The notes below the pieces were generated by a model. The model searched no databases. It was not told the origin of the DNA and saw only the letters and a list, made by a program, of their open reading frames with translations. This document shows, piece after piece, positions 1 through 64,000 of a stretch of DNA of 64,000 nt. Positions within the stretch are counted from its first letter, which is position 1, and each line of letters opens with the position of its first letter. Source of the DNA: Luteolibacter ambystomatis (GTDB lineage Bacteria > Verrucomicrobiota > Verrucomicrobiia > Verrucomicrobiales > Akkermansiaceae); contig NZ_CP073100.1 of NCBI RefSeq assembly GCF_018137965.1, forward strand, positions 2,491,754-2,555,753, given 5' to 3'. The position numbers and the translations under genes were made by a program.

Positions 1-1062
1 GACTACTCCCCCTTCGGGCAATTGGTGACCCACTACAAGCTCACCGGAGGAAGCACCCCGGCGGACCGCCTGAACTTCGGCTTCAGCACGAAATACACGG
101 ACTCCGAGACCGGCCTTCTCTACTATGGATACCGTTATTACGATGCCCGCAACGGTTCATGGCTGTCGCAGGACCCGTCCGGAGAACTGGGTGGGGCGAA
201 CCTCTACAACTTCTCCGCCAACCGGGGCATCAATGCCATCGACGTCCTGGGCCTCTACATCCACGAGGCGGGCGTGATCGGACCGGCGGAAGCGGTCCGG
301 GGTATCTCGGGTGCTGAAAAACCTGCCGAGTCGGATTTCATCAAAGCCCAGGCGGTCCTCATGACTTTGCCGATAACTCCAACCGACGCGCAAAGCGTCG
401 GCCTGGCACTCCGGTTAATGACCCGGGCCGGTGCCCTGCATACCGTGTCGAAGTTCTATGACCACAACGTGGTGGATGGAACAATGACCGCCGGTCCGGG
501 GAACCGCTGGGTGTTTACTTGCAAATATGGTTGGATTGACATGGCTCACTACTACAATACCGCCAAAATCGCCTATGTTACGAATCGTGCGGTTTCATAC
601 GTGGCTTCCCTGGCCAATGAAGTGGCCCAACTGAGCGTGAAGCTTGAAAGACTGTCAGGCGTCCCCATTCTTTGGTATGGAACCTTCCTCAATACCTCTG
701 AGAGCGCCTATACCGCTGAAGATTTGAACAGCAACTACCAGGGTGCCAATTATGGTGGAAACAAGTCTTGGATGGATCTTGCCCAAACCTCCACCTCGAC
801 CTCCCTCTCATCGTCGGGCTCGACGTTGGGCAGGGATTTCAGGACGTTCATGAGAAGCGCGGGCGCAGTCGAGACCCGTCGCGATCCCGTGGTTTTGACC
901 ATACTCAAAACGGATGCAAGCGGCTGGCATTCCGGTTCGTTCTATAATTTGCCAATGACCTTCACCCGAGGCGACTCCCTGAGACTGCAACGAGGCCGCA
1001 TTTCTTACCTCTGCCTCTGCGACGGCCTTGTTCCCAGATCCGCAAAATGGACGTACAAATGA
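1..1062 (+). CDS. RHS repeat-associated core protein, C-terminal part (5' truncated)
   Basis: The reading frame is open from base 1, so the gene begins upstream of the window. The first residues (YSPFGQ) and the stretch with GLLYYGYRYYD, WLSQDP, NLYNF and DVLGL are the RHS repeat-associated core, the point where polymorphic toxins switch to a variable C-terminal region. After DVLGL come about 265 residues I cannot assign. They include a polar segment with KYGWIDMAHYY and YTAEDLNSNYQG, which resembles a conserved block seen in other RHS-like C-termini. No nuclease or deaminase signature is clear. The stop overlaps the next gene by four bases (ATGA). A secreted or contact-dependent toxin role is inferred from the core and position; the toxin activity is unknown. 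Confidence 0.85.
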   Translation, partial: DYSPFGQLVTHYKLTGGSTPADRLNFGFSTKYTDSETGLLYYGYRYYDARNGSWLSQDPSGELGGANLYNFSANRGINAIDVLGLYIHEAGVIGPAEAVRGISGAEKPAESDFIKAQAVLMTLPITPTDAQSVGLALRLMTRAGALHTVSKFYDHNVVDGTMTAGPGNRWVFTCKYGWIDMAHYYNTAKIAYVTNRAVSYVASLANEVAQLSVKLERLSGVPILWYGTFLNTSESAYTAEDLNSNYQGANYGGNKSWMDLAQTSTSTSLSSSGSTLGRDFRTFMRSAGAVETRRDPVVLTILKTDASGWHSGSFYNLPMTFTRGDSLRLQRGRISYLCLCDGLVPRSAKWTYK

Positions 1063-1301
1063 ACAACAATGACGACAATACCGCGATCCTTTTGACGTCG
1101 ATCATCGTGGCGGCATCTTCGCTGGCCCTCCCCTTCATTTTGCCAATCGTATTTTCGTTGGTGGGCCAGTTGATCCTCAGGGACGAAGGCTTGGCGATGA
1201 TCGGAGCCCTATTGGGCTTCTCTTTGGGGATAGCTGGAACCGTCATGTCCATCCAGTGGTCGATGCGGTATTATCGCAAAAATTCGAACAAAGATCGCTG
1301 A
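1059..1301 (+). CDS. small two-TM membrane protein, candidate immunity protein
   Basis: This 80-residue protein has two hydrophobic segments (around ILLTSIIVAASSLALPFILP and MIGALLGFSLGIAGTVMSI) and a basic tail, RYYRKNSNKDR. I chose the ATG at 1059 because it overlaps the RHS stop as ATGA, which suggests translational coupling; an in-frame ATG at 1047 is also possible. It aligns by eye with each half of the next protein: hydrophobic helix, LP, second helix with GIAG, then a YY-R-K/R end. Its position straight after an RHS C-terminus makes an immunity role attractive, but that is inference. Confidence 0.7.
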   Translation: MNNNDDNTAILLTSIIVAASSLALPFILPIVFSLVGQLILRDEGLAMIGALLGFSLGIAGTVMSIQWSMRYYRKNSNKDR

Positions 1302-1364
1302 GCATCCAATGACTTCACCGGGAAGTGAGGTCCACCGCAGCAGGGAAAGAGAAAGGAATTGCCA

Positions 1365-1850
1365 ATGATCAAGGATCCACAAGCCCTGTTCGCGACGATC
1401 GTCTGGACCACCGCGGCGGCATGTCTGCCGGTGGTCCTGCCTCTGGCCCAGTGGATCCTGGGGATGAAAGTCCTGGGGGATGTGGCCAACTTCTTCCTGA
1501 CGCTCACCCACCTCGCCGTGGGCATCGCGGTGTTCTGCCTGGTCCTCTGGTTTTCGATCACCTACTATGACTGGCGTACCAGACCTCCGGAGCGGCAGGA
1601 CCCTGCGATGTTCAAAAATCCGAAGGCCCTGACCGCGGCGATTCTTTGGACGATTCCCGCCGCATACATGCCTTGCGCCCTGACCATCGCCCTTTCCCAT
1701 CTGGGAGGGTTTCTCCGCGAAGGGATGCTTGGCATGCTCCTGGGCGGCGTGGGCTTTTTCCTGGGCATCGCGGGGTTTCTGGCGGTCCTCGGTTATTCGA
1801 TGTTCTACTACCGCAGGCGTACTCAGCCGATGGCGGCGGGGGGGATCTGA
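1365..1850 (+). CDS. membrane protein made of two copies of the same module
   Basis: This protein has 161 residues and four predicted TM segments. It is an internal duplication: IKDPQALFATIVWTTAAACLP near the start is matched by FKNPKALTAAILWTIPAAYMP near residue 86. Each half ends in an aromatic/basic motif (ITYYDWRTR, then MFYYRRRT). The upstream small protein is a single copy of the same module, so three copies lie in tandem behind the RHS gene. The ATG at 1365 follows an AAAGGA ribosome site seven bases upstream; a TTG at 1359 is less likely. Tandem amplification of immunity-type membrane proteins would fit the context, but no family is recognised. Confidence 0.7.
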   Translation: MIKDPQALFATIVWTTAAACLPVVLPLAQWILGMKVLGDVANFFLTLTHLAVGIAVFCLVLWFSITYYDWRTRPPERQDPAMFKNPKALTAAILWTIPAAYMPCALTIALSHLGGFLREGMLGMLLGGVGFFLGIAGFLAVLGYSMFYYRRRTQPMAAGGI

Positions 1851-1993
1851 TGATGATGCGGCCAAGGGGCCGGAAGAGCGGCCGGGCCTTGTGTTTCGTA
1901 TTTCGGTGTTCCACTGCCACGGGCACACCTGATAGAAGGGGGATGCGGCATCCGGTCTTTCCGACGCCGGACATCAGAGAACCCCATCCGACC

Positions 1994-2494
1994 ATGAAAG
2001 TGAAAACGTGCTTTGCAGCCTCCCTCTGCCTGTTGTGCGCGGGAGTCCGTTCCCAGGCTTCCCAGGATCAGCTCGTGCAGGCATTGAGCGCCGATTGGAC
2101 CTTTGAGGACGATATCAAGGCATCCGTCAAATTGGATGAGGCGGGCGTGGCCTTCAAATCGATCCGCATCCAGATCAAGGACAAGAGCATCGAAATCCCT
2201 CCGGCCGAGTTCAAGGACCTGCGTTACCCCGATGTTTCCCGAATCACCTTGATCAAACTCACATCACTCACGGACGGTCCGATGAAATGGGCTGTGAAGA
2301 TCCACTATTTCTACGACACCTATACGTGGGGAGAGGCTTGGTCGGAGGTCACCTTCCATCTTTCGGACACCGAATATCTCTCCCGGGAAACCAAGATCCC
2401 GACGGGAAAGGACACTTGGAAATACGTATCCAAGGAGAAGGGCAAACCTGAAGCTTCCAGCGGAACCGGAGGCAAGGTGGAAGGGATCAAGTAG
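1994..2494 (+). CDS. secreted protein of unknown function
   Basis: This is a 166-residue protein with a signal peptide (MKVKTCFAASLCLLCAGVRSQ). The mature part is rich in beta-type residues, with alternating charged stretches such as SIRIQIKDKSIEIPPAEF and WAVKIHYFYDTYTWGEAWSEVTF. No family is recognised. The open frame extends upstream to 1646, but the signal peptide marks the true start. It lies 143 bases after the duplicated membrane protein and may or may not belong to the RHS cluster. The 77-bp repeat array begins just after it. Confidence 0.65.
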   Translation: MKVKTCFAASLCLLCAGVRSQASQDQLVQALSADWTFEDDIKASVKLDEAGVAFKSIRIQIKDKSIEIPPAEFKDLRYPDVSRITLIKLTSLTDGPMKWAVKIHYFYDTYTWGEAWSEVTFHLSDTEYLSRETKIPTGKDTWKYVSKEKGKPEASSGTGGKVEGIK

Positions 2495-2542
2495 GCTGCG
2501 GGTTCGGCCTCGTCAGCCGTCGCCAACAGGAGCTGGCGGCGG

Positions 2543-2600
2543 CAGGTCGAAAGCGGAGCTTTGACTACATTGTAGGGGGAAGCTCCGCTTTCCCTCTGTG
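2543..2600. repeat. single dispersed palindromic repeat (family 1)
   Basis: A GTCGAAAGCGGAGCTTT arm (form A) is followed head-on by GTAGGGGGAAGCTCCGC (form B, reverse complement). The two arms are largely complementary and could form a long hairpin. The same arms recur at 37987-38100 and 41703-41814, so this is a dispersed family and not a local accident. Confidence 0.75.
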
Positions 2601-2653
2601 GCGGTGGACGTCACTTGTCCTCCAAGCTCCCTCGCTTTCATTCCGGCCGCGTT

Positions 2654-3071
2654 CAGATCGAAAGCGGAGCTTTCGACTACGTTGGGGTCACTCGTCCTTC
2701 AGGCTCCCTCCCCTTCGTTCCAGCCGCGTTCAGATCGAAAGCGGAGCTTTCGACTACATTGGCGTCACCCGTCCTTCAGGCTCCCTCCCTTTCATTCCGG
2801 CTACGCTCAGATCGAAAGCGGAGCTTTCGACTACATTGGGGTCACTCGTCCTTCAGGCTCCCTCCCTTTCATTCCGGCCGCGTTCAGATCGAAAGCGGAG
2901 CTTTCGACTACGTTGGGGTCACTCGTCCTTCAGGCTCCCTCCCCTTCGTTCCAGCCGCGTTCAGATCGAAAGCGGAGCTTTCGACTACATTGGGGTCACT
3001 CGTCCTTCAGGCTCCCTCCCTTTCATTCCGGCCGCGCTCAGATCGAAAGCGGAGCTTTCAACTACATTGCC
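2654..3071. repeat. tandem array of 77-bp units carrying the family-1 palindrome
   Basis: Units start with CAGATCGAAAGC at 2654, 2731, 2808, 2885, 2962 and 3039, an exact 77-bp spacing. There are five full units and a sixth cut after about 33 bases. Each contains the small hairpin GAAAGCGGAGCTTTC followed by a spacer with GTCACTCGTCCTTCAGG. Units differ at only a few positions. The array ends directly at the stop codon of the PDZ gene and fills the gap between two convergent genes. The units are too long and too uniform, with no variable spacers, to be a CRISPR array. Frames open through it are artefacts of the period. Confidence 0.92.
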
Positions 3072-3971
3072 TCACTGGCCCTCGGCGACCGATGGCTGGG
3101 GCGGGATGACGCGGGGGCGCGGCGGGCGGACGCTTTCCATGCGGCCGTCCAGGGCATTGTCGAGGCCGCGGCGGAGGGCTTTGACGCGGATGCGCCAAGC
3201 TTCCGGGACGGCGGAGACATCGCAGTCGGCGGGGAGATTGCCGTTGAAGACGAGTTCGCCGGTGGCGTCGATGATCCGGAGTTCGTAGCCCTTGCCATCC
3301 GCGATGCGCTTGAGGGAGGCGCGGCCGTCATCGAGGGCAAGGCTGGCGGTGCGGCTCTCGCGGTTGATGATGCGGGTGACGAGGCCGTCATCCTCGCGCA
3401 TGAGGACGTTTTCGACGGGGCCGATGGGCAGCGGGCGGTTGAGCGGGTAGGAGCCGATGATGACGGGAAGCTCAAGGGCGCGGCCGCTGCGGAAGAGGGC
3501 GAGATTGACGGTGTCTCCGGGGTGCTTCTGGCGGAGGAGGACGGCGAGCTGGCTTTCGTTGACGAGGAACTGGTCGCCGAATTTCCAGATGACATCGAGC
3601 GGCTGGAGTCCGGCGAGGGCGGCGGGGCCCTTGGCCTCGACGGCTTGGATGGTGAAGCCCATGCCGAGGGGGAGGTCCGGGAGGTGGGAGCGGGTGGTTT
3701 CGTCCGGCTTGGCAAGACTGAAGCCGAGCCAGGCGGGCCCCTGGACGGTGTCTCCGGGCTTGCCGAGCCCGAGGCGGGCGGTGTCCGGGGTGGGCGCGCC
3801 GGTGTCCTCGCCGGAGCCGGCGGGACGCGGAGTCTCGATCCCGGTACCCGGGAAGGGGGCGGTGGAAACCGCCGGTGCCTTTTCATCCGCCTGGGCGCGC
3901 TCCGGCGGCTCGGCGGCACGGGTGCCACTGAGGAGGAGGGCGATGGGAAGGATGAAACGGACGAGCTTCAT
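3072..3971 (-). CDS. secreted PDZ-domain protein
   Basis: A 299-residue protein with a signal peptide (MKLVRFILPIALLLSGTRA) and a low-complexity Pro/Ala region to about residue 75. A PDZ domain spans about 80-175: WLGFSLAKPDE, then LPLGMGFTIQAVEAKGPAALAGLQPLDVIWKFGDQ. The rest, about 180-299, is an unassigned beta-rich region containing DDGLVTRIINRESRTASLALDDGR. There is no protease domain, so it is probably a binding or adaptor protein of the periplasm. It lies 77 bases downstream of the anti-sigma-like gene on the same strand, so it is likely the third gene of the sigma operon. Confidence 0.75.
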   Translation of the reverse strand: MKLVRFILPIALLLSGTRAAEPPERAQADEKAPAVSTAPFPGTGIETPRPAGSGEDTGAPTPDTARLGLGKPGDTVQGPAWLGFSLAKPDETTRSHLPDLPLGMGFTIQAVEAKGPAALAGLQPLDVIWKFGDQFLVNESQLAVLLRQKHPGDTVNLALFRSGRALELPVIIGSYPLNRPLPIGPVENVLMREDDGLVTRIINRESRTASLALDDGRASLKRIADGKGYELRIIDATGELVFNGNLPADCDVSAVPEAWRIRVKALRRGLDNALDGRMESVRPPRPRVIPPQPSVAEGQ

Positions 3972-4048
3972 GAGGCGGACGGAGCCGGACGGCGGCGGGA
4001 GAGGAATTTGAGATTTGAAATTTGAGATCCCGGAAGGAGGCCGGAGGC

Positions 4049-4525
4049 TCAGAAGGAGCTGACGGGCATGAGGAGGGTTTCATCGCGCGGCTCGGAGACG
4101 CGGACGGTGTAGCCGGTTTCCCGGTCCTTGAAGGTGTTTTCACCGATGGTGTGGACGCGGACGGCCTGGCGGATGGAGCCATCGGGATTGGCGATCCAGC
4201 CTTCATCGGACATGGACTCGATGCGATCCGCCTCGGAGAGAAGCTGGAAGCCGGCATCGGCATCCGGCGCGGCGGCGAAGTGCGGGGCGGTGGTCCGGGC
4301 GGGGCCGCCGGTATGGAGGAAGGCGGGAATGGCGAGGATGCCGGCGATGGCGGCCGCGGCGGAGAGGCCGATGACGGGGCGGCGGTACCAGGGGACGACC
4401 TTGGCGGCGGGCAGATCCGCGGCGAGGGCATCGAGCATGTCCTCGATGGAGCGCTGGCCGGACACGCTCATGGCGGTCGGCATCAGGCGGGCCAGGGCGG
4501 CTTCGATGGGATCAGGCGTTTGCAT
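4049..4525 (-). CDS. single-TM anti-sigma-like partner of the upstream ECF sigma factor
   Basis: A 158-residue protein with an N-terminal cytosolic segment of about 45 residues, a TM helix (VIGLSAAAAIAGILAIPAFL, about 51-70) and an exported C-terminus. Its start overlaps the end of the sigma factor gene by 14 bases. That layout (short cytosolic arm, one TM, outer domain, overlap with an ECF sigma gene) is the usual one for an anti-sigma factor. No zinc-binding HxxxCxxC motif is present, so the assignment rests on context. Confidence 0.6.
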   Translation of the reverse strand: MQTPDPIEAALARLMPTAMSVSGQRSIEDMLDALAADLPAAKVVPWYRRPVIGLSAAAAIAGILAIPAFLHTGGPARTTAPHFAAAPDADAGFQLLSEADRIESMSDEGWIANPDGSIRQAVRVHTIGENTFKDRETGYTVRVSEPRDETLLMPVSSF

Positions 4526-5042
4526 GGCGTTCGTCCTTGAGACGGCGGAGTTCGTGCGCGAGCTGGTCGAGGGCGTAGCGGTAGCGGGAGGCGGCGGTGT
4601 TCGGCGAGATGGCGAGGGTCTCGGAGATCTCGGCGAAGGTGAGGCCGCCCCAGGTCTTCATGACGACGACCTCGCGGAGCTTCGGGCTGAGACGCTGGAC
4701 GGCGTCCCGGAGAAAGACGGCTTCCTCGTCCTCTTCCAGCGCCGGATCGAGCCAGACGTCCTGGAAGTCATTGAGGTAGATGACGGATTCCTCGCGGTTG
4801 CGGCGGCGGGTTTCCGAGCGGTGGTGGTTGAGTCCGCAGAAGCGGATGGTGGAGAAGGCGAGCGGGAGGTCCGGCGGGGTGGCGCCTTTGTCCGCCTGGT
4901 AGTTCCAGAGACGGAGGATGGCTTCCTGGACGAGGTCCTCGGCGTCCTGGCGGCACTGGCTCCAGCCGCGGGCAAACAGGAGGAGACGTGGCCCGTTCTC
5001 GACGAGCCATTGTTTCCATTCCTTAGCCAGAGCGTGCGCCAT
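4512..5042 (-). CDS. ECF-type RNA polymerase sigma factor
   Basis: This 176-residue protein has region 2 with CRQDAEDLVQEAILRLW (about 30-46) and region 4 with LSPKLREVVVMKTWGGLTFAEISETLAISPNTAASRYR (about 118-155), the helix-turn-helix that reads the -35 element. It has a normal length for the ECF family. It heads a minus-strand run of sigma factor, anti-sigma-like protein and PDZ protein. The next gene, another sigma factor fusion, diverges from it across 207 bases. Confidence 0.9.
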   Translation of the reverse strand: MAHALAKEWKQWLVENGPRLLLFARGWSQCRQDAEDLVQEAILRLWNYQADKGATPPDLPLAFSTIRFCGLNHHRSETRRRNREESVIYLNDFQDVWLDPALEEDEEAVFLRDAVQRLSPKLREVVVMKTWGGLTFAEISETLAISPNTAASRYRYALDQLAHELRRLKDERHANA

Positions 5043-5140
5043 TCATGGGAAAAATGCCGTGAGGGGGCCGGTTTGTCTGCAAAATGTTCGGGATTTTTCC
5101 AGGGAGGAGCCGGGGAAAAGCGGGCCATTCCAAAGGGGGG

Positions 5141-5167
5141 AACCACGAAAGGCACGAAGGGACACGG
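5141..5167. repeat. short dispersed repeat AACCACGAAAGGCACGAA
   Basis: An 18-base identity with 26684-26701, followed in both places by a degenerate ACACGAAA-type continuation. Here it sits between two divergent sigma factor genes. Two copies only establish that it is repeated; no function is visible. Confidence 0.5.
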
Positions 5168-5249
5168 AATCGGGGGAGGCCGGCCCTGTTCCGGGAGAGG
5201 AGGAAAATATTCCGTTCGGTTCCGGACGCGGGTGGCGATACCTTGGAAA

Positions 5250-7409
5250 ATGGACTCGGAGAAGGTCACACGGTTGCTCTCGGAATATACCCGCCACGGA
5301 TCGGAGGGGGCGTTCCGGGAATTGGTGGAGGGCTACGCCGGCATGGTGCTGGGCGTGGCGCGCCAGCGGCTGGGCAGCCATGGCCAGTGGGCGGAGGATG
5401 TGGCGCAATCGACCTTCATCGCCCTCGCCCGGCAGGCCTCGACCATTCCGGATGGCAGCCACCTCGGCGCGTGGCTGCACCGCGTTTCCTCCCGCACGGC
5501 GGTGGACTATCTGCGCCGGGAGACGCGGCGGCAGCGCCGGGAGGAGAAAGCTTTCATGAATGATGATTCACTCACTTCCCACTCCGGCTCCCGCGTGACG
5601 GGGGCTCTGGATGCCGCGCTGGACTCGCTGAAGCCGGACGAGCGGCGGGTGATCTCGCTGCGCTTTCTGGAGGGGCTGGATTTCCGCGCGGTCGGAAACG
5701 CGATGGCCCTTTCGGAGGATGCCTGCCGGATGCGGCTGAAGCGCGCGCTGGAGCGCCTCCGCGGCAAGTTGGCCGCCGCTGGTGTGACCTGCTCGACCGC
5801 CGCGCTCTCGGAGGCGCTGGCCGCCACCCCGGTGACCGGCGTGGTCACCCCGGCGCTGGTGAGCCAATGGAGCGCCGCCGCCCTCGCGGGGAAGATCGCC
5901 ACCGCCTCCACCACTCCTCTTTGGATTTATGTTATGACGACCAAGACCAAACTCATCGCCACCGCGGCAGTTGCCGCGATTCTCATCCCGACCGCGCTCG
6001 TGCTCATCTCGCGGCACGACTCCCCCACCCCTGGCAGCAGCAGCGCCGCCGCAAGTTCCGGCGGTAGCGGCACGACTCCGGGCTTCGGCAGCACGGCGGC
6101 ATCCGGGTCCGGGGACCGCCGCTCCCGTTCGGAAAAGGCCGCCGATTTCAAGGCGCTGCTCGGAGAGGCCATCGCCACCTGCAACCGGAACCCGAACAAG
6201 GATCCCGAAACGGAAAAGGACATCGTCAATTCGCTGATGGTCAAGTTCGCCCAGTTGCCACCCGAGATGATTCCTGCCGCCCTGGCGGAGATCGAGGGAC
6301 AGAAGGACAAGCGGACCCACGCGCTGATCGGTGCCGCGCTGGTGGGCATCTGGGCGCGGATGGACGGACCCGCGGCCATGGCCTATGCGAAGGAGAAGCT
6401 GGCGGATCTCGATCGCGTCCTGCCCCTTTCCACGCCGATGGGAGAGTGGGGCAAGCGACAGCCGGACGCCGCCGTCGCCTGGCTCACGGACAAGGAAAAC
6501 AACTCCGTCCTCGATCACACCTATCCCGGAAACAAGAATGCCAGCTACTATGTGGCGCAGCCATTGTTGTCCCATCTATTGGACGCGAAACGATTCGACC
6601 TGATCGGCAGTCTGGTGGACAAAGACCAATTCAAGGGACAAGTGCCCTTCCTGCTTCTCGAAAAGCTCAGGCACACGGACGACCCGCAGGCGATCTATGA
6701 TGGCTTGGCGGAGTTGCCCAAGGAGCAACGAATCGAGATCTCCAAAGGTCTGGGGAGGGTCTTGGCGGAAGAGCGGCAGGTGGACAGCAAGGGTGTCGCC
6801 TCCTGGATCGAGTCCATTCAGGACCCGGCGGAACGGGCAGGAGCCGCGCTCAGCATGGCGGAAAGGCTGATCGGAAGCAGCGTGTTCGATTCGGTGAACC
6901 GCAAGGAGGACTCCTCCCTACCAGTGAATGACAGCAAGTGGACCAATCCCGCCGACATCGCCAACTGGACTCTGAAAAATACTCCGGAAGACCAGCGGGG
7001 GGCTGTCACGGGATCGCTGGTCGCCCAATGGGTGCACTACGCCACCCCGGAGAATCCGGCAGCTCTCCAGGCGGCCGGAGAGTGGCTCGGAGCACAACCC
7101 CAGGGTGCGGGCACGGACCCTGCCCGGGATGCCTATGCGCGCAAGCTGGCGGAGACCGACCCCGCGGGCGCACGGCAATGGGCCGATACGATTCAGGACC
7201 CCGCGCTGAAGGCGGATGCCATTGCGGAGATCGACCGCCTCGCCCAAGGAGGTCCCAGCCCCGCAGACATCGCCCGCAGCCAGGGCATCGAGGAGTATTG
7301 GAAACAATACCCGCAAGATGCGGAATGGCTGGCTTCCTCCATCAAGAACGAAAAACTGCGCAAGGAGACCATGGACAAGATCAACGCCCTCAAGGCAGCG
7401 AAGAAGTGA
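5250..7409 (+). CDS. ECF sigma factor fused to a TM helix and a helical-repeat domain
   Basis: A 719-residue fusion. Residues 1-100 hold sigma region 2 (AFRELVEGYAGMVLGVARQRLG, WAEDVAQSTFIALARQ). Residues 118-175 hold region 4 (LDSLKPDERRVISLRFLEGLDF, SEDACRMRLKRALERLR). A linker is followed by one TM helix (LIATAAVAAILIPTALVLI, about 235-253) and a Ser/Gly linker. The rest, to 719, is alpha-helical repeats with a recurring A-W-L-x-D/P pattern. The transcription factor part is thus tethered to the inner membrane with an outside sensor-like domain. I chose the ATG at 5250 because the sigma fold starts there; the frame is open further upstream but antisense to the divergent sigma gene. A second protein of this architecture is encoded at 20284. 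Confidence 0.85.
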   Translation: MDSEKVTRLLSEYTRHGSEGAFRELVEGYAGMVLGVARQRLGSHGQWAEDVAQSTFIALARQASTIPDGSHLGAWLHRVSSRTAVDYLRRETRRQRREEKAFMNDDSLTSHSGSRVTGALDAALDSLKPDERRVISLRFLEGLDFRAVGNAMALSEDACRMRLKRALERLRGKLAAAGVTCSTAALSEALAATPVTGVVTPALVSQWSAAALAGKIATASTTPLWIYVMTTKTKLIATAAVAAILIPTALVLISRHDSPTPGSSSAAASSGGSGTTPGFGSTAASGSGDRRSRSEKAADFKALLGEAIATCNRNPNKDPETEKDIVNSLMVKFAQLPPEMIPAALAEIEGQKDKRTHALIGAALVGIWARMDGPAAMAYAKEKLADLDRVLPLSTPMGEWGKRQPDAAVAWLTDKENNSVLDHTYPGNKNASYYVAQPLLSHLLDAKRFDLIGSLVDKDQFKGQVPFLLLEKLRHTDDPQAIYDGLAELPKEQRIEISKGLGRVLAEERQVDSKGVASWIESIQDPAERAGAALSMAERLIGSSVFDSVNRKEDSSLPVNDSKWTNPADIANWTLKNTPEDQRGAVTGSLVAQWVHYATPENPAALQAAGEWLGAQPQGAGTDPARDAYARKLAETDPAGARQWADTIQDPALKADAIAEIDRLAQGGPSPADIARSQGIEEYWKQYPQDAEWLASSIKNEKLRKETMDKINALKAAKK

Positions 7410-7856
7410 TTGCGGGAAGAAACGTTCCGCCTTCGATACGACCCTCCGGACTCCGGAGATTCCTGGTCACAAACACCGCCGCTCCCCGGATGCGGAACAC
7501 GGAACAGTCGGTCTCCCATGAACGTCCATATGCCCTCATGTCCTGATGCAAAACCGTCCTCCTTCCCGCCAGACCCCACCGACCGCCAAGAAAGCCTGGG
7601 CCCCCAGGGAGTACAGGCGGGCATGCGGTTGATCCACCGCGTCTGGGCATGTGTGGGCGATCTGCGGGAACGGGTGGCGCACATGGAGGCCATGCTGCCG
7701 CCATCTGCTTCCGTGGATTCCGGTGGCGGTGAGGGGATCGAGAGATAGACGGGCCGTCCGGCAGCCACCGGAAACCGTACCCCTGGGGATAGCGGATAAA
7801 AAGATTGATCCCGGTAAAAGGTTGCGGCTGCCGGGCGCGTTACTTCGCTTGCCTGC
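7410..7856. other. intergenic stretch, no firm gene
   Basis: About 450 bases without a convincing gene. A short frame from the ATG at 7518 to 7748 (plus strand) encodes 76 residues including a possible helix, HRVWACVGDLRERVAHMEAM. It lacks a clear ribosome site and its first half is low-complexity, so I do not call it. No strong hairpin is seen directly after the sigma fusion. Confidence 0.4.
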
Positions 7857-9248
7857 ATGAATTCCCCTTCCCGCCCGACCTCTCCTTCCCGCCTCGCGCT
7901 CGCGCTGCTGCTGGCCGTTTGTCCGGTGCTGTCCGCTCAGACGGTTTCCACCACCACGCCTCCGGCGGGGACGGCACCCGTGCGGGAGCTGTATCTCCCG
8001 GCGAAGATCGGCCACGTGCCGGAGGGCAATGACTGGCAGAATCCGGAGAGCGTGTTCTGCTTCAAGCGCAGCAAGTCCACGGAGTATTTCGCCATGTTCT
8101 GGGCGAAGGAATACGGGGACGACCCGATGGCGAACCCGGACTCGCGGCAGCGCTTCAACGTGGACGAGGTGCTGAAGGAGGCGGACCGCTACTACGACTA
8201 CTACGTGAAGACGCTGAAGTGGTTCAACCCGGCGACGGCGGCGGCGGCGAAGTACAAGATGCTCATCTTCGTGATCCCGGATGACAAGAGCGGCACGGCG
8301 TGGGGCGGCGAGACGGAGGGGAAGATCGGCACGTTCTGGACTCCGGCCACGCGCATCAACAAGGGCCCGTATGGCGTGGTGGCGCACGAGCTGGGGCATT
8401 CGTTCCAGTCCGTGATCCGTGCGGATGGAGCGCAGCGGTTCACCACCGGGGAGATGAGCGAGATGACGTCCCAGTACATGCTGTGGCAGGTGCTGCCGGA
8501 ATGGCAGACCTTCGAGAACTACCACCTGAAGGCGTTCATGAAGGACACGCATCTGGCCTTCATGCATCCGGACAACCAGTATCACACGTGCTATCCGCTG
8601 GAGTACTGGTCGTTCCGGCACGGTCCGGAGTTCATCGGCAGGATGTGGCGGGAGGTGCTGAAGGGCGAGGACCCGGTGATGACCTACAAGCGGCTCACGG
8701 GGATCGACCAGGAGCGCTTCAACAACGAGATGTACGATGCGTGCCGTAGATTCGTGACGTGGGACCTGCCGCGGATCGAAAAGGTGGCGGCGCGCTACGC
8801 GGACCAGCACGTGACCTCGCTCAAGCCGGTGGCGGACGGAGCCTATCAGATCGCCGCGGAGAAGGTGCCGCAGAACTACGGCTACAATGCGATCGGACTG
8901 AAGGTGCCCGCGGGAGAAGCGAAAGTGGCGGTGGACTTCAAGGGCCTTGCCGGAGCGGAGGGTTTCAGCCAGGAGCACGTGGACAAGGCCGGGTGGCGCT
9001 ATGGCTTCCTGGCGCACAAGGAGGATGGGACGCGCGTTTACAGCGGGATCTTCTCGAAGGCGGAAGGCGGCGCCACCTTCACGGTGCCCGCGGGGACGAG
9101 GAACCTGTGGCTGGTGGTGATGGGCGCGCCCACGGAACACTGGACGCATCCGCGCGCGCCACGCGGGAAGGAAGGCGTGCCCTACGAGCAGTGGCCGTAC
9201 CAGTTCCGCCTCACCGGCACGGCCCCGGTGGACGGGATCGTGCATTGA
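7857..9248 (+). CDS. secreted DUF6055-like protein with an HELGH motif
   Basis: A 463-residue protein with a signal peptide (MNSPSRPTSPSRLALALLLAVCPVLSAQ). It starts its main domain with a region typical of DUF6055: SEHFxxxW-type sequence (here STEYFAMFWAKEYGDDP), a YYDYYVKTLKWFNP helix and YKMLIFVIPDD. GVVAHELGHSFQ at about 177-188 is a zinc-metallopeptidase-like HExGH motif, and a downstream GEMSEMTSQYMLW helix carries a possible third-ligand glutamate. The C-terminal 130 residues are beta-rich (FSQEHVDKAGWRYGFLAHKEDG, then FTVPAGTRNLWLVVMGAP). It is probably an exported hydrolase or carbohydrate-associated protein; protease activity is not proven. Its promoter must lie in the upstream 450-base gap. 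Confidence 0.7.
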   Translation: MNSPSRPTSPSRLALALLLAVCPVLSAQTVSTTTPPAGTAPVRELYLPAKIGHVPEGNDWQNPESVFCFKRSKSTEYFAMFWAKEYGDDPMANPDSRQRFNVDEVLKEADRYYDYYVKTLKWFNPATAAAAKYKMLIFVIPDDKSGTAWGGETEGKIGTFWTPATRINKGPYGVVAHELGHSFQSVIRADGAQRFTTGEMSEMTSQYMLWQVLPEWQTFENYHLKAFMKDTHLAFMHPDNQYHTCYPLEYWSFRHGPEFIGRMWREVLKGEDPVMTYKRLTGIDQERFNNEMYDACRRFVTWDLPRIEKVAARYADQHVTSLKPVADGAYQIAAEKVPQNYGYNAIGLKVPAGEAKVAVDFKGLAGAEGFSQEHVDKAGWRYGFLAHKEDGTRVYSGIFSKAEGGATFTVPAGTRNLWLVVMGAPTEHWTHPRAPRGKEGVPYEQWPYQFRLTGTAPVDGIVH

Positions 9249-9255
9249 GAGCCAT

Positions 9256-9393
9256 GTAGCCGGAGTCGTGAGACTTCGGGCTGGGAAGAGCCGCGGAGTT
9301 CCCCGCAGGTGCGGTCCGTCAGCGGCCAATCCAAGGCAATGTCACGGGGTTGGGGTGGAATCACCCTGCCCGAAGTCTTACGACTCCGGCTAC
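9256..9393. repeat. family-2 dispersed inverted repeat, copy A
   Basis: The left arm (9256-9285, starting GTAGCCGGAGTCGTGAGACT) and right arm (9364-9393, ending GACTCCGGCTAC) are reverse complements at 28 of 30 positions, separated by 78 bases. The element begins eight bases after a stop codon. A second copy lies at 26754-26898 with a different inner sequence but equally matched arms. The remaining 150 bases to the next gene show no further feature. Confidence 0.85.
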
Positions 9394-9551
9394 CCCGCTG
9401 CGGGCGTCTTTCAGAAAAATCGGTTTTCAGCGTGCAATTCCGCCACAAGGGCGGACGGATGTTTAAGGATGGGATGGAACGGGAAAACTCCGCCAGATGA
9501 GATGGCGGGAGACAAATCCCGGAGTCCACGAACTTGTTGTTACAGACCGTC

Positions 9552-11684
9552 ATGAAACCGACATCGAAATTTTTGCTTTGGTCCCTGATGCTGGCGTCCA
9601 CCGTGGCCCGACCGCTGGCCGCACAGGAAACGAACCTCACGCCCGCCGCGCAGCCGCGCCAGTCCACCCATGGCACACGCGGCCAGGATGGCGCGGACGG
9701 CCGGAACGGGAAAAACGGACAGGATGGCGCCCGCGGCCAGGACGGTCAGTCCGGGAAATCCTCCGCCACGGCTCCGATCGAGCGCCAGGCGCTGCTGGCA
9801 CAGATCAGTGCGGCGCATCATGCGATCGGCGAGGCCGCGCAAGCAGCGGACGACGAAACCGGCGCGGACGCGGAGCCCTTCCGCAAGACGATGGAGAAAT
9901 ACGCCGCCTGGCTGGGCACGCTGCAGGGTGAGTTCACGGCGCTGGGCGCGGTGCCTGCGAACCAGGGAGCGGAAACGAAGGACGTGGCGGAAACCTTGAA
10001 CAACACCGCATGGGAGCTGCTGACGGAATCCAACGAACCGGCGGGTAACGCGGCGGTGGCGCTGAAGGTGACGGACGCCATGATCGCGCTGGCAAAGGCC
10101 GGTGGCGGCACGATCCCGGCACACATGCTGGACACCCGGGCACGGGCGCTTTTCCTGACCGGCGCGCGGGATGCGGCGGTGCAGCAGCAGCAGGAGGCGG
10201 TCACGGCCGCGGACAACGATGAAAAGGCGCTGCTGAAGGAGACACTCGCCGCCTACCGCCGGGGCGAACTGCCCAAGGCGCATAGAGGCCATACGGTGGT
10301 GGAAGAAGCGGCTTCCCGGGAGGAGGCGATCGCGGACGCCTTGAAAGTCGCGAGGGCTCACGCTGCCGCAGAGGCGAACTCAAGCACCGAAGCCGCGAGG
10401 GCTGAAGCTACCGCAGCAAAGGAAAAGGCGATCGCACAGGCAAACTTACTCATGGAAGCCGCAAGGGCTGAAGTCATTGCAGCGAGGGAAAACGCGGTCG
10501 CACAGGCAAGAACAAGCGAAGCGGCCAAATCCAATGCCGTGATGTCCGACGCCGCAGCCGTGAAGGCACGAGCGGAGGCTCTTAAATCGGAAAGTCTGAT
10601 CGCGATGCCGCGCCGCGCCGCGCTTGGCATTCCGATCACGGGTGAAAGCAAGTTCAACACGGCGGCAGCGGCGTACTCGGTCAATGAGATCGCGTGGGAG
10701 CTGTTGACGCATCCGGACACGAACAAGCGGAAGCCGGATCTGGCGCTATCCCTCTCGGAAGTGGCGGAGAAACTGGTGGCCGAAGGGCAGCAGCCCGAAC
10801 GAAAGGATGCCGCGCTGATGGACACGCGGGCGCGGGCCTTGTTCCAGCTGGGTCGCAAGGACGAAGCCATCGGCTTGCAAAAGAAGGCGATCGAGGCATC
10901 GGGCGGAGAAGACGGCCTGAAGGAGGAACTCACGGCCACGCTGGCAGCCTATGAGAAGGGCGAGTCCCCGGCAGCACGCGAGGAGGACCAGAGCCCGGCT
11001 CCGGCGGAGGCGAAGGCGACCCAGCTCAACAGCGTGGCCTGGGCACTGGTGGGCCAGTCCTGGAAACCGGAAGAGACGCTGAAGATCGCGGACGCGGCAC
11101 TGGTGCTGGCGGGTGACAAGCACGTGCGGAAGCACGCGCTGGACACGCGGGCGCGCGCCGCTTTCCAAGCCGGCCGCAAGGACGATGCGATCGCCACCGA
11201 GAAGCAGGCGATCGCGGCCTGCGGTGAGGCGGATGCGGCCTTGAAGAAAAACTTCGAGGCCGCGCTGGCATCGTTCGAGAAGGGTGAGGTGCCGCGCACC
11301 GCCATCGCCGGTGGCACGGTGGCCCAGGCGGCTCCCGCCGCACCCGCGGCGGAAACACCCAGGGCGTATTCGGACGAGGAGGCGACGGAGGCCAACGAGA
11401 AGGCGTGGAATCTCATGACGGACGCCGCGCCGACCAAGGAGCAGGCCACCCAGGCGCTGGCACTCATCGGGCCCGCGGTGAACGGTGTGGCAAAGGACTA
11501 CGAGATGCGGCCCGCCATGCTGGATACCAAAGGCCGCGCCTTGTTCATCCTGGGGAAGAAGGCGGAGGCGATCGCCGCGGAGAAGGAAGCCCTGGCCACC
11601 TGCGGGGATGACCACCCCGAGAAGGAAACCTTCGAGAACACGCTGGCGTCCTACGAAAAAGGCACGCTGCCACCGGCGGAATGA
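9552..11684 (+). CDS. exported collagen-like protein with four TPR-like repeats and a coiled coil
   Basis: A 710-residue protein. The signal peptide (MKPTSKFLLWSLMLASTVARPLAAQ) marks the ATG at 9552. Residues about 38-68 are a short collagen-like run of G-x-D/N-G triplets (GQDGADGRNGKNGQDGARG). Four homologous modules of about 95 residues follow, each with an N-x-x-AW-x-L motif, an LDTRARALF-x-G-R-x-AI helix pair and an ending like TLAAYEKGE-P. Between modules 1 and 2 lies an Ala/Glu-rich coiled coil of about 90 residues (AARAEATAAKEKAIAQAN). The paired helices are TPR-like, suggesting protein binding outside the cytoplasm. No enzyme domain is seen. A strong terminator follows. Confidence 0.75.
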   Translation: MKPTSKFLLWSLMLASTVARPLAAQETNLTPAAQPRQSTHGTRGQDGADGRNGKNGQDGARGQDGQSGKSSATAPIERQALLAQISAAHHAIGEAAQAADDETGADAEPFRKTMEKYAAWLGTLQGEFTALGAVPANQGAETKDVAETLNNTAWELLTESNEPAGNAAVALKVTDAMIALAKAGGGTIPAHMLDTRARALFLTGARDAAVQQQQEAVTAADNDEKALLKETLAAYRRGELPKAHRGHTVVEEAASREEAIADALKVARAHAAAEANSSTEAARAEATAAKEKAIAQANLLMEAARAEVIAARENAVAQARTSEAAKSNAVMSDAAAVKARAEALKSESLIAMPRRAALGIPITGESKFNTAAAAYSVNEIAWELLTHPDTNKRKPDLALSLSEVAEKLVAEGQQPERKDAALMDTRARALFQLGRKDEAIGLQKKAIEASGGEDGLKEELTATLAAYEKGESPAAREEDQSPAPAEAKATQLNSVAWALVGQSWKPEETLKIADAALVLAGDKHVRKHALDTRARAAFQAGRKDDAIATEKQAIAACGEADAALKKNFEAALASFEKGEVPRTAIAGGTVAQAAPAAPAAETPRAYSDEEATEANEKAWNLMTDAAPTKEQATQALALIGPAVNGVAKDYEMRPAMLDTKGRALFILGKKAEAIAAEKEALATCGDDHPEKETFENTLASYEKGTLPPAE

Positions 11685-11708
11685 TTTCCAGGTAGGAAGG
11701 TAGAGACC

Positions 11709-11741
11709 ATGGGAGGACCGGTGATCCGCCGGTCCTCCCAT
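11709..11741 (+). terminator. intrinsic-type terminator hairpin
   Basis: A perfect 13-bp stem, ATGGGAGGACCGG with CCGGTCCTCCCAT, around a seven-base loop, followed by TTT. It lies 25 bases after the stop of the collagen-like protein gene. Confidence 0.85.
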
Positions 11742-11828
11742 TTGCCGTAAGTGACAGGATGTGGTATCCGGATGGCTTGCCATATAGTCGCAGCGATCCG
11801 CCTTTCGTTTTCCGATACGTTCTTTCCC

Positions 11829-12575
11829 ATGAGTGATCCGTTTTCGATGCCCTCCTCGGGTGACTTCCATACCACGCGCTGGTCGGTGGTGATGGGCGCG
11901 TGTGCGGCGGCACCGGAGGAGCGGCGCGTGCAGTTCGGCGCGTTTTACCGGCAGTATTGGCCGCCGCTCTACAGCTATGCGCGCCGCCGCGGCCATAATC
12001 CGCACGACGCCCAGGATGTGACTCAGGATTTTTTCGCACGGCTGCTGGAGGGCGATTGGCTGTCCACGGCGGACCCGGCGCGAGGCCGGCTGCGGACGCT
12101 GCTGCTGGTGATGATGAAGCGCTTCCTGGCGAACCAATGGGACCGCGCGCATGCGGCGAAGCGCGGCGGCGGCCTGTCCCCCGTGAGCCTGCATGGCGAG
12201 GAGGCGGAGCAGATCTACCTGAGCGCGCCGGGTGCGGCGGTGCTGCCGGATGAATCGCTCTATGACCGGAGCTGGGCGCTCACGCTGATGACGGCGGCGC
12301 TGGCGCGGCTGAAGATCGAGCACCAGCAGCACGGGAAGATGGCGGAGTATGAACTGCTGAAGGACTGCCTGACCGCGGAGCGCGGAGAGATCGACTACGT
12401 GGCGGTGGCCACACATCTGCGGCTGCTACCGGCGACGGCGCGGAGCGTGGTCCACCGGTTCCGGAAGCGCTTCCGCGAGATCTTCCGCGAGGAGGTGGCG
12501 GCCACCGTGGCCTCACCCGCGGATGAGGAGGATGAAATGCGGGCCCTGCTCGCCAGCCTCGGGAGGATGGGGTGA
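11829..12575 (+). CDS. ECF sigma factor of the kinase-associated type
   Basis: A 248-residue protein starting MSDPFSMPSSGDFHTTRWSV. The FHTTRWSVVMGA opening, the HNPHDAQDVTQDFFARLLEGDWL region 2 and the C-terminal VAVATHLRLLPATARSVVHRFRKRFREIFR helix-turn-helix mark it as an ECF-like sigma factor. This long subtype is often encoded next to a Ser/Thr kinase in Planctomycetes and Verrucomicrobia, and here a kinase gene follows after 220 bases on the same strand. I took the internal ATG at 11829 since the family starts with this motif; the frame stays open to 11751. Confidence 0.82.
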   Translation: MSDPFSMPSSGDFHTTRWSVVMGACAAAPEERRVQFGAFYRQYWPPLYSYARRRGHNPHDAQDVTQDFFARLLEGDWLSTADPARGRLRTLLLVMMKRFLANQWDRAHAAKRGGGLSPVSLHGEEAEQIYLSAPGAAVLPDESLYDRSWALTLMTAALARLKIEHQQHGKMAEYELLKDCLTAERGEIDYVAVATHLRLLPATARSVVHRFRKRFREIFREEVAATVASPADEEDEMRALLASLGRMG

Positions 12576-12795
12576 GATCGGACGTGGGACAGGAGGATGG
12601 CGGATTCCGAGGAGGGCACCGGAACGGCCTTCTTGTGCCCCGGCAGGGGCAAAGAGTTCCTCCAACCGAGCATCCGCCGGAACCGCAGTCTGCTTTTTCC
12701 CGATTGCGAAATTTCCTGTCCTGAAATGCGACCCTTGAAGCGTTATCTTAAGAAGCATCGGCATGCCATGAGCTGACCACGCTGATCCAAAACCC

Positions 12796-14160
12796 ATGAT
12801 CGCCGCCGCCGACTCCCCCGTGACGACCTGCCCGCGCTGCGGCTCCCCGCTGGCGGGAGGCAGCGTGCAGGGGCTGTGCGCGCTCTGCCTGGGGGGCCTG
12901 CCGCTGGAGACGGACACACTGATGGGTGTGACGGGAAAACTGGAAACGCTGCCGCCACCGACGATCGGGGAACTGGCGGAGTTTTTCCCGCAGTTGGAGA
13001 TGCTCGGCTATCTGGGACGCGGCGGCATGGGCGTGGTGTATCAGGCGCGGCAGCGGTCGCTGGACCGGCTGGTGGCGCTGAAGCTGCTGGCCCCGGAGCG
13101 GGCGGGCGATCCGGCGTTCGCGCGCAGGTTCGCCCGCGAGGCGCGGTCGCTGGCGGCGCTGAACCACCCGCACATCGTGGCGGTGTATGATTCGGGCGAG
13201 GCGGGCGGCTACTTCTATCTGCTGATGGAGTATGTGGACGGGCAGAACCTGCGCGAGACGCTGCGGAAGCGGCGGATGGGTCCGGCCGAGGCGCTGGACC
13301 TGATCGGCCCGGTGTGCGATGCGCTGGAGCGCGCGCACCGCCGCGGGATCATCCACCGGGACATCAAGCCGGAGAACCTGCTCATTGATCGCACCGGTGT
13401 GGTGAAGATCGCCGATTTCGGGATTTCCCGGATGCTGGGCGAGACGGTGGAGGAGCACGCGGCGGGAGGTGCCGCCCCCCTTCATGCGCCGACACTGGCG
13501 GTAGGCACGCCGGCGTATGCGGCCCCGGAGCAACTGGCGGCCGCACCGCTGGACCCGCGCGCGGACCTGTACTCGCTGGGCGTGGTGCTGTGCGAGATGC
13601 TGACATGCATGCGGCCGGACCAGGTGCCGCTGGACAAGATGCGGCGGCAGATGCCTGCGAAGGTTTACGAATTGATCGCCCGGAGTGTGAAGGTCGCGCC
13701 GGACGCGCGGTTCGCCACCGCGGCGGAACTGCGGCGGAGCGTGAACCAGGCGCGGGAGGCGCTGGAGCGTGAGCCGCGGCGGAAGAAACTGTGGGTGGCG
13801 GGCATCGCGGTGGTGGCGGCGATGGCCGCCCTGGCGGGGATCGCGGCGAAGGCAGGGAGCGGGAAGAATGGTCCGGCGCCAGCGCCAAAGCCAGTGCCAG
13901 CACAGGCACCGATGACTCTGCTGGTGATGCCCGCGGCGGAGCCCACCGGGGAAAAGGAACCGGAGTCGCGGGAGGCCGCCTTGCAGGCCTTCGATGAGAA
14001 TTTCACCGCGCTGCTGGAAACACGGCGCGCACTGGCCATCGAGCCACCGGCGGATGCGGCGGAGCTTTCCGCGCTGAAGCAAAAGGCACGCTGGCTGGAA
14101 ACGCGGGGCCATGAACTGCGGGCATGGCTGGAGAAGCATCCGCAGGAGCAGAAGCCGTAA
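12796..14160 (+). CDS. membrane-anchored Ser/Thr protein kinase with N-terminal zinc ribbon
   Basis: A 454-residue protein. Residues 12-31 form a C-P-R-C-G ... C-A-L-C-L-G zinc ribbon. The kinase domain covers about 68-325, with glycine loop GRGGMG (74-79), VALK lysine 96, HRDIKPEN (187-194, catalytic Asp189), DFG (207-209) and APE (243-245); all key residues are present. One TM helix lies at about 332-350, then a Pro/Ala linker and a short helical C-terminus of about 80 residues. That C-terminus is small for a sensor. It phosphorylates Ser/Thr in the cytoplasm; targets are unknown, with the sigma factor upstream an obvious candidate. Its last 119 bases are duplicated at 20081. Confidence 0.93.
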   Translation: MIAAADSPVTTCPRCGSPLAGGSVQGLCALCLGGLPLETDTLMGVTGKLETLPPPTIGELAEFFPQLEMLGYLGRGGMGVVYQARQRSLDRLVALKLLAPERAGDPAFARRFAREARSLAALNHPHIVAVYDSGEAGGYFYLLMEYVDGQNLRETLRKRRMGPAEALDLIGPVCDALERAHRRGIIHRDIKPENLLIDRTGVVKIADFGISRMLGETVEEHAAGGAAPLHAPTLAVGTPAYAAPEQLAAAPLDPRADLYSLGVVLCEMLTCMRPDQVPLDKMRRQMPAKVYELIARSVKVAPDARFATAAELRRSVNQAREALEREPRRKKLWVAGIAVVAAMAALAGIAAKAGSGKNGPAPAPKPVPAQAPMTLLVMPAAEPTGEKEPESREAALQAFDENFTALLETRRALAIEPPADAAELSALKQKARWLETRGHELRAWLEKHPQEQKP

Positions 14161-14182
14161 GGAGAGCCAGCCATCCGGTTCA
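14041..14182. repeat. left direct repeat (kinase 3' end plus 22 bases)
   Basis: These 142 bases recur in the same orientation at 20081-20222 with four mismatches. The repeat covers the last 39 codons and stop of the kinase and the 22 bases after it. The two copies bracket the RiPP and SIR2/nSTAND block. Confidence 0.85.
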
Positions 14183-14208
14183 CAGGGAATACCCGGTCGA
14201 ATCGAGCC

Positions 14209-14802
14209 CTAGGCAATGCGGAGCAGGACGGCGGGAGCCAACATGCCCAATGTCCCCACATCAAAGGCAATCCCCCCCCGGATCCAGGAGCCTTCGCGTG
14301 GCTCCAATCGCAAGCGCACGGGACTCCCAACTCCGGACCCAAAGTTCACGTGAACGGGCTCATCACCCAAATTGACCAGAATGACCGCCGAGGCCACGGA
14401 ACCATCCACACCGATTCCCGAGAATTCCTGTCCGGCCGCGCTTACCAACACGTCGCAACGCGGGGTATCTCCCAGCGGCACCTTCTTGAAGCGGAGAAAG
14501 CCGGCCAGTGCGGCGACGAAGGATTCATAGGCAGCCGAAGGTTTTTCGAGCCCTGCATGCGTGGTGAGAAGATCATCCGCCACGGCCCACCATGAATCCT
14601 GCAAGTGCTCCGGGATCGCCAGCAAACCGATGTCAGGCTCCACCTCTTCGGCATCGATCACCAGAGACACCGAGTCCGCCCCATCGATGGACCGCCAGGC
14701 ACCAGCTTCTCCACCCTCACGGATTTCCAACCGATCCCGGGAGAGTCCGGTGAGGGTGAAGGCCGGCAGCACGGAGACCTGGATCGGACACGTCATCGAC
14801 AT
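14209..14802 (-). CDS. unknown partner protein of the radical SAM enzyme
   Basis: A 197-residue protein with no signal peptide or TM segment and one cysteine besides C5. Its start overlaps the radical SAM gene by 10 bases, so the two are co-translated. The C-terminal half reads as alternating beta strands (VILVNLGDEPVHVNFGSG, VRLRLEPREGSWIRGGIAF), reminiscent of a double-stranded beta-helix or cupin-like fold. I cannot find a convincing HxD...H iron-binding set. It could be a second tailoring enzyme, a precursor-binding protein or an immunity factor. Confidence 0.6.
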   Translation of the reverse strand: MSMTCPIQVSVLPAFTLTGLSRDRLEIREGGEAGAWRSIDGADSVSLVIDAEEVEPDIGLLAIPEHLQDSWWAVADDLLTTHAGLEKPSAAYESFVAALAGFLRFKKVPLGDTPRCDVLVSAAGQEFSGIGVDGSVASAVILVNLGDEPVHVNFGSGVGSPVRLRLEPREGSWIRGGIAFDVGTLGMLAPAVLLRIA

Positions 14803-15968
14803 CTTCGCAGCGGGGTAAGAGTCCGGGTTGCGGCCTCAAGCTTGTCGAGCACCGTATCCATCACCGCTTGCTTGGAGAGGCGGCAGAACATGGTCTCTGT
14901 GGAATCCAGCGAACCGTTCTCAAACAACTTGTTCACCGGCCCATCCCCACGGCACCAGCGGAAATACGCGCAACTCTCCCGGCAGCGCCGCACGCCCGAC
15001 GCGATGTCACGCGCCACCTGTTGGAACGCTCCATTCGAATGCATGGAATCAAACGAATCGTGCATCACATTTCCGAACGAAAAGCCGGAGTAGTGCTCAT
15101 GCTCCAATCCCAGAAATTCGGGAGAGAACGTGCTGAAATTCCCCAGATGATCCACGCTGATGATGGCCATGGGCGTGGTCTGCTGTGCCACCGGCAGTTC
15201 ACCAGTCAGGCCGGACCGCACCGCTGCGATCGCCCCGTCGAATTCACGCACGGCATAGGCCTCCCCGCTGCCGTTCACCAGGTCGAAAAAACGGCTCAGG
15301 AAGGCGCGGTACAACCTGTCCGCCTCCCCACCCTCCAGGGAAGATACCCGGTGCGGTCCCTCGATCTCCTCCACGTTGAAACCGATCTGCCGGATGCCCT
15401 CGCGACGGTAGAAATCGAAGATCTCATCGGGGTAGTCGAGCGATTGGCGGGTCAGCACGGTGATCACGTGGAAAGGAATGCCATGCTCCAGCAGCAGCCG
15501 GATGCCGCGCATGACCTGCACATGGGTGCCGCGGCCCGAACGGGTCTTGCGATGCCGGTCATGCAGGAAATCCGGCCCGTCCACACTCACCCCCACGCGG
15601 AATCCCTCGCTCCGGAGGAACCCGCACCACTCCGGTGTCAGCAGCGTCGCATTCGTTTGGACGGAATGGCCCACCTCGACCTGCCGGTGATTCTCCGCGC
15701 GCAGGATTTCCAAGGCCTCCCGGTAGTAGGCCACCGGCAGCGCCAGCGGCTCTCCCGCGTGCCACACCACCGTGAACCCTCCTGCCGCTCCGGCGGAGGA
15801 TTCGAGCGCCCGTGCGAACACCTTGGCCAGCACCTCGCGGCTCATCCGCACCTTCGACTGGCGGTTCGGCAGATAGCAATAGTCGCAATCCAGATTGCAG
15901 AAAGGCGAGGGCTGGATCACCAGAAGCTCCAGCTTCGTCTCATCCCCGCATATGCCATCCGCCGTCAT
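14793..15968 (-). CDS. radical SAM/SPASM peptide maturase, GrrM-like cyclophane synthase
   Basis: A 391-residue enzyme. The 4Fe-4S/SAM motif is C24-x3-C28-x2-C31 (PFCNLDCDYCYLPNR). WHAGEPL, the SAM-binding GGEP-type motif, lies near 69. The TNATLLTPEWCGFLRSEGF and GVSVDGPDFLHDRHRKT blocks are typical of SPASM peptide maturases, and the C-terminal CRESCAYFRWCRGDGPVNKL holds auxiliary-cluster cysteines. This pattern matches the GRRM-type branch known for rSAM-modified aromatic/Gly repeat peptides. It is 26 bases downstream of a precursor-like gene with W/F-x-N repeats, so it likely makes C-C crosslinks between aromatic side chains and Asn. Confidence 0.88.
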   Translation of the reverse strand: MTADGICGDETKLELLVIQPSPFCNLDCDYCYLPNRQSKVRMSREVLAKVFARALESSAGAAGGFTVVWHAGEPLALPVAYYREALEILRAENHRQVEVGHSVQTNATLLTPEWCGFLRSEGFRVGVSVDGPDFLHDRHRKTRSGRGTHVQVMRGIRLLLEHGIPFHVITVLTRQSLDYPDEIFDFYRREGIRQIGFNVEEIEGPHRVSSLEGGEADRLYRAFLSRFFDLVNGSGEAYAVREFDGAIAAVRSGLTGELPVAQQTTPMAIISVDHLGNFSTFSPEFLGLEHEHYSGFSFGNVMHDSFDSMHSNGAFQQVARDIASGVRRCRESCAYFRWCRGDGPVNKLFENGSLDSTETMFCRLSKQAVMDTVLDKLEAATRTLTPLRRCR

Positions 15969-15994
15969 TGCGCGCTACCGGCTGATCCCCATTG

Positions 15995-16336
15995 CTAGCG
16001 AACAGGAATATTCGGCCAGTTCGGCCAATTCGGCCAGTTGTTGAAGTTCGCCCAATTCGGCCAGTTCGGGAAGTTCCCCCAGAACTGCATCAAGCGGATA
16101 TCTTCCAATGACGGAGCGCCGAAAATCAACGCATCCAACTCGGGTAACTGGCTCAACGCCTCCACCCTCTGGGCAGGCTCAGCGATCTCGATCGGAACAA
16201 GCTCTTCGAGCCCGGCTTTGGAACCCGGAGCAGTTGCCAACAGGACGGTCGCAACGATCACCATGCCCACCCCTTCAGTGGCCCTACGCATCAACATCTC
16301 GGCGAGAACATTTCTTGATTTGATTTCTCTTTGCAT
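15995..16336 (-). CDS. RiPP precursor with eight consecutive aromatic-x-Asn triplets
   Basis: A 113-residue peptide. Residues 1-42 look like a signal or TM segment (MVIVATVLLATAPGSKA). A Leu/Glu-rich leader follows (ELVPIEIAEPAQRVEALSQL). The C-terminal core (DNA 16010-16081) is WGN, FPN, WPN, WAN, FNN, WPN, WPN, WPN with no spacing, then IPVR. Aromatic-x-Asn is the motif that three-residue cyclophane-forming radical SAM enzymes act on, and such an enzyme lies directly downstream. The nSTAND gene ends 57 bases upstream on the same strand, with an AT-rich gap that could hold a promoter. Later in-frame ATGs (16294, 16288) are possible starts. Confidence 0.82.
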   Translation of the reverse strand: MQREIKSRNVLAEMLMRRATEGVGMVIVATVLLATAPGSKAGLEELVPIEIAEPAQRVEALSQLPELDALIFGAPSLEDIRLMQFWGNFPNWPNWANFNNWPNWPNWPNIPVR

Positions 16337-16393
16337 GCCTTAACCAATTCAAAATCACAATGCCATAAATATCACCGCATCCAAGGATTAAAA

Positions 16394-18406
16394 TCATCTT
16401 CTCAGGGAACGCTTGGGACCACCTTTATCCGGATTGGGGACATCCTTGGATTTGGACCATCTGTCATACTCTCCTTCGGGAGAAAAATCCGCCAACGCCG
16501 GCAGCAATGCTTTTGCTTTTTCATACGCCTCAATCGCTTCAGCCTTTTTTGATTCGCCCTGCTTGGCAAGATCATTGCCCACTTCTATCAAATCCATCGC
16601 ATCCTTCCGAGCTTTCGCCTTCGCGCCCTTGCTAGCAAACTCTTGATACTGCTTCTCAGGGTCCAAATCAACAATCTTGCCCAATGCAGAAAATAGAACC
16701 TTGGCTTCCTTATACGCCTTGATTGCCTCCTCGCGATCGTCCATTGCAGCGGCTGTGTTACCCTCTTGAACCTTTGCATTGGCACTCATAACAGCCTGCC
16801 TATCCAGCTCATTCTTCCGCATTTGGACTTTGCTATAGAAGATCCATGCCGCCATAATAACCAGAACCGCGGCAGCAATCAAAACCACAGTCGTCAGCTT
16901 TCTAGATGCCTTCAGTTTATCGTCGGCAGTTGCCTGGTCCTGCAGTCTTCTACGCTCTGCGAGATCCAGCTCTTTTTCCTGGCGTCTTCTGAAAACATCG
17001 TCCCGCCTGCGATCGCACCAATCACGGAGAGCTAGCCCCATCACATCATGCACGAATTCGTAAAGGGGCTTCGAGGGTGGGCCGACTTTCCGCAGTAAAC
17101 TCATTTTCCGCCCCTGGGGATCATCGGATTCAAGCGCCAAGGCTTCCAGCAGACTCACAATCCTGCCTTCGTCTTGAATACCAGCATCCATGGCCAGGCG
17201 GCGGGGATCCCCTGCCTTCTTCTGGCCGCCGAAGCGGATGAGGAAGCGAAGAACCTCCGCGGCATCATCCTGCTGTTCCGGCGTCAATCTTGCCATGATC
17301 CCATCGAAATAGGTCCTTACCAGATAGCGGGCCTCCGATTCGTCCTCCGCCTTCTCGGCCGTCAAAGTTTCGAAAGTTGCCAGCTTCAGGAAAGATCCGC
17401 CGTCTTTCCCAATATCCTGCTCCCAAAGCCGGGTGAGGATGATCTGCAGGAACAGGGCCTTGTAGCGGAGGGTATCCTCCTGCGGGACCAACAGACGGGG
17501 AGAAAGATAAACATCTTCGAATCCGATCCGGTCCTCACGGATTTGCGCGAGTAGCTTGTCCTTGAGAGCGGGCTCTATGTCAACGCTCCGATACCCCGAT
17601 TGGGCATGGATTTCCAACGGGCGGGTCATCGCCTCCTCCGCTCCGTCATGTGTCAGGTGCTCCAGGCGGTACATGTTCCCGAGCAGATACGGGATGCGCG
17701 GTCGCAGCCGGTCCAGCTTGCCCAGGCCATCGTCCCGCAGGGACAAGATGAAGCTCGCGGGGACATCCTGGCGGTTGACCAACCGGGCGAAGGCGGCATC
17801 GAACGCAGCACCGGGCGAACCTTCGGGATGGTAGTAGAGATACTCTTCGAACTGATCGAAGATGAAGAACATCTGACCGGAAAACACCGCGCAGCACTCC
17901 ATGATGAAGCGATCCAGCGGAAGATCCTGTTCGCCGTAGAATGCCTCCTCCGCCATCGGAGTGTCATCGTCCGGCCCCAGGGCACCACGGAGCGCCTCCT
18001 CCAGTTCCGCGAAAGTGATCTCCGCTGGCAGGGCAGCATCGGGAACCGACTCTACCTGGCTTTTGCGCAGGCGGTTGATGACTTCCAGCAAGGCCTCGAG
18101 GATCTTGTGACGCAGGTACTTCGCGAAGTCCGGGGATTGCCAGTCACGGAACAGCAGGACCGCCACCCGGTGCTCCGGCTTCTGAAGTTCGGGTATCACC
18201 CCGGCCCGGATCAGCGAGGTCTTGCCGCAGCCGCTCTCGCCATAGAGCACGGTGAGCTTCGAGCCATAGAGCTTGGAGATGACTATCTGAATCTCCGAGC
18301 CACGCCCGGCGAAGTAGTCATTGTCCCCGCTGGAAAAAGGGTGAACCCCGCGATAGGGATTGGCTCCAAGCGAACCGCCTGTTTGTGGTGGTTGGCCGGT
18401 GGTCAT
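16394..18406 (-). CDS. nSTAND1-type P-loop ATPase with TM helix and TPR-like C-terminus
   Basis: A 670-residue protein. NPYRGVHPFSSGDNDYFAGR (16-35) is the hallmark entry of the nSTAND1 domain. Walker A is GESGCGKTS (56-64) and Walker B FFIFDQFEEY; the later PLYEFVHDVMGLALRDWCDRRR is the winged-helix signature. One TM helix lies at about 504-526. The C-terminal about 140 residues are helical, with two AIxAYxKAKxL TPR-like repeats (EEAIKAYKEAKVLFSAL, AEAIEAYEKAKALLPAL). STAND ATPases act as signal-triggered oligomeric switches. Its start overlaps the SIR2 stop by four bases, so it is probably the sensor/switch for that effector. Confidence 0.88.
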   Translation of the reverse strand: MTTGQPPQTGGSLGANPYRGVHPFSSGDNDYFAGRGSEIQIVISKLYGSKLTVLYGESGCGKTSLIRAGVIPELQKPEHRVAVLLFRDWQSPDFAKYLRHKILEALLEVINRLRKSQVESVPDAALPAEITFAELEEALRGALGPDDDTPMAEEAFYGEQDLPLDRFIMECCAVFSGQMFFIFDQFEEYLYYHPEGSPGAAFDAAFARLVNRQDVPASFILSLRDDGLGKLDRLRPRIPYLLGNMYRLEHLTHDGAEEAMTRPLEIHAQSGYRSVDIEPALKDKLLAQIREDRIGFEDVYLSPRLLVPQEDTLRYKALFLQIILTRLWEQDIGKDGGSFLKLATFETLTAEKAEDESEARYLVRTYFDGIMARLTPEQQDDAAEVLRFLIRFGGQKKAGDPRRLAMDAGIQDEGRIVSLLEALALESDDPQGRKMSLLRKVGPPSKPLYEFVHDVMGLALRDWCDRRRDDVFRRRQEKELDLAERRRLQDQATADDKLKASRKLTTVVLIAAAVLVIMAAWIFYSKVQMRKNELDRQAVMSANAKVQEGNTAAAMDDREEAIKAYKEAKVLFSALGKIVDLDPEKQYQEFASKGAKAKARKDAMDLIEVGNDLAKQGESKKAEAIEAYEKAKALLPALADFSPEGEYDRWSKSKDVPNPDKGGPKRSLRR

Positions 18407-19686
18407 GACCGCTGGACTGGGGTGGAAACCTGGAGCTTCAGCGCATTCTTGAGATCCCGGACAAAGGTGTTGAGATCCATGTCACATACCTCCACGCGAC
18501 GGATCTCCCATATCTTCTTGTCCACTCTCGTGGGCCCTTTTTGAATAGCCCAATGATCTTTGGCTGCCGATCTCGGTTCCTTCCCCTCTGAAGAGTCGTC
18601 CGGTGATTCCGCTGCGGAATCGGCGCAATCCGCCCGAGCCTGGATCCCCAGTGTCTTGCCCACACTGCCTCCACCTCTCCCCGCCTGTTTGCCCGCAGCA
18701 GCCCTTGGCTGGCCCCTGATGTTTTCGAGAATTACCCGGAAATTCCAGTCTTCGAGGCTATAGCCCATGAAGAGAAACTTCATATGCGGGTTGCAAGCCG
18801 AGATGAAGTCGGGAAGCACCCGCATCCCCCCGTTCAAACTCAAACGCGCGAGAAACCGCACATAGTCCTCTTCGGTAATCACGAATTCCCTGCTCTCCAC
18901 CGAGCCGTGCATCTTGTAGATGACGGGCAATCCCACCTTCGCGACAATACTATTCAAAACGTTGGTCCCAACCTCCTCCGATTTCTGGCTCGCGATGGGA
19001 CCATCTCCACCCGCCTTTGAGAATATCTCGTACTTGATGGAACCCACTTTCTCCGCGTTCCCGGTGATTTGGACGACCCTGACGAACGAGCGCCCCTTCT
19101 CGATATACGCATCCTCAATCAGCGTATCGTAATTGGTCGTCACGACGAGAGGAAACAGGTCTGCATTCTCGGCGAGAAAGTGATGGATGTCCCCGGGACG
19201 GCCGCAATTCCGGAATTTCGTTTCCAAAATGTGCCTGAGCGATCCTTCCGCCTGATCGTCACAGTCAGAACTGAAACAGTCATAGGTCAGTTCATAATAG
19301 GAAGCCACACGGGAAAGATTCTGACTATCAGAGAGATACCACGCCGGCAACCCTCCGTTCATGGCGATTTCATGAGCCAGTTCGGAAGCACTCGGTGCGA
19401 AGGCCGATCCGTTCTGAATATCCACCCTCGAGGGACGGGCTGACAAGCTGGCCCCTGCTCCCAAAAATGGAACTATCTCCTTCCCCCTAACGAACCTGCA
19501 CAAGGATCCGTAATTGGGCCGCTCGGTATTCGAGGTGGGACATTGGGAAATCTGGGAGTCGGTGATCTCATCAACGTCCGCCCTCTTGCTCTCTTCGGAC
19601 AGCTTGGACAAAGCATCTTCGAAATCATTGGTTTCGTACTGCCAAGCCTCCAGACCCCGACACCATCTGACACGCCACTTCATCAT
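18403..19686 (-). CDS. SIR2-family (SIR2_2-like) NAD-binding protein, likely effector
   Basis: A 427-residue protein with the sirtuin-fold motifs FLGAGAS (74-80), VVTTNYDTLIEDAY (about 181-194), KMHGS (His260) and MGYSLEDWNFR. This is the SIR2 branch found in prokaryotic defence systems, where it usually destroys NAD+ on activation. An unusual Gly/Ser-rich, low-complexity insert (about 325-380) separates the core from the C-terminal strand region. It is the first gene of a two-gene minus-strand operon with the nSTAND ATPase (ATGA overlap). Defence function is inferred from family and pairing. Confidence 0.85.
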   Translation of the reverse strand: MMKWRVRWCRGLEAWQYETNDFEDALSKLSEESKRADVDEITDSQISQCPTSNTERPNYGSLCRFVRGKEIVPFLGAGASLSARPSRVDIQNGSAFAPSASELAHEIAMNGGLPAWYLSDSQNLSRVASYYELTYDCFSSDCDDQAEGSLRHILETKFRNCGRPGDIHHFLAENADLFPLVVTTNYDTLIEDAYIEKGRSFVRVVQITGNAEKVGSIKYEIFSKAGGDGPIASQKSEEVGTNVLNSIVAKVGLPVIYKMHGSVESREFVITEEDYVRFLARLSLNGGMRVLPDFISACNPHMKFLFMGYSLEDWNFRVILENIRGQPRAAAGKQAGRGGGSVGKTLGIQARADCADSAAESPDDSSEGKEPRSAAKDHWAIQKGPTRVDKKIWEIRRVEVCDMDLNTFVRDLKNALKLQVSTPVQRS

Positions 19687-19977
19687 ATAGTTTTGGATAG
19701 ATTGACATTTTACACCACAACTCTCCCGCCATTGCCCCCCGGAGCGCCATATCCCTTTGGCAATGGCACTATTTCGGCAATTTCACCGGGGGGCGACTTG
19801 TCGACACTTCCGATATCACTGAATGGAACCGACCTCGCTTCCATAATCATCCATAGTGACACCATAAAATAACTATTCAGTCAATCTCAAACGTGACTCC
19901 CCCTCGCAACCATAGACTTTCGGTCATGATCTAACGAAAATCACCATGTCCGAACAATGACCTGCTCTTCTCCTGAA
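19687..19977. other. intergenic, upstream of SIR2/nSTAND operon
   Basis: About 290 bases, more AT-rich than the surroundings, with no gene I can support. It must hold the minus-strand promoter of the SIR2 gene. The sequence TATAGTTTTGGATAGATTGACATTTTA near 19685-19711 (given here only as a landmark of AT-rich character) is where I would look, but no clean -35/-10 pair stands out. Confidence 0.35.
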
Positions 19978-20200
19978 AAGCGGACGGCGATGGCCACCCT
20001 GGCGAAGACCGGGAGGAACGGCTCAACGCCGGTACCCGCGCCAGAACCAGCACAGGCACCGATGGCGCACGCTGGCGGTCGAACCACCGGCGGATGCGGC
20101 GGAGCTTTCCGCGCTGAAGCAAAAGGCACGGTGGCTGGAAACGCGGGACCGTGAACTGCGGGCATGGCTGGAGAAGCATCCGCAGGAGCAGAAGCCGTAA
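19978..20200 (+). pseudogene. remnant of a Ser/Thr kinase C-terminus
   Basis: Bases 19978-20066 encode a diverged copy of the kinase TM/linker (AMATLAKTGRNGSTPVPAP in place of AMAALAGIAAKAG...PAPAPKP). After a deletion and frameshift, bases 20081-20200 encode the exact kinase tail (PPADAAELSALKQKARWLE onwards to KP and stop) in a different frame. No kinase domain precedes it. It is either the debris of a tandem kinase paralogue or a duplication made when the intervening block was inserted. Confidence 0.85.
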
Positions 20201-20222
20201 GGAGAGCCAGCCATCCGGTTCA
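20081..20222. repeat. right direct repeat (copy of kinase 3' end)
   Basis: Same orientation as 14041-14182, 138 of 142 bases identical by my count. The identity continues 22 bases past the stop codon (GGAGAGCCAGCCATCCGG) and then stops abruptly in both copies. A sigma factor fusion gene begins 61 bases later. Confidence 0.85.
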
Positions 20223-20283
20223 TACGTTTTCTGTCGGATTCCCCTCCGGAGCGGCCATATTGGAATGAAGGGTGTTCCGGTAT

Positions 20284-22320
20284 ATGTTCCACGATTCGGC
20301 TCCAGCATCCACCGGCGGGCTCACGCACCGTCCGGAAGCCGCCTTGCGCGATCTCTTCACCGCGCACGCCGGTCACGTCTATGCGACGGCGGTGCGCTGT
20401 TGCAGAGGCCGCATGGATCTGGCGGAGGAGGTCACCCAGGCGGTCTTTTGCGAATGGATGCGCAGCTCGGCAACCTTCCCGGCCGATGTCGTGCCCGGAG
20501 GCTGGTTGCACCGCTGCACGGTTTACAAGTCCTCCGAGATCCTGCGGAGCGAGGCGCGGCGGAAGCAATACGAGCGAAGGGCCGCCACCCAGCAATCGCT
20601 GCTCGCCACCGGAGCGGATGACCCGCACTGGCGGGAACTGGCTCCGATGATCGATGAAATCCTGGAGCATCTGCCCACGGCGGACCGGAACGCGCTGATC
20701 CTCCGCTTCTATGAACGCTGCGATTTCCGGGAAGTGGGAAGGAGGCTCGGCCTGTCCGCTGACACGGCGCAGAAGCGGGTATCGAGAGCACTGCAGCGGT
20801 TGAAAGCGGAGTTCGCACGCCGTGGCATTCACAGCACCGGCGGCACCCTCGGCTCCTATCTCGCCACGGGCATCATCTTCGCACCGCCGCCCGGATTCCT
20901 CTCCAGCCTCACCCTGCCCTCCCTCTCCCCCTCCACCGCGACCCTGAAAACCCTCACTGCAATCATGAGCACAAACACGAAACTCGGTATCCTCGGCGCG
21001 GGTCTGTGCGCCACGCTGGCGATCACGGCACTGATACAGCACCACACCCTCGCGGATCAGAAGCAGTCGATCCGCGATCTGCAGGGGCGGCTGGCCGCGG
21101 CAGGCGTACCCTCCTCCGGCCCGATGGTGAGATCCTCTTCCGAACGCAGGGCGCGGACGACTTCCTCAGGCAAGGATTCCGCCATGCGCCCGGAAGATCT
21201 CTTCGCCAAGGCGCTGGCTGAAACCGACCCGCTAAAGCGGATGAGCGAGTGGACCGGACTGCTCCAGTCGATGCGGAAGGACGAAGCGGTGGCGGTGGCG
21301 GAAATGTTCAAGAACCACATGGAGGACTTCGACCACGAGCGGTTTCTATTCCTGCGATCCTGGGGGGCGCTGGATGGCAGGGCAGCAGCCGATTTCCTGA
21401 AAAAGACGGGGGTTTATTCCGAGGATTTCACCGCGGTCATGGCTGAATGGGCCCATCAGGATCCCGCTGCCGCAGTCGCCTGGCTCGAGGCGAATCCCAT
21501 GGAAAAAAGCAGCGCTCTGGTGGGCATCACCGAAGGATGGGCACGGAAGGATCTGGCCTCCGCCTCAAGGTGGGTGGAGAGTCAACCCGGCTCCCAGTCA
21601 CGGTTGGATATGCTGAACGTGTTGTTCAAGCAGCAGGTCGAGCAAGGAGGCCTGGAGGGAGCCAAGACATGGTTCGCCAACATCGGCAGCGACCCACACA
21701 ATGATAACTACCGCCAGCGCGGCTATGAGCTGCTCTGCGTGGAAATCAGCAAGGGCGATCCGGACGCAGCCCTGCAATGGCTGGAACAAAACGCCACCGC
21801 CGCCTATGCCCGCAAAAGTGAGGCTGTGGACGGAGTCTTGAGGCAAATCGCGAACAGAGACGGGGAGAAAGCCGTGCAGTGGATCCTCGATCATCCGGAG
21901 GTTTACGGCTGGAGGGGCCGCAGCCACACACTCGCCGAGGCAGTGGAAACATGGGCCAAGCGCGAAACCGATGGTCCTGCGGATTTGCTCAAGGGTCTGG
22001 CGGGAACCGAGAACTACGATCCATCGGTCGCGGCCTTCGCTTCAAGCACCAGGGCCCGGGGGCTCTACGAAACCAGCTTGGAATGGACGCAAACCATCGG
22101 TGACCCGGAAACACGTGAAAGGATCTACTCTGAAACCGCCAATCGATGGTTGAGTGCGGATCGCGAAAACGCCGGCAGCTATCTGCGGAATCAAGGCTAC
22201 ACGGCGGAAGAGATCACCAAACTCGCCGCCCCGCGCAGCTTCACCCTTAGCGGCGGCATGCGGCTCGGCTTCAGCGAAGCCGACTCAAGCGTCGTATCGG
22301 AACCGACCAAACAGGAGTAG
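20284..22320 (+). CDS. second ECF sigma factor fused to TM helix and helical repeats
   Basis: A 678-residue protein. Sigma region 2 lies at about 18-90 (LRDLFTAHAGHVYATAVRCC, MDLAEEVTQAVFCEWMR, GGWLHRCTVYKS) and region 4 at about 125-180 (EHLPTADRNALILRFYERCDF, SADTAQKRVSRALQRLK). One TM helix lies at about 232-251 (LGILGAGLCATLAITALI). A predicted helical repeat region with a recurring A-W-L/V-E-x-x-P pattern (DPAAAVAWLEANP, DLASASRWVESQPG, DPDAALQWLEQN) extends to the end. It parallels the gene at 5250. A GTG at 20272 is in frame, but the ATG fits better with an upstream GAAGGG. Likely a membrane-tethered transcription factor controlled by its outer domain. Confidence 0.83.
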   Translation: MFHDSAPASTGGLTHRPEAALRDLFTAHAGHVYATAVRCCRGRMDLAEEVTQAVFCEWMRSSATFPADVVPGGWLHRCTVYKSSEILRSEARRKQYERRAATQQSLLATGADDPHWRELAPMIDEILEHLPTADRNALILRFYERCDFREVGRRLGLSADTAQKRVSRALQRLKAEFARRGIHSTGGTLGSYLATGIIFAPPPGFLSSLTLPSLSPSTATLKTLTAIMSTNTKLGILGAGLCATLAITALIQHHTLADQKQSIRDLQGRLAAAGVPSSGPMVRSSSERRARTTSSGKDSAMRPEDLFAKALAETDPLKRMSEWTGLLQSMRKDEAVAVAEMFKNHMEDFDHERFLFLRSWGALDGRAAADFLKKTGVYSEDFTAVMAEWAHQDPAAAVAWLEANPMEKSSALVGITEGWARKDLASASRWVESQPGSQSRLDMLNVLFKQQVEQGGLEGAKTWFANIGSDPHNDNYRQRGYELLCVEISKGDPDAALQWLEQNATAAYARKSEAVDGVLRQIANRDGEKAVQWILDHPEVYGWRGRSHTLAEAVETWAKRETDGPADLLKGLAGTENYDPSVAAFASSTRARGLYETSLEWTQTIGDPETRERIYSETANRWLSADRENAGSYLRNQGYTAEEITKLAAPRSFTLSGGMRLGFSEADSSVVSEPTKQE

Positions 22321-22610
22321 TAAAACAAACTCCAGCCGCCGTCTTCATGAAGCATCGCCATCGCGGCCCTTGGCAAAGGCGGGAATGAGATCCCATGAGT
22401 CTCCGGCGGATCGATTTACGATATTCCCAGCAAACAAAAAGGCAGGGACGCACCGCCGGGGCGTCCGGGCGGTGGAGATATGTACAAAGCCTAGATTGGA
22501 GAGAGGTATTATTTGGGTTCAATGCAATCCATTAAAGAACTATACTGATTTTCGGTTTTTAGGGAATGCTTCGGAGGGAAGCCGGATTGAGTGATTACAG
22601 CATGATCACA

Positions 22611-23636
22611 CTACTTTGAGATCGACTTTGTCGAAACCACACCATCGGAGGTGGCTGATATGATTTGCATTCCATTTTCTGATGGGATGCTTAATATTGC
22701 GGCAGGAGCGTTCTGTTTGTGCAAGGAATTTGGATTATAGGTTGCAACAACAAGAGATCCGTCATCCGTTCGATAAAATAACCCCTCTTCCTTCGAGACC
22801 CCAGAGCTAGTGAGTTTAAATAAATTTTCTGGATGGGAATTATATTTTTCCTTATAGTGATTCAACTGGGATACAATATACCTCAAATAGTCTTCCCGTT
22901 TAATTTTGTCCAATGGATTACCGCCGTTTTGAGATTCCCTCCATGCTTGCCTTCTTTTAGCATAATCGCGGATTGTGGCAATTTGCTCCTTCCGCTGACC
23001 ATCCTTAGCCTCTGTGAAAGAAAAAAGCAGTCGATGTTGTTTTTGAGGATCTTTTAGAATATCCTCAATTCTTTGCCAATTTTGTTGTTCCGAGGCATTA
23101 TCTGATTGTTTTTTACTGGAAGCAAATTCGATAGCCTTTTCACTCCCCAAAATTTCACCTAAAACATAAGACATTACTTCTAGATCATTGTCGGGAATTT
23201 GAATTTGGAAAAAATCCGTATGCTCTAAAATCCCAACAGTCGTCGCACCCCCCTGTATTAGCAGTTTTGCGACAGGATAATCTTCTCGATGAAGACCTTT
23301 CAACGATGTGTCCGAAGGGTCGTCATATTCGGGAAATGGGATGAAAGTCAACTTATCGAAAAGTAAGTCGCCATATTTTGAAATTAGTGCAACACCACCA
23401 TCGGCGATTTTTTTTACCGCGCTTTCTTGGGTGTATTGCCCGTCAAAGGGGTATTCCTGCGCTGCGCTATCACCCTGGTTGTGAACAGCGGTGCGTTTCA
23501 CCACGACTCCTTCCAACGGCTGCTTTTCAACCGGGATGACGACATGGCCCTCGATGGGGACTGATTCCTGGGCAAAAAGCGGGGCCGCCAGACATAGCAA
23601 CCCGGAAAGCACGACAAAGAAAATCTTTGGATTCAT
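22611..23636 (-). CDS. secreted protein of unknown function, low GC
   Basis: A 341-residue protein with a signal peptide (MNPKIFFVVLSGLLCLAAPLFAQ), which fixes the start at 23636 although the frame opens at 23684. The mature part has no recognisable family. It contains VALISKYGDLLFDKLTFIPF and a charged helical middle (ASSKKQSDNASEQQNWQRIEDILKD cut by many Lys/Gln). Base composition is clearly more AT-rich than its neighbours, suggesting recent acquisition. The 290 bases after the preceding plus-strand gene hold nothing I can name. Confidence 0.65.
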   Translation of the reverse strand: MNPKIFFVVLSGLLCLAAPLFAQESVPIEGHVVIPVEKQPLEGVVVKRTAVHNQGDSAAQEYPFDGQYTQESAVKKIADGGVALISKYGDLLFDKLTFIPFPEYDDPSDTSLKGLHREDYPVAKLLIQGGATTVGILEHTDFFQIQIPDNDLEVMSYVLGEILGSEKAIEFASSKKQSDNASEQQNWQRIEDILKDPQKQHRLLFSFTEAKDGQRKEQIATIRDYAKRRQAWRESQNGGNPLDKIKREDYLRYIVSQLNHYKEKYNSHPENLFKLTSSGVSKEEGLFYRTDDGSLVVATYNPNSLHKQNAPAAILSIPSENGMQIISATSDGVVSTKSISK

Positions 23637-23801
23637 GGGGAGCGGTTGCATACGACCCGTGACGAAAAACCGACTGAGCCTCAAGAGGATTCGCTATTTT
23701 CACCGGTTTTTCACATTTCGGATCATCTCAATGCAACGCAGAGGCAAGTTTTCTCCGTTTGGGAATCTGTGCATCAAATTGTCCCACCCTTCAGACGATG
23801 C

Positions 23802-25691
23802 TCAGGCTCCGCCCTTCTTCGAGGACTTCGACATGAGAGCCTTCAGTTCCTCCAGGTGCTTTTCATACACACCGCGCGGGGTGGTGCGATGGCGGACGGC
23901 GATGGACGCGGCCTTGCCGACGATCTCGCCCATCATGCCAGTGGTGCGCATGACGCGCACGGGACCGAGCGCCTCGTGGTCGACGCTGATGTCGCGGCCC
24001 GCCATGAAGAGATTGCCGATGTTGCGGCTGTAGAGGCAGCGGTAGGGCGCCCAGTAGGGGCCCTTGTAGCTGTACTGCTTGCCCTCGGTGGCCTTGGAGA
24101 TGAACTCATCGCCATCGTGACCCTTGGCGAAGGCGGGATCGGGCGCGTGGAGGTCGATGTGCCAGGAGCACGGGAAGCAGCCGTCCGGGAAGACGGTGCC
24201 CTTGCGGAAATCGTCCGCTTTCAACACGACATCACCCATCAGGCGGCGCGACTCGCGCTTGCCCGCGATGAAGGCGGCCCAGCCGAGGCGGTGGTTCGGG
24301 TAGAGACCGTCGACGTTCTTCAAGGTGTCCCACGCGCCGTACATGGCGCGGAAATTGAGATCGCGGATGTATTCGATCTCGGTGACCTGGTCGCGGTCGA
24401 AGCCGCTTTCCCAGAACCATTCGCCGAGGTTCCGGATCGGGGTGCTGCCCCATTGGCCCTTCTGGCCCTTGCGGCCGGGGAAGGGCTTGTTGCTGAGGTC
24501 GATCGCCCACGGGCAGCGCGGGAAGGGCATGGGAACGGTGCCTTCGTTCACGGCGAGGGAGAGCGCGTCCTTGTCCTTGCACTCGCACTTCAGCACCTCG
24601 GCGGGATTTCCGGTATCGAGCACGTTCCAGAGATTGCTCGCGCCCATCTTGCCGTCCTTCCCGGCCTCGAAATCGGCGCCGGCCATGAAGCCCACGGTGC
24701 CATCGCCGGTGCAGTCCGCGAAGAAACGGCCGGAGATGCGGAGGCGCTTCGCGGTGCGGACGTTGCGGGAAACTACGGCGGAGATCGTACTTGAGCCGCC
24801 CTTCTCCACGCCGATGACGCGCTGCTCCATGAACAGGGTGATGTTCTTCTCGGCCTTCACCACGTCCATCTTGCGCTGGTCGGCGTAGATCGCACCACCG
24901 CGGGCATTGCCATCGCCGGTGGTTTTCTGCGGCACGAGTTCATCCACGATCTCGCCGACGAAGGGGTAGGGCTTCTGGCGGGTGTGGCCTTCCGGCCAGA
25001 CGCGGACCTCGGACGAGCCATTGCCGCCGAGCACGGGGCGGTCCTGGATGAGCGCGACCTTCAGGCCATTGCGCGCGGCGGAAACGGCGGCGGCGGTCCC
25101 GGCAATGCCGCCACCGGTGATGACGAGATCGTAGCTGCCGCCATCCTCCGGTTGCGCGGAGAGGCCGAGCCAGCGGAAGCGCGCGGCCTCCAGCGTCTTG
25201 CCACCATCGGGAGGCGTGAAGGTGGGATCGTTCGAGAAGATCACCGCATCGCAGCGGCCCTCGAAGCCGGTGAGGTCATGCAGCGCGAGGGTGGCGGAGG
25301 CACCGACGGTGACCTTTCCCCCGCTCTGCCAATGCCACTCCGCACCCTGGGTGCCGAAGGTGGTGGCGAGCGGCTTGCCATCGACGATGAGCTGGAATTT
25401 TCCGGGCGCGCCCGGGGCCTTCCACGGTGCGACCCAATCGCGGGTGCGGACCCAGACGCGGTATTCGCCGGGCGCGGGAAACGCAACCTGCGTGACCGCG
25501 TCCTTCACCGGCACGCCGAGGCCGTGGGCGAGCAGGTAGGGCGAGCCCATCTGCTCCATCGACTGCTGGTCGAGATCCCAGCCGCCGAGGTCCGAGAAGG
25601 CCTCCGCCTCGATGAAGACCGGGCCGGTGGCGGCGGTGGCGGCGGAAACGAAGGCGGTGGAGAGGAACAGGGTGCGAGCAATGGAGTGCAT
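23802..25691 (-). CDS. exported FAD-dependent oxidoreductase with N-terminal carbohydrate-binding-like domain
   Basis: A 629-residue protein. A signal peptide (MHSIARTLFLSTAFVSAATAA) is followed by a beta-sandwich of about 140 residues (FIEAEAFSDLGGWDLDQQS, YRVWVRTRDWV, GKFQLIVDGKPL), similar to CBM6/35-type galactose-binding domains. Then comes an FAD-binding Rossmann domain: YDLVITGGGIAGTAAAVSAA, ALIQDRPVLGGNGSSEVRV and later FFADCTGDGTVGFMAGADF. This is the FAD-dependent oxidoreductase family common in polysaccharide-use loci of Verrucomicrobia and Planctomycetes. The frame extends upstream to 25811, but the signal peptide marks 25691. An AraC-type regulator diverges from it across 118 bases with a palindromic operator candidate. 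Confidence 0.85.
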   Translation of the reverse strand: MHSIARTLFLSTAFVSAATAATGPVFIEAEAFSDLGGWDLDQQSMEQMGSPYLLAHGLGVPVKDAVTQVAFPAPGEYRVWVRTRDWVAPWKAPGAPGKFQLIVDGKPLATTFGTQGAEWHWQSGGKVTVGASATLALHDLTGFEGRCDAVIFSNDPTFTPPDGGKTLEAARFRWLGLSAQPEDGGSYDLVITGGGIAGTAAAVSAARNGLKVALIQDRPVLGGNGSSEVRVWPEGHTRQKPYPFVGEIVDELVPQKTTGDGNARGGAIYADQRKMDVVKAEKNITLFMEQRVIGVEKGGSSTISAVVSRNVRTAKRLRISGRFFADCTGDGTVGFMAGADFEAGKDGKMGASNLWNVLDTGNPAEVLKCECKDKDALSLAVNEGTVPMPFPRCPWAIDLSNKPFPGRKGQKGQWGSTPIRNLGEWFWESGFDRDQVTEIEYIRDLNFRAMYGAWDTLKNVDGLYPNHRLGWAAFIAGKRESRRLMGDVVLKADDFRKGTVFPDGCFPCSWHIDLHAPDPAFAKGHDGDEFISKATEGKQYSYKGPYWAPYRCLYSRNIGNLFMAGRDISVDHEALGPVRVMRTTGMMGEIVGKAASIAVRHRTTPRGVYEKHLEELKALMSKSSKKGGA

Positions 25692-25762
25692 GAGGCGGGA
25701 TTGGCTTCTACGGACACTACGTGTTTCCAAATCCTGTTTCTTCACAGGTTTTACTTGTCTTT

Positions 25763-25784
25763 TCCGGACAAAAACTTGTCCGGA
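25763..25784. promoter_or_regulatory. operator-like palindrome between FAD oxidoreductase and AraC gene
   Basis: TCCGGACAA and TTGTCCGGA are perfect inverted repeats of nine bases around AAAC. A weaker half pair (ACAGGT ... ACTTGT) lies just to the left at about 25744-25758. The site is 25 bases before the regulator start, in the only shared promoter region, so it is a good candidate for autoregulation and for control of the divergent oxidoreductase. Confidence 0.6.
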
Positions 25785-25809
25785 TGACCACGTGGCGTAG
25801 CCTGCGGGC

Positions 25810-26676
25810 ATGGCGCTGGCTTCCTACGAACGGCTGATGACGACCTCCCCCCACCTGCTGTGGGCGACGGAGCGGAGCTGGGATGCGGCGGAGGCACGGG
25901 AGCGGGAGCACCGTTACGAGGGCGGGGAAAACACCTGCTGGTTCGTGCAGGAAGGCCGGGCACGGGTGACGATGGAGGATGGTACGATGAGTGACGTACT
26001 AGAAGGACAGTGGCTCTTCCTGAGGCCGGGGCTGCGGCACCAGGAGTTCGGCGGGCCGTTCCGGTTTCTCTCGATCGGGCTGCGCTGGCGTTGGCCGAAC
26101 GGGCTGCACCTTTTCGAGAAAGGACTGCCACGCGTGGCGGCGGAGAACGAGGTGCCGGAATTGCAGCCAGCGGCGCGGGATGTGATCGCGCGCACGGCGG
26201 CGCTGGTGCCGCGGCATCACCACTATCTCACGCTGGGGGAGACGAGTCTGGCGGCGTTCGGGCGGCTGGCGGCGCTGGCGGGGGATTGGGCCGCAGCATT
26301 CGCGGTAGCCATGGAGCGGCTGGAGATCGGCGCGGAGTTGCTGGAGGACTTTGATCCGCGGCTCGAGGCCATGCACCGGATGCTGGGCACTCTACCGCTG
26401 GACAAGGAACTGCCCGCGGCTGTGATCGAGGCGGCCACGGGATTGTCCGAGCGGCAGTTGAACCGCCTCTCACGCGCCGCCGGAGGACGCACGCTGCGGG
26501 AGGCCTTTGAAAACCGCCGCTACGAATACGCGCGGGAGGCGCTGCTGGAACCGGGCGGACGGGTGAAGACGGTGGCCAGCGCGCTGGGGTTCACGGATCT
26601 GGCGTTGTTCAATAGATGGTTCCGGAGACGGTCCGGGAGAAATCCGCGGGAGGTGCGGGGAAAGATGCAGTCGTGA
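25810..26676 (+). CDS. AraC-family transcriptional regulator
   Basis: A 288-residue protein. The N-terminal about 120 residues form a cupin-like sensor (FVQEGRARVTMEDG, DVLEGQWLFLRPGLRHQEFGGPF). The C-terminal AraC double helix-turn-helix covers about 195-285, with ATGLSERQLNRLSRAAGG and TVASALGFTDLALFNRWFRRRSGRNPREVR, the canonical GF-D-x-x-x-FNRxFRR signature. It is divergent from the FAD oxidoreductase and most likely controls it in response to a sugar or related ligand. Confidence 0.9.
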   Translation: MALASYERLMTTSPHLLWATERSWDAAEAREREHRYEGGENTCWFVQEGRARVTMEDGTMSDVLEGQWLFLRPGLRHQEFGGPFRFLSIGLRWRWPNGLHLFEKGLPRVAAENEVPELQPAARDVIARTAALVPRHHHYLTLGETSLAAFGRLAALAGDWAAAFAVAMERLEIGAELLEDFDPRLEAMHRMLGTLPLDKELPAAVIEAATGLSERQLNRLSRAAGGRTLREAFENRRYEYAREALLEPGGRVKTVASALGFTDLALFNRWFRRRSGRNPREVRGKMQS

Positions 26677-26683
26677 GGAGAGG

Positions 26684-26710
26684 AACCACGAAAGGCACGA
26701 AAGAACACGA
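26684..26710. repeat. short dispersed repeat, second copy
   Basis: AACCACGAAAGGCACGAA, identical for 18 bases to 5141-5158, then AGAACACGAAA. It starts eight bases after the AraC stop codon and precedes the family-2 inverted repeat. Confidence 0.5.
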
Positions 26711-26753
26711 AAAGAGGAGGCCCACGGATTGCACGGGTTCGGGTCTTCTCTTC

Positions 26754-26898
26754 GTAGCCGGAGTGGTGACACTTCGGGCTGGGAGGATTTCCAATGTCGT
26801 GACGGGAATATTTTCCCACCGATGCCCATCCATGGCGGAGTGGTCCTGCAACTTTCTTCGCGGGCTCACCCAGCCCGAAGTGTCACCACTCCGGCTAC
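26754..26898. repeat. family-2 dispersed inverted repeat, copy B
   Basis: The 30-base arms (26754-26783, starting GTAGCCGGAGTGGTGACACT, and 26869-26898, ending CACTCCGGCTAC) are perfect reverse complements with an 85-base spacer. Where copy A has TCGTGAGAC in the left arm, this copy has TGGTGACAC, and the right arm changes to match. It fills the gap between two convergent genes. Confidence 0.88.
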
Positions 26899-26911
26899 AA
26901 AGAGAGAGGAT

Positions 26912-28105
26912 CTATTTCCTCTCGTTCCAGTAGATGACGAGATTCTTTGTCGCGCGGCCGGAGGCGATGAGGTCGGGCTTCCCATCGCCGTTGAGATCGG
27001 CGGCTTTGAGGTCCTCGCAGGCCATGCCGTTGTCATCAATCACGGCGTGGCGGGTCCAGGTGCTGCCATCTTCCGCCGCGGGGATATAGAGCCGCAGGCC
27101 GACCTTCTTGTCCGCTCCGGCGGGTTCGCGCCAACCGGCCACGACCTGATCGTAGCCGGTGCCGAGGAAATCGGCGGCGGCCAGCGCGTGACCCTGGTTG
27201 AGGGTGTCATCGAGCAGCACACGCTTCTGCGACCAGAGACCGGTGGTGGATTCCGGATTCACCGCGACCTGGTTGCCGTGCATCGGCTCGATGGTGGCGA
27301 TGAAGCGCTTGCCATCCGGCAGCTTGCCAAGGCGAACCTCGCCGGCGGGTTTTTCCGTGAGACGCCCGGCCTGCCATGGGGTGTCCCCTGCCCCATCGCT
27401 TTTCCGCAGGAGGTGGACGCCTTCCTTGCATGCGACCAGCAGCGAATCGCCCGCGGTGCCAGGCCAGGCAACCGGAGTGAAATTGTGCGCCATGTGGAAC
27501 TGGTCATTGAGCAGGAAGGTGGACCATGGCTCCGCGGCTTCCTTGCCGGGACGATAGCCGAGGAAGCGGATGCCATCGCCCGCGCCATTGACATTGCCAC
27601 AGCCATGCAGTGGCAGCACGGCGAGGAAGGGATGACTTTCCGGGTCCCGCACCCATTGCATGCGGTGGACGGTGGGTTCGCGGTGTTGCTCGTGCGCGGT
27701 CCATGGCGCGGTGCGGTCTTCGCCGGGGATGAGAGTGAACACCGCGCCGCTGTTGCGGGTATCCCCGGGATTCCACTCGCCACCAATGGCCACCTCCGCG
27801 CCGCCCTTGGAGCCGATGTTCGCGGCGGCGATGCAGACGTGATCCTGCTTCGTCAGCGGACCGGTGAAGCGGTGCTTCTTCCAATCCGGTGCCTGGTACC
27901 AGACCGTTTCCTTGGAATCGACCAGCGCGATGTCCAGCTTGCCATCGCCATCAATGTCCGCGATCGCGAGGCCGTAGCCGATGCCGAGCCGGTCATCAAT
28001 GGTCTGCGCGCGGAACACCGCAGGTTGCGCCTCCGGCAGAGCGTGGAGCGACCCGGCGGCGGCCAGAAGGCAGGCGTAAAGGGCGGAGGTGCGGAAACGC
28101 GGCAT
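26912..28105 (-). CDS. exported FG-GAP/VCBS-repeat protein
   Basis: A 397-residue protein with a signal peptide (MPRFRTSALYACLLAAAGSLHA). FG-GAP-type blades have calcium-loop motifs, clearest in LAIADIDGDGKLDIALVDS near the N-terminus and LKAADLNGDGKPDLIASGR near the C-terminus, with weaker blades between (HALAAADFLGTGYDQVVAG). This predicts a seven-bladed beta-propeller of integrin type. Such proteins bind ligands or sugars outside the cell; no enzyme residues are visible. Transcribed toward the AraC gene. Confidence 0.8.
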   Translation of the reverse strand: MPRFRTSALYACLLAAAGSLHALPEAQPAVFRAQTIDDRLGIGYGLAIADIDGDGKLDIALVDSKETVWYQAPDWKKHRFTGPLTKQDHVCIAAANIGSKGGAEVAIGGEWNPGDTRNSGAVFTLIPGEDRTAPWTAHEQHREPTVHRMQWVRDPESHPFLAVLPLHGCGNVNGAGDGIRFLGYRPGKEAAEPWSTFLLNDQFHMAHNFTPVAWPGTAGDSLLVACKEGVHLLRKSDGAGDTPWQAGRLTEKPAGEVRLGKLPDGKRFIATIEPMHGNQVAVNPESTTGLWSQKRVLLDDTLNQGHALAAADFLGTGYDQVVAGWREPAGADKKVGLRLYIPAAEDGSTWTRHAVIDDNGMACEDLKAADLNGDGKPDLIASGRATKNLVIYWNERK

Positions 28106-28350
28106 CCGGAGGCTACGCGGGCTGCCGCGTGATCTGTCGGAAAAGCGGTGATGGTTTTCGAGAGGTAGGTAGCGCGAAGTTTGGCTTCACGGGAGGATCT
28201 CCGGCCGGGAGACAAACTCCCGAAGGATTGCCACAACGGCGGACGTTTGCTTATGGTTTGAAAAGCGTGGCCGGATTTTCACCTCTCCGAATGGAGCGAC
28301 AAGACGATCCGGCCGCAGCTTTGTTCCTGCAAACATTTACCGACCATTCC

Positions 28351-28905
28351 ATGAAAACCAAACTTCTGTCTTTGTTCGTGGCCGCCGCGGCCCTCGGCTC
28401 CAACGCCCTGGCGCTCACCAGCGGCGATCCCGTGGAAATCGATGCCGTGAACCGCGGCCGCAAGGTGCAGGGCGACGTGCCGAAGGCATGGGAACCCGGC
28501 AAGGTCTATGTGCTCGAATGCTGGGCCACCTGGTGCGGCCCGTGCGTGGCGGCGATCCCCCACGTGGACGGCCTGTATGACAAGTACAAGGACAAGGGCC
28601 TGCGCGTGATCGGCATGAACGTGTGGGAGGACGACAAGGGCACGGTGGAGAAGTTCGTGAAGGGCAAGGGCGAGGGCATGTCCTACCCGGTGGTCTTCAC
28701 CGGTGACAAGGGCTCGGCTTTTTCCAAGAAATGGCTGATCCCTGCGAAGGCCACCGGCATCCCGTTCGCCTTCGTGGTGAAGGACGGCAAGCTGCTCTTC
28801 ACCACCCACCCGGCCAACCTGAACGATCAGATGATCGAAGGCCTGCTCGCCGGCGGCGCGAAGCAGGATGAGATCGTGAAGAGCATGTCCGCGAAGAAGG
28901 AGTAG
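28351..28905 (+). CDS. TlpA-like exported thioredoxin
   Basis: A 184-residue protein with a signal peptide (MKTKLLSLFVAAAALGSNALA). The thioredoxin fold has the redox pair C62-G-P-C65 in ECWATWCGPCVAAIPHVDGL and the cis-Pro region TGIPFAFVVKDGK. The length and VYVLECWATWCGPC entry match TlpA/ResA-type periplasmic thiol reductases. The ATG at 28351 is set by the signal peptide; the frame is open far upstream. A clean terminator follows, so it appears monocistronic. Confidence 0.87.
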   Translation: MKTKLLSLFVAAAALGSNALALTSGDPVEIDAVNRGRKVQGDVPKAWEPGKVYVLECWATWCGPCVAAIPHVDGLYDKYKDKGLRVIGMNVWEDDKGTVEKFVKGKGEGMSYPVVFTGDKGSAFSKKWLIPAKATGIPFAFVVKDGKLLFTTHPANLNDQMIEGLLAGGAKQDEIVKSMSAKKE

Positions 28906-28917
28906 CCTCCAATGGCC

Positions 28918-28945
28918 CGGCGGAACGCTGCGTGGCGTTCCGCCG
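28918..28945 (+). terminator. intrinsic-type terminator hairpin
   Basis: A perfect 11-bp stem, CGGCGGAACGC with GCGTTCCGCCG, around a six-base loop, followed by TTT. It starts 12 bases after the TlpA-like gene and could also serve the convergent oxidoreductase gene ending at 28972. Confidence 0.8.
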
Positions 28946-28971
28946 TTTCCCATCCCCTCGCCCGAACTTTC

Positions 28972-29955
28972 TCAGAGCGCCAGCGAGGCCTCGATGGGGG
29001 TGATTTCGAAATCAAGCCACGGGGCGAGCGGGAGGTTCCGGCAGAGGGCGAGGACGGATTCCGCATCGCGCTCACGGAACAGGAGGAAGCCGCGCCAGTC
29101 GGATGGTGCGGTGTCCTTCGGCGGGAACTGGGCGGAGATGAGTTTCCCCTCGCTCAGCAGGCTGTGCAGAGCACTGGTTTCGGCGGGGATTTTTCCTGCA
29201 GGGGCGTCGTCCGGGGTGGAGGCATGGCGGACCGTGACCATGAAGCGCGGTACGGTATCGAGCGCCGTTTCCGGATCGAAGTCCGCGCTCCGCGGGAACC
29301 GGAGGACCGGCCCGGTGAAGATCGTTTCCAGGCGGGAACCGAGATCGGAGAGCCAGCGGCGGCGGATATCATCGGTGACGTGCGCGGCCTCCCAGGCGAC
29401 GAAAGGCGGCAGCGGCGAGAAGCCATTGAACCAGAAAACACCGCGATGGACGGGCGCAAGTACGGTGTCCAACGTAGGATGCAGCCCGCCATGGCCGTAT
29501 TGGGCGGCGGCACCACCGGTGGTGAGCAGGACCATGGCGCGCTTTCCCGCGCCGATGCCGTTTTCGTACCACCGCCCGCGGCTGTAGATGCGCTGAAAGG
29601 CGAAGACGCGGTCCACCCAGCCCTTGAGAATGGCTGGCATGCCGAACCACCACAGCGGGAAACTGAAGATGAGAAGATCCGCCTGCTCCAGCTTGCGGAT
29701 CTCCGCTTCGATTTCCGGAGTAAAGCCGTCGTGGGTGCTGGCATGAGCTTCCTCCCGCTGCTGTTTGAGATGGGCGGGATCTGCCACGGTGGTGAAATTC
29801 CGCCGGTCCGAGACGGGCTGGAAGTTCATGGCGTGCAGGTCGGTGAAGGTGACCTGGTGCCCCTGCGCGGCGAGAACGCGAGCGGCCTCCGCGGCCATGG
29901 CGGAGGAAAAACCGCCCGGTTCGTGATGGGCGTGGACGATGAGGACATTTGACAT
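28972..29955 (-). CDS. flavodoxin-fold NAD(P)H:quinone oxidoreductase fused to a YCII-like domain
   Basis: A 327-residue protein. Residues 1-210 match the NQO/MdaB-type flavodoxin fold: NVLIVHAHHEPGGFSSAMAAEA, ADLLIFSFPLWWFGMPAILKGWVDRVFA and LLTTGGAAAQYG. The C-terminal about 95 residues (PRFMVTVRHASTPDD, LLSEGKLISAQFPPKD, GFLLFRERDAESVLALC) look like a YCII/muconolactone-isomerase-type ferredoxin-like domain, an unusual fusion. I set the start at 29955 (MSNVLIVHAHHEP). It is divergent from an HxlR regulator, a common pairing in quinone or electrophile stress. Confidence 0.82.
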   Translation of the reverse strand: MSNVLIVHAHHEPGGFSSAMAAEAARVLAAQGHQVTFTDLHAMNFQPVSDRRNFTTVADPAHLKQQREEAHASTHDGFTPEIEAEIRKLEQADLLIFSFPLWWFGMPAILKGWVDRVFAFQRIYSRGRWYENGIGAGKRAMVLLTTGGAAAQYGHGGLHPTLDTVLAPVHRGVFWFNGFSPLPPFVAWEAAHVTDDIRRRWLSDLGSRLETIFTGPVLRFPRSADFDPETALDTVPRFMVTVRHASTPDDAPAGKIPAETSALHSLLSEGKLISAQFPPKDTAPSDWRGFLLFRERDAESVLALCRNLPLAPWLDFEITPIEASLAL

Positions 29956-29985
29956 GCGGAGTAGGCTACCCCATGGGGACAATCC

Positions 29986-30018
29986 GTAAACTACCCACCC
30001 TTTTATCCCATAGTTACC
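29986..30018. promoter_or_regulatory. possible HxlR operator (imperfect inverted repeat)
   Basis: GTAAACTA and TAGTTACC face each other 17 bases apart in the 156-base divergent promoter region. The match is imperfect, and the assignment rests mainly on location between an HxlR gene and its usual target. Confidence 0.3.
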
Positions 30019-30111
30019 AAAAGGTCCTAATTGGGCGGAATGAGGTGTTTCCAGCGTGGAAGAAAGTTTCCTCCTCTTCAAAGCGGAGCCGAATGACAAT
30101 CCCATGAAATC

Positions 30112-30453
30112 ATGAAACACGACCAATGCCCGGTGATGCGTACGCTGGAGGTGATGGGCGGCAAGTGGAAGCCGATCATCCTCCACTATCTGGACGAGGG
30201 CCCGCGCCGCACCGGTGAACTCGGGCGGCTGATCCCGCAGGCGAGCGGGAAGATGCTCACCCAGCAGCTCCGGGAGCTGGAGCGGGACGGCATCGTGCGG
30301 CGGAAGATCTACCGCGAAGTGCCGCCGAAGGTGGAATACTCGCTGACCCCGCGCGGCGAATCCCTTCGCCCCATCATCCGCGCGATGTGCGAGTGGGCGA
30401 AGGTGAATCCGCGGGAAGGCAGGAGGCGGGATCGAGCTGGCTCGGATGGATAG
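30112..30453 (+). CDS. HxlR-family winged-helix regulator
   Basis: A 113-residue protein: CPVMRTLEVMGGKWKPIILHYL, GELGRLIPQASGKMLTQQLRELERDGIVRR and VEYSLTPRGESL are the classic HxlR/DUF24 motifs. Cys6, next to the start of helix 1, is the position used as a redox or electrophile sensor in this family (as in HypR/YodB). It diverges from the flavodoxin-type oxidoreductase, its likely target. Confidence 0.92.
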   Translation: MKHDQCPVMRTLEVMGGKWKPIILHYLDEGPRRTGELGRLIPQASGKMLTQQLRELERDGIVRRKIYREVPPKVEYSLTPRGESLRPIIRAMCEWAKVNPREGRRRDRAGSDG

Positions 30454-30726
30454 GAGCAGGATGAGCTTCCGAAGAAAATCAGGGTATCACCGGCCGGACC
30501 ATCCGACAACCAACATGCAAATCATATGCAAATACGCCATGGACAACCTGATAAATCTGAAATCACACCTAACATTCAAATAAGTGTTTTTTCTCGACAA
30601 AAATATCATTCAGAACTCTCTTCACACGATAAATCCATTTCTAACGATAATTATTTACCATCCCCGGAAATCCATCCCACCATTTCATTCGGTCCCGAAT
30701 TATAGATAATTTGATTATATTTATTT
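30454..30726. other. AT-rich leader of the four-gene kinase/SIR2 operon
   Basis: About 270 bases, sharply more AT-rich than the flanks from about 30520 onward, leading straight into the histidine kinase gene. There is no Shine-Dalgarno sequence before the ATG at 30727 (the preceding bases are TTGATTATATTTATTT). It plausibly holds the operon promoter and marks the left edge of transferred DNA. Confidence 0.5.
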
Positions 30727-32514
30727 ATGTCCAACCTAAGCGATGCCATCTGGAATCTGAATGCAGAGGCCGAATACGGTCCTTCGGATCTGGAACTGGC
30801 GGATCAGGGGCAAACCGTATTCCGCAGGTTCGGAGAAAAACTCCTGCAGACCATCCGGCAAAACCAACCGTCCGTTCACAAAGGGTATCTGGCGGTCGCA
30901 GGTCTGGCCCGGGCGGCGTTCAAGATTGCCGCCACCTTCCCACCGGACTCCCCGGTTTTCGGGATCGAGATCGAACGTTCGTTGACGGACAATCTGTTTG
31001 GCAATCAGGAGACCTTCCGGCACATGGATTCACAGGACGCGGGATTGCTGCCCGGGAAGCTGGAGCCGGGCCAGTCCCGTATCGTGATCAAGTTGCTCGG
31101 AAACGGAGAGTACTTCGGTCTGTTCTGTGCGGATGTGGATTCCGCAGGAGCCAATCAGTTGGTGGGTGAACTGCGTTCCGCGTGGCAGGCCATCTGCCGC
31201 TGCCTTTCCGAGGCCGTGTTTTCGATGCGCTTGGAAGCACTCGCCGCACCCTTCAACTTTGGTGAAATCGCCGGCGATGGAAACGTCTCCGAAAAGGATC
31301 TCCATGAGCAGATCTGCCGTCAGGCGGCACTCGGCTTCGCCGCCGATGGGGCTGTGCTGCGCCTCTACAACGAAGCAGAAAGCACTCTGGAGGTACGTGG
31401 AAGCTGGGGGGAAATCCGTCATGCGCCCGGGGAGCGCGGTGGTCCCGCCGAACGCATCTGCCAACGTGTTTTCGAAGACGATGGGAACTATGGCACGGCA
31501 AGGGCTCTCCGATCCGGAAAAGGATTCGGCATCGAAATCACCGCGGACGATGAGGAAACCCTCCGCCGTGTCGGCATCGGCTCCTACATGGTGATGAGTC
31601 TGCAATCCGATATCGTATCCACCAGTTTTGCGGGCAAACTCGGCACCCTTTCCATCTTTCACTACCGCGAACATGAGTTCTCCCTCCGGGACATCCGGTT
31701 GTTCCATTCATTCACGGAGCGGGTCGGAGACGATCTGGCACTGATCGCTCTGATGAGAAAGCAGGAGGAGATCAATGAGTTCGTGATGACCCAATCCAAT
31801 GCCTCGACCCGTGCGGAGATCATCTCCCTTTTCGCCCACGATCTGGGCCACAAGGCGATTCATGCCACGGAAAAAACCCGCGACTTGATCGACAACGCCA
31901 AAAAGGCGATCCGCCAAAAGCTCTCGTTTGAGAAAATCCAGACTTCGGCGGAGGAGGCGGAGGAAGCCTGCCTGCGGATGGAGACCGAGCTGGGACAACT
32001 CAAGAATCTCACCAAACATTTCGATCCGGGAGACGAGGAGGATTTCTCCGTGCATGATTTGTTCACCAACATCCACCGCGATTTCAGAGCCGCCCTGGAC
32101 CGCAACGGCATGAGCATGGAAATCCAGGTCAGCGGCAATACCACGCTGCGCGGTGCCCGGCGGGTCTTGCAACAGGTCGTTTTCAATCTGGTGATCAACG
32201 CCATCGATGCACAGAAATCGACCGGCAGGAGCCGGAAGAACATCATCCACGTGCGTTGCACGGAAAACACCACGGGATCGCGCCGACAAATCAAAATCCT
32301 CTTTTGGGATGACGGACCCGGCATCAGCTGGGCGCACTTCCCCAATCCGAACGATATCTTTCTTCTCGGAAAAACCTCCAAAAAGGACGGGCAGGGTACC
32401 GGCACGGGACTGCCCATGTCCCGCCGTCTGATCGACAGTCATTTCCGTGGCAGCCTCGAGTTGAAGGATCGGAGCAAAGCCTTGTTTGAATTGACCCTCG
32501 AAGCGACAGCCTGA
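30727..32514 (+). CDS. soluble GAF-domain histidine kinase
   Basis: A 595-residue protein with no TM helix. Residues 1-185 are unassigned. About 190-345 is GAF-like (LHEQICRQAALGFAADGAVLR, GTLSIFHYREHEFSLRDIRLF). 360-430 is the dimerisation helix pair with phospho-acceptor candidate His371 in LFAHDLGHKAIHATEKTRDL. 440-592 is the HATPase_c domain with N-box NLVINAIDA (487-495), G1 DDGPGI (528-533) and G2 GTGTGLPMSR (557-566). Cytoplasmic sensing by GAF is predicted. It leads a four-gene run with a receiver protein 29 bases downstream. Confidence 0.9.
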   Translation: MSNLSDAIWNLNAEAEYGPSDLELADQGQTVFRRFGEKLLQTIRQNQPSVHKGYLAVAGLARAAFKIAATFPPDSPVFGIEIERSLTDNLFGNQETFRHMDSQDAGLLPGKLEPGQSRIVIKLLGNGEYFGLFCADVDSAGANQLVGELRSAWQAICRCLSEAVFSMRLEALAAPFNFGEIAGDGNVSEKDLHEQICRQAALGFAADGAVLRLYNEAESTLEVRGSWGEIRHAPGERGGPAERICQRVFEDDGNYGTARALRSGKGFGIEITADDEETLRRVGIGSYMVMSLQSDIVSTSFAGKLGTLSIFHYREHEFSLRDIRLFHSFTERVGDDLALIALMRKQEEINEFVMTQSNASTRAEIISLFAHDLGHKAIHATEKTRDLIDNAKKAIRQKLSFEKIQTSAEEAEEACLRMETELGQLKNLTKHFDPGDEEDFSVHDLFTNIHRDFRAALDRNGMSMEIQVSGNTTLRGARRVLQQVVFNLVINAIDAQKSTGRSRKNIIHVRCTENTTGSRRQIKILFWDDGPGISWAHFPNPNDIFLLGKTSKKDGQGTGTGLPMSRRLIDSHFRGSLELKDRSKALFELTLEATA

Positions 32515-32543
32515 GTTCGCCAATATTCTCCAAATCGAAAAAT

Positions 32544-33371
32544 ATGAACGAGACCTATTCCCCCGTGGCACTGATCGTGGACGATGACGAAGCTGTTGTG
32601 GCCCGTTTGTCGAGGAACTTTCTTCGCGAAACTTCCATGGGTGTGCTTGTGGCGCAGACTCTCTCCGAGGCTGCGGATCTCATCGAAAACGATGATGTCC
32701 GCATCGACGCCCTCGTGATGGACTTGAACTTCCGGGAAGGAACGCGGGATGACAGCCGCGATCTGCGCGATGGCCTGGATTTCATCCAGTTTGCCCAAAA
32801 GGCACGGCAGGAGGTTCCCACCGCTGTTGTCTCGGTGGAGGGAGATGATGCGGATCGGAAAACCCAGGCGCAGAGGATGAAAATCCGCGTCAACAGTTGG
32901 CATCCGAAGCTTGGCCAGCAGCCGGGGCCTTTGAGCCCGTGGGCCACCGTGGAGCGAGCCTGCCTGACCAAGACCTTGAAAACGGATCGCGATTTTCGCT
33001 CCCGACTGAAGCAATTGGGAATCGAGGTGCAGGATCTGCTTACGGACGAAGCCATTGCGGAAAAGGTGCGCAAGGTGGTGCGCTTCCCGCGTCTGACCTA
33101 TCTGACAAATCTGGGATCCGATTTCGAGGCGATCAGACCGATTGAAGTGATCTGTTCACAGGTGGGGAAAGGACGCTACTCCGCCAGCGCCATTCAGATC
33201 GGCATGCTTACCTCCGGCGAGGGGGAGAATCTGGATGAGGCGGTCGAAGATCTGGCCGGCATCCTGGTGGAAGAGGCGAAGCTCTATCTGTCCGGAGACT
33301 ATGAACCGATGGGCTATGCCGCGAAAGTGCGGGACAATCTCCTGTCCTTCCTCAAGCCGGTGTCCGCGTAA
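32544..33371 (+). CDS. receiver-domain protein with HicB-like C-terminal domain
   Basis: A 275-residue protein. The receiver domain is at 7-125 with acidic pocket DDD (13-15), phospho-acceptor Asp60 in ALVMDLNF and switch residue Ser97 (AVVSVEG). Residues 125-190 are a helical linker. Residues 196-250 (RPIEVICSQVGKGRYSASA, then LTSGEGENLDEAVEDLAGILVEEAKLYL) read like a HicB antitoxin: a beta strand, an aspect like YxAxxPEL..G, then the G-x-T-x-x-EA-x-x-N-x-x-EA-x-x-x-Y-L helix. No usual DNA-binding output domain is present. It is followed 30 bases on by a HicA-like gene. The HicB assignment is my reading, not a search result. Confidence 0.72.
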   Translation: MNETYSPVALIVDDDEAVVARLSRNFLRETSMGVLVAQTLSEAADLIENDDVRIDALVMDLNFREGTRDDSRDLRDGLDFIQFAQKARQEVPTAVVSVEGDDADRKTQAQRMKIRVNSWHPKLGQQPGPLSPWATVERACLTKTLKTDRDFRSRLKQLGIEVQDLLTDEAIAEKVRKVVRFPRLTYLTNLGSDFEAIRPIEVICSQVGKGRYSASAIQIGMLTSGEGENLDEAVEDLAGILVEEAKLYLSGDYEPMGYAAKVRDNLLSFLKPVSA

Positions 33372-33401
33372 CATCCTCCCGATCGAACAATATTTCCGGA
33401 T

Positions 33402-33929
33402 ATGGCTATCAAGCTGAAGGATCTCGACCGCTTTCTGGTAAGCGGCAAAATGGGCTTTGATCGGCGTGAGGAGTCCAGACACACGGGGTATGTGGTCCGC
33501 ATGGGGAATGCCAGGCTCGGCCTTCCCACCCTGCTGAGGGTCTCCCATGGAGGGGGGGATGCCGCCCTCAACAACATCAAAGGCGTGGCCCAGGCTCTGG
33601 GGCTGAATGTCAAGGAGCTGCAAACCGCGGAGAAATGCCATATCTCACGCGAATGCATCCTTCTCATGCTGTCCGTCCACATGCTGGACTTCGCCGTCAA
33701 CCGTCGCGCCATGTTGCGGGACAAGGATGAGGGCGAGGCGGGCATCCGGGCCATGGTGGAGTCCGTGAAAATCATTCTGGCTCAAACCCCCACCTTGTCG
33801 AAAAAAGCTTGGACCGGGGAGGAATTGAAAGCCTTCGGGCGGGTGCGCCATCTTCTGCAGCAATGGGAGAAGGAACCCCTCACGGCGGAGGCAGCCAAAG
33901 CCATCATTTCCCACACCAGCAGGGGATAA
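33402..33929 (+). CDS. HicA-like protein with C-terminal helical extension
   Basis: A 175-residue protein. Residues 1-75 resemble the HicA mRNA interferase fold: KLKDLDRFLVSGKMGFDRRE, then SRHTGYVV with His27 where HicA has its catalytic G-S-H-x-x-F, then LLRVSHGGGDAALNNIKGVAQALGLNVKEL, matching V-P-x-H-G...LxxIxxQAGLS-x-EEF. About 100 further, mostly helical residues have no match to HicA, which is normally 60-80 long. It sits between the HicB-like receiver gene and the SIR2 gene (three bases apart), which supports a regulated toxin/adaptor role. Confidence 0.6.
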   Translation: MAIKLKDLDRFLVSGKMGFDRREESRHTGYVVRMGNARLGLPTLLRVSHGGGDAALNNIKGVAQALGLNVKELQTAEKCHISRECILLMLSVHMLDFAVNRRAMLRDKDEGEAGIRAMVESVKIILAQTPTLSKKAWTGEELKAFGRVRHLLQQWEKEPLTAEAAKAIISHTSRG

Positions 33930-33932
33930 GCC

Positions 33933-34799
33933 ATGAGCGTCCTCCCCAAGCATCTGGCCGACTTCATCAAGTACAGGCGTTGCATTGCCTTCGTCGGCGC
34001 GGGGTTTTCCCGAATCTGCGGCATGCCGGACTGGACCGGTCTGATGCGCAACATGCTGGAATATTGCCACGAATTGAACGGTGACACGCCCGAGCTTCAA
34101 TCCAGCAAAAGGAATTTGGATGCTGGCAATTTGACAGAAGCTGCCAATGACTTGCGGGATATGTTGCATCCTGCGGAATACTTTGAATTCCGCAAAAAAC
34201 AGTTCGCGTGGCAAAAATACTCAGCGGCTCCAAAGGAGATATACGAACGCATGAGACTACGGCTTCAGAATCTGGAAGCCGCACCATGGTCCGGAATCAT
34301 CACGACCAATTTCGACAGCTTGATCTACAATGTCTGTGGAAACAATGGCTGGCTCATCCACTACGGAGACGACAGCTCCTTGGGTCATGTGCTCAGCAGC
34401 AAGGAACGTTTCCTTGTCTACCTTCACACCGTTGCAGGAAACAAGAGCAAGGTGGTTCTTTCCTCGGAGGACTATTTCAAAGCCTACCTCAACAATTCCG
34501 AGATCAAGACGGTGATTCCCTTTCTGAAAGCGGCCATGTTGAGCCATCATTTCGTATTCATCGGCTGCTCGATGGAACCCCGGTTGCTTGATCTCCGCAA
34601 GGAACTATATCAGGCATTCGATGGAGAAATTCCCGTTTCCTATGCGTTGCTGCCCAATACGCAGCAGAACCGCGACCGGGAGGGATACCTTGGAACATTC
34701 GCCATCAGGCCGGTGTTTTACGACGTGGAGACCGTCTCCGATCCGCCTCATATGGCCGTGGATCAATTTCTGGAAGAGACCGCGGCGTTGAAGGTGTGA
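33933..34799 (+). CDS. SIR2-like protein, probable NAD-consuming effector
   Basis: A 288-residue protein. The sirtuin motifs are FVGAGFS (20-26), GIITTNFDSLIY (121-132), YLHT with His165 (usually HG) and FIGCSMEPRLLDLR (209-222). It is shorter than, and not closely similar to, the SIR2 protein at 18403. AGGGG lies eight bases before the ATG. Single-domain SIR2 effectors in defence operons deplete NAD+. Here control would come from the kinase/receiver/HicA-like genes in front, which is inference. It is the last gene of the operon. Confidence 0.82.
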   Translation: MSVLPKHLADFIKYRRCIAFVGAGFSRICGMPDWTGLMRNMLEYCHELNGDTPELQSSKRNLDAGNLTEAANDLRDMLHPAEYFEFRKKQFAWQKYSAAPKEIYERMRLRLQNLEAAPWSGIITTNFDSLIYNVCGNNGWLIHYGDDSSLGHVLSSKERFLVYLHTVAGNKSKVVLSSEDYFKAYLNNSEIKTVIPFLKAAMLSHHFVFIGCSMEPRLLDLRKELYQAFDGEIPVSYALLPNTQQNRDREGYLGTFAIRPVFYDVETVSDPPHMAVDQFLEETAALKV

Positions 34800-34927
34800 G
34801 GCTCCGCTTTGTCCGGCATGTGGTGGCCCACACGCTTTTCGGGGAAAGCCCAATATCCCGGTCAATGTCCCTCCAGCGCATTGATTTTCCCTAGCGCGGG
34901 GCGGGATTCCGCTGTTAGCCTCTCCGG

Positions 34928-37900
34928 GTGGCAGGATACGAGGAAAACCCAGTGATCGTGGATGATTTCGCAGCGCCGGATTCGTGGATGGCGGTGGCCT
35001 CCGGTCTGGCGACATTGAAGATCGATGCGAAGAAGCCGGCGAAGGCGAATGACAATGCCAAGCCTGCCAATGGCGGCGGGCAGGCGTTGCGGATGGATTT
35101 CGATTTCAAGGGCGGCGGCGGCTTCGTGGTGGCGCGGAAGGTGATCCCGATGAAGCTGACGCAGACGTGGGAGTTCCGCTTCCGGTTGCGCGGGCAGGTA
35201 CCGCCGAACCGCTTCGAGTTCAAGATCGTGGACCCCTCCGGCGCGAACGTGTGGCGCTGGACGGAAGAGCCGCTGGAGGTGAATGGCAAGTGGCGGGAGA
35301 TTGTGATCCCGGCGAGCCGGATGCCCTTCGCGTGGGGACCGGCGGGCGGCGGCGTGCCGACGGACGTGGGCGCGATCGAGTTCGTGATTTCCGCGGGCAG
35401 CGGTGGTGCCGGGCAGCTGCTGGTGGACCGCTTCGAGTGGGTGGACACGGGCGCGCTGGTGCCGGTGTCCTGCCAGGCCTCGTCCGGTGATCCGAACGCG
35501 CTGCGCGATCCCTCCAGCGCGAATCCATGGCATGCGGCGGAGGACGATGCCGCGCCGTGGGTGGAGCTGGATTTCGGACGCGCGCGCGAACTCGGCGGGA
35601 TGATCCTGCACTGGGTGCCGGGGCATGCGCGGGATGTGGCGGTGGAAAGTTTTCACGGTGACTCGTGGCGGCCGGTGCTGGAGTTGAATGGCGTGCATGG
35701 GAGGTTGACTCCCGTTCCTCTGCCCTCTCCGGAGACGCGGCGCATCCGCTTGAAGCTGGGTGCGGGCGCGGCGTTGTCATGGATCGAGTGGAAGGGCGCG
35801 GAGTTCTCGCGGTCCGATGATGAATTCCTGCATGCGGTGGCGGCGGAGTCGCGGCGTGGCACGTTTCCGAAATACTGGTCGCGCGAGCAAACGCTGCTCA
35901 CGCCGGTAGGATCGCCGCTCGGTGGACCGCGCTCGATGATGAACGAGGAGGGCCTCGTGGAGACGGATGCGGCGGGGCCGTCGCTGGAGCCATTCCTTCA
36001 CGATGGCGAGCGGCTGTGGACCTGGGCGGACGTGCGGCCGGTGCCCTCGCTCGATCACGGCTGGATGCCGCTACCGAAGGTGCGCTGGGAATGCGGGGAT
36101 CTTTCGTTGGAAACCTTCGCCGCACCGTGCGACTTCGGTCCGGTGCGCGGGACGGTGGTGGATTACGCGGTGGCGAATACCGGGAAAACATCGCGCACGG
36201 TGAAGCTGCATGTGGCGGTGCGTCCGTTCCAAGCGACGCCGCCTTGGCAGCACTATCAGAAGCTGGGCGGCAAGAGCGCGATCAGCGCGATCGAGATCCA
36301 CGGCCGCGTGTGCCGGCTGAATGGCGAGCGGCAGATCCTTGCGATGGATGAGCCGAGCGCGGCGGGTTGCCAGCCATTCGTGGCGGGGCGTTTGGTTTCA
36401 CGGTTGGGCGATCACGGCACGCCGGAGGCACAGCGCACGACCGATCCGCTGGGTTGGGCGGAGGCGGTGTTTACGTTCGAGATCGAGCTGGCTCCCGGTG
36501 AGAAGGCCACGCGGCGGATGGGCATTCCGTTTTCGCCGCTGGCGGAGATCGAAAAAGCCGGGTGCAAGGAAGCGTGCGCGCGCAAGACGTGGAAGCAGGA
36601 GCTGGGCGGCGTGGAATTCGACGTGCCGCCGGAGTGGCAGGACGCGGTGGACGCGTGGCGCACGGCGGCGGCGCACATTCTGGTGAACCGCCAGGGTGCC
36701 GCGATCCATCCGGGCCCGCGCCGCTACAACCGCGCGTGGATCCGCGATGGGGTGGTGATGGGTGGCGCGCTGGCACGCGCGGGCGCACCGCAGGCGTATT
36801 TCGATTTCATGCGCTGGTATGCGCCGTTTTTGCGCGAGGATGGCTTCGTGCCGTGCTGCGTGGATGACCAGGGCGCGGACTGGTTGATCGAGTATGACAG
36901 CCAGGGCCAATGGCTGCATGGCATCGCCGAGTGCCACCGCTTCGGATCGGGCCATGCGTTTTCCGAGGCGCTGTGGCCGACGGTGAAGAAGTGCGTTTCG
37001 CTCACGCGGGCGCTGCGCGAGCGTCGCCCCGGCGAGGGCTACCGCGATCCGCAGAAGCGTCCGTTCCGCGGGCTGCTGCCGGAGTCGGCGAGCCACGAGG
37101 GTTATCTGGCGCATCCGGTGCATTCGTACTGGGATGACTTCTGGGCGATCCGCGGGCTGCTGGACATCGCGCGGCTGGCGGAGCGCATGGGCCGGCCGGA
37201 GCGGGAGGTGAAATCCTTCCGCGCGCTGGGCGAGGCGATGGTGGAAGCGGTGACGAAGTCGCTGCGGGCGACGATGGAACTACGGGACATCTCGTACGTA
37301 CCCGGATCGGTGGAGTGGGCGGACTTCGATCCGGCGGCGACGGCGGTGGCGGTGACGCTGCTCGACGGGCTGGGCGTGCTGCCGTGCGACGGGCTGGAGA
37401 AAACCTTCGACAAGTATCTGGAAGGCTTCCGCGCGAAGGTGCGGAACGAGGTGCCGTGGACAAATTATTCCGCGTATGAAATGCGCATCGTCCCGGCGCT
37501 GGTGCGGCTGGGGCGTCGTGAGGACGCGCACGAACTGCTGGAGTTCCTGCTGGCGGACCGCCGCCCGAAGGAGTGGAACCAGTGGCCGGAGATCACGTGG
37601 AAGGACCCGAAGAGCCCCGGGCATTTCGGCGATCTGCCGCACTCGTGGATCGGCGCGGAGTACGTGCTGGGGTTCGCCTCGCTGTTCGCCTACGAGCGCG
37701 CGAGCGATGACACGCTGGTGCTGGCGGCGGGCCTGCCGCTTTCGTGGTTCGACCACGGGCGGAACAACGGCGTGGAGAACCTCGCGACCTACTATGGACG
37801 CCTGACTTACTCGCTGCGCCACAGCGGCGGGGACTGGAAGCTGGACATCGCGCCGCTGGCGATTCCGCCCTCGGGTGGCATCGAGGTGAGATTGCCGGTG

Positions 37901-37978
37901 GCATCCCATCTCAAACGGATCGCGGTGAACGGGGAGATGATGTGGGTGCCGAAGGATGGGGTGGTGAGAGTGAGGTAA
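34928..37978 (+). CDS. large multidomain glycosidase-like protein (six-hairpin type)
   Basis: A 1016-residue protein. The N-terminal about 170 residues are a carbohydrate-binding-like sandwich (VDDFAAPDSWMAVASG, WEFRFRLRGQVPPNRFEFKI). Residues about 180-300 are discoidin-like (NPWHAAEDDAAPWVELDFGRARELGG). From about 560 onward helical repeats of an (alpha/alpha)6 barrel follow (YNRAWIRDGVVMGGALARAG, EYDSQGQWLHGIAECHRF, YWDDFWAIRGLLDIARLAERMG), as in glucoamylase/trehalase-like enzymes. Acidic residues in these loops could be catalytic. The GTG start at 34928 follows an in-frame stop at 34916, so no signal peptide is encoded; the protein may be cytoplasmic. Exact glycoside hydrolase family uncertain. 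Confidence 0.7.
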   Translation: MAGYEENPVIVDDFAAPDSWMAVASGLATLKIDAKKPAKANDNAKPANGGGQALRMDFDFKGGGGFVVARKVIPMKLTQTWEFRFRLRGQVPPNRFEFKIVDPSGANVWRWTEEPLEVNGKWREIVIPASRMPFAWGPAGGGVPTDVGAIEFVISAGSGGAGQLLVDRFEWVDTGALVPVSCQASSGDPNALRDPSSANPWHAAEDDAAPWVELDFGRARELGGMILHWVPGHARDVAVESFHGDSWRPVLELNGVHGRLTPVPLPSPETRRIRLKLGAGAALSWIEWKGAEFSRSDDEFLHAVAAESRRGTFPKYWSREQTLLTPVGSPLGGPRSMMNEEGLVETDAAGPSLEPFLHDGERLWTWADVRPVPSLDHGWMPLPKVRWECGDLSLETFAAPCDFGPVRGTVVDYAVANTGKTSRTVKLHVAVRPFQATPPWQHYQKLGGKSAISAIEIHGRVCRLNGERQILAMDEPSAAGCQPFVAGRLVSRLGDHGTPEAQRTTDPLGWAEAVFTFEIELAPGEKATRRMGIPFSPLAEIEKAGCKEACARKTWKQELGGVEFDVPPEWQDAVDAWRTAAAHILVNRQGAAIHPGPRRYNRAWIRDGVVMGGALARAGAPQAYFDFMRWYAPFLREDGFVPCCVDDQGADWLIEYDSQGQWLHGIAECHRFGSGHAFSEALWPTVKKCVSLTRALRERRPGEGYRDPQKRPFRGLLPESASHEGYLAHPVHSYWDDFWAIRGLLDIARLAERMGRPEREVKSFRALGEAMVEAVTKSLRATMELRDISYVPGSVEWADFDPAATAVAVTLLDGLGVLPCDGLEKTFDKYLEGFRAKVRNEVPWTNYSAYEMRIVPALVRLGRREDAHELLEFLLADRRPKEWNQWPEITWKDPKSPGHFGDLPHSWIGAEYVLGFASLFAYERASDDTLVLAAGLPLSWFDHGRNNGVENLATYYGRLTYSLRHSGGDWKLDIAPLAIPPSGGIEVRLPVASHLKRIAVNGEMMWVPKDGVVRVR

Positions 37979-37986
37979 TTTCCCAT

Positions 37987-38100
37987 TGTAGTCGGAAGCT
38001 CCGCTTTCGAATGGTCTCCGCCAGCTCCGGTTGGCGGCGGCCAGTGGGGCCAAACGATCCCCGATCCCGCAGAGGGAAAGCTGGAGCTTCCCCCTACATT
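37987..38100. repeat. family-1 dispersed palindromic repeat, two-arm copy
   Basis: The left arm, TTGTAGTCGGAAGCTCCGCT, and right arm, GGAAAGCTGGAGCTTCCCCC, are imperfect inverted repeats separated by about 55 bases. They are the same arms as at 2543 and 41703. The element begins eight bases after the stop of the glycosidase-like gene. Confidence 0.8.
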
Positions 38101-38129
38101 CAATTACGCCATTCATCGTAAAAACGATC

Positions 38130-38408
38130 ATGCACCTCATCCACACCTTGAGCGAGCGGATGAAGATTCATCTCGGCATGCCGGTCTCGGAATTCCGCTC
38201 CTTGTTGGAGCAGGAGAGCTTCAAGGATGGAGTTGTGGAGAATTGGAATGAGTGCTCGCTGGCGATGGAGGCGCGGACGGTCCATGACCTCGATTGCGCT
38301 GTGAGCGTGACCTTCCGCGACGGCATACTGGCGAAGATCGAATACGGGCTGATGGACTATTACGGCAGCAAGGTGGTTTCACCCGGACCCGCGACCGAAG
38401 AAAATTAG
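38130..38408 (+). CDS. small hypothetical protein
   Basis: A 92-residue soluble protein starting MHLIHTLSERMKIHLGMPVSEFRSLLEQ. Later motifs are ECSLAMEARTVHDLDCAVSVTFRDG and KIEYGLMDYYGSKVV. It reads as a small alpha/beta domain of the kind that recognises or modifies a partner (SmpA/BamE-like spacing, MPVSEFRSLL followed by beta strands ending in F-x-DG-x-L). No family is confidently recognised. Start at 38130 because the sequence further upstream is repeat. Confidence 0.55.
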   Translation: MHLIHTLSERMKIHLGMPVSEFRSLLEQESFKDGVVENWNECSLAMEARTVHDLDCAVSVTFRDGILAKIEYGLMDYYGSKVVSPGPATEEN

Positions 38409-38440
38409 AAACTTCCCCGCCCCACCGGCGTTTATACGGC

Positions 38441-39046
38441 ATGAAAGCGACCATGCGGACGACCTGCTGGCTGGCGCTGGGACTGTTGGGGATTTTCCTT
38501 GGCAGACTCGCGTTGCAGGACGGACGGGGTTCGCAGGCATTGGCTTTTTTCCAACAGGTGGCTGCGGTGGCGCAGACGATGGAAAACCGTGCGCATCGTC
38601 CTGCGGCGGATGTTTCCGCTGCGGACCTCATGATGGCGGAATCTTCAACAGAGGCCGTGTCGCCGCAGGCGCTGGCCCAGCAGCAACGCCGGGTGAAGGA
38701 CCGCATGGCGGAGCTGACGGAGAGCCTGGATCTGGATGTGGAACAGGTGGCGAAGCTGCGGCCGATCGTGGAGCACGCCGAGGCAAGCATGACCCGGGCG
38801 ATGGAGCGGTTTTTCGACAAGGAACCGCGAACGGCATCCGCCTCTCCCCCGCCCTCTCCGGGTGAGGTGATGCGTGAAAGCCATGAGCTGGCGGACAGCC
38901 AGATCACCGCGTTGCTGCGCCCGGATCAGGAGGAGAAATTCCAAACATGGTTGCAGGAGCGGAAGGAGCGCATCCGCCATGTGGCGAACCGCCGGAACAT
39001 GCGTCCACCCGGCAACGGGATGCAGCAGCCGGTACAGGATGCGTGA
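38441..39046 (+). CDS. membrane-anchored Spy/CpxP-like helical protein
   Basis: A 201-residue protein with an N-terminal anchor (TCWLALGLLGIFLGRLAL) and a helical periplasmic part: RRVKDRMAELTESLDLDVEQVAKLRPIVEHAEASM and LLRPDQEEKFQTWLQERKERI. The L-x-P-x-Q-x-x-KF motif and all-helical composition resemble Spy/CpxP/heavy-metal-resistance sensor proteins (LTPEQ families). It lies 32 bases after the small hypothetical gene. A hairpin terminator follows. Confidence 0.55.
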   Translation: MKATMRTTCWLALGLLGIFLGRLALQDGRGSQALAFFQQVAAVAQTMENRAHRPAADVSAADLMMAESSTEAVSPQALAQQQRRVKDRMAELTESLDLDVEQVAKLRPIVEHAEASMTRAMERFFDKEPRTASASPPPSPGEVMRESHELADSQITALLRPDQEEKFQTWLQERKERIRHVANRRNMRPPGNGMQQPVQDA

Positions 39047-39144
39047 TTGGGCCATCCGGGCAGAGGCTGTGATGAACCGGGCCGCCACCTCCGCATGATG
39101 TGGTTCACCCCACCCTCATGAATGAGGAACTACGTACGAAGAAA

Positions 39145-39176
39145 ACACCCCAACCGCCTTTCAGCGAATGGGGTGT
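39145..39176. terminator. hairpin between convergent genes
   Basis: An 8-bp stem, ACACCCCA with TGGGGTGT, around 16 bases, between the ends of the plus-strand Spy-like gene and the minus-strand lipoprotein gene. It could terminate both. Confidence 0.55.
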
Positions 39177-39198
39177 GGTTGCCGGCAGATGGGCGGAA

Positions 39199-39648
39199 TC
39201 ACAGCGGGGTGACGCCGAAGCCGGAGACGCGCTCCTTGCCATCGCGTTCGTTCACGGTGATGCGCAGGATCTTGTCCGGCGAAACGGCGGTGACGACGGT
39301 GTGGGTGGCATCGTGCTCGATGACCTTCCAGCCGCCGAAGGCCTCGACCTTCCCGCCCGCGGTCTGGAAGGCGGAGGAGAACTGGGTGATGAAGCCCTCG
39401 CGGAAACGACGCTGGTCTTCCTCCGAGGCCATCACGACATAGGCCGCGCCGACATCGGTGCCGAAGGACTTGAGGGTCTTCCAATCAATGTCCGCGCTGA
39501 CGGCCTGGTCGCCCCTGGCGAGGCTTTCGAAGGTCTTGCGGGCGAAGGCGGCGTCACCGGCGGTTTCGACCTTCATCTTCACCTCCTGGCAGGAGCAGAC
39601 GAGGGCGGTGGCAGCGGCGAGTGGCAGGGCGAGGAAGTTGGTTTTCAT
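39199..39648 (-). CDS. small lipoprotein of unknown function
   Basis: A 149-residue protein. MKTNFLALPLAAATALVCSC ends in a lipobox-like LVCSC, so it should be lipidated at Cys18 or Cys20. The mature part holds FESLARGDQAVSADIDWKTL, VMASEEDQRRFREGFITQFS and FGGWKVIEHDATHTVVTAVSP, resembling a small NTF2/DUF4878-like fold (helix pair followed by curved strands). The start at 39648 is set by the signal; the frame runs on to 40110 without support. Confidence 0.68.
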   Translation of the reverse strand: MKTNFLALPLAAATALVCSCQEVKMKVETAGDAAFARKTFESLARGDQAVSADIDWKTLKSFGTDVGAAYVVMASEEDQRRFREGFITQFSSAFQTAGGKVEAFGGWKVIEHDATHTVVTAVSPDKILRITVNERDGKERVSGFGVTPL

Positions 39649-40199
39649 GGGAGGCAGGGGTTGTTCAGGTGGGCGGCTGCCGGAGAGGCTCCGGAGGGTT
39701 CCGGAGCTGGTCCGTGGCGGCCGACATCTAACAATTACACCCCTTCCGGAGACGCGCAAACGCAGGCAGGACAAGGGATTGCGGTGATCGGGCGGAGAGC
39801 ATGCGGAATGCACAGGGATGGCGCGAGGCTCACTGCGGGATGCAATGTGCATGGAGTGGGGCAGCGGCATGTGGAGGGGGAAATCCGGCAGGCGGAGGGG
39901 ATGGACGAGGCGCGTTTTTCCGCGTGGAATGGGGCTTTGCGAGCGATCGGTGATTCCCGGGTGGTCACGGCGGGCGGAAGAAGGCGCTGGGACGGAATTT
40001 TTTTTTCGTTTCACCATTTCCGCCCCTAGGATTCCCCGCGAATCTGTCTTTTTCTGGAAAAATCTTTTTTGCGTGAATATCGGGCAAATTCCCACAAGAC
40101 TCCGCCGCACGTGTTCCGGGCTTTTCGGGGTGCATCCCGTCAGCCTTCAATCTTTTCCAACCGCCGCACCACCTGCCGCCACCCTCATTTTCCCATCCC
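39649..40199. other. 550-base intergenic region, no gene seen
   Basis: Frames here have poor codon bias and no start signals. The only marked feature is an A/T run (AATTTTTTTTTCG) near 39999-40012. It presumably holds the promoters of the divergent lipoprotein and mqo genes. Confidence 0.45.
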
Positions 40200-41699
40200 A
40201 TGAAGCACAATTCCCACATCCAGAATCCGGACGTCATCCTCATCGGCAGCGGCGTGATGTCATCGAATCTGGGCGCGATGTTGAAGCGCCTGGAGCCCTC
40301 GCTTTCGATCCAGGTGTATGAGGTGACGGACGAGCTGGCGCAGGAGAGCTCCCATGGCTGGAACAACGCGGGCACGGGCCACGCGGGGATCTGCGAGCTG
40401 AGCTACACGCCGAAGGCGGAGGCGGACGGAACGGTGAACGCGGCGAACCCGATCAAGATTTTCGAGCAGTTCGACCACTCGAAGCAGTTCTGGGCGTACG
40501 CGGTGGAGGAAGGGATGATTTCCAATCCGAAGGAGTTCATCAATCCGGTGCCGCACATCAGCTTTGTCCACGGGCAGGCGCAGGTGGATTTCCTGAAGGC
40601 GCGGCATGCGGCGATGAGCGCGCATCATTTCTTCGCGGAAATGGAGTACTCGACGGACCGCGACACGATCGCCTCATGGGCACCGCTGTTGCTGGCGGGA
40701 CGTGGTGAGGTGCCGATCGCGGCGACGAAGATGGACGGCGGCACGGACGTGAACTTCGGCGAGGTTTCGCGGAAGCTGCTGGGCTGGCTGGCACAGCAGC
40801 CGGGCTGCGGCGTGGCGAGCCGCCACCGCGTGACGAACCTGACGAAGAAGGACGGCCGCTGGGAGGTGGTGGTGAAGAATCTGGAAACGGGCGAAAGCTT
40901 TGAGAACACGGCGAAGTTCGTGTTCGTGGGTGCGGGTGGTGGCAGCCTGCCGCTGTTGCAGAAGTCCGGCATCCCGGAGGCAAAGGGCCTCGGTGGCTTC
41001 CCCATCGGCGGCCAGTGGCTGGTGTGCGACAATCCGGAGATCGTGGCGAAGCACCAGGCGAAGGTCTACGGGCAGGCGCTCGATGCCGCGCCGACGATGG
41101 CCGTGCCGCATCTCGACACGCGCATCCTGGACGGGAAAAAGACGCTGCTCTTCGGCCCCTTCGCGGCGTGGACGACGAAGTTCCTGAACAAGGAGGGCAG
41201 CTTCCTCGACCTGCCGCTTTCGGTGAAGCCGGACAATCTCGCGACGCTGGTGAAGATCGGCATCAGCAATCTGGATCTCGTGAAGTATCTGGTGCAGCAG
41301 GGCACGCAGAGCATGCAGGATCGCATGGAGGTGCTGCATGTGTTTTATCCCGCGGCGAAGGCGAATGATTGGAAACTGATCGATGCGGGCATCCGCGTGC
41401 AGGCGATCAAGAAGACGGACGGCGAGGCCGGCATCGTCCACTACGGCACGGAGGTCATCACGAACGAGGACCGTTCGATTTCCGCGCTGCTGGGTGCGTC
41501 GCCGGGGGCTTCGGTGTCCGTGAACATCGTTCTGCAGGTGGTGAAGACGTGCTTCGCGAAGCTGTTGGAGACTCCCGAGGGCAGGGCCCGCATGACCGCG
41601 ATGATCCCGACGTGGGACGAGGACATCAAGCTGCCGGAAAAGGCGGACCGTTTCCGCAGCGTGAGCCGCCATGCGGACGAGGTGTTGGGATTGGTGTGA
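40200..41699 (+). CDS. mqo: malate:quinone oxidoreductase
   Basis: A 499-residue FAD enzyme that oxidises malate to oxaloacetate and passes electrons to quinone at the inner membrane (TCA cycle). The FAD entry is PDVILIGSGVMSSNLGAMLK (10-29). ESSHGWNNAGTGHAGICELSYTP is the family signature, followed by FVGAGGGSLPLLQKSGIPE and GGFPIGGQWLVCDNPE. The C-terminal LLGASPGASVSVNIVLQVV is also diagnostic. Its length matches family members (490-550). A family-1 repeat follows the stop by three bases. Apparently monocistronic. Confidence 0.96.
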   Translation: MKHNSHIQNPDVILIGSGVMSSNLGAMLKRLEPSLSIQVYEVTDELAQESSHGWNNAGTGHAGICELSYTPKAEADGTVNAANPIKIFEQFDHSKQFWAYAVEEGMISNPKEFINPVPHISFVHGQAQVDFLKARHAAMSAHHFFAEMEYSTDRDTIASWAPLLLAGRGEVPIAATKMDGGTDVNFGEVSRKLLGWLAQQPGCGVASRHRVTNLTKKDGRWEVVVKNLETGESFENTAKFVFVGAGGGSLPLLQKSGIPEAKGLGGFPIGGQWLVCDNPEIVAKHQAKVYGQALDAAPTMAVPHLDTRILDGKKTLLFGPFAAWTTKFLNKEGSFLDLPLSVKPDNLATLVKIGISNLDLVKYLVQQGTQSMQDRMEVLHVFYPAAKANDWKLIDAGIRVQAIKKTDGEAGIVHYGTEVITNEDRSISALLGASPGASVSVNIVLQVVKTCFAKLLETPEGRARMTAMIPTWDEDIKLPEKADRFRSVSRHADEVLGLV

Positions 41700-41702
41700 G
41701 TC

Positions 41703-41814
41703 ATGTAGGGGGAAGCTCCGCTTTCCCTCTTTTGGGATCGGACCCGCCTCGTACCGTCAGCCTGTTTTTCCATCCGGGCTCTCCCGGATCGAAAGCGGAG
41801 CTTTCGACTACATT
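41703..41814. repeat. family-1 dispersed palindromic repeat, best two-arm copy
   Basis: The left arm ATGTAGGGGGAAGCTCCGCT (form B) and right arm GATCGAAAGCGGAGCTTTCG (form A), about 65 bases apart, are imperfect reverse complements. This copy shows the full element: form B, spacer, form A. It lies between mqo and the YdeI-like gene. Confidence 0.82.
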
Positions 41815-41842
41815 GACCCGCCTGCGGAAGCTGCTATCGGGT

Positions 41843-42430
41843 ATGGGAATGAATCCCGACGTCGATTTTTTCTTCACCAAGGCCGAGAAGTGGCGCGAGG
41901 AGCTGGAGTACCTGCGCACGGTGGCTCTCTCCGCCGGATTGACGGAGGAGCTGAAATGGGGCGTGCCATGCTACACGCGGGACAAGGCGAACGTGGTGCT
42001 CATCCATGCCTTCAAGGACTATTGCGCGCTGCTCTTTTTCAAGGGCGCGCTGATGAAGGACCCGAAGGGCATCCTCATCCGGCAGACGGAGAACGTGCAA
42101 TCGGCTCGGCAGGTGCGGTTCACTTCCGTGAGGGAAATCCTCAAGCTGGAGCCCACCTTGAAGGCGTATCTGCGCGAGGCGGTGGAGGTGGAGAAGGCCG
42201 GGCTGAAGGTGGCATACAAGAAGGCGTCCGAGTTCGCGGTGGCGGAAGAATTCCAGAGCCGCCTGGACGCGAGCGCGAAACTGAAGAAAGCCTTCGAGGC
42301 GCTCACACCGGGACGCCAGCGCGCGTATCTGCTGCACTTCTCCTCCGCGAAGCAATCGAAGACCCGTGCCGCGCGGGTGGAGAAATGCGAGCCGCGCATT
42401 CTCGAAGGCAAGGGGCTGGATGACGATTGA
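41843..42430 (+). CDS. YdeI/DUF1801-type protein
   Basis: A 195-residue protein starting MGMNPDVDFFFTKAEKWREE (an ATG at 41849 is equally possible). The DUF1801 core is LSAGLTEELKWGVPCYTRDKANVVLIHAFKDYCALLFFKG. The C-terminal YdeI-type helical tail has LDASAKLKKAFEALTPGRQRAYLLHFSSAKQSKTRAARVEKC. The family is linked to OmpD-associated and bacteriocin-protection proteins, but its biochemistry is unknown. A second DUF1801 gene follows after 12 bases. Confidence 0.85.
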   Translation: MGMNPDVDFFFTKAEKWREELEYLRTVALSAGLTEELKWGVPCYTRDKANVVLIHAFKDYCALLFFKGALMKDPKGILIRQTENVQSARQVRFTSVREILKLEPTLKAYLREAVEVEKAGLKVAYKKASEFAVAEEFQSRLDASAKLKKAFEALTPGRQRAYLLHFSSAKQSKTRAARVEKCEPRILEGKGLDDD

Positions 42431-42442
42431 GCACAAGGAAAG

Positions 42443-42808
42443 ATGGGCACGCCGCGATACACCTCCATCGAGGACTACCTCTCCGCACAGGACGCGGTGA
42501 AGGCGCGTACGCTGCACGCGGTGATCGATCTGATCCTCACCACCTTCCCCGGGCTGGAGGCGAAGATTTCCTGGAACGTGCCGACGATCCACCGGCAGGG
42601 CAAATACGTGGCGGGTATCGCGGCATACAAGAAGCACCTGACCTTCGCGCCATGGAGCGCGGAGATCATCGGGGACTTCAAGGACCGTTTGAAGGGTTAC
42701 GTCACCTTCAAGAACTGCTTCCAGATTCCGGTGGATTGGGAGGTGGATGAAACGCTTGTGACGGACATGGTCCGCGCCCGGCTGGCGGAGCTGGATGAGG
42801 GCGGCTGA
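42443..42808 (+). CDS. DUF1801 (frataxin-like iron chaperone fold) protein
   Basis: A 121-residue protein: YTSIEDYLSAQDAVKARTLH, ISWNVPTIHRQGKYVAGIAAYKKHLTFAP and KDRLKGYVTFKNCFQIPVDWEVDETLV. This is the compact DUF1801/YdhG family, with the same fold as the upstream YdeI-like protein's core. The two genes are adjacent and likely co-transcribed. Function in the cell is not established. Confidence 0.87.
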   Translation: MGTPRYTSIEDYLSAQDAVKARTLHAVIDLILTTFPGLEAKISWNVPTIHRQGKYVAGIAAYKKHLTFAPWSAEIIGDFKDRLKGYVTFKNCFQIPVDWEVDETLVTDMVRARLAELDEGG

Positions 42809-42874
42809 CTCCACGGCACCGGAGGCTGGAACTACGATGAACGTAGTGGAAACTACCGCCCCCGGAAAAACAAC

Positions 42875-42904
42875 GCGGCACCGCGCCGGGAGGCGCGATG
42901 CCGC
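42875..42904. terminator. strong hairpin between convergent genes
   Basis: A 13-bp stem with one mismatch (GCGGCACCGCGCC with GGCGCGATGCCGC) and a four-base loop, GGGA. It lies between the DUF1801 gene and the end of the RCC1 gene. A smaller ACTACG/CGTAGT hairpin lies about 40 bases to the left. Confidence 0.65.
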
Positions 42905-42932
42905 TGGAGGATGAAACGGATCGGAACCGGCT

Positions 42933-44735
42933 TCAGTTGATCGTGAAGCTGTCCTGATCGGAGTGGATCATGTTGCCGTGGATGTCATACACCACCGCCA
43001 CCACCGTGTAGCTGCCGGCGGAGAGGGAGGTGAGATTGACATTCCAGTCCGCGGGAACGGCCGGGGTGCGGGTGGTATGGAGCGCGCCGTTCACCCACAG
43101 CTCGAACTTGGTGGCCGCGCCGTCCTGGTAGGAAATGTTGCGCGTGAGCGCCACGGTGGCCGCTCCCGGCGCGGTGCCGGTCGTGACCGTGGAGGTCGCG
43201 TCCACGGTGGAGAGCTCCGGCGCGGGATTCCACACGGAGGGCGTGTCCGGCAGTGCCTGGGCGCTGCCGCTGGAGGGGGTGCCGAGCTGCGAATGCGTGT
43301 TCGAGCCCCACGAGTAAACCGTGCCGTCATCGGCGATCGCGAGGCTGAAGCCGTCGCCGTCCTCACCGCCGGCGGCGATGGCCACGATGCCCGAGAGATT
43401 GGTGGAATTGTCCGGGGTCCGCACCATGCCGGCATAGCCGCGGCTGGTGGTGGTGTTGTCGCCCAACTGGCCCTTGGCATTGTTCCCCCAGGCCCAGACG
43501 CGGCCGAACTTGTCGAGCGCCAGCGTGTGCGAGGCTCCTGCGGAAACAGCCTTGATGCCCTGCAGCGGCACGCCCACGGCGATCTCCGCCTGCACCGGAT
43601 AGACGACATTTCCGCTGCTGGTCACGTTGTTGCCCAGGCGGCCGGAGCCGCGCTCGCCGAAGCTCCAGACACTGCCCTGGAGATTGGCATCGCCGGTCTT
43701 CCAGCGGACCACGGCGGTGTGGATCTGGCCACCGGAGATGGCGGTGACATCGGTGAGCTGCGTGGTGGAGTCCAGCATCACCGGAAAGGCCCGCAAGCGG
43801 TTGTTGGTGTGGCCCAGTCCGAGCTGACCGGAACTGTTGTTCCCCCATGTCCAGACCTTGCCGGTGCCGCCCGGGACTTCGTCCGCATGAGCCTCACGTG
43901 CGACTCCGAAGGCACCGCCGAACTCGATCTCCACGATTCCCGAGAGGCTCGGAGCGCCGCCCACATCGCCGCGGGTGACAAGGCCCGCGTACTTGCGGTT
44001 GCCGAGGTTGTTGCCATTGCCCAGGCGACCGGTGATTTCGCTTCCCCAGGTGTAAACGTTCCCGCCGAAGGATAGCGCGCCGGAGAAATTGTTGCCCGCG
44101 GCCACCGCCTCGCAACCGCCGACGCTGAAGGAACCGTCCGAGACGTTCACGAATCCGGATCGCGTGGTGAGCGTGTCATCACCCACCTGTCCGTTGCTGT
44201 TGCTGCCCACGCCAAAGGGGCTATCCCCGCCGATGATGAGGGACTGGTCCTGCCCGGCGGCGATGCTGCCGGCATCCCGCACCGGAGTGGTGGAGGCGTA
44301 GGACATCATGGCCACGGCGGTGCCGGAGCCGGTGGTGAGATTCGCCAGGCGGCCGTTGTTTTGCGCGCCCCAGGCATAGGCATTGCCGACCGCATCCATC
44401 ATCACCGTGTGAAGGCTTCCCGCGACGATATCGCCGGTGAAGGTATAGGTGCGGGTGGTGGTGGGGCTGGAGTCCGCGCCCACCCAGGCCTTCGCCTTGA
44501 ACGTGACATTGTCTCCGATGCTGACAATGCCGGGGAAGGGCGCGATGGGATCATTCACCGTGGGTTCCTGACCGTTCAGGGTATAGCGGATGGTGGCTCC
44601 GGGTGTGGTGCAGGTGACGAAGAATCCACCCCCGCGCTTGTACGAGCCGCTGGCCACCGGGATGATGGGGGCATCCACGACGACGGCGGAGACGGACGAG
44701 CATCCCAGGGCGAGAATGGGAAGGGATTTCAACAT
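42933..44735 (-). CDS. exported RCC1-repeat protein with chitobiase-like N-terminal domain
   Basis: A 600-residue protein with a signal peptide (MLKSLPILALGCSSVSA). An N-terminal chitobiase/beta-hexosaminidase C-like domain follows (TCTTPGATIRYTLNGQEPTV). Then at least six RCC1 blades, each with a W-G-x-N-x-x-G-Q-L-G motif (YAWGAQNNGRLAN, VWTWGNNSSGQLGLGHTN, VWAWGNNAKGQLGDNTTTS, VYSWGSNTHSQLGTPSS), predict a seven-bladed propeller. The C-terminus is Ig-like (YTVVAVVYDIHGN). Upstream ATGs at 44756 and 44765 are alternatives. Outside-the-cell binding is likely; no catalytic site is seen. Confidence 0.82.
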   Translation of the reverse strand: MLKSLPILALGCSSVSAVVVDAPIIPVASGSYKRGGGFFVTCTTPGATIRYTLNGQEPTVNDPIAPFPGIVSIGDNVTFKAKAWVGADSSPTTTRTYTFTGDIVAGSLHTVMMDAVGNAYAWGAQNNGRLANLTTGSGTAVAMMSYASTTPVRDAGSIAAGQDQSLIIGGDSPFGVGSNSNGQVGDDTLTTRSGFVNVSDGSFSVGGCEAVAAGNNFSGALSFGGNVYTWGSEITGRLGNGNNLGNRKYAGLVTRGDVGGAPSLSGIVEIEFGGAFGVAREAHADEVPGGTGKVWTWGNNSSGQLGLGHTNNRLRAFPVMLDSTTQLTDVTAISGGQIHTAVVRWKTGDANLQGSVWSFGERGSGRLGNNVTSSGNVVYPVQAEIAVGVPLQGIKAVSAGASHTLALDKFGRVWAWGNNAKGQLGDNTTTSRGYAGMVRTPDNSTNLSGIVAIAAGGEDGDGFSLAIADDGTVYSWGSNTHSQLGTPSSGSAQALPDTPSVWNPAPELSTVDATSTVTTGTAPGAATVALTRNISYQDGAATKFELWVNGALHTTRTPAVPADWNVNLTSLSAGSYTVVAVVYDIHGNMIHSDQDSFTIN

Positions 44736-45039
44736 GCTATGTCTGTTGTTAGGCATATCATGCATGTTCAAGAATCCGGCCCGCGCCCTGTAAATCAAAA
44801 AGTGATGACATGTTGATAAATGACAAAACCGCGCAAAAAGCAAACCACCCGGATTCATCATAACACACTAACATCAAGCAGCCCGGAACGACGGCGGCAC
44901 GCGTGACAAAAATGACATGTCATCCGGCAAGGCGCCCTTCCGGCCGCGGGATGCCGGTTTTCACCCCGCGCTTTCCCCTTTCCTGCCATGCAGCCTGCCT
45001 CCTTGACACCCCGCCGGAAGATTTCTTGGGTGGTGGCGT

Positions 45040-45945
45040 ATGAACCGTATGATCCGCCGTTTGTTCGTGGCCGTGCTGGCCATTGCAGGAAGTCCGTTTG
45101 CCAATGCCGAGGCCGCGCGTGCGGAGCACGTGTTCATCATCAGCTTCGACCAGGCATCGCCCGCGGGCATCGAGAAGGCGGAGATGCCGCTGTTCAAGAA
45201 GATGGCCGCGGAAGGCGCGCACACCTGGGAGGCCTACACGATCGTGCCGAGCCTCACCCTCCCCTCCCACACTTCCATGCTCACCGGCGTGGGCATCCAG
45301 AAGCACCAGGTCGACTGGAACAACTACCAGCCGGAAAAAGGCGTGGTGAAGGTGCCCACCATTTTCGCACTGGCGAAGCAGAAGGGCCTGGGCACGGCCA
45401 TGTTCGTGGCGAAGGAGAAATTCCAGCACCTCAACCAGCCGGGCACCGTGGATACCTTCGTCTATCCGAAGGACGATGAGACCTGCGGCAGCGTGGCGCG
45501 CCGTTTCGCCGAGGAGGTCGTGAAGTCGAAGCCCGCGCTGTGCTTCATCCACTTCGGTGATCCGGATGTGAAGGGCCATGAGTTCGGCATCTATTCGCCG
45601 GAAAAGATGCAGGCCTACACGGACACGGACAAGGCGCTGAAGGTGATCCGGGATGCGGTGGACAAGGCCGGCCTCACCGCCAGCAGCGTCTTCATCCTCA
45701 CCGCCGACCACGGCTGCCATGACATCAAGGACAAGAACGGCATCACCCGCGGCACGCACGGCGATTCCTCGCCGGACGACGTGACCATCCCGTGGGTGGC
45801 CTGGGGCAAGGGCGTGAAGCCGGGCGCGACGATCACCGCGCCGGTGGTGCAGTATGACACCGCCGCCACCGCGCTGTGGCTGCTGGGCGTGCCGGTGCCG
45901 GAAGGCTTCTGGGGCCGCCCGGTGACGAGCGCGTTCGGGAATTGA
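45040..45945 (+). CDS. exported alkaline-phosphatase-superfamily phosphodiesterase
   Basis: A 301-residue protein with a signal peptide (MNRMIRRLFVAVLAIAGSPFANA). The core has FIISFDQASPAG (metal-binding Asp), PSLTLPSHTSMLTGVG (nucleophile Thr), FIHFGDPDVKGHEFG and FILTADHGCHD (Asp/His metal ligands), the layout of ENPP/nucleotide-pyrophosphatase-type enzymes. At about 300 residues it is short for the family, and the cap is reduced. It lies on the opposite strand from the RCC1 gene (divergent), with 300 bases between starts. Confidence 0.85.
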   Translation: MNRMIRRLFVAVLAIAGSPFANAEAARAEHVFIISFDQASPAGIEKAEMPLFKKMAAEGAHTWEAYTIVPSLTLPSHTSMLTGVGIQKHQVDWNNYQPEKGVVKVPTIFALAKQKGLGTAMFVAKEKFQHLNQPGTVDTFVYPKDDETCGSVARRFAEEVVKSKPALCFIHFGDPDVKGHEFGIYSPEKMQAYTDTDKALKVIRDAVDKAGLTASSVFILTADHGCHDIKDKNGITRGTHGDSSPDDVTIPWVAWGKGVKPGATITAPVVQYDTAATALWLLGVPVPEGFWGRPVTSAFGN

Positions 45946-45954
45946 GAGAGCTTC

Positions 45955-47886
45955 CTATTCTCCGCTGGGATTCCCGATCTTCACGCGGAAAAAGCGTGCG
46001 GCTCCCTCCGCTGTCGTGTCCGGGAGCAACGCCTTGACGATTTCGTGGTTCGCATCGGCGGCCACGACGGCCAGCTTCGCTTCGGACGGGCCCGGTGCCG
46101 CGGATTCCGGCACGGGATGCCACGCTTGCAGATCCATGCCGGCCTCCAGCGTGTAGGAGAGTCCGAGCGCGGCGCGATCCTTCCGCCGCGTGAAGTACAT
46201 CACCCGCCGTCCGCCATCCGCTGCGGATGCCGGGAACACGGAGGGCATCCCCGGCCGCTGGATCGTCCCGGCGGCCGCATCGAACGCCGCAGGAAGGATG
46301 GCTGCGCCCACCGGCGGCAGCCCGCAGGCGAAGTCCGCCAGGTTCGCGGTGCCGCTTCCATTCGCATCGGATCCATCCGCGGCCGTCCCGGCATTCACCA
46401 TCGTGCCGAAGTACTGGAGACGCCATAGTTGCAGCGCGCTCGGGATGAACTCCAGCGCCCCGGCATCCGGCGGAGGCGTGCGCGCCGCGCCATCGTGATC
46501 CACTGACGGGGCGTATGCCGGCAGCGCCAGGCCGATCGCGGGGGAATCCGGCCGCAGCCGGTAAACGCGCGCGGACGCGTCCACGAACCGGGGATCACCG
46601 GACACCGTCGCCACCGCCACGGCGGAGATCTCCGGCGTCACCGTGCCCTGCACCACGTTGTTCTCCACCACCAGTCCGGTGGTGCTGCCCGCGGACAAGG
46701 CCCGGCCGCCGAAGTCGTTCACCGCCACGGTGATGTTGTTCCGCACCGTCACGTCCGCGCCATCCTGCACGCTGATGCCCGTGTTCGGCCCGCTGCCGGA
46801 GCGCTGGTTGTTGAAGCACGTGTTGTTCACGATGTCCACGCGCTGCGCTCCGTTCAGATGGATGCCGCTGAAGCCATTGCCATCGCACACGTTGTTCGCG
46901 ATCAGGATGCGGCCGATGTTCCAGCCGCTGATCGCCGCGGTGGTCTTCTGCACCGTCAGCCCCTTGCCTTCGTCGATCTGCGGATTGATGAAGGTCTTCA
47001 GCTCGCTCCACGAATAGATCTCGTTGTAGTTGTCGTACACGGTGTTCGCGGACAACTCGATGCGGGTGCCGGTGAAGCCGTCGTTCAGCAGGTTCGTGCC
47101 GCCCTGCACCACGAAGCCGTGCGTGCCCACCGCGGACCGCCGCGAGCAATCGTGCACCGTGTTGCGCAGCGCCTTCGTGTGGTCGATCCCTTGCAGCCGC
47201 ACGCCCGCGCCGGGCAGGTGGTGGACCGTGCAATCCGTGATCTCCACATGGTGGCTGTTCTGCACCAGCAGCCCGGTGGTGGAGAAATAGGAAGGCCGCT
47301 GGGCGAAATCCAGCACCGGCAGGTTCGTCAGCGCCGCGATCTGCTCGTCCGTCAGCGAGGGGTCCACCCGGTATCGCACCACACCGTCCGCGTCCTTGTA
47401 GGCGAATTGGTACTGCTTCGCTAGTACCACCGGGATACGGTCCACCTCGCCCTCGATCGTGAGGCCGGACACGCGCACGTAGCTGCTGTTCCGCAGTTGG
47501 AAGATCGCATCGCCATCGCCCTGCATCAGCACCGTCCCCGGAGTCTGCGCGCGGATGGTGATCCACGCCGCCGCCGTGCCGTTCAGGTTGTTCACCCGCA
47601 CCGTTTCCTCCAGCTTCCAGATGTCCAGCGGGGTCTGGCCGTAGGTCGGATTCCGGTAGGTGCCCGGCAGCAGCACGATTTCATCCCCGGGAGCCACCCG
47701 CCCCGCCGCGTACGCCACCGTGGCGAAGGGATTGGCCGGGCTCGTTCCCGCGGACGGGCTGTTCGTTCCACCACCGGTGGGTGCCACGTAGAAAGTCGCG
47801 GCATTGGCCACCGGAACCAGCCAGCAGGCCCACCAGAAACCCCGCAGCGGGAACCGCCCTGACAATCGTCTTATTTTCGACCACAT
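45955..47886 (-). CDS. exported right-handed beta-helix protein
   Basis: A 643-residue protein. The signal region is MWSKIRRLSGRFPLRGFWW to NAATFYVAPTGGG. Beta-helix turns follow over about 60-440, with NSSYVRVSGLTIEG, NSHHVEITDCTVHHLPGAG, IGRILIANNVCDGNGFSGIHL and NNTCFNNQRSGSGPN. This is the pectate-lyase/NosD-like fold of polysaccharide-active proteins. The C-terminal tail (SGTANLADFACG, then YTLEAGMDLQAWHPVPE) is the verrucomicrobial exoprotein tail also seen in the fucosidase. Catalytic residues are not evident. The stop lies 10 bases from the convergent phosphodiesterase stop. Confidence 0.78.
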   Translation of the reverse strand: MWSKIRRLSGRFPLRGFWWACWLVPVANAATFYVAPTGGGTNSPSAGTSPANPFATVAYAAGRVAPGDEIVLLPGTYRNPTYGQTPLDIWKLEETVRVNNLNGTAAAWITIRAQTPGTVLMQGDGDAIFQLRNSSYVRVSGLTIEGEVDRIPVVLAKQYQFAYKDADGVVRYRVDPSLTDEQIAALTNLPVLDFAQRPSYFSTTGLLVQNSHHVEITDCTVHHLPGAGVRLQGIDHTKALRNTVHDCSRRSAVGTHGFVVQGGTNLLNDGFTGTRIELSANTVYDNYNEIYSWSELKTFINPQIDEGKGLTVQKTTAAISGWNIGRILIANNVCDGNGFSGIHLNGAQRVDIVNNTCFNNQRSGSGPNTGISVQDGADVTVRNNITVAVNDFGGRALSAGSTTGLVVENNVVQGTVTPEISAVAVATVSGDPRFVDASARVYRLRPDSPAIGLALPAYAPSVDHDGAARTPPPDAGALEFIPSALQLWRLQYFGTMVNAGTAADGSDANGSGTANLADFACGLPPVGAAILPAAFDAAAGTIQRPGMPSVFPASAADGGRRVMYFTRRKDRAALGLSYTLEAGMDLQAWHPVPESAAPGPSEAKLAVVAADANHEIVKALLPDTTAEGAARFFRVKIGNPSGE

Positions 47887-47997
47887 CGGAAACACCCTAC
47901 AAGAACGCTCACAAAGTCACACGCCTTTGAAACAAATGGAATGATCAAAAGTTCCCGGGAAATCGGAATGACCAGGCGGACAGCTCCGTGCAATCAC

Positions 47998-48027
47998 GGT
48001 GGACCGGAGTCTGCACTCCGGACCACC
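47998..48027. terminator. hairpin downstream of the FecR/LamG gene
   Basis: GGTGGACCGGAGT pairs with ACTCCGGACCACC (12 of 13) around CTGC. It sits 78 bases beyond the end of the minus-strand FecR-like gene. There is no T-run, so it may be rho-independent only weakly, or a repeat fragment. Confidence 0.5.
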
Positions 48028-48104
48028 GCATTCTCTATTGCATTGTGTTGCGTTACCCAGGAAAAGCATTGGAGGGTTGGAAAGCGCGCCCGCATGCCCC
48101 CCTC

Positions 48105-49664
48105 TCACTTCTCCCGCGCCAGCGAGGCAATCTCATCGGACGAGAGGACGCGGGTGAAGAGGCAGAAGTCATCCATCTTGCCCATGAAGTTGCGGATGAT
48201 CTCCGCCTCGATCCCTTCCAGATTGGCGGGCCTCCAGTTGCCGATCTCCGCGGTGACGAAATGAAAGGTGGGGATGCCGTTGAAACGGCTGGAGCTGATG
48301 ATCCTGCCATCCAGATAGTGGCTCACCTCACCGGTCACCGCATTGCAGGTGGTGGCGAGATGATGCCACTCGCCGTAGTTCACAGGACCGATGATCGGCG
48401 GGGTTTTCGCGTCCTGATAGTAGGAGTCCACACGGCTGCACAGCCCGAGGTAGCCGGCGTTTCCCATCTGCCAGTGGACGCCCCCGGGCAGGAAATCATC
48501 GGACATGAAGAGCGAGTTGTAGCGACGGTCCAAGCCGGTCACCAGCACCCACGCGGCAAAGGTCAGCTCGGTGGATTCGATGTCCGCGCGCAGGCGGATG
48601 CGGTCGGTGTGATGGGAGAACTCCATCACCTGGCCGGATCGGCGGCGGTCCGGTGCCGAGGTGGCGCCGATGACGATGCCATCGCGCTGGCGGGAGCCGC
48701 GGCGGGCGCGGTTGACCACGCGGCTGGCGTCCGCCGGATCGGGCTCGAAGTCGTAGCAGATCACCAGCGCCGGATCATCGAGCAAGGACGGCAGAACACC
48801 GCCACTGTTGGAACGGGCGAAAGTATCCTTCCTCAGCCGCGCGCCAACCTCCCGCAGCGGTCCCGCGTCCGGCACCTCCTCCGCCAGCCCCCCCTCTCGG
48901 AAAAGGGTGGCGCGACCGATGCCCAGCAGCGGACCGCCGGTGCCCTCGATCATTCTGCCGGATTCCAGGAGCACCTCGCAGGAGGAGCGGGAGACGCGCA
49001 TGACGCACTCGCCTTCCTCCAGTGAAAACGACATGCCACCCGCGGTGATGCGGAGGATTCCGGGCATGGCGGGATGACGGATGAGGAAGATCCCCTCGGA
49101 CAGCGCGATCTGGCGCGAGTCCGGCAGGCTGAAGCCGGCAGGTGCCATGCAGCTCACCTGGGTGCCTTCCACCGTCTCCAGCGCCGCGGTTCCCGTGGGC
49201 AGGCGGTAGCCGCCGCGCTCCAGTGTCTCACCCACGGCGCGGCCATCCATGGAGACCAGTGCGCCGCCACGGAAGGTGGCGATGGCATGGCTGGTGCCGA
49301 GCACGGAATCCGGGGAAATATCGGCGGTGACAATGGAGGGCCGCTCCTTCCATACGCCCGGCCCGCGCAATCCCGCCCACAGGCCGAGCGCAAGGAGGGC
49401 TGCGGCGGCGAGGCAGAATACGGCCCTTCTGCGGAGGTGGCGGCGGGCGGAGGCCTTGCGGATTTCCGCGATCAGGGCGTGGCGGGACTCGGTGGTCCGG
49501 GCCGCACCCCATTCCTGCAAGGAGCCTTCCATGTTTCCGAAGACGAGGAATTCCTCGCGGACCGCGGGATTCTCCAGCAGCAGCGTCTCCAGCACGCGGA
49601 GCTCGTCGGAGGCGAGGCCACCGTCGAAATAGCGTTCGATGAGATCCGTGTGGGAGGGCTTCAT
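48105..49664 (-). CDS. FecR-like anti-sigma factor with C-terminal LamG-type domain
   Basis: A 519-residue protein. The N-terminal cytosolic arm (MKPSHTDLIERYFDGGLASDELRVLETLL) is of anti-sigma type. The TM helix is AVFCLAAAALLALGLWAGL (about 81-99). A FecR-like beta domain lies at about 125-250 (GTQVSCMAPAGFSLPDSRQIALSEG, SFSLEEGECVMRVS). The C-terminal LamG/concanavalin fold is at about 310-515 (ATFAAWVLVTGL-type, GEWHHLATTCNAVTGEVSHYLDGR). The start overlaps the sigma gene stop by four bases. It probably holds the sigma factor at the membrane and senses a polysaccharide outside. Confidence 0.85.
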   Translation of the reverse strand: MKPSHTDLIERYFDGGLASDELRVLETLLLENPAVREEFLVFGNMEGSLQEWGAARTTESRHALIAEIRKASARRHLRRRAVFCLAAAALLALGLWAGLRGPGVWKERPSIVTADISPDSVLGTSHAIATFRGGALVSMDGRAVGETLERGGYRLPTGTAALETVEGTQVSCMAPAGFSLPDSRQIALSEGIFLIRHPAMPGILRITAGGMSFSLEEGECVMRVSRSSCEVLLESGRMIEGTGGPLLGIGRATLFREGGLAEEVPDAGPLREVGARLRKDTFARSNSGGVLPSLLDDPALVICYDFEPDPADASRVVNRARRGSRQRDGIVIGATSAPDRRRSGQVMEFSHHTDRIRLRADIESTELTFAAWVLVTGLDRRYNSLFMSDDFLPGGVHWQMGNAGYLGLCSRVDSYYQDAKTPPIIGPVNYGEWHHLATTCNAVTGEVSHYLDGRIISSSRFNGIPTFHFVTAEIGNWRPANLEGIEAEIIRNFMGKMDDFCLFTRVLSSDEIASLAREK

Positions 49665-50206
49665 GGAGGGTTCGGAATCTGGCGGAGCTTCCGTTCGATG
49701 CAGTTGCGGAGCAAGGAGCGGAAGCGCGAGAGCATGACCTTCACGGAGGCGGGGCGGAAGGAAAGCACGTCCGCAATCTCCGCCAGCGATTTGCGGTGGG
49801 TGTAGCGCAGCGAGATCATCTGGCGGGCGTTGCCCGGCAGCTTCGCGATGCAGTCGCGGAGATGGGCGGCGCGCTCGTCGAAGTGTCCGTCCGGCGGTTC
49901 CCGGTCCTCCGTGATCGCTTCCAGCACCTCCGGCGCCAGATACCCCTCATGCCGCCGCTCGCGCAGGGACTGGAGTGCCTTGTGCCGGCCGATGGTGAAG
50001 ACCCACGCGCGGAAGTTGGTGCCCTCCTCGAAGGTGTCCGCCTTGCGGGTGACGGTCAGGAAGGTTTCCTGGATCACATCATCGAGGCGGTGGCGGTCCG
50101 GCACCAGCGTCCACAGGAAGCCGCGGAGATTGGAAATCTCCATGACGAACATCTGCTGGATGCGGAGGGCCTTCGCGGGATCAGGGGGTGATGGGTGCGG
50201 GTTCAA
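49661..50206 (-). CDS. ECF sigma factor (Rhodopirellula/Verrucomicrobium-type)
   Basis: A 181-residue protein: region 2 FLWTLVPDRHRLDDVIQETFLTVTRKADTFEEGTNF and ARAWVFTIGRHKALQSLRERR-type sequence; region 4 CIAKLPGNARQMISLRYTHRKSLAEIADVLSFRPASVKVMLSRFR. The long FEEGTNFRAWVFTI motif marks the planctomycete/verrucomicrobial ECF subgroup. It is paired with the FecR-like gene by an ATGA overlap and divergent from the fucosidase gene, which may be a target. Confidence 0.9.
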   Translation of the reverse strand: MNPHPSPPDPAKALRIQQMFVMEISNLRGFLWTLVPDRHRLDDVIQETFLTVTRKADTFEEGTNFRAWVFTIGRHKALQSLRERRHEGYLAPEVLEAITEDREPPDGHFDERAAHLRDCIAKLPGNARQMISLRYTHRKSLAEIADVLSFRPASVKVMLSRFRSLLRNCIERKLRQIPNPP

Positions 50207-50343
50207 CAGCTTGTCAGTTCTTGGATCGCACAGGATGGGCGATCGTTAACAAAAAAAACCACAAAAACCCAAAAAAACCATTAACCTCGGGCGAAGCCGG
50301 AGTGATGAGCGGTTGTACTTCTCCACTCGTTCAACTCCCCGCC

Positions 50344-53118
50344 ATGTATCCAAAATTGACTGCCATTTTAACGGCCTTCACCCTGAGCCAACCCGTGCTG
50401 CGGGCGAATGTGGCGATCCTCGCCGACTATCCGCTGGGGGAACCCGGCTCGCTCGGCACGAACAGCCGCCCGCTGGACCTCACCGGCACCTATTCCTACA
50501 CGGGGAACAACTACGGGGGCACCACGCCGGTGGCCACCGCCGGGGTTTCCGCGCCGGGATCGACGCACTATCTGGACACCTCCGACACCACGCGCCAGGA
50601 GGGCTTCTGGGGACCGGTATTCTCCGTGCCGGGCAGCGACAACTTCGCGATGGGGATCTATGTCCGCGCGGCGGAAGACACGGCGGCCACCCGCGGCTCG
50701 ATCTTCACCTCCGGCCCGAGCAACCAGAACGGCGTGCTGAAGATCACGCTGGATGGAAACGGCTGGTCCGCCAGCGCGCACAATGTCGCGTGGATCGGGA
50801 CGGCCGGCGGCACGGGCTTCACCGCCAACACGTGGGTACACCTCGCGCTGATCCGCAGCGGCGGCGTCACGACCTTCTACATCGATGGCGCGGCGCAGGC
50901 GGGCACATGGTCCGGCACGCCGGTCTTCGGCCAATCCCACCTAGGCGTGGATGCCGGTGGCACCAACGCCTTCGACGGGCATCTCGACCAGGCCCGCGTG
51001 GTCACCTTCACCGCCGGAGAATCCGTGGCGAACATCCTCGCCGCGCTGACCTCGGCGGGCGCTCCGGAGCCGCACATCCTCCAGCAACCGGCATCGGTGG
51101 TCGTACAGAACGGGGGGACCGCGACCTTCACCGCCTATGCCAGCGGCCATCCCACGCCGACCTACCAGTGGTTCCGCAATCCCGGGGCGGTCCCCGTTTC
51201 CGGCGGTGCCACGGGCACGCTCACGCTGGCGAATGTCACCAGCGCGGACACGGGGGACTACTACGTGGTGGCCACCAATACCGCGGGCAGCGACACCAGC
51301 GCCACCGCCACGCTGGCCATCGGCCGCGCGCCAACGCCCTCCACGCTCCCGGACGCGGTGCAGCAGATGCAGATGGACCGGAAATACGGCATGTTCTGCC
51401 ACTTCGGCGTCAATACCTTCGCCGACCAGGAGTGGACGGATGGCACGCTGCCGGCCACCACCTTCAATCCCACCGCGGTGGACGCGGACCAGTGGGTGCT
51501 GGCGGCAAAGGCCGCGGGCATGCGCTATCTGCTGCTCACCACGAAGCATCACGACGGCTTCTGCCTGTGGCCGTCCGCCTACACGACGTATGACGTGGCC
51601 TCGTCCTCGCGGCCGGATCTCGACGTGGTGAAGCTGGTGTCGGACGCCTGCCAGCGCCACGGCCTGCGCTTCGCCGTCTATTACTCGCTGTGGGACCGCA
51701 ACTGGAACAACGGCGCGATGCGCGCAACCAGCCTCGACCTGAGCCCGGCGAACAGCGCCGCCTACGTGACCTACATGAAGAACCAGCTCACGGAGCTGCT
51801 CACGAACTACGGCCCGGTGGCGGAGCTGTGGCTGGATGGAGGCTGGGTCACCCCCAGCGAGGACTGGAACATCCCGGCGGTCTATGACCTGGTGAAATCG
51901 CTCCAGCCGGAATGCCAGGTGAGCGTGAACTGGACGGTGGGACCGGAGGGATCGAACGTCACTCCCGCGAACCAGCAGCCCGGCGATCCGCTGCGATACT
52001 TCCCCTCCGATTTCCGTACGGCCGACCCGTTCATGCCGAAGTTCGCGGACCCGAAGACCTTCACGCATTCCGGAAACACCTACTACCTGCCCTTCGAGGC
52101 GACGATCACGATCGCGAATGGCTCGCACTGGTTCTACCACACCGGCGACGAGACGGCGAAGCCGCTGTCCTCGCTGGAAAACTCGTTCAACACCGCCACC
52201 GCGCAGGGAAACCTGCTGGTCATCAACTGTTCTCCCAACCGCAATGGCGTGCTGCTGCCCAGCAACGTCACCGCGCTGGCGCAACTGGCACAGCGGCTGG
52301 GACTCGAACCGGATCGTCCGTTCCCGGTGAACCTCGCCCGGACCGCCACGGCCAGCGCCTCCACCGAGTGGCCGAGCGGCGGCCATCAAGCGTGGAAGGC
52401 CAGTGACGAGGACCCTAACAGCCGCTGGGCCGCGGCGGACGGTGATGCCAGCCCCACGCTCTCCTTCGACTTCGGACAAGCGACGACTTTCGACCGGATC
52501 ATGGTGAATGAATATGGCGAGGGCGATGTGTACCGCTGCCAGTCGTTCGACCTGCAAACGAGTGACGATGGCTCGGCGTGGACCACGATCCACAGCGGCA
52601 CCACGCTGGGCGAGTCCATCCGCATCGACCTGCCCGCACCGGTGACCTCGCGGTGGCTGCGCCTCCGCGTGAACTCCGCGTCCGGCGCGGTCTCGATCTG
52701 GATGTTCAAGGTCCAGAACTCCGCAAGACCCGATCCGGAGAAGACCTCCTTCCGCCTGTGGCAGGAGCAGAACTTCACGCTCGGTGAGATCCAGTCCGGG
52801 ATCGCCGGAGCGGATACCACGCCGTGGGGCGATGGCCTGCCGAACTTCCTCAAGTATGCGCTCGGCATCGGCAATGCACGCCATCCCCACACAGGAGGGA
52901 GTGCCACGACCTTTGGCATGTTTCCGGGAGGCGGCTGGAAATTCCAATTCCACCGCGCCCGTCCGGACGTGACCTACACGATCCAGTCCTCGTCCGATCT
53001 CCAGAACTGGCAGTTGTACGATCAGGACCCGGGCAGCGTCGGCAGCCCCGTCGAGGTCTTCGTTCCCGGTGGCACGGGCTCTCTTTTCCTGCGCCTCCAA
53101 GCCGCGGAGAAACCATGA
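50344..53118 (+). CDS. exported GH29 alpha-L-fucosidase with LamG, Ig and discoidin domains
   Basis: A 924-residue protein. After the signal peptide (MYPKLTAILTAFTLSQPVLRA) come a LamG-like domain (about 23-240), an Ig-like domain (about 240-330; ILQQPASVVVQNGGTATFTAYAS) and the GH29 barrel from about 340 (KYGMFCHFGVNTFADQEWTDG, LLTTKHHDGFCLWPSAYTTYD, AVYYSLWDR). The nucleophile is Asp498 in VAELWLDGGW. A discoidin/F5-F8-type module follows (about 665-790), then the verrucomicrobial C-terminal tail (GDGLPNFLKYALGIG, YTIQSSSDLQNW). It removes terminal fucose from extracellular glycans or fucoidan. The ECF/FecR pair lies divergent. Confidence 0.92.
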   Translation: MYPKLTAILTAFTLSQPVLRANVAILADYPLGEPGSLGTNSRPLDLTGTYSYTGNNYGGTTPVATAGVSAPGSTHYLDTSDTTRQEGFWGPVFSVPGSDNFAMGIYVRAAEDTAATRGSIFTSGPSNQNGVLKITLDGNGWSASAHNVAWIGTAGGTGFTANTWVHLALIRSGGVTTFYIDGAAQAGTWSGTPVFGQSHLGVDAGGTNAFDGHLDQARVVTFTAGESVANILAALTSAGAPEPHILQQPASVVVQNGGTATFTAYASGHPTPTYQWFRNPGAVPVSGGATGTLTLANVTSADTGDYYVVATNTAGSDTSATATLAIGRAPTPSTLPDAVQQMQMDRKYGMFCHFGVNTFADQEWTDGTLPATTFNPTAVDADQWVLAAKAAGMRYLLLTTKHHDGFCLWPSAYTTYDVASSSRPDLDVVKLVSDACQRHGLRFAVYYSLWDRNWNNGAMRATSLDLSPANSAAYVTYMKNQLTELLTNYGPVAELWLDGGWVTPSEDWNIPAVYDLVKSLQPECQVSVNWTVGPEGSNVTPANQQPGDPLRYFPSDFRTADPFMPKFADPKTFTHSGNTYYLPFEATITIANGSHWFYHTGDETAKPLSSLENSFNTATAQGNLLVINCSPNRNGVLLPSNVTALAQLAQRLGLEPDRPFPVNLARTATASASTEWPSGGHQAWKASDEDPNSRWAAADGDASPTLSFDFGQATTFDRIMVNEYGEGDVYRCQSFDLQTSDDGSAWTTIHSGTTLGESIRIDLPAPVTSRWLRLRVNSASGAVSIWMFKVQNSARPDPEKTSFRLWQEQNFTLGEIQSGIAGADTTPWGDGLPNFLKYALGIGNARHPHTGGSATTFGMFPGGGWKFQFHRARPDVTYTIQSSSDLQNWQLYDQDPGSVGSPVEVFVPGGTGSLFLRLQAAEKP

Positions 53119-53224
53119 TCCGGATTTATCCAGTTAACCTTCCGCCTCTCCGGGGGATGACAAGGCGGAGCATCGGCTCCGACCTCCTGCCCCCGTCCCA
53201 TTGATTGCTTCGTTCATACAACAC

Positions 53225-54010
53225 ATGTCCATGAAAAACACATCCCCCTTGGTGCTCGCCATGTTCGCGGGCCTGACCGCAGTCTCTCCCGCCGCCGTAA
53301 CGGTCTTCGCCGAGTATCATCTCGGTGAAGCCGGGAGCCTCTCCGGAGCCAACAATCTTCCCCAGGATAGTTCCGGCAACGGCAGGAATCTCGCCACCGC
53401 CATCAGCGGCAATACCGTCATTGTCGGAACCACCGGCGTGGTGGCTCCGGGATCGACCGCCTACATCGATACCAGCAGCGCGACCAATGAGGGATGGTTC
53501 TCGTCCAACCTCCTGACCGGCCTACCCACCGATGATTTCGCGGTGGGCGTCTATGCTTCTTCGGCAACGATTGGCGGCACACGGGACATCATCTCGCTGG
53601 GGGGAAACAACGGAGCCTACAAGCTCTCACTGGGCCCCAATGGCTGGGCCGCAAGTGCGCATAACGTATCATGGATCGGGACCGCCAACGGGATTGCCGG
53701 TTCCTTCACCGCGGACCAGTGGGTGCATCTCTCCCTGATCCGCTCCGCTGGCACGACGACCTTTTACATCAATGGCGTGGCACAGGCCACCTACGCGGGC
53801 GCTCCGGTCAATGACACGCTTCACATTTCGGTGAATCCAGGTGGCGGGACTTATTTCAACGGCAAGATCGACGAGGCCCGCATCGTGACTTTCACGCCGG
53901 GTGAAAGCACCTCGAACATCCTCAATGCGCTCCAAGGCGTGCCCGAGCCATCGGCGGCCATTCTCGGAGGACTGGGATTGCTCGGCCTGCTGCGCCGCCG
54001 CAGGGAGTGA
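53225..54010 (+). CDS. LamG-domain PEP-CTERM exoprotein
   Basis: A 261-residue protein (MSMKNTSPLVLAMFAGLTAV; ATG at 53231 also possible). A LamG-like domain fills the middle. The C-terminus is VPEPSAAILGGLGLLGLLRR plus basic residues: the PEP-CTERM signal (VPEP, hydrophobic stretch, arginines) read by an exosortase. The LamG part is clearly paralogous to the first domain of the fucosidase upstream (GWAASAHNVSWIGTANG versus GWSASAHNVAWIGTAGG). It lies 106 bases after it. Confidence 0.9.
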   Translation: MSMKNTSPLVLAMFAGLTAVSPAAVTVFAEYHLGEAGSLSGANNLPQDSSGNGRNLATAISGNTVIVGTTGVVAPGSTAYIDTSSATNEGWFSSNLLTGLPTDDFAVGVYASSATIGGTRDIISLGGNNGAYKLSLGPNGWAASAHNVSWIGTANGIAGSFTADQWVHLSLIRSAGTTTFYINGVAQATYAGAPVNDTLHISVNPGGGTYFNGKIDEARIVTFTPGESTSNILNALQGVPEPSAAILGGLGLLGLLRRRRE

Positions 54011-54034
54011 CGCGGAACCGCAGCGTCCCCACCT

Positions 54035-55486
54035 TCAGGGATTCCGCCACAGGTGCATCACCGCGTAGCTGCGCCACGGACGCCACGCTTGTGAGATTTC
54101 TTCCGCCCGCTTCGCCGTGACGCGGCCGAGGCGGTTGCGGATGGCGATGTCTTCCTTCGGGAAGGCATCCGGCCAGCGCAGCGCGCGCATGGCGAGATAG
54201 TGCGCGGTCCATGGACCGATGCCGGGCAGCGCGGTGAGCTGCGCGAATGCGGCGTCCGGGTCACCGCCGCTGTCGAGGACGAGTTCACCGCGATGACACG
54301 CACGTGCGAGCGATTGGATGCAGGCGGCGCGACTGCCGACGATGCCAAGGCGCGCGATGTCCGATACCTCCGCCCGCGCGAGCACGGTGGCAGCAGGTGT
54401 GAGACGATTGAGTGGCGGGAAGGGTGTGGCGAACTCCTCGCCAAAAGTGGCGGCCACGCGGCAGGCGATGGTGGTGGCGGCGCGGACGGTGACCTGCTGG
54501 CCGAGGATGGCGCGCACCGCCATCTCGAAGGGATCGAAGGCACCGGGCACGCGCAGCCCGGGATCGCGCCGCACGGAGTCCGCGAGCAGCGGATCGTTCC
54601 CGAGATGCGCGGCGATGAGATCCGGGCGCGCGTTGAGATCGAAGAGATCGCGCAGGCGTCCGAGCAACGCGGGCAGCGCGGGCGTGAGCGTGTGGGTGAA
54701 CTCGACACGGAGCGCGCGTTTCTCCTCATCATGGCGGACGCGGACCCAGCCGGTGTGATCGCCGAGACGAATGGTGCGGAAATAGGCGGAGCCATCGTCC
54801 GGAATCCACTCCACTCCCTGGATGAGACGATGGCGGAGAAAGGCGACGATGCCGTCCCAATCATACGGCGGGCGATAGCTGAGGCGGAGCGTGGAGGTGC
54901 CGGTGGAGGATGGCGTGGATTTTTCCGCGAGGGATTTCCTCAGGCGCGTGGGCGGCATGCGGTAGTGGCGCAGGAAGGCGTCATTGAACCGGCGCAGGCT
55001 GGCGAAGCCGCTGGCAAAGGCGATCTCCGTGACGGGCAGCGTGGTTTCTGTTAGAAGCTGCTTCGCGAGCAGCAACCGGCGCGTCTGCATCAGCTCAATG
55101 GGCGAGACGCCGAGCTCGGCATGGACGATGCGGCGGAGCTGCCGCGAGCTGATGCCGAAACCTTCCGCGAGGTCCTCCAGGCCCGTGCCTTCATCGAGCA
55201 ATCCTTCATTAAGACGATGGACGATGAGGTGGGCGATGCGCTGGGCGTGATCGACAGGTGCCTGGCCGGGCGCGAGTTCCGGGCGGCAGCGCAGGCACGG
55301 GCGGAAGGCGGCCTTTTCCGCTGCGGCGGCACTGGGGAAGAAGCGGCAGTTTTCCCGGCGCGGCGTGCGCGCGGGACACACGGGACGACAATAGACGCCG
55401 GTGGAAGTGACGCCGACGTAGAAGACGCCATCGAAACGCGGATCGTGCGAAGCGAGGGCGCGGTAGGCGGCGTGGTCGTCGATCAT
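54035..55486 (-). CDS. AdaA-AlkA fusion: methylphosphotriester-sensing regulator plus 3-methyladenine DNA glycosylase
   Basis: A 483-residue protein. Residues 1-75 are the Ada zinc domain with C33, C37, C64 and C67 (GVYCRPVCPARTP, RPCLRCRPELAPG); C33 is the expected methyl acceptor. 85-185 is an AraC helix-turn-helix (EGFGISSRQLRRIVHAELG, EIAFASGFASLRRFNDAFLRHY). 195-300 is the AlkA N-terminal domain. 300-480 is the HhH-GPD glycosylase (AILGQQVTVRAATTIACR, LTALPGIGPWTAHYLAMRALR followed by DAFPKED). It removes alkylated bases and activates repair genes. It diverges from an Ogt-type methyltransferase with a large palindrome between. Confidence 0.93.
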   Translation of the reverse strand: MIDDHAAYRALASHDPRFDGVFYVGVTSTGVYCRPVCPARTPRRENCRFFPSAAAAEKAAFRPCLRCRPELAPGQAPVDHAQRIAHLIVHRLNEGLLDEGTGLEDLAEGFGISSRQLRRIVHAELGVSPIELMQTRRLLLAKQLLTETTLPVTEIAFASGFASLRRFNDAFLRHYRMPPTRLRKSLAEKSTPSSTGTSTLRLSYRPPYDWDGIVAFLRHRLIQGVEWIPDDGSAYFRTIRLGDHTGWVRVRHDEEKRALRVEFTHTLTPALPALLGRLRDLFDLNARPDLIAAHLGNDPLLADSVRRDPGLRVPGAFDPFEMAVRAILGQQVTVRAATTIACRVAATFGEEFATPFPPLNRLTPAATVLARAEVSDIARLGIVGSRAACIQSLARACHRGELVLDSGGDPDAAFAQLTALPGIGPWTAHYLAMRALRWPDAFPKEDIAIRNRLGRVTAKRAEEISQAWRPWRSYAVMHLWRNP

Positions 55487-55520
55487 GATGGGGTCACGAT
55501 AGCCGTGCGGAGGGATTCAC

Positions 55521-55576
55521 GCTGGCCGTTTTCGGACATGGGAACGAATTTGCATCCATGTCCGGAAACGGCCAGC
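55521..55576. promoter_or_regulatory. 21-bp inverted repeat in the ada-alkA/ogt divergent promoter
   Basis: GCTGGCCGTTTTCGGACATGG and its reverse complement (20 of 21) stand 14 bases apart in the 121-base gap between the two repair genes. The Ada-type regulator encoded alongside is the natural candidate to bind it. A cruciform or dyad operator is equally possible. Confidence 0.7.
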
Positions 55577-55607
55577 ATTTCCTCCCGGAATGCGGCAGGG
55601 TGAGGCC

Positions 55608-56120
55608 ATGAACACGACGACAACCCAACAGGCATGCAAGGTGATCGGCTCGCCGGTGGGACGGCTCACCCTGGTGGCGGGCGAAAAGGGACTGGCGGCG
55701 GTGCTGTGGGAGAACGACGCTCCGGACCGCGTGCGGCTGGGGGTGCTGGCGGAGCGGCCGGATCATCCGGTGCTGGTGGAGGCGGAGCGGCAGCTCGGCG
55801 AATACTTCGCGGGGAAGCGGACGAGCTTCACGGTACCGCTGGAATTCCACGGCACGGATTTCCAGAAGGAGGTGTGGGCGGCGCTGCTGGAGATTCCCTA
55901 CGGTGAGACTCGTACTTACGGACAGATCGCGGAGCGGATCGGGCGGCCGGACTCGCAGCGTGCGGTGGGAGCAGCCAACGGGCGCAATCCGATCTCGATC
56001 CTCGCACCGTGCCACCGCGTGATCGGCACGAATGGGAAGCTCACCGGATTCGCGGGCGGGCTGGAGACGAAGGCGAAGCTGCTGGCCCTGGAATGCGGCC
56101 AGCCGGTGGCGTGGTGGTAA
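55608..56120 (+). CDS. ogt: O6-methylguanine-DNA methyltransferase
   Basis: A 170-residue suicide enzyme that moves methyl groups from O6-methylguanine (and O4-methylthymine) to its own cysteine. The signature PCHRVIG carries the acceptor Cys135. Preceding it are FQKEVWAALLEIPYGETRTYGQIAERIG and GAANGRNPISILAPCHRV, all standard. The length equals the family (160-180). Start at 55608, seven bases after a GAGG-like site. Divergent from the AdaA-AlkA fusion gene and presumably part of the same adaptive response. Confidence 0.95.
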   Translation: MNTTTTQQACKVIGSPVGRLTLVAGEKGLAAVLWENDAPDRVRLGVLAERPDHPVLVEAERQLGEYFAGKRTSFTVPLEFHGTDFQKEVWAALLEIPYGETRTYGQIAERIGRPDSQRAVGAANGRNPISILAPCHRVIGTNGKLTGFAGGLETKAKLLALECGQPVAWW

Positions 56121-56271
56121 GGGCGGGCCCGGCATCGCAGGTCTCCTTCATCGGGGAGGCGGTCGAGCGCACGCTGGACGATCTCCATGCTCCGTCTCTG
56201 AGAGGGTGTACCGCCCCCCTTCGGCCCGCCTCCGGAGGTAGGGACGCCCGCAAGAATTCCACACCCGCCTG

Positions 56272-56673
56272 CTAGTTAAGACCGGGCAGCCTCTCGCGCC
56301 ACCTTTCGCTCATCTTCTCCAGATAGCGTACCGGTGACACGCCGTAACAGCGGATGAACTCGCGGCGGAAGCTGCCGAGGGTGGAGAATCCCAGCTCCCC
56401 CGCCACGTGTCCCGGACCTTCTCCGGCACGCAGCCGCAGGCGGGCCTCCACCATGCGGATCTGCGCCAGCCATGCCTTCGGCGGCAGGCCCACGTCCCGG
56501 ACGAAGACATCATAGAGATAGCGATCACTGCAACCAAGCGTGGCGCTCATGCCGGAGACGCGGAATCCGTTCCGGAAAGCGATTCCGTGCAGATCCAGGC
56601 GCATCCGCCCGCAGGTGCCAAGCACCAGCCAGTTCCCGTTGTTGCGGACAATCCTCATGGAAAATCCCCTCAT
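56272..56673 (-). CDS. small AraC-type helix-turn-helix protein
   Basis: A 133-residue protein with almost only an AraC DNA-binding domain: MSATLGCSDRYLYDVFVRDVGLPPKAWLAQIRMVEARLRL and VAGELGFSTLGSFRREFIRCYGVSPVRYL. There is no sensor domain. It diverges from the trypsin/nuclease operon across 211 bases and may regulate it. An alternative start is the ATG at 56658 (MRIVRNNG). Confidence 0.85.
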   Translation of the reverse strand: MRGFSMRIVRNNGNWLVLGTCGRMRLDLHGIAFRNGFRVSGMSATLGCSDRYLYDVFVRDVGLPPKAWLAQIRMVEARLRLRAGEGPGHVAGELGFSTLGSFRREFIRCYGVSPVRYLEKMSERWRERLPGLN

Positions 56674-56884
56674 CTGTGACGCACCTCATGCTAACTGGTC
56701 AATATCAAACGGAACATCCCGTTCATTTCCGTAAAGCAAAACAGTGTTCCGGTTTTGTACGCCTCCGAGTCTTGGCATTTTCCTCCCAAAACCCCAAGGA
56801 TCAACGATCACCCTCACCCACTTTTTCCCGTCCGGCCTCATGCCGGAAACCACTCCAACACATCACCCCAACTCCCGAGAAAAC

Positions 56885-58756
56885 ATGTCCAACAACAAAC
56901 AGAGACTCAAGTCATCCCTGGCTTCCCTGCTCTCCGACACCGCCGTGATGGCGGAACTCGGCAACAGCCGGGAAACCCTCGAATCCGCCAAAGGCAGCCC
57001 GGGTGCCGAATCCCTGGACCTATTGATCGAAGGCAATGGCGACGTCCTCCGGGACGGCGCCTACACCACCACGGAGGCCATCATCCTGGACTTCGGCCGC
57101 CCGGCCCTGATCGTGCAGGACGGCAAGTGGCAGACGCCGAAGTCCAAGGAAATCGAAACCCGCCTGAAGGGCGCGGAGGCCACGCTGCTGGCTGCCATTC
57201 CGAAGGTGGGCCGCGTGGAGATCCTGAACTACCGCTCCGACTACGTGGGCACCGGCTGGATGATCGACGAGGACATCCTGATCACCAACCGCCACGTGGC
57301 CTCCCTCTTCGGCCAGAAATCGGGTGGCAGCTTTTCGTTCCGCGCCTCGCCGTCCGGCCGCTTGTATGAGAGCCGCACGGATTTCCTGCGCGAGTACCAG
57401 CGCAACGCGGTGGCACAGGCCGCGGTCCGCGAGATCATCTACATCGAGGAAGACAGCGATCTGCTGCCGGACATGGCGCTGGTCCGCATGGATAAGAACG
57501 CCATCAAGCTCCCCGCCCCGGTGGAGCTGGCCGCCACCCTGCCCGTGTTCGACCAGCAGATCGCCATCATCGGCTATCCCGCGGAGGATTCGCGGAATGA
57601 TTCGTTCGTGATGAACGACATCTTCGGCGGCGTGTACAACGTGAAGCGGCTCAGCCCGGGCCGGATCATGGGAGTCCGCCCGGATGGCAAGCTCCTTCAA
57701 CACGACGGCACCACCCTGGGTGGAAACTCCGGCTCCCCGGTCATCGATCTGGCAACCGGCAAGGCCGTGGGACTCCATTTCTCCGGCTCCTTCCACCTGG
57801 AGAACTACGCCGTCACGTCCGTTTGGCTCAAGCAGCGGCTGGCGGAGATCTCGCCCGTGCGGATCACCGTTCCCGCGCTGGCCGCCCCCACGCCACCCGC
57901 CGGCGGACCACCCGAGGCGACCGTGGCCGCGCCGGTGCCGAACGGCGGCTCGGGCTACCACCCGGATTTCCTGGGGACGAATGGCACCAGCGTGCCGCTG
58001 CCCACCATCCCGGAGGACCAGACCGGCCTGATCGCACCGGTGGAGGGCAATGACGACGGGGAACTGAAATACAGCCACTTCTCCATCGTCATGCGCTCGG
58101 ACCGCCGCCTGCCGTTCTACACCGCGGTGAACATCGACGGCAACCTGCTCTACAACTTCAACCGCGGCACGGACAAATGGTACTACGATGATCGTATTTC
58201 CCGCGACCACCAGATCGGCGAGGACCTCTACGTCCGGAACAACCTGGACCGCGGCCACCTGGTGCGCCGCCTCGATCCCACGTGGGGCGAGTCCCGCAAG
58301 GAGGCGAAGCAGGCGGAGGAGGAGACGTTCTTCTTCACCAACTGCTCGCCCCAGCATTCCAAGCTGAACCAGAAGACCTGGCTGAGCCTGGAGGACTATA
58401 TCCTCGGCAATGCCGGAAAGGAGAAGCTCCAGGCCTCCGTCTTCAGCGGACCGGTGATGGATGAGAACGACCGCGACTACCGCGGCGTGCAGATCCCGGA
58501 GGAATTCTGGAAGGTGGTGGTGATCGTGAACCCGCTCTCCGGAAAGCTCTCCGCCACCGGCTACGTGCTCAGCCAGGCGGACTACCTCGGGGACCTGGAG
58601 TTCGTGTTCGGCGAGTTCAAGACCTACCAGGTGCCGATCAGCCAGATCGAGGGGAAGACCGGCCTTTCCTTCGACCTGGAGAAATACGATCCGCTGGCCA
58701 GGACCGAAGCCCGCCCGCAACGGGAGATCAACGGCCCGGCCGATCTGATCCTCTGA
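56885..58756 (+). CDS. trypsin-like protease fused to a NUC1-type DNA/RNA endonuclease
   Basis: A 623-residue protein without signal peptide. After about 110 N-terminal residues (helical, then a short beta region) a chymotrypsin-fold protease runs to about 325: His137 in LITNRHVAS, Asp196 in LPDMALVR, Ser282 in LGGNSGSPVID. A Pro/Ala linker leads to a NUC1/EndoG-type nuclease (about 395-610) with DRGHLV (455-460, catalytic His458), TNCSPQHSKLNQKTWLSLED (Asn485/495 and Glu503 region). Both active sites look complete. The true start is the ATG at 56885; the frame runs back to 56744. It heads a five-gene operon. Confidence 0.88.
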   Translation: MSNNKQRLKSSLASLLSDTAVMAELGNSRETLESAKGSPGAESLDLLIEGNGDVLRDGAYTTTEAIILDFGRPALIVQDGKWQTPKSKEIETRLKGAEATLLAAIPKVGRVEILNYRSDYVGTGWMIDEDILITNRHVASLFGQKSGGSFSFRASPSGRLYESRTDFLREYQRNAVAQAAVREIIYIEEDSDLLPDMALVRMDKNAIKLPAPVELAATLPVFDQQIAIIGYPAEDSRNDSFVMNDIFGGVYNVKRLSPGRIMGVRPDGKLLQHDGTTLGGNSGSPVIDLATGKAVGLHFSGSFHLENYAVTSVWLKQRLAEISPVRITVPALAAPTPPAGGPPEATVAAPVPNGGSGYHPDFLGTNGTSVPLPTIPEDQTGLIAPVEGNDDGELKYSHFSIVMRSDRRLPFYTAVNIDGNLLYNFNRGTDKWYYDDRISRDHQIGEDLYVRNNLDRGHLVRRLDPTWGESRKEAKQAEEETFFFTNCSPQHSKLNQKTWLSLEDYILGNAGKEKLQASVFSGPVMDENDRDYRGVQIPEEFWKVVVIVNPLSGKLSATGYVLSQADYLGDLEFVFGEFKTYQVPISQIEGKTGLSFDLEKYDPLARTEARPQREINGPADLIL

Positions 58757-58769
58757 TGTCTCATCGCAA

Positions 58770-58820
58770 GCGCGGGCAATCCCGCGCCCGCCCCGGAGTC
58801 CGTGCGCTGATGCGGACTCC
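58770..58820 (+). terminator. two strong hairpins between operon genes
   Basis: GCGCGGG-CAAT-CCCGCGC (58770-58787, perfect) is followed by GGAGTCCG ... CGGACTCC (58795-58820). Both lie between the trypsin-NUC1 stop and the better start of the next gene (58846). They could attenuate read-through or protect mRNA ends, making differential expression inside the operon likely. Confidence 0.55.
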
Positions 58821-58845
58821 GGCTCTCTTTCCACATGCATCATTC

Positions 58846-60642
58846 ATGGAAGCGATTCGAAATTACGTCTGGTATCTGGAGGCGCGCCCCCAAGGGAACC
58901 CGCAGGGAGCGGCCCAGATGGGCAGCGGCGTGGTGGTGTCCCTCTATCAGCCGAACCAGCCGGACTCGCACAGGCGCTACCTGCTGACCTGCCGCCATGT
59001 GATCCGTGGTGCGGATTCAAAAGGCGCGAATGGCTACGGAGATCCACTGGGGGAAATCCTGTGTTGGAAGCCGAATCTGGGATTCACCAAACCTGCCGAC
59101 ATCCCCAACCGCCAGAGCGGCGTCTGCCCCGGATCATGGATCGCCAGAATCGCCGATGTACTCTCGCCCCAGTCACCAGGAGACGTGCCTGCCGACCAAC
59201 GCCATCCGGCACGCGATTGGGTGCTGCTGGAGGTGAAGGGGTCCGACCCCTTGGACGACTTCCAGGTCGAACCCTTCGCGCCCGACTGGAAGGAAGTGAA
59301 GGACGGCGAGGCGCTGGACATTGTCGGCTTCCCGGGAGGTTCCGCCACCTGGCGTACCAACAAGCTGGTGCAGAGCGTGATCGCCCGGAACGCGGAATCC
59401 CAGCGACTCGGCGAGGCGGGGACATTGAAGCTGAATGGAGCCCAAACCGGCCCCGGCATGAGCGGCTGCGGGGTCTTCGATCCAGCGGGGTTTCTTGCCG
59501 GCATCCACCGCTCCGCCACCGTGGTGGAGCTGGCCACGGGCGCCGTTTCCGCCCCCTTTATCCGCGGAGAACTCGCGAAGCTGGGGTGGCTGGTGAGTGC
59601 CGCGGCGGCCGATCCCGTCGCCGCCATCCGCGAGAGCTCGAAGGAGGTCTCCGCCGCGTTCGTTTCCCTGACCAAGCTGGATACGAACAAGTTGACACAA
59701 ACGAAACCGAACACCCTGGAAGAGCTGGCATCCGCCTTGGAAACGCTGAAGGCGGACCTTTCCACGATGCGGGATTGCAAGGCGGCACACGAGATTCTGC
59801 TGCATCAGGCGGGAGTCCGTGTCCGGCCCCTGCTGGCGGCGGTCGCCAGAATGGCGGATACCGCGACCGTGGATGAGGCGAAGGAGGAGGTTGCCAGCCT
59901 GCTCGATCTGCTGCTCGCCGATGCCGCCGCTTTCCAGAAGATCGCGGCGAAATGCCCGAGCGTGGACACGGCCGCTCTCTTTGCAAAGCAGTTCACGGAC
60001 GCCGTCAACCGGCTCAGGGAACCGGCAATCACCCCGGACAAGTCGGAAAAGGTGATCCGCATGACCTTGCAACGGATCGTCGCCACCGGCCCGGCCGATT
60101 TCCAACACGAGATCGGCCGGAAGGCGGCGAAGCTATCGTTCGACCGGATCTCCGTGCTGGTGGCGGACCTCCTCACGGACCGGATGATTCCGCCCGGAGT
60201 CGGTCTGGAAGGAATGATGAAGCTCATCCCCCTCAAGGACGAAGTCGGCCGTCTGGTCGCCGAACACCAGTCCTGGCAGGACTTCGACCGGGAGGTGAGG
60301 CCGATCGACGACAAGGCCCGGAGCGTCGAAGGGGGGCGGGAGGCGGACCTACCAGACATCCAGTACTTGGCGGAGCTTCTGGCCCCGTGGGTCCAGAATC
60401 TCCAGGCAACCCAGACCGGCTATTCGGACGATTTCAGCGACCTGATGCTGTCCATCCGCGCCTTCACCACCGCTGCGGCCGCGGAAAAACCGGAGCCAAC
60501 CACGGTCATCAAGACCTTCGATGCCATGCGCGCGAAGGCGGACTATCTCTTCAACCTGGCGGATCAGAAACTGCTCAAAGCCTGCGAAAGCGTCACCACA
60601 ATCATCGCTCCCATCGAAACCCTCCTCACGAAAATCTCATGA
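58846..60642 (+). CDS. trypsin-like protease with long helical C-terminal region
   Basis: A 598-residue protein. The protease domain is at 1-250 with intact triad: His51 (LLTCRHVIRG), Asp124 (ARDWVLLEV), Ser206 (GAQTGPGMSGCGVFD). The rest is helical: a motif LKADLSTMRDCKAAHEILLHQAG (about 327-349) resembles effector-associated domains of conflict systems. After it follow long helices to the end. The frame can start at 58756 by a TGATG overlap, but those 30 residues are basic, lie across two hairpins and look non-domain; MEAIRNYVWYLEARP at 58846 is more natural. The stop overlaps the next gene (ATGA). Confidence 0.8.
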   Translation: MEAIRNYVWYLEARPQGNPQGAAQMGSGVVVSLYQPNQPDSHRRYLLTCRHVIRGADSKGANGYGDPLGEILCWKPNLGFTKPADIPNRQSGVCPGSWIARIADVLSPQSPGDVPADQRHPARDWVLLEVKGSDPLDDFQVEPFAPDWKEVKDGEALDIVGFPGGSATWRTNKLVQSVIARNAESQRLGEAGTLKLNGAQTGPGMSGCGVFDPAGFLAGIHRSATVVELATGAVSAPFIRGELAKLGWLVSAAAADPVAAIRESSKEVSAAFVSLTKLDTNKLTQTKPNTLEELASALETLKADLSTMRDCKAAHEILLHQAGVRVRPLLAAVARMADTATVDEAKEEVASLLDLLLADAAAFQKIAAKCPSVDTAALFAKQFTDAVNRLREPAITPDKSEKVIRMTLQRIVATGPADFQHEIGRKAAKLSFDRISVLVADLLTDRMIPPGVGLEGMMKLIPLKDEVGRLVAEHQSWQDFDREVRPIDDKARSVEGGREADLPDIQYLAELLAPWVQNLQATQTGYSDDFSDLMLSIRAFTTAAAAEKPEPTTVIKTFDAMRAKADYLFNLADQKLLKACESVTTIIAPIETLLTKIS

Positions 60643-62828
60643 TTACGGAATCCGTACCCGCCGGCACGCCATGGAACAGCCTGGCGGAGATGAAGGGCGA
60701 GCACCGCAGGCTGCTGGGGAACCCCGACCGCAGCGCGCGGGAACCCGCCACCCGGGAAACAATCCGCCATTTCATCCTGCAAGGGTCCGCGCTCGGAGCG
60801 CGCCTCTCTTCCCTGGACGACCGGGTGGAGGCCCAGCGGATGCTGGACTACTGGGCGGCGGTCAATACCGGCGCCCCTTCCGAGGGGCTGGTAAGGGCGG
60901 TGCTGGATGACTACCAGGATGTCGGGGAGGAGGATGCGGGCAAAAAGGCGGAGGAGCTCTATCAGAGCGCCACCCCCCATGGCAAAACACTGCTGAAACG
61001 GCTATTTCTGGGCCTCATCGAGCTGGAGGAGAACGGCACCTCGTTCCGGCTGGTGCCGCGCACGGAACAGGAGCTCACCGCAAAGCTGGAAGCGCCGTCA
61101 GGCGAAACCCAGCCCAAGGAGTGGCTGCAGAGGCTGGTCGCGACCGGGCTGGTGCTGGAGCAGAACGGCAGCCATACCTTGGTCGGCCCCTCCGTCATCG
61201 ACCAATGGGAAGTCGCAGGCAATTGGATGACCCAGCGCCGCCGGCTGCGCGGTGCGGCGCGCTTTTGGAACGAGCACGGCCGGAATGGTGCCGCCCTGCT
61301 GGAACCGGGCAGCCTGCTGGATGAAGCGGACGGCTATCTCGACCTGACAAAGCAGGAGGACGAATTCGTCAAAGCCAGCAAGTCGTCCGGCGAAGTGAGG
61401 AAGAGAAAGAAATGGCAGTTCGTCGGACTCGTCGCGGGCATCGGGCTGGTGATCGCGCTGATGGGGCTCGCTCAAGCGAGGCAGGAGAGCAAGGCCGCCA
61501 ACAAGGCCTTCGCTGACGCCCAGGCACAATTGGCTGTATCCGAAGCACGACTCGCCGAAGCCAATGCAAAGCTGGCTCTCTCGGAAAAGGAATCCTACCA
61601 AGCCAAGGTCCTCGGTGTGCAGGCGGTGTCCCTGAGTCAAATAAGGGAAGTCAACCAGGTGAAAGTATTGGACGGACTGACCAAGGAATTCGAGCAAACC
61701 ATCCGCAACAGCACCCTGCCGCCCGAAGATCTCAAGGCCAAGATCGATGAGTTCGGGGACAAACTGATCGCCAACGGACAGGCACCCCAGACGGCCATCT
61801 CCGGCCAGGGAGCCACCGCCGCGGCTCCCGCCACCTTGCAGCCCGGATCAGGACTGCTCATCCGCTCGGATCAGGAAATCGCAAGCCAGGCGACAGCGGG
61901 GGTTTTCCTCCGGAAACCGGGCGGGAACCAAAGCTATCTGCTGATGCCCGCCTACCTGCTGGCCCCTGACAAACCAAGCGAACTCTATCCCATCCGCTCG
62001 GTGACGGACCAGGCGGCCAACGCGCCACGCCTGTTCTCCACTCCCGCCGATCCATCCTACGGTGCGAACAATCCGCTGGAACTCGCCGCCGTGCCCATCC
62101 TCGACGCGGCACCCACCGTGGAAGCGAAAAATACGGCGGTGGGAGGGACTGTCATCCACGGGGTCGCACAGCCGGCGGAGTTGCCGGCCGGCACCTCCGT
62201 GACCTTGATCGGCCTGAGTACCGGCGTGAAGGAGGGAAAGATCCTGGAGTACAATCCCACCTCGAAGCTGATCTACACCACGAAGATCTCCACTCTGGGT
62301 GACGCGGGAGCACCGGTCCTGACAAAGGACAACAAGCTCGTGGGCATCCTGCTCAGCCTCGATCCGCTCGATCCGAACCGCTCCGTGGTCAAAGCCGCAC
62401 AACCCTTCCTGGCTGCCACCGGCTTCACCCTCGCGGGCGACGACACTCCAACACCGGAGCCGACACCGGAGGAACGGAAATGGGCCGGAGTGATGGGCGA
62501 GATCCTGATTTCCGGTGATTCCCCCGAGTTCGCGGAGGAGGCGAAGAAATATGTGAACCTGCTCCAACAGTCGGGCATTCCCATGCCGGTGCCATACGCC
62601 CAGGTCCGCAAGCGGGTGCCGTCGAAGACCGAGGTGCGCTACTTCCGCACGGAGGACAAGCCCATCGCGCAGGACGTGATCGAACTCATCGTCCAGCACG
62701 GGGTGCCCCGGGAAAGGCTGCGGTCCTCCTTCGTGGACGACCCCACCGCACCTCCGAAGTTCATCCAGATTTCGATGGCAAAGGACCTCCTGTCCCCGCA
62801 CCCGGACGCACCGGTCCCGCCTCATTGA
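60639..62828 (+). CDS. membrane pseudo-protease with STAND-like winged-helix region
   Basis: A 729-residue protein. Residues 105-235 (LLKRLFLGLIELEENGTSFR, LQRLVATGLVLEQ, VIDQWEVAGNWMTQRRRLRG, LEPGSLLDEADGYL) follow the winged-helix and arm pattern found at the C-terminus of nSTAND ATPases, but no P-loop precedes it. One TM helix (about 258-280) and a coiled coil (about 285-370) lead to an exported region. About 405-600 reads like a degenerate trypsin fold where the serine motif GDSGxP is GDAGAP (Ala556) and the His motif is LMPAYLLAP. A LytR_C-like tail ends it (VRYFRTEDKPIAQDVIELI). Starts by ATGA overlap. Confidence 0.72.
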   Translation: MITESVPAGTPWNSLAEMKGEHRRLLGNPDRSAREPATRETIRHFILQGSALGARLSSLDDRVEAQRMLDYWAAVNTGAPSEGLVRAVLDDYQDVGEEDAGKKAEELYQSATPHGKTLLKRLFLGLIELEENGTSFRLVPRTEQELTAKLEAPSGETQPKEWLQRLVATGLVLEQNGSHTLVGPSVIDQWEVAGNWMTQRRRLRGAARFWNEHGRNGAALLEPGSLLDEADGYLDLTKQEDEFVKASKSSGEVRKRKKWQFVGLVAGIGLVIALMGLAQARQESKAANKAFADAQAQLAVSEARLAEANAKLALSEKESYQAKVLGVQAVSLSQIREVNQVKVLDGLTKEFEQTIRNSTLPPEDLKAKIDEFGDKLIANGQAPQTAISGQGATAAAPATLQPGSGLLIRSDQEIASQATAGVFLRKPGGNQSYLLMPAYLLAPDKPSELYPIRSVTDQAANAPRLFSTPADPSYGANNPLELAAVPILDAAPTVEAKNTAVGGTVIHGVAQPAELPAGTSVTLIGLSTGVKEGKILEYNPTSKLIYTTKISTLGDAGAPVLTKDNKLVGILLSLDPLDPNRSVVKAAQPFLAATGFTLAGDDTPTPEPTPEERKWAGVMGEILISGDSPEFAEEAKKYVNLLQQSGIPMPVPYAQVRKRVPSKTEVRYFRTEDKPIAQDVIELIVQHGVPRERLRSSFVDDPTAPPKFIQISMAKDLLSPHPDAPVPPH

Positions 62829-62866
62829 AATCTCCTTCCCTCATCCCACCCCAAGAACCCCATCCC

Positions 62867-63790
62867 ATGGCATCCTACCAACTCCTGCAAAAATCCGGAC
62901 TGCATCTCGATACCGCCGTCTTCCTGGCGGAAGCCTCGCAGGCAGCCTACAACGACCAAGCCGCACGCACCTGGGCGACAGCCGCAGGATTCAGCCACAC
63001 CACCACCTTCAACCGCTCGAACATCCAGGGCTTCTGGAGCACGGCGGATGACGTGGCGCTGCTGGCCTTCCGCGGCACGAGCAATCCCGGGCAGTGGATC
63101 AGGAACGCGCACTTCTTTCCGGTGAGGCATCCATGGGGGCGCGTGCATGAAGGCTTCAAGGACGGCGTGGCCGATGTGGAGACGGACCTCCGGGGCTTCG
63201 ATGAGGTGGCGGGGAAGGCGAAGTATCTCTGGATCACGGGCCACAGCCTCGGTGGCGCGCTGGCGCTGATCACCGCGGCGCGGTGGAAGATGGCGGGCAT
63301 CCCCTCGTCCCTCTACACCTACGGCCAGCCGATGGTGGGCCTGGAGGGATTCGCGGACCGTTTCGCCATCGAGCTGCCGGGACGCCTCGTCCGCTTCGTC
63401 AACCAGAGCGACATCGTGCCGCGGGTGCCGCCGGGCTTCAGCCACACCGGCATGCTGAAGCGCATCGTCCGCCCCGGCGTGCTGGAGGCCGTGCCCGCGC
63501 TGGAAGCCGTGGCCGCCGTGCAGACTCCGGAGCTGGCGGCCGCCGTGCGCACCGCCACCACGCTCACGCTGGAGTCGGTGGAGGCCGTCGTGCAATCCGG
63601 GATCAGCGAGCCGCTGATGATCGACTCGGAACTCGCGCCCCTGACCGCGAAGCAATTCCTGGAATTACAGGCGTCGCTGGATGCCGCGGAATTGGAAGGA
63701 GCGCAGCTTGAGGGGATGTTCGACCTCTTCAAAGATCACCGCATCTCCGAATACATCCGCCTGTTGGCCCAACTCCTTGACCACGCATGA
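62867..63790 (+). CDS. class-3 (fungal-type) lipase
   Basis: A 307-residue alpha/beta hydrolase. The nucleophile Ser127 is in ITGHSLGGALA, with Asp182 (NQSDIVPRVPP) and His193 (FSHTG) completing the triad. The oxyanion region is VALLAFRGTSN. There is no signal peptide, so in this operon it would act on the cell's own membrane, as lipase effectors do in conflict systems (inference). The C-terminal about 100 residues are helical and unassigned. The ATG at 62867 gives the family start MASYQLLQKSGLHLD. The stop overlaps the next gene by ATGA. Confidence 0.85.
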   Translation: MASYQLLQKSGLHLDTAVFLAEASQAAYNDQAARTWATAAGFSHTTTFNRSNIQGFWSTADDVALLAFRGTSNPGQWIRNAHFFPVRHPWGRVHEGFKDGVADVETDLRGFDEVAGKAKYLWITGHSLGGALALITAARWKMAGIPSSLYTYGQPMVGLEGFADRFAIELPGRLVRFVNQSDIVPRVPPGFSHTGMLKRIVRPGVLEAVPALEAVAAVQTPELAAAVRTATTLTLESVEAVVQSGISEPLMIDSELAPLTAKQFLELQASLDAAELEGAQLEGMFDLFKDHRISEYIRLLAQLLDHA

Positions 63791-64000
63791 GTGCTCCCCT
63801 TTCTCCTCCCGGATCATTGCGGGTGGGTCCCGCCGCCCCCGCACCGGTCCGTCCCGCAGATCCCGGCCTCGAAGCCGTGGAGCCCCCCGCGAATGGCGCA
63901 CCGCCGCAGGCTCCGGCCACCGCGCCGGACAAGCCCTACCTCGCACGGCTGGTGCTGCTGGTGCCTGCCGAGGTGATCTCGCTGTATGTGGCGCTCAAGC
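63787..64000 (+). CDS. partial proline-rich protein (runs off the window)
   Basis: The first 71 codons only. The start MSAPLSPPGSLRVGPAAPAP overlaps the lipase stop (ATGA). About 45 Pro/Ala-rich residues are followed by DKPYLARLVLLVPAEVISLY, an amphipathic segment that in other bacteria precedes a short TM pair. The rest is outside the window. It belongs to the same operon; a membrane-linked role is possible. Confidence 0.6.
   Translation, partial: MSAPLSPPGSLRVGPAAPAPVRPADPGLEAVEPPANGAPPQAPATAPDKPYLARLVLLVPAEVISLYVALK

Follow-up and report, generated by a model that had tools for sequence, protein, structure and literature searches.

The inverted repeats at 9256-9393 (copy A) and 26754-26898 (copy B) of the window, the 64,000-nucleotide stretch of the Luteolibacter ambystomatis genome analysed here, belong to a real family of GTAG-tagged REPs arranged in head-to-head doublets (REPINs), each REP being composed of the GTAG foot, an 8-bp stem, a GTRA loop and a GCNGGG tail. 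We consider it highly probable that these doublets are non-autonomous elements spread by a cognate RAYT encoded at genome positions 992413-993024, which would recognize each of the two REPs in its folded, single-stranded form by the foot, the stem-loop and the tail. The pairing of a REPIN family with its own RAYT, very likely in the present case, is of a kind already known, while this REPIN family and this RAYT clade are apparently undescribed.

Copies A and B in the window

The left REP core of copy A (9256-9279, plus strand) comprises GTAG with the stem CCGGAGTC, the loop GTGA and the returning stem GACTTCGG, and its 30-nt arm folds as single-stranded DNA with -6.3 kcal/mol (z -2.99). It is followed by GCTGGG (9280-9285, plus strand), the consensus tail of the 91 strict copies described below, and by a spacer of 78 nt (9286-9363) that separates the two inverted arms (9256-9285 and 9364-9393, 93% complementary). 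The right REP core (9370-9393, minus strand) carries the loop GTAA and folds with z -3.37. Copy B was found to have the same layout: its left core (26754-26777, plus strand) folds as CCGGAGTG, GTGA and CACTTCGG, with the 8th pair turned to G-C, a spacer of 85 nt (26784-26868) lies between the 30-nt arms (26754-26783 and 26869-26898), and the fold of the right core (26875-26898, minus strand) has the same stem as the left one. The inverted-repeat search gave arms of 37 nt with 97% complementarity for copy B, in which the repeat runs 7 nt past the GTAG feet (26747-26753 and 26899-26905); copy A has no such extension. With up to 3 mismatches, GTAGCCGGAGTGGTGACAC occurs at exactly 4 places in the window, which are the arms of the two copies, and at none in 100 shuffles. 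An Rfam search of the window returned no match.

Both copies are intergenic, as had been claimed from the sequence alone. Copy A starts 7 nt past the stop of a DUF6055 gene (7857-9248), and copy B lies between the 3' ends of convergent genes coding for an HTH_18 regulator (25810-26676, plus strand) and an FG-GAP protein (26912-28105, minus strand). The sequence-only reading had further described a shared arm and a shared spacing; the arm is indeed common to both copies, whereas the spacing is similar and not identical, since the spacers differ by 7 nt. It had also placed a possible half copy at 50293. This site has GAAG instead of GTAG, lacks the 3' half of the stem, folds no better than shuffled sequence (z -0.56) and falls outside the 4 places matched by GTAGCCGGAGTGGTGACAC; it is not a copy. 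Its 13-nt core occurs at 5 places in the window (0.62 expected), 3 of which are true copies.

REP copies across the genome

In the 5.32-Mb genome, the pattern GTAGCYGNNNNNGNRANNNNNCRG, in which GTAGCYG, G.RA and CRG were fixed and the five inner stem positions left free, was detected at 118 places, the reversed-pattern control giving 0; positions are given for the first 100 among these 118. Roughly 23 of the 118 belong to a second subfamily with the stem CCGGTGGC. The repeats thus follow what defines a REP, a palindrome of 20-40 nt with GTAG as its 5' foot, present in many copies per genome. Copies A and B are intergenic and the REPs at the RAYT lie beside its gene, these being the copies whose location was inspected.

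Single REPs are common in the genome, and 41 head-to-head doublets with at most 1 mismatch in each REP (median length 141 bp) identify the family as REPINs. These 41 were retained from 43 after removal of a double-foot palindrome and of a doublet containing a REP with 2 mismatches. Tail-to-tail pairs within 260 bp were absent from the wider copy set. For 15 of the 41 doublets, the spacer is similar to that of another doublet (E<=1e-3). The double-foot palindrome itself, GTAG...CTAC at genome position 1954497 (L031:1501), looks like a doublet whose centre has been deleted. Composite arrays at genome positions 2391452-2392186 and 2396805-2397239 (L096) have REPs of the two subfamilies alternating in similar succession and may represent nested insertions or a duplicated unit.

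Compensatory change within the single REP

The strict set comprises 91 copies (62 distinct sequences) from 265 kb cut around the matches. We report covariation from this set alone, because in a larger set of 122 copies pairing had served as a selection criterion for those with 2 mismatches. Although the search had left these letters free, 445 of the 455 inner stem cells in the strict copies are paired. Pair 2 is C-G in 58 copies and T-A in 33, with no mismatch, and pair 8 is C-G in 73, G-C in 15 and unpaired in 3, the alternatives at the two pairs combining in varying ways. Among the 62 distinct REPs, 98.2% of the cells are paired versus 87.7% after shuffling, and 51 cells carry a double change versus 14.4, a value that 0 of 500 shuffles reached; these shuffles ignore the kinship of copies. 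Sliding the partner column by 1-3 positions abolished the pairing signal. Collecting all copies had been proposed as the way to check the two-copy comparison, and the strict copies bear out compensatory change.

Which hairpin is being compensated is revealed by the doublets. Stems differ between the two REPs in 35 of the 41, and at the differing stem positions pairing is retained within the REP in 131 of 142 cases versus 72 of 142 from arm to arm. Doublets with uniform stems number 6 of 43, and random re-pairing gives a mean of 7.6. The arms of a doublet therefore vary independently: the compensated unit is the single 24-nt REP hairpin, as pairing holds within the REP and not between the arms, and the long hairpin of 138-145 nt is not the unit that is kept. 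The letters quoted for the inner bases, TCGTGAGAC in copy A and TGGTGACAC in copy B, were correct, and they constitute the 8th base pair of the small hairpin, C-G in copy A and G-C in copy B, in both arms. What had been taken for an opposite arm changing to match is this pair inside each arm. With the pair flipped in both arms, copy B gives the appearance of arm-to-arm covariation, and the membership of both copies among the six uniform doublets explains the misreading. The sequence-only reading rightly took the paired change as a sign that a folded hairpin is acted upon but mistook the object, which is each REP and not the long arms.

An alternative explanation would have the long inverted repeat of 138-145 nt acting as one RNA or DNA hairpin, for instance as a stabilizer of mRNA 3' ends, a terminator or a cruciform, with selection producing covariation of the arms. 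In its favour, the arms match in copies A and B, both of which are located at gene 3' ends and form strong folds over their full length (z -8.1 and -9.7). The prevalence of doublets with unlike stems and the weak arm-to-arm pairing nevertheless make this explanation improbable. Neither does the terminator suggested by the earlier reading fit the sites: defined as a G+C-rich hairpin followed by a T-tract, no site resembling an intrinsic terminator is found at copy A, and near copy B there are two on the minus strand, neither of them built by the arms. Use of the 3'-end position of a REPIN by the host is possible as a by-product.

Mixed doublets with C and T at pair 2 amount to 25 of 41 versus 19.9 expected, and with p ~0.09 no preference for heterodimers is claimed here. 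Heterodimers are described as frequent in many REP families in the accessible text of PMC3733652. In the REPINs of SBW25, compensatory changes are reported along the long hairpin too (PMC3116915, consulted in part), so that both levels may count elsewhere.

A candidate cognate RAYT

The gene at genome positions 992413-993024 (L019:752-1363) codes for a protein of 203 aa that contains the HUH and single-tyrosine motifs of a RAYT in the forms DHAH and YIAHNP. It sits between two doublets of the present REPIN family, at 992223/992363 and 993021/993162, and ends in a TAG stop codon that also belongs to the GTAG foot of the REP that follows. This gene was found by tblastn with another RAYT of the same genome, the match falling between the two doublets; the search of its own genome with PF01797 missed it. 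The protein scored 40.7 bits (E 2e-10) against NCBIfam NF047646, REP-associated tyrosine transposase (cut-off 80), and 12.8 bits against Pfam PF01797, Y1_Tnp (cut-off 23). Staying below both cut-offs, it has to be regarded as a divergent, RAYT-like member. A four-protein alignment places L at the tryptophan of the W-motif, and a comparison with solved structures gave no match. REP copies cluster at the gene: 18 of 115, its own flanking ones counted, lie within 50 kb, versus 2.2 expected for an even distribution. Judged by its motifs and surroundings, this RAYT is the likely cognate transposase of the REPIN family.

The doublets flanking this gene also bear on the reading of the repeats as MITE-like terminal inverted repeats of a DDE-type insertion sequence, or as inverted repeats arisen by chance. 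Inverted ends of 30 nt around a centre of 78-85 nt resemble a MITE. Each end, however, is itself a GTAG-tagged palindrome and the two ends are often unlike; single REPs are common, a RAYT lies between two doublets, and the reversed-pattern control was 0. We regard this reading as most improbable.

For the REPIN family and its RAYT, the likely course of events is taken from the enzymes of E. coli and Stenotrophomonas, as far as the accessible part of PMC8266576 describes them. The RAYT would bind the folded single-stranded REP via the GTAG foot and the stem-loop; its tyrosine would cut next to the REP, and the doublet would be excised or copied. Cutting and movement on single-stranded DNA are here inferred by analogy with TnpA-REP of E. 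coli, and the REPIN family is probably mobile. Recognition of each folded REP by the enzyme would keep the stem by compensation and leave its letters free to drift, and the two REPs of a doublet would not need to match.

Known GTAG-tagged REPs and REPINs with RAYTs, namely those of P. fluorescens SBW25 (PMC3116915) and the families GTAG-1 to GTAG-24 (PMC3733652), share with our family, according to the accessible text of both sources, the GTAG tag, a stem of 6-9 bp, a short loop, head-to-head doublets with variable spacers, heterodimers, compensatory stem changes and a transposase gene flanked by its own REPs. Unlike in those systems, the RAYT found here falls under the Pfam and NCBIfam cut-offs. 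The stem CYGRAGTS, the GTRA loop and the GCNGGG tail are not met in the same text, a distinction drawn from text descriptions, so that the family may equal a listed one, e.g. one of those of O. terrae. A literature search of titles and the beginnings of abstracts, with most subscription journals outside its scope, returned nothing on this REP family. With TnpA-REP of class 2 (8 subclasses; Quentin et al. 2018, PMC6006769, accessible part), the RAYT has in common the HUH and Y..NP motifs and the nearness of REPs on both sides; it differs in having DHAH at the HUH motif and a W-motif devoid of W.

RAYT homologues in related genomes

Of 260 genomes surveyed in the family, 16 gave a match to the RAYT at E<=1e-6, and in 10 the match was strong. 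GTAG-type palindromes adjoin the gene at all 12 full-length strong homologue loci, a count that leaves out the truncated L277 and L287 and weak matches (E ~1e-7). The strict GTAG scan found REPs at 8 of the 12; at the other four, inspection of all hairpins, a looser criterion without its own null, revealed GTAGG (three) or GTAGG together with GTCGG (one) and a 7-bp stem. Other tags gave 0 or 1 in the strict scan; the exception, TAGG (31), mostly reflects GTAGG shifted by one base. The loop is GTGA/GTRA at 9 of the 12 loci and TGC at three. Stem letters vary by species; every one of these loci has the foot, and most have a G-rich tail.

The present REP type was detected in 2 of the 260 genomes, G000 (92 places) and G050 (7), both of which carry a RAYT of the same clade. 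Eight further genomes combine a strong RAYT match with the absence of this REP type, which would be expected if each had its own REP and does not constitute proof. No transposase was found beside the REP copies of G050 at 1452256/1453729. The same genome contains at 3212548-3213682 (L099) a tandem array of GTAG GGTCATCTC GCC GAGATGACC palindromes, repeated every 162 bp; the palindrome is found again flanking a RAYT-like frame, interrupted by an in-frame stop, at 5452414.

Further possible REP systems of the genome

About 35 kb before the window, a RAYT of 255 aa (genome 2456198-2456965, L048:3699-4463) scored 74.1 bits against NF047646 (cut-off 80) and is flanked by GTAG TCGAAAGC TCC GCTTTCGA palindromes, the other repeat family of the window. 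That family was observed in the window at 2572-3065, 37988-38097 and 41705-41811, with the partner GGGGAAGC, and includes a 77-bp tandem array.

A third enzyme, the IS200-type TnpA at genome positions 2407883-2408314, has the subclass 1.2 motifs of Table 1 in PMC6006769 (accessible part) in the forms DHVH, WQ and YIANQEEHH; the second subfamily, GTAG CCGGTGGC GNNA GCCACCGG, flanks it, with four in tandem. The copies upstream of the gene stand ~143 bp apart (region 2406853-2408391, L047:3854-5392). This TnpA was our first idea for the mover of the doublets and was demoted once the RAYT between two doublets was found. Its bracketing by a related subfamily and the presence of 11 of 115 copies of the main family within 25 kb of it are consistent with such a role. 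The flanking REPs, however, have another stem and no GCNGGG tail, and the same palindrome brackets TnpA homologues in G023, G041 and G020, with a variant in G050, whereas the main family, tail included, flanks the RAYT on both sides. Hence movement of the main family by TnpA and not by the RAYT has little probability.

According to the accessible part of PMC6006769, subclass 1.2 enzymes, characterized by DH[IV]H, WQ and Y...Q..HH, occur mostly in Cyanobacteria and Bacteroidetes, are entered as 'no' for REPs in Table 1 and have neither typical IS ends nor REPs. Among 153 TnpA homologues, we found DHxH in 153, WQ in 152 and Y...Q..HH in 149. Contrary to Table 1, bracketing palindromes occur here, and the records concerned bear the names Verrucomicrobia, Planctomycetes, Acidobacteria and others. 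The bracket was tested on 142 deduplicated homologue loci from genus genomes and named records with flanks of at least 150 nt, scoring an upstream palindrome that returns inverted downstream within 300 nt at a similarity of at least 0.85, with no tag assumed. Brackets were present at 56 of the 142 loci; when downstream flanks were swapped 200 times, 3.9 loci qualified on average and 11 at most. The remaining 86 loci, together with many brackets that have no [TC]AG foot, e.g. GCACCCCGGCAGGGGTGC, mean that the rule is not universal. Among all 64 trinucleotides, the leading feet were AGC (28 of 150), TAG (17) and CAG (8), AGC being for the most part these feet shifted inward by one base. On a quick enzyme tree, the palindrome type changed 8 times over 26 rows and 8 types (shuffled mean 16.3, minimum 12).

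This palindrome group is also dispersed, in the genome studied as elsewhere: its pattern was matched in 21 of the 73 genomes of the genus, with 25 places in G000, 33 in G050 and 51 in G058, reversed controls being 0 in all three. At genome positions 4128609-4129031 (L094), a TnpA copy resembling subclass 1.2 has kept its bracket of matching palindromes in spite of an in-frame TGA. We lean towards the view that subclass 1.2 is a second, separate lineage of REP-mobilizing enzymes, whose GTAG, TTAG or CCAG palindrome brackets track the enzyme tree and are dispersed as doublets in several genomes; the genome studied would then harbour at least three REP systems, two of class 2 and one of class 1. 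This association is the part that a specialist would not expect, and the literature search, most subscription journals lying outside its scope, gave nothing on REPs of subclass 1.2 enzymes.

Implications

The puzzle of covarying hairpins in L. ambystomatis is resolved as a REPIN family together with its likely enzyme, and it illustrates how a comparison between two uniform copies may give a false impression of arm-to-arm covariation. As the REPtron transposase is missed by standard models, such systems may be under-counted. An association of subclass 1.2 enzymes with REPs would revise the published 'no REPs' statement, and the natural pairs of enzyme and REP offer a handle on how tag and stem are recognized by enzymes of this type.

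Follow-up and report, generated by a model that had tools for sequence, protein, structure and literature searches.

Genes of the locus

The locus lies in a 64,000-nucleotide stretch of the Luteolibacter ambystomatis genome (contig NZ_CP073100.1), which is referred to here as the window. It consists of five genes on the minus strand, in the order SIR2, nSTAND1, precursor, GrrM and P0003, with the following features:

18403-19686, minus strand: SIR2_2 (PF13289) protein of 427 aa, candidate effector of the NADase type (Pfam, E=4.9e-21)
16394-18406, minus strand: nSTAND1 (PF20703) NTPase of 670 aa (Pfam, E=2.1e-29)
15995-16336, minus strand: ORF of 113 aa plus stop codon, putative triceptide-type RiPP precursor
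16214-16273, minus strand: hydrophobic, signal-peptide-like segment GVGMVIVATVLLATAPGSKA (precursor aa 22-41, from hydropathy)
16148-16177, minus strand: precursor leader motif PAQRVEALSQ, matching by visual comparison the I-x-x-R-L/V-x-x-V/I motif of relatives
16010-16081, minus strand: core of eight contiguous aromatic-x-Asn triplets, WGNFPNWPNWANFNNWPNWPNWPN (precursor residues 86-109)
14793-15968, minus strand: radical SAM/SPASM maturase of the GrrM/OscB family, 391 aa
14209-14802, minus strand: accessory protein P0003, 197 aa

The SIR2 and nSTAND1 genes overlap by 4 bp, and the P0003 gene overlaps the stop of GrrM by 10 bp. A gap of 57 bp separates the nSTAND1 gene from the start of the precursor, and GrrM begins 26 bp beyond the precursor. 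Because these overlaps and gaps are short and all on one strand, the five genes from SIR2 to P0003 look like one transcription unit. No RNA families of Rfam were found over positions 12500-22500.

The SIR2 protein also matched the ThsA SIR2 models of PADLOC (E=2.6e-13) and carries the motifs GAGAS, TTNYD and MHGS, with the catalytic Asn and His motifs. In the adjacent nSTAND1 protein the Walker motifs are intact (A, GESGCGKT; B, FIFDQFEE), which gives the pair the make-up of an nSTAND1/SIR2 module. Hydropathy predicted one strong transmembrane (TM) helix at aa 504-522 of the nSTAND1 protein, followed by a C-terminal part that is weakly TPR-like. There are three nSTAND1 copies in the window genome and a TM helix is present in one of the other two; since such a helix is common among nSTAND1 proteins generally, we take this topology as weak evidence. 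SIR2-STAND switches are of a type used by bacteria in immunity and self-killing. The earlier note on this DNA had missed the pair, and its presence in the same apparent operon changes the probable purpose of the precursor and GrrM.

The precursor and its maturase

The earlier note had described a precursor with eight gapless aromatic-x-Asn triplets, and both ORF and core were found exactly as it had given them. The core reads WGN FPN WPN WAN FNN WPN WPN WPN, with Pro as the middle residue of five of the eight triplets. A pattern of four consecutive [W/F]-x-N triplets gave 5 overlapping matches, all within the array, against an expectation of 0.00 from 100 dinucleotide shuffles. Across the 5.32-Mb genome, a three-triplet pattern matched the array, one weak site with mixed codons and nothing else, and the reversed pattern, searched as a control in the whole genome, had 0 matches. 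By this genome-wide pattern search the genome has no second array of this kind. Its units vary synonymously (AAC or AAT for Asn) and by swaps between W and F, each of which takes two base changes (TGG/TTC); Asn is retained in all eight. Taken together, the synonymous differences, the two-base swaps and the constant Asn point to an array shaped by selection at the protein level and not by mere DNA repetition.

The maturase scored 446.7 bits against TIGR04261 ('cyclophane-forming radical SAM/SPASM peptide maturase GrrM/OscB'), above the curated cut-off of 310. It contains the CxxxCxxC motif, and in an alignment of 101 relatives the three radical SAM Cys and the four C-terminal SPASM Cys are all invariant. 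One SPASM loop reads CRGD in the window GrrM and CGGG in relatives. The nearest solved structures are anaerobic sulfatase maturases and ChlB. A search of a viral collection returned a single distant radical SAM match and no phage link.

OscB forms bonds between Trp C7 and the C-beta of Asn or Asp, and between Phe C4 and that of Asn (review PMC11002830); the core of the precursor is a perfect OscB-type substrate array. The earlier proposal that the precursor is a substrate for three-residue cyclophane formation is thereby strengthened: a GrrM/OscB enzyme scoring above its cut-off is the immediate neighbour, its Cys are kept and the motif fits OscB. As judged from these sequence features, triceptide chemistry at the window locus is likely.

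Contiguous arrays at other GrrM loci

When the precursor sequence itself was used as query, no relatives were found in genome contigs or plasmids; related precursors were located via the maturase. The search for homologous precursors suggested earlier was thus fruitless when led by sequence and productive when led by the enzyme. Among 80 enzyme relatives and further genomes we recorded contiguous arrays, defined as at least 4 triplets ending in N, D, K, R, S or Q. These were present at 19 GrrM loci including the window, and the 18 others (numbered L below, as are all compared loci) have 4-11 triplets each, in cyanobacteria, Acidobacteriota, Myxococcota and Proteobacteria. The longest, of 11 triplets, is from Adonisia (L006); arrays of 10 occur at L008, L010 and L072 (Leptolyngbya, Adonisia and an acidobacterium) and one of 9 at L131. 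The array of L127 also has 8 triplets, FPN FPN FNN FPN FPN FPN FPN FRN, six of them with central Pro, and Pro at the triplet centre is common among the contiguous-array loci. The eight contiguous motifs and the central Pro had both been considered unusual in the earlier note. Since both recur at other GrrM loci, neither can be kept as a novelty and we have dropped them as such; the claim that the array is unique does not hold, and the operon coupled to STAND and SIR2 genes is the part worth following. The contiguous arrays are compact substrates for the question of whether an enzyme can install consecutive strained cyclophanes without a gap between them.

Most of the compared precursors have a leader motif of approximately I-x-x-R-L-x-x-V and a C-terminal core. 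An N-terminal hydrophobic segment resembling that of the window precursor was seen in 15 of the 15 relatives whose sequences were compared, and the segment at aa 22-41 and the motif PAQRVEALSQ sit where the relatives have their hydrophobic segment and leader motif. The Nostoc precursors found in the operon have no long arrays, and none has more than two W-x-K motifs. Their arrays appear shrunken (WGKWAK and WVKWAK in L013 and L023) and in L119 almost lost, with the operon intact.

In a draw of 388 genomes from the phylum, GrrM was found in the window genome alone. The GrrM loci L088, L089 and L091, from the same order, are of a different subtype with a DUF692-like gene. At these three and at L018 (all Verrucomicrobiota) the GrrM-family enzyme lies beside a DUF692/MNIO-looking protein, the MNIO assignment being made by eye, and the precursors of L088, L089 and L018 have C-terminal cores rich in Cys and WRN, for example GWCWRRNYFSNCWRRNCWRNSC. 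From their sequences these four loci look like hybrid triceptide/MNIO RiPP systems. At L059 a large WD40 repeat protein precedes the GrrM precursor, whose array (FDDFDDFDDFDD) is made of Phe-Asp-Asp.

The extent of crosslinking bears on the shape of the product. The window array may be crosslinked only in part, either because the five triplets with central Pro are poor substrates or because the altered SPASM motif weakens the enzyme, and the product would then be a partly cyclised peptide and no rod. We give this a real chance, though one well short of even. It is favoured by the change from CGGG to CRGD in an otherwise conserved SPASM loop, and experimental data on central Pro were not found in the accessible literature; however, the frequency of central Pro in related arrays, up to the six of eight in L127, suggests that these enzymes accept Pro, and the cluster-binding Cys of the window enzyme are all kept.

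The accessory protein P0003

P0003 had no matches in Pfam or NCBIfam. Homologues are encoded directly after GrrM at L002, L003, L005, L006 and L014/L124, and near GrrM at L121, L122 and L128. Those of L006, L121, L122 and L128 share Y-x-G-L-H-x-D and IIHD motifs and a downstream R/K-G motif, which resemble the HxD...H...R residues of Fe(II)/2OG oxygenases. P0003 is shorter than these four and has lost the HxD and the second His. Its structural model, of medium confidence (pLDDT 71), matched double-stranded beta-helix proteins with modest TM-scores of approximately 0.4-0.56, among them acireductone dioxygenase, AlkB, ALKBH5 and a prolyl hydroxylase; the model of the L006 homologue (pLDDT 35) was left out. 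On the strength of the model and the motifs, P0003 is probably a non-catalytic helper, a degenerate member of a GrrM-associated 2OG-oxygenase-like family, and the oxygenase-like proteins related to it may modify such peptides in relatives.

A further conserved protein follows GrrM at L004, L005 and L014/L124 and shares a (V/L)-(D/E)SPE(V/I)YSRERLVNDR-like sequence. At L005 and L014 it comes after the P0003 homologue and is 933-1039 aa long with one N-terminal TM region; the L004 copy ends at a contig edge, and the L005 copy had no Pfam match.

Association of GrrM with nSTAND1 genes

The order effector gene, nSTAND1, precursor, GrrM on one strand was also found at L013, L023, L119, L050, L061 and L127. 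In Nostoc (L013, L023 and L119) the operon runs from a CHAT-SIR2 protein over an nSTAND1-WD40 protein to precursor and GrrM, with an extra upstream gene, identified by Pfam as Trypco2 in L013 and of the same appearance in L023 and L119. The Methylumidiphilus operon (L050) starts with a TIR gene, followed by nSTAND1, precursor and GrrM. In the alphaproteobacteria L061 and L127 the first gene, which precedes nSTAND1, had no Pfam match; a trypsin-like gene adjoins both operons, with an EAD1 fusion in L061. At L072, nSTAND1 and TIR genes are convergent with GrrM. In addition, nSTAND1-WD40 genes lie near GrrM at L008, L009, L010 and L041, and an nSTAND1 gene at L030 and L131; these calls were made by Pfam for L009 and L041 and by a local profile for L008, L010, L030 and L131.

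An nSTAND1 gene was present in the flanks, as fetched, of 10 of the 19 loci with runs of at least 4 triplets versus 4 of the 82 others (Fisher p = 3e-6, a value that ignores shared ancestry). The Nostoc operons account for three of the four nSTAND1-positive loci lacking long arrays. In the tree of the enzyme, neighbouring nSTAND1 genes occurred in 0 of 52 members of the classical cyanobacterial clade with Gly-rich GrrA and in 11 of 33 elsewhere. About eight changes are needed on this tree, which indicates that the link between GrrM and nSTAND1 recurs in several lineages. When the window nSTAND1 was compared with three Nostoc genomes, the best match was the GrrM-linked copy in all three, and this similarity suggests that the window and Nostoc modules share a history; in Crocosphaera and Leptolyngbya the best match was a copy other than the GrrM-linked one.

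SIR2-nSTAND1 pairs without GrrM, recognised by motif, occur at L133-L136, and many GrrM loci are without nSTAND1. Neither half strictly requires the other, therefore, and the GrrM-free pairs indicate that the module is built from exchangeable parts. Mobile defence genes often settle near one another, and the precursor and GrrM could make an exported triceptide that works by itself, such as a bacteriocin-like or surface peptide, with their genes beside an unrelated SIR2-STAND defence pair by chance. The separate occurrence of the two halves is in line with this, as is the GC3 of the SIR2 and nSTAND1 genes (0.65-0.66), which differs from that of GrrM (0.78). We nevertheless consider a chance neighbourhood unlikely: the same gene order is found in distant phyla, with short gaps at most loci; the only nSTAND1 copy of each of two genomes (G521 and G522) adjoins GrrM; and the chance of any nSTAND1 lying within approximately 8 kb is 0.2-4% per genome.

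That the precursor is an ordinary, unmodified exported repeat protein is very improbable: its signal-like segment and simple repeat core would fit, but GrrM beside it scores above the curated cut-off, its leader motif and core architecture are common to GrrM-linked precursors of several phyla, and the adjacency of precursor and GrrM is conserved across relatives, contrary to the lack of a conserved radical SAM neighbour by which the earlier note would have recognised such a protein.

Comparison with known systems

The locus resembles the GrrA/OscA-GrrM/OscB systems (TIGR04260/TIGR04261) in its maturase, a full member by the curated score, in its W/F-x-N motifs, and in a precursor with a signal-like N-terminus and a leader motif of similar type. 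Unlike GrrA/OscA, in which the motifs are spaced by Gly-rich linkers, its motifs are contiguous, and the precursor had no match to TIGR04260 at E<=1. The other contiguous-array precursors that were tested also failed this GrrA model; the Nostoc precursor of L013 matched it weakly (16.6 bits, cut-off 31). The window further differs in having SIR2, nSTAND1 and P0003, whereas L044 and L116 have a neighbouring substrate-binding protein gene. The AmcA/AmcB models (NF041721/NF041718) matched the precursor weakly across its core (E=0.0084) and the enzyme at 310 bits, and both matches stay below the curated cut-offs (16.5 versus 40 bits for the precursor and 310 versus 425 bits for the enzyme).

The SIR2_2 effector gene followed by nSTAND1 is as in SIR2-STAND defence pairs, such as those at L133-L136, but in the window the genes of a RiPP precursor and of its maturase come directly after the pair. 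A published parallel for such a combination is found in the FxSxx-COOH/FxsB modules of VMAP systems, which couple a small variable peptide and a radical SAM-SPASM maturase with TIR and a STAND-class ATPase; for FxSxx peptides encoded next to VMAP/TIR-AP-ATPase systems a role as peptide toxin or signal has been proposed (Kaur et al. 2020, PMC7159879). The window enzyme belongs to another subfamily (FxsB score 102, cut-off 370), the peptide is different, nSTAND1 and SIR2 take the place of AP-ATPase/VMAP/vWA, and no metallopeptidase (zincin) gene was seen among the annotated neighbours in the window. A coupling of GrrM triceptides to nSTAND1 was not seen in the open literature that we searched.

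Proposed role of the triceptide

In the reading that we consider more probable than not, a cassette for a triceptide (three-residue cyclophane) forms part of a conflict operon of the STAND type. This reading draws on the enzyme assignment, the chemistry of OscB, the kept Cys, the operon geometry, the recurring gene order, the census of flanks, the rarity of nSTAND1 and the FxSxx parallel. Counting against it are the SIR2-nSTAND1 pairs without GrrM, the CRGD change, the short Nostoc arrays, the best matches in Crocosphaera and Leptolyngbya, and the lack of a Pfam match for the first alphaproteobacterial gene.

In such an operon GrrM would recognise the leader of the precursor and, to go by its family and the motif, join the aromatic residue (Trp or Phe) of several triplets, perhaps of all eight, to the beta-carbon of their Asn. 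The product would be a stiff chain of consecutive small rings, which the N-terminal hydrophobic segment is predicted to send out via the Sec route. The nSTAND1 protein, anchored by its TM helix, may sense an attack or cue, oligomerise and, by analogy with known STAND-SIR2 defence proteins, fire the NADase-type SIR2 effector. Very tentatively, the exported cyclophane peptide could be the partner that this switch has beyond the membrane: it may be an alarm or toxin that is released while the operon is on, or it may be what nSTAND1 monitors. It is conceivable, though we would not put it at even odds, that the rigid rod is a dedicated working part, namely a ligand, bait or alarm released or monitored by a membrane-anchored STAND-SIR2/TIR switch.

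The chemistry of triceptides of the GrrM/OscB family is known, but an established biological role for these peptides is not known to us. A role that can be tested is suggested by the recurrent operon, in which the contiguous-array subtype goes with nSTAND1 and, next to it, SIR2 or TIR genes: the secreted cyclophane peptide may be a component of bacterial immunity, its trigger or its output. If true, a triceptide would be the messenger in a class of bacterial systems for immunity or self-recognition and, together with the published FxSxx-VMAP link, two triceptide-type radical SAM subfamilies would be tied to STAND/TIR-type systems.

Other genes in the window

The annotated genes around the locus include, besides SIR2 and nSTAND1, a protein kinase and ECF sigma factors. 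An ORF at 22611-23684 has a GC content of 0.44 and a GC3 of 0.43, compared to approximately 0.65 around it, and had no family match above cut-off; it is likely to be foreign. A second nSTAND1 match in the window (60906-61286) lies in a large plus-strand ORF (59952-62828). Finally, a gene run on the plus strand (30727-34799) contains a response-regulator-like ORF (32544) and a SIR2-looking N-terminus (33933, AFVGAGFSR), and is perhaps a further signalling or defence unit.
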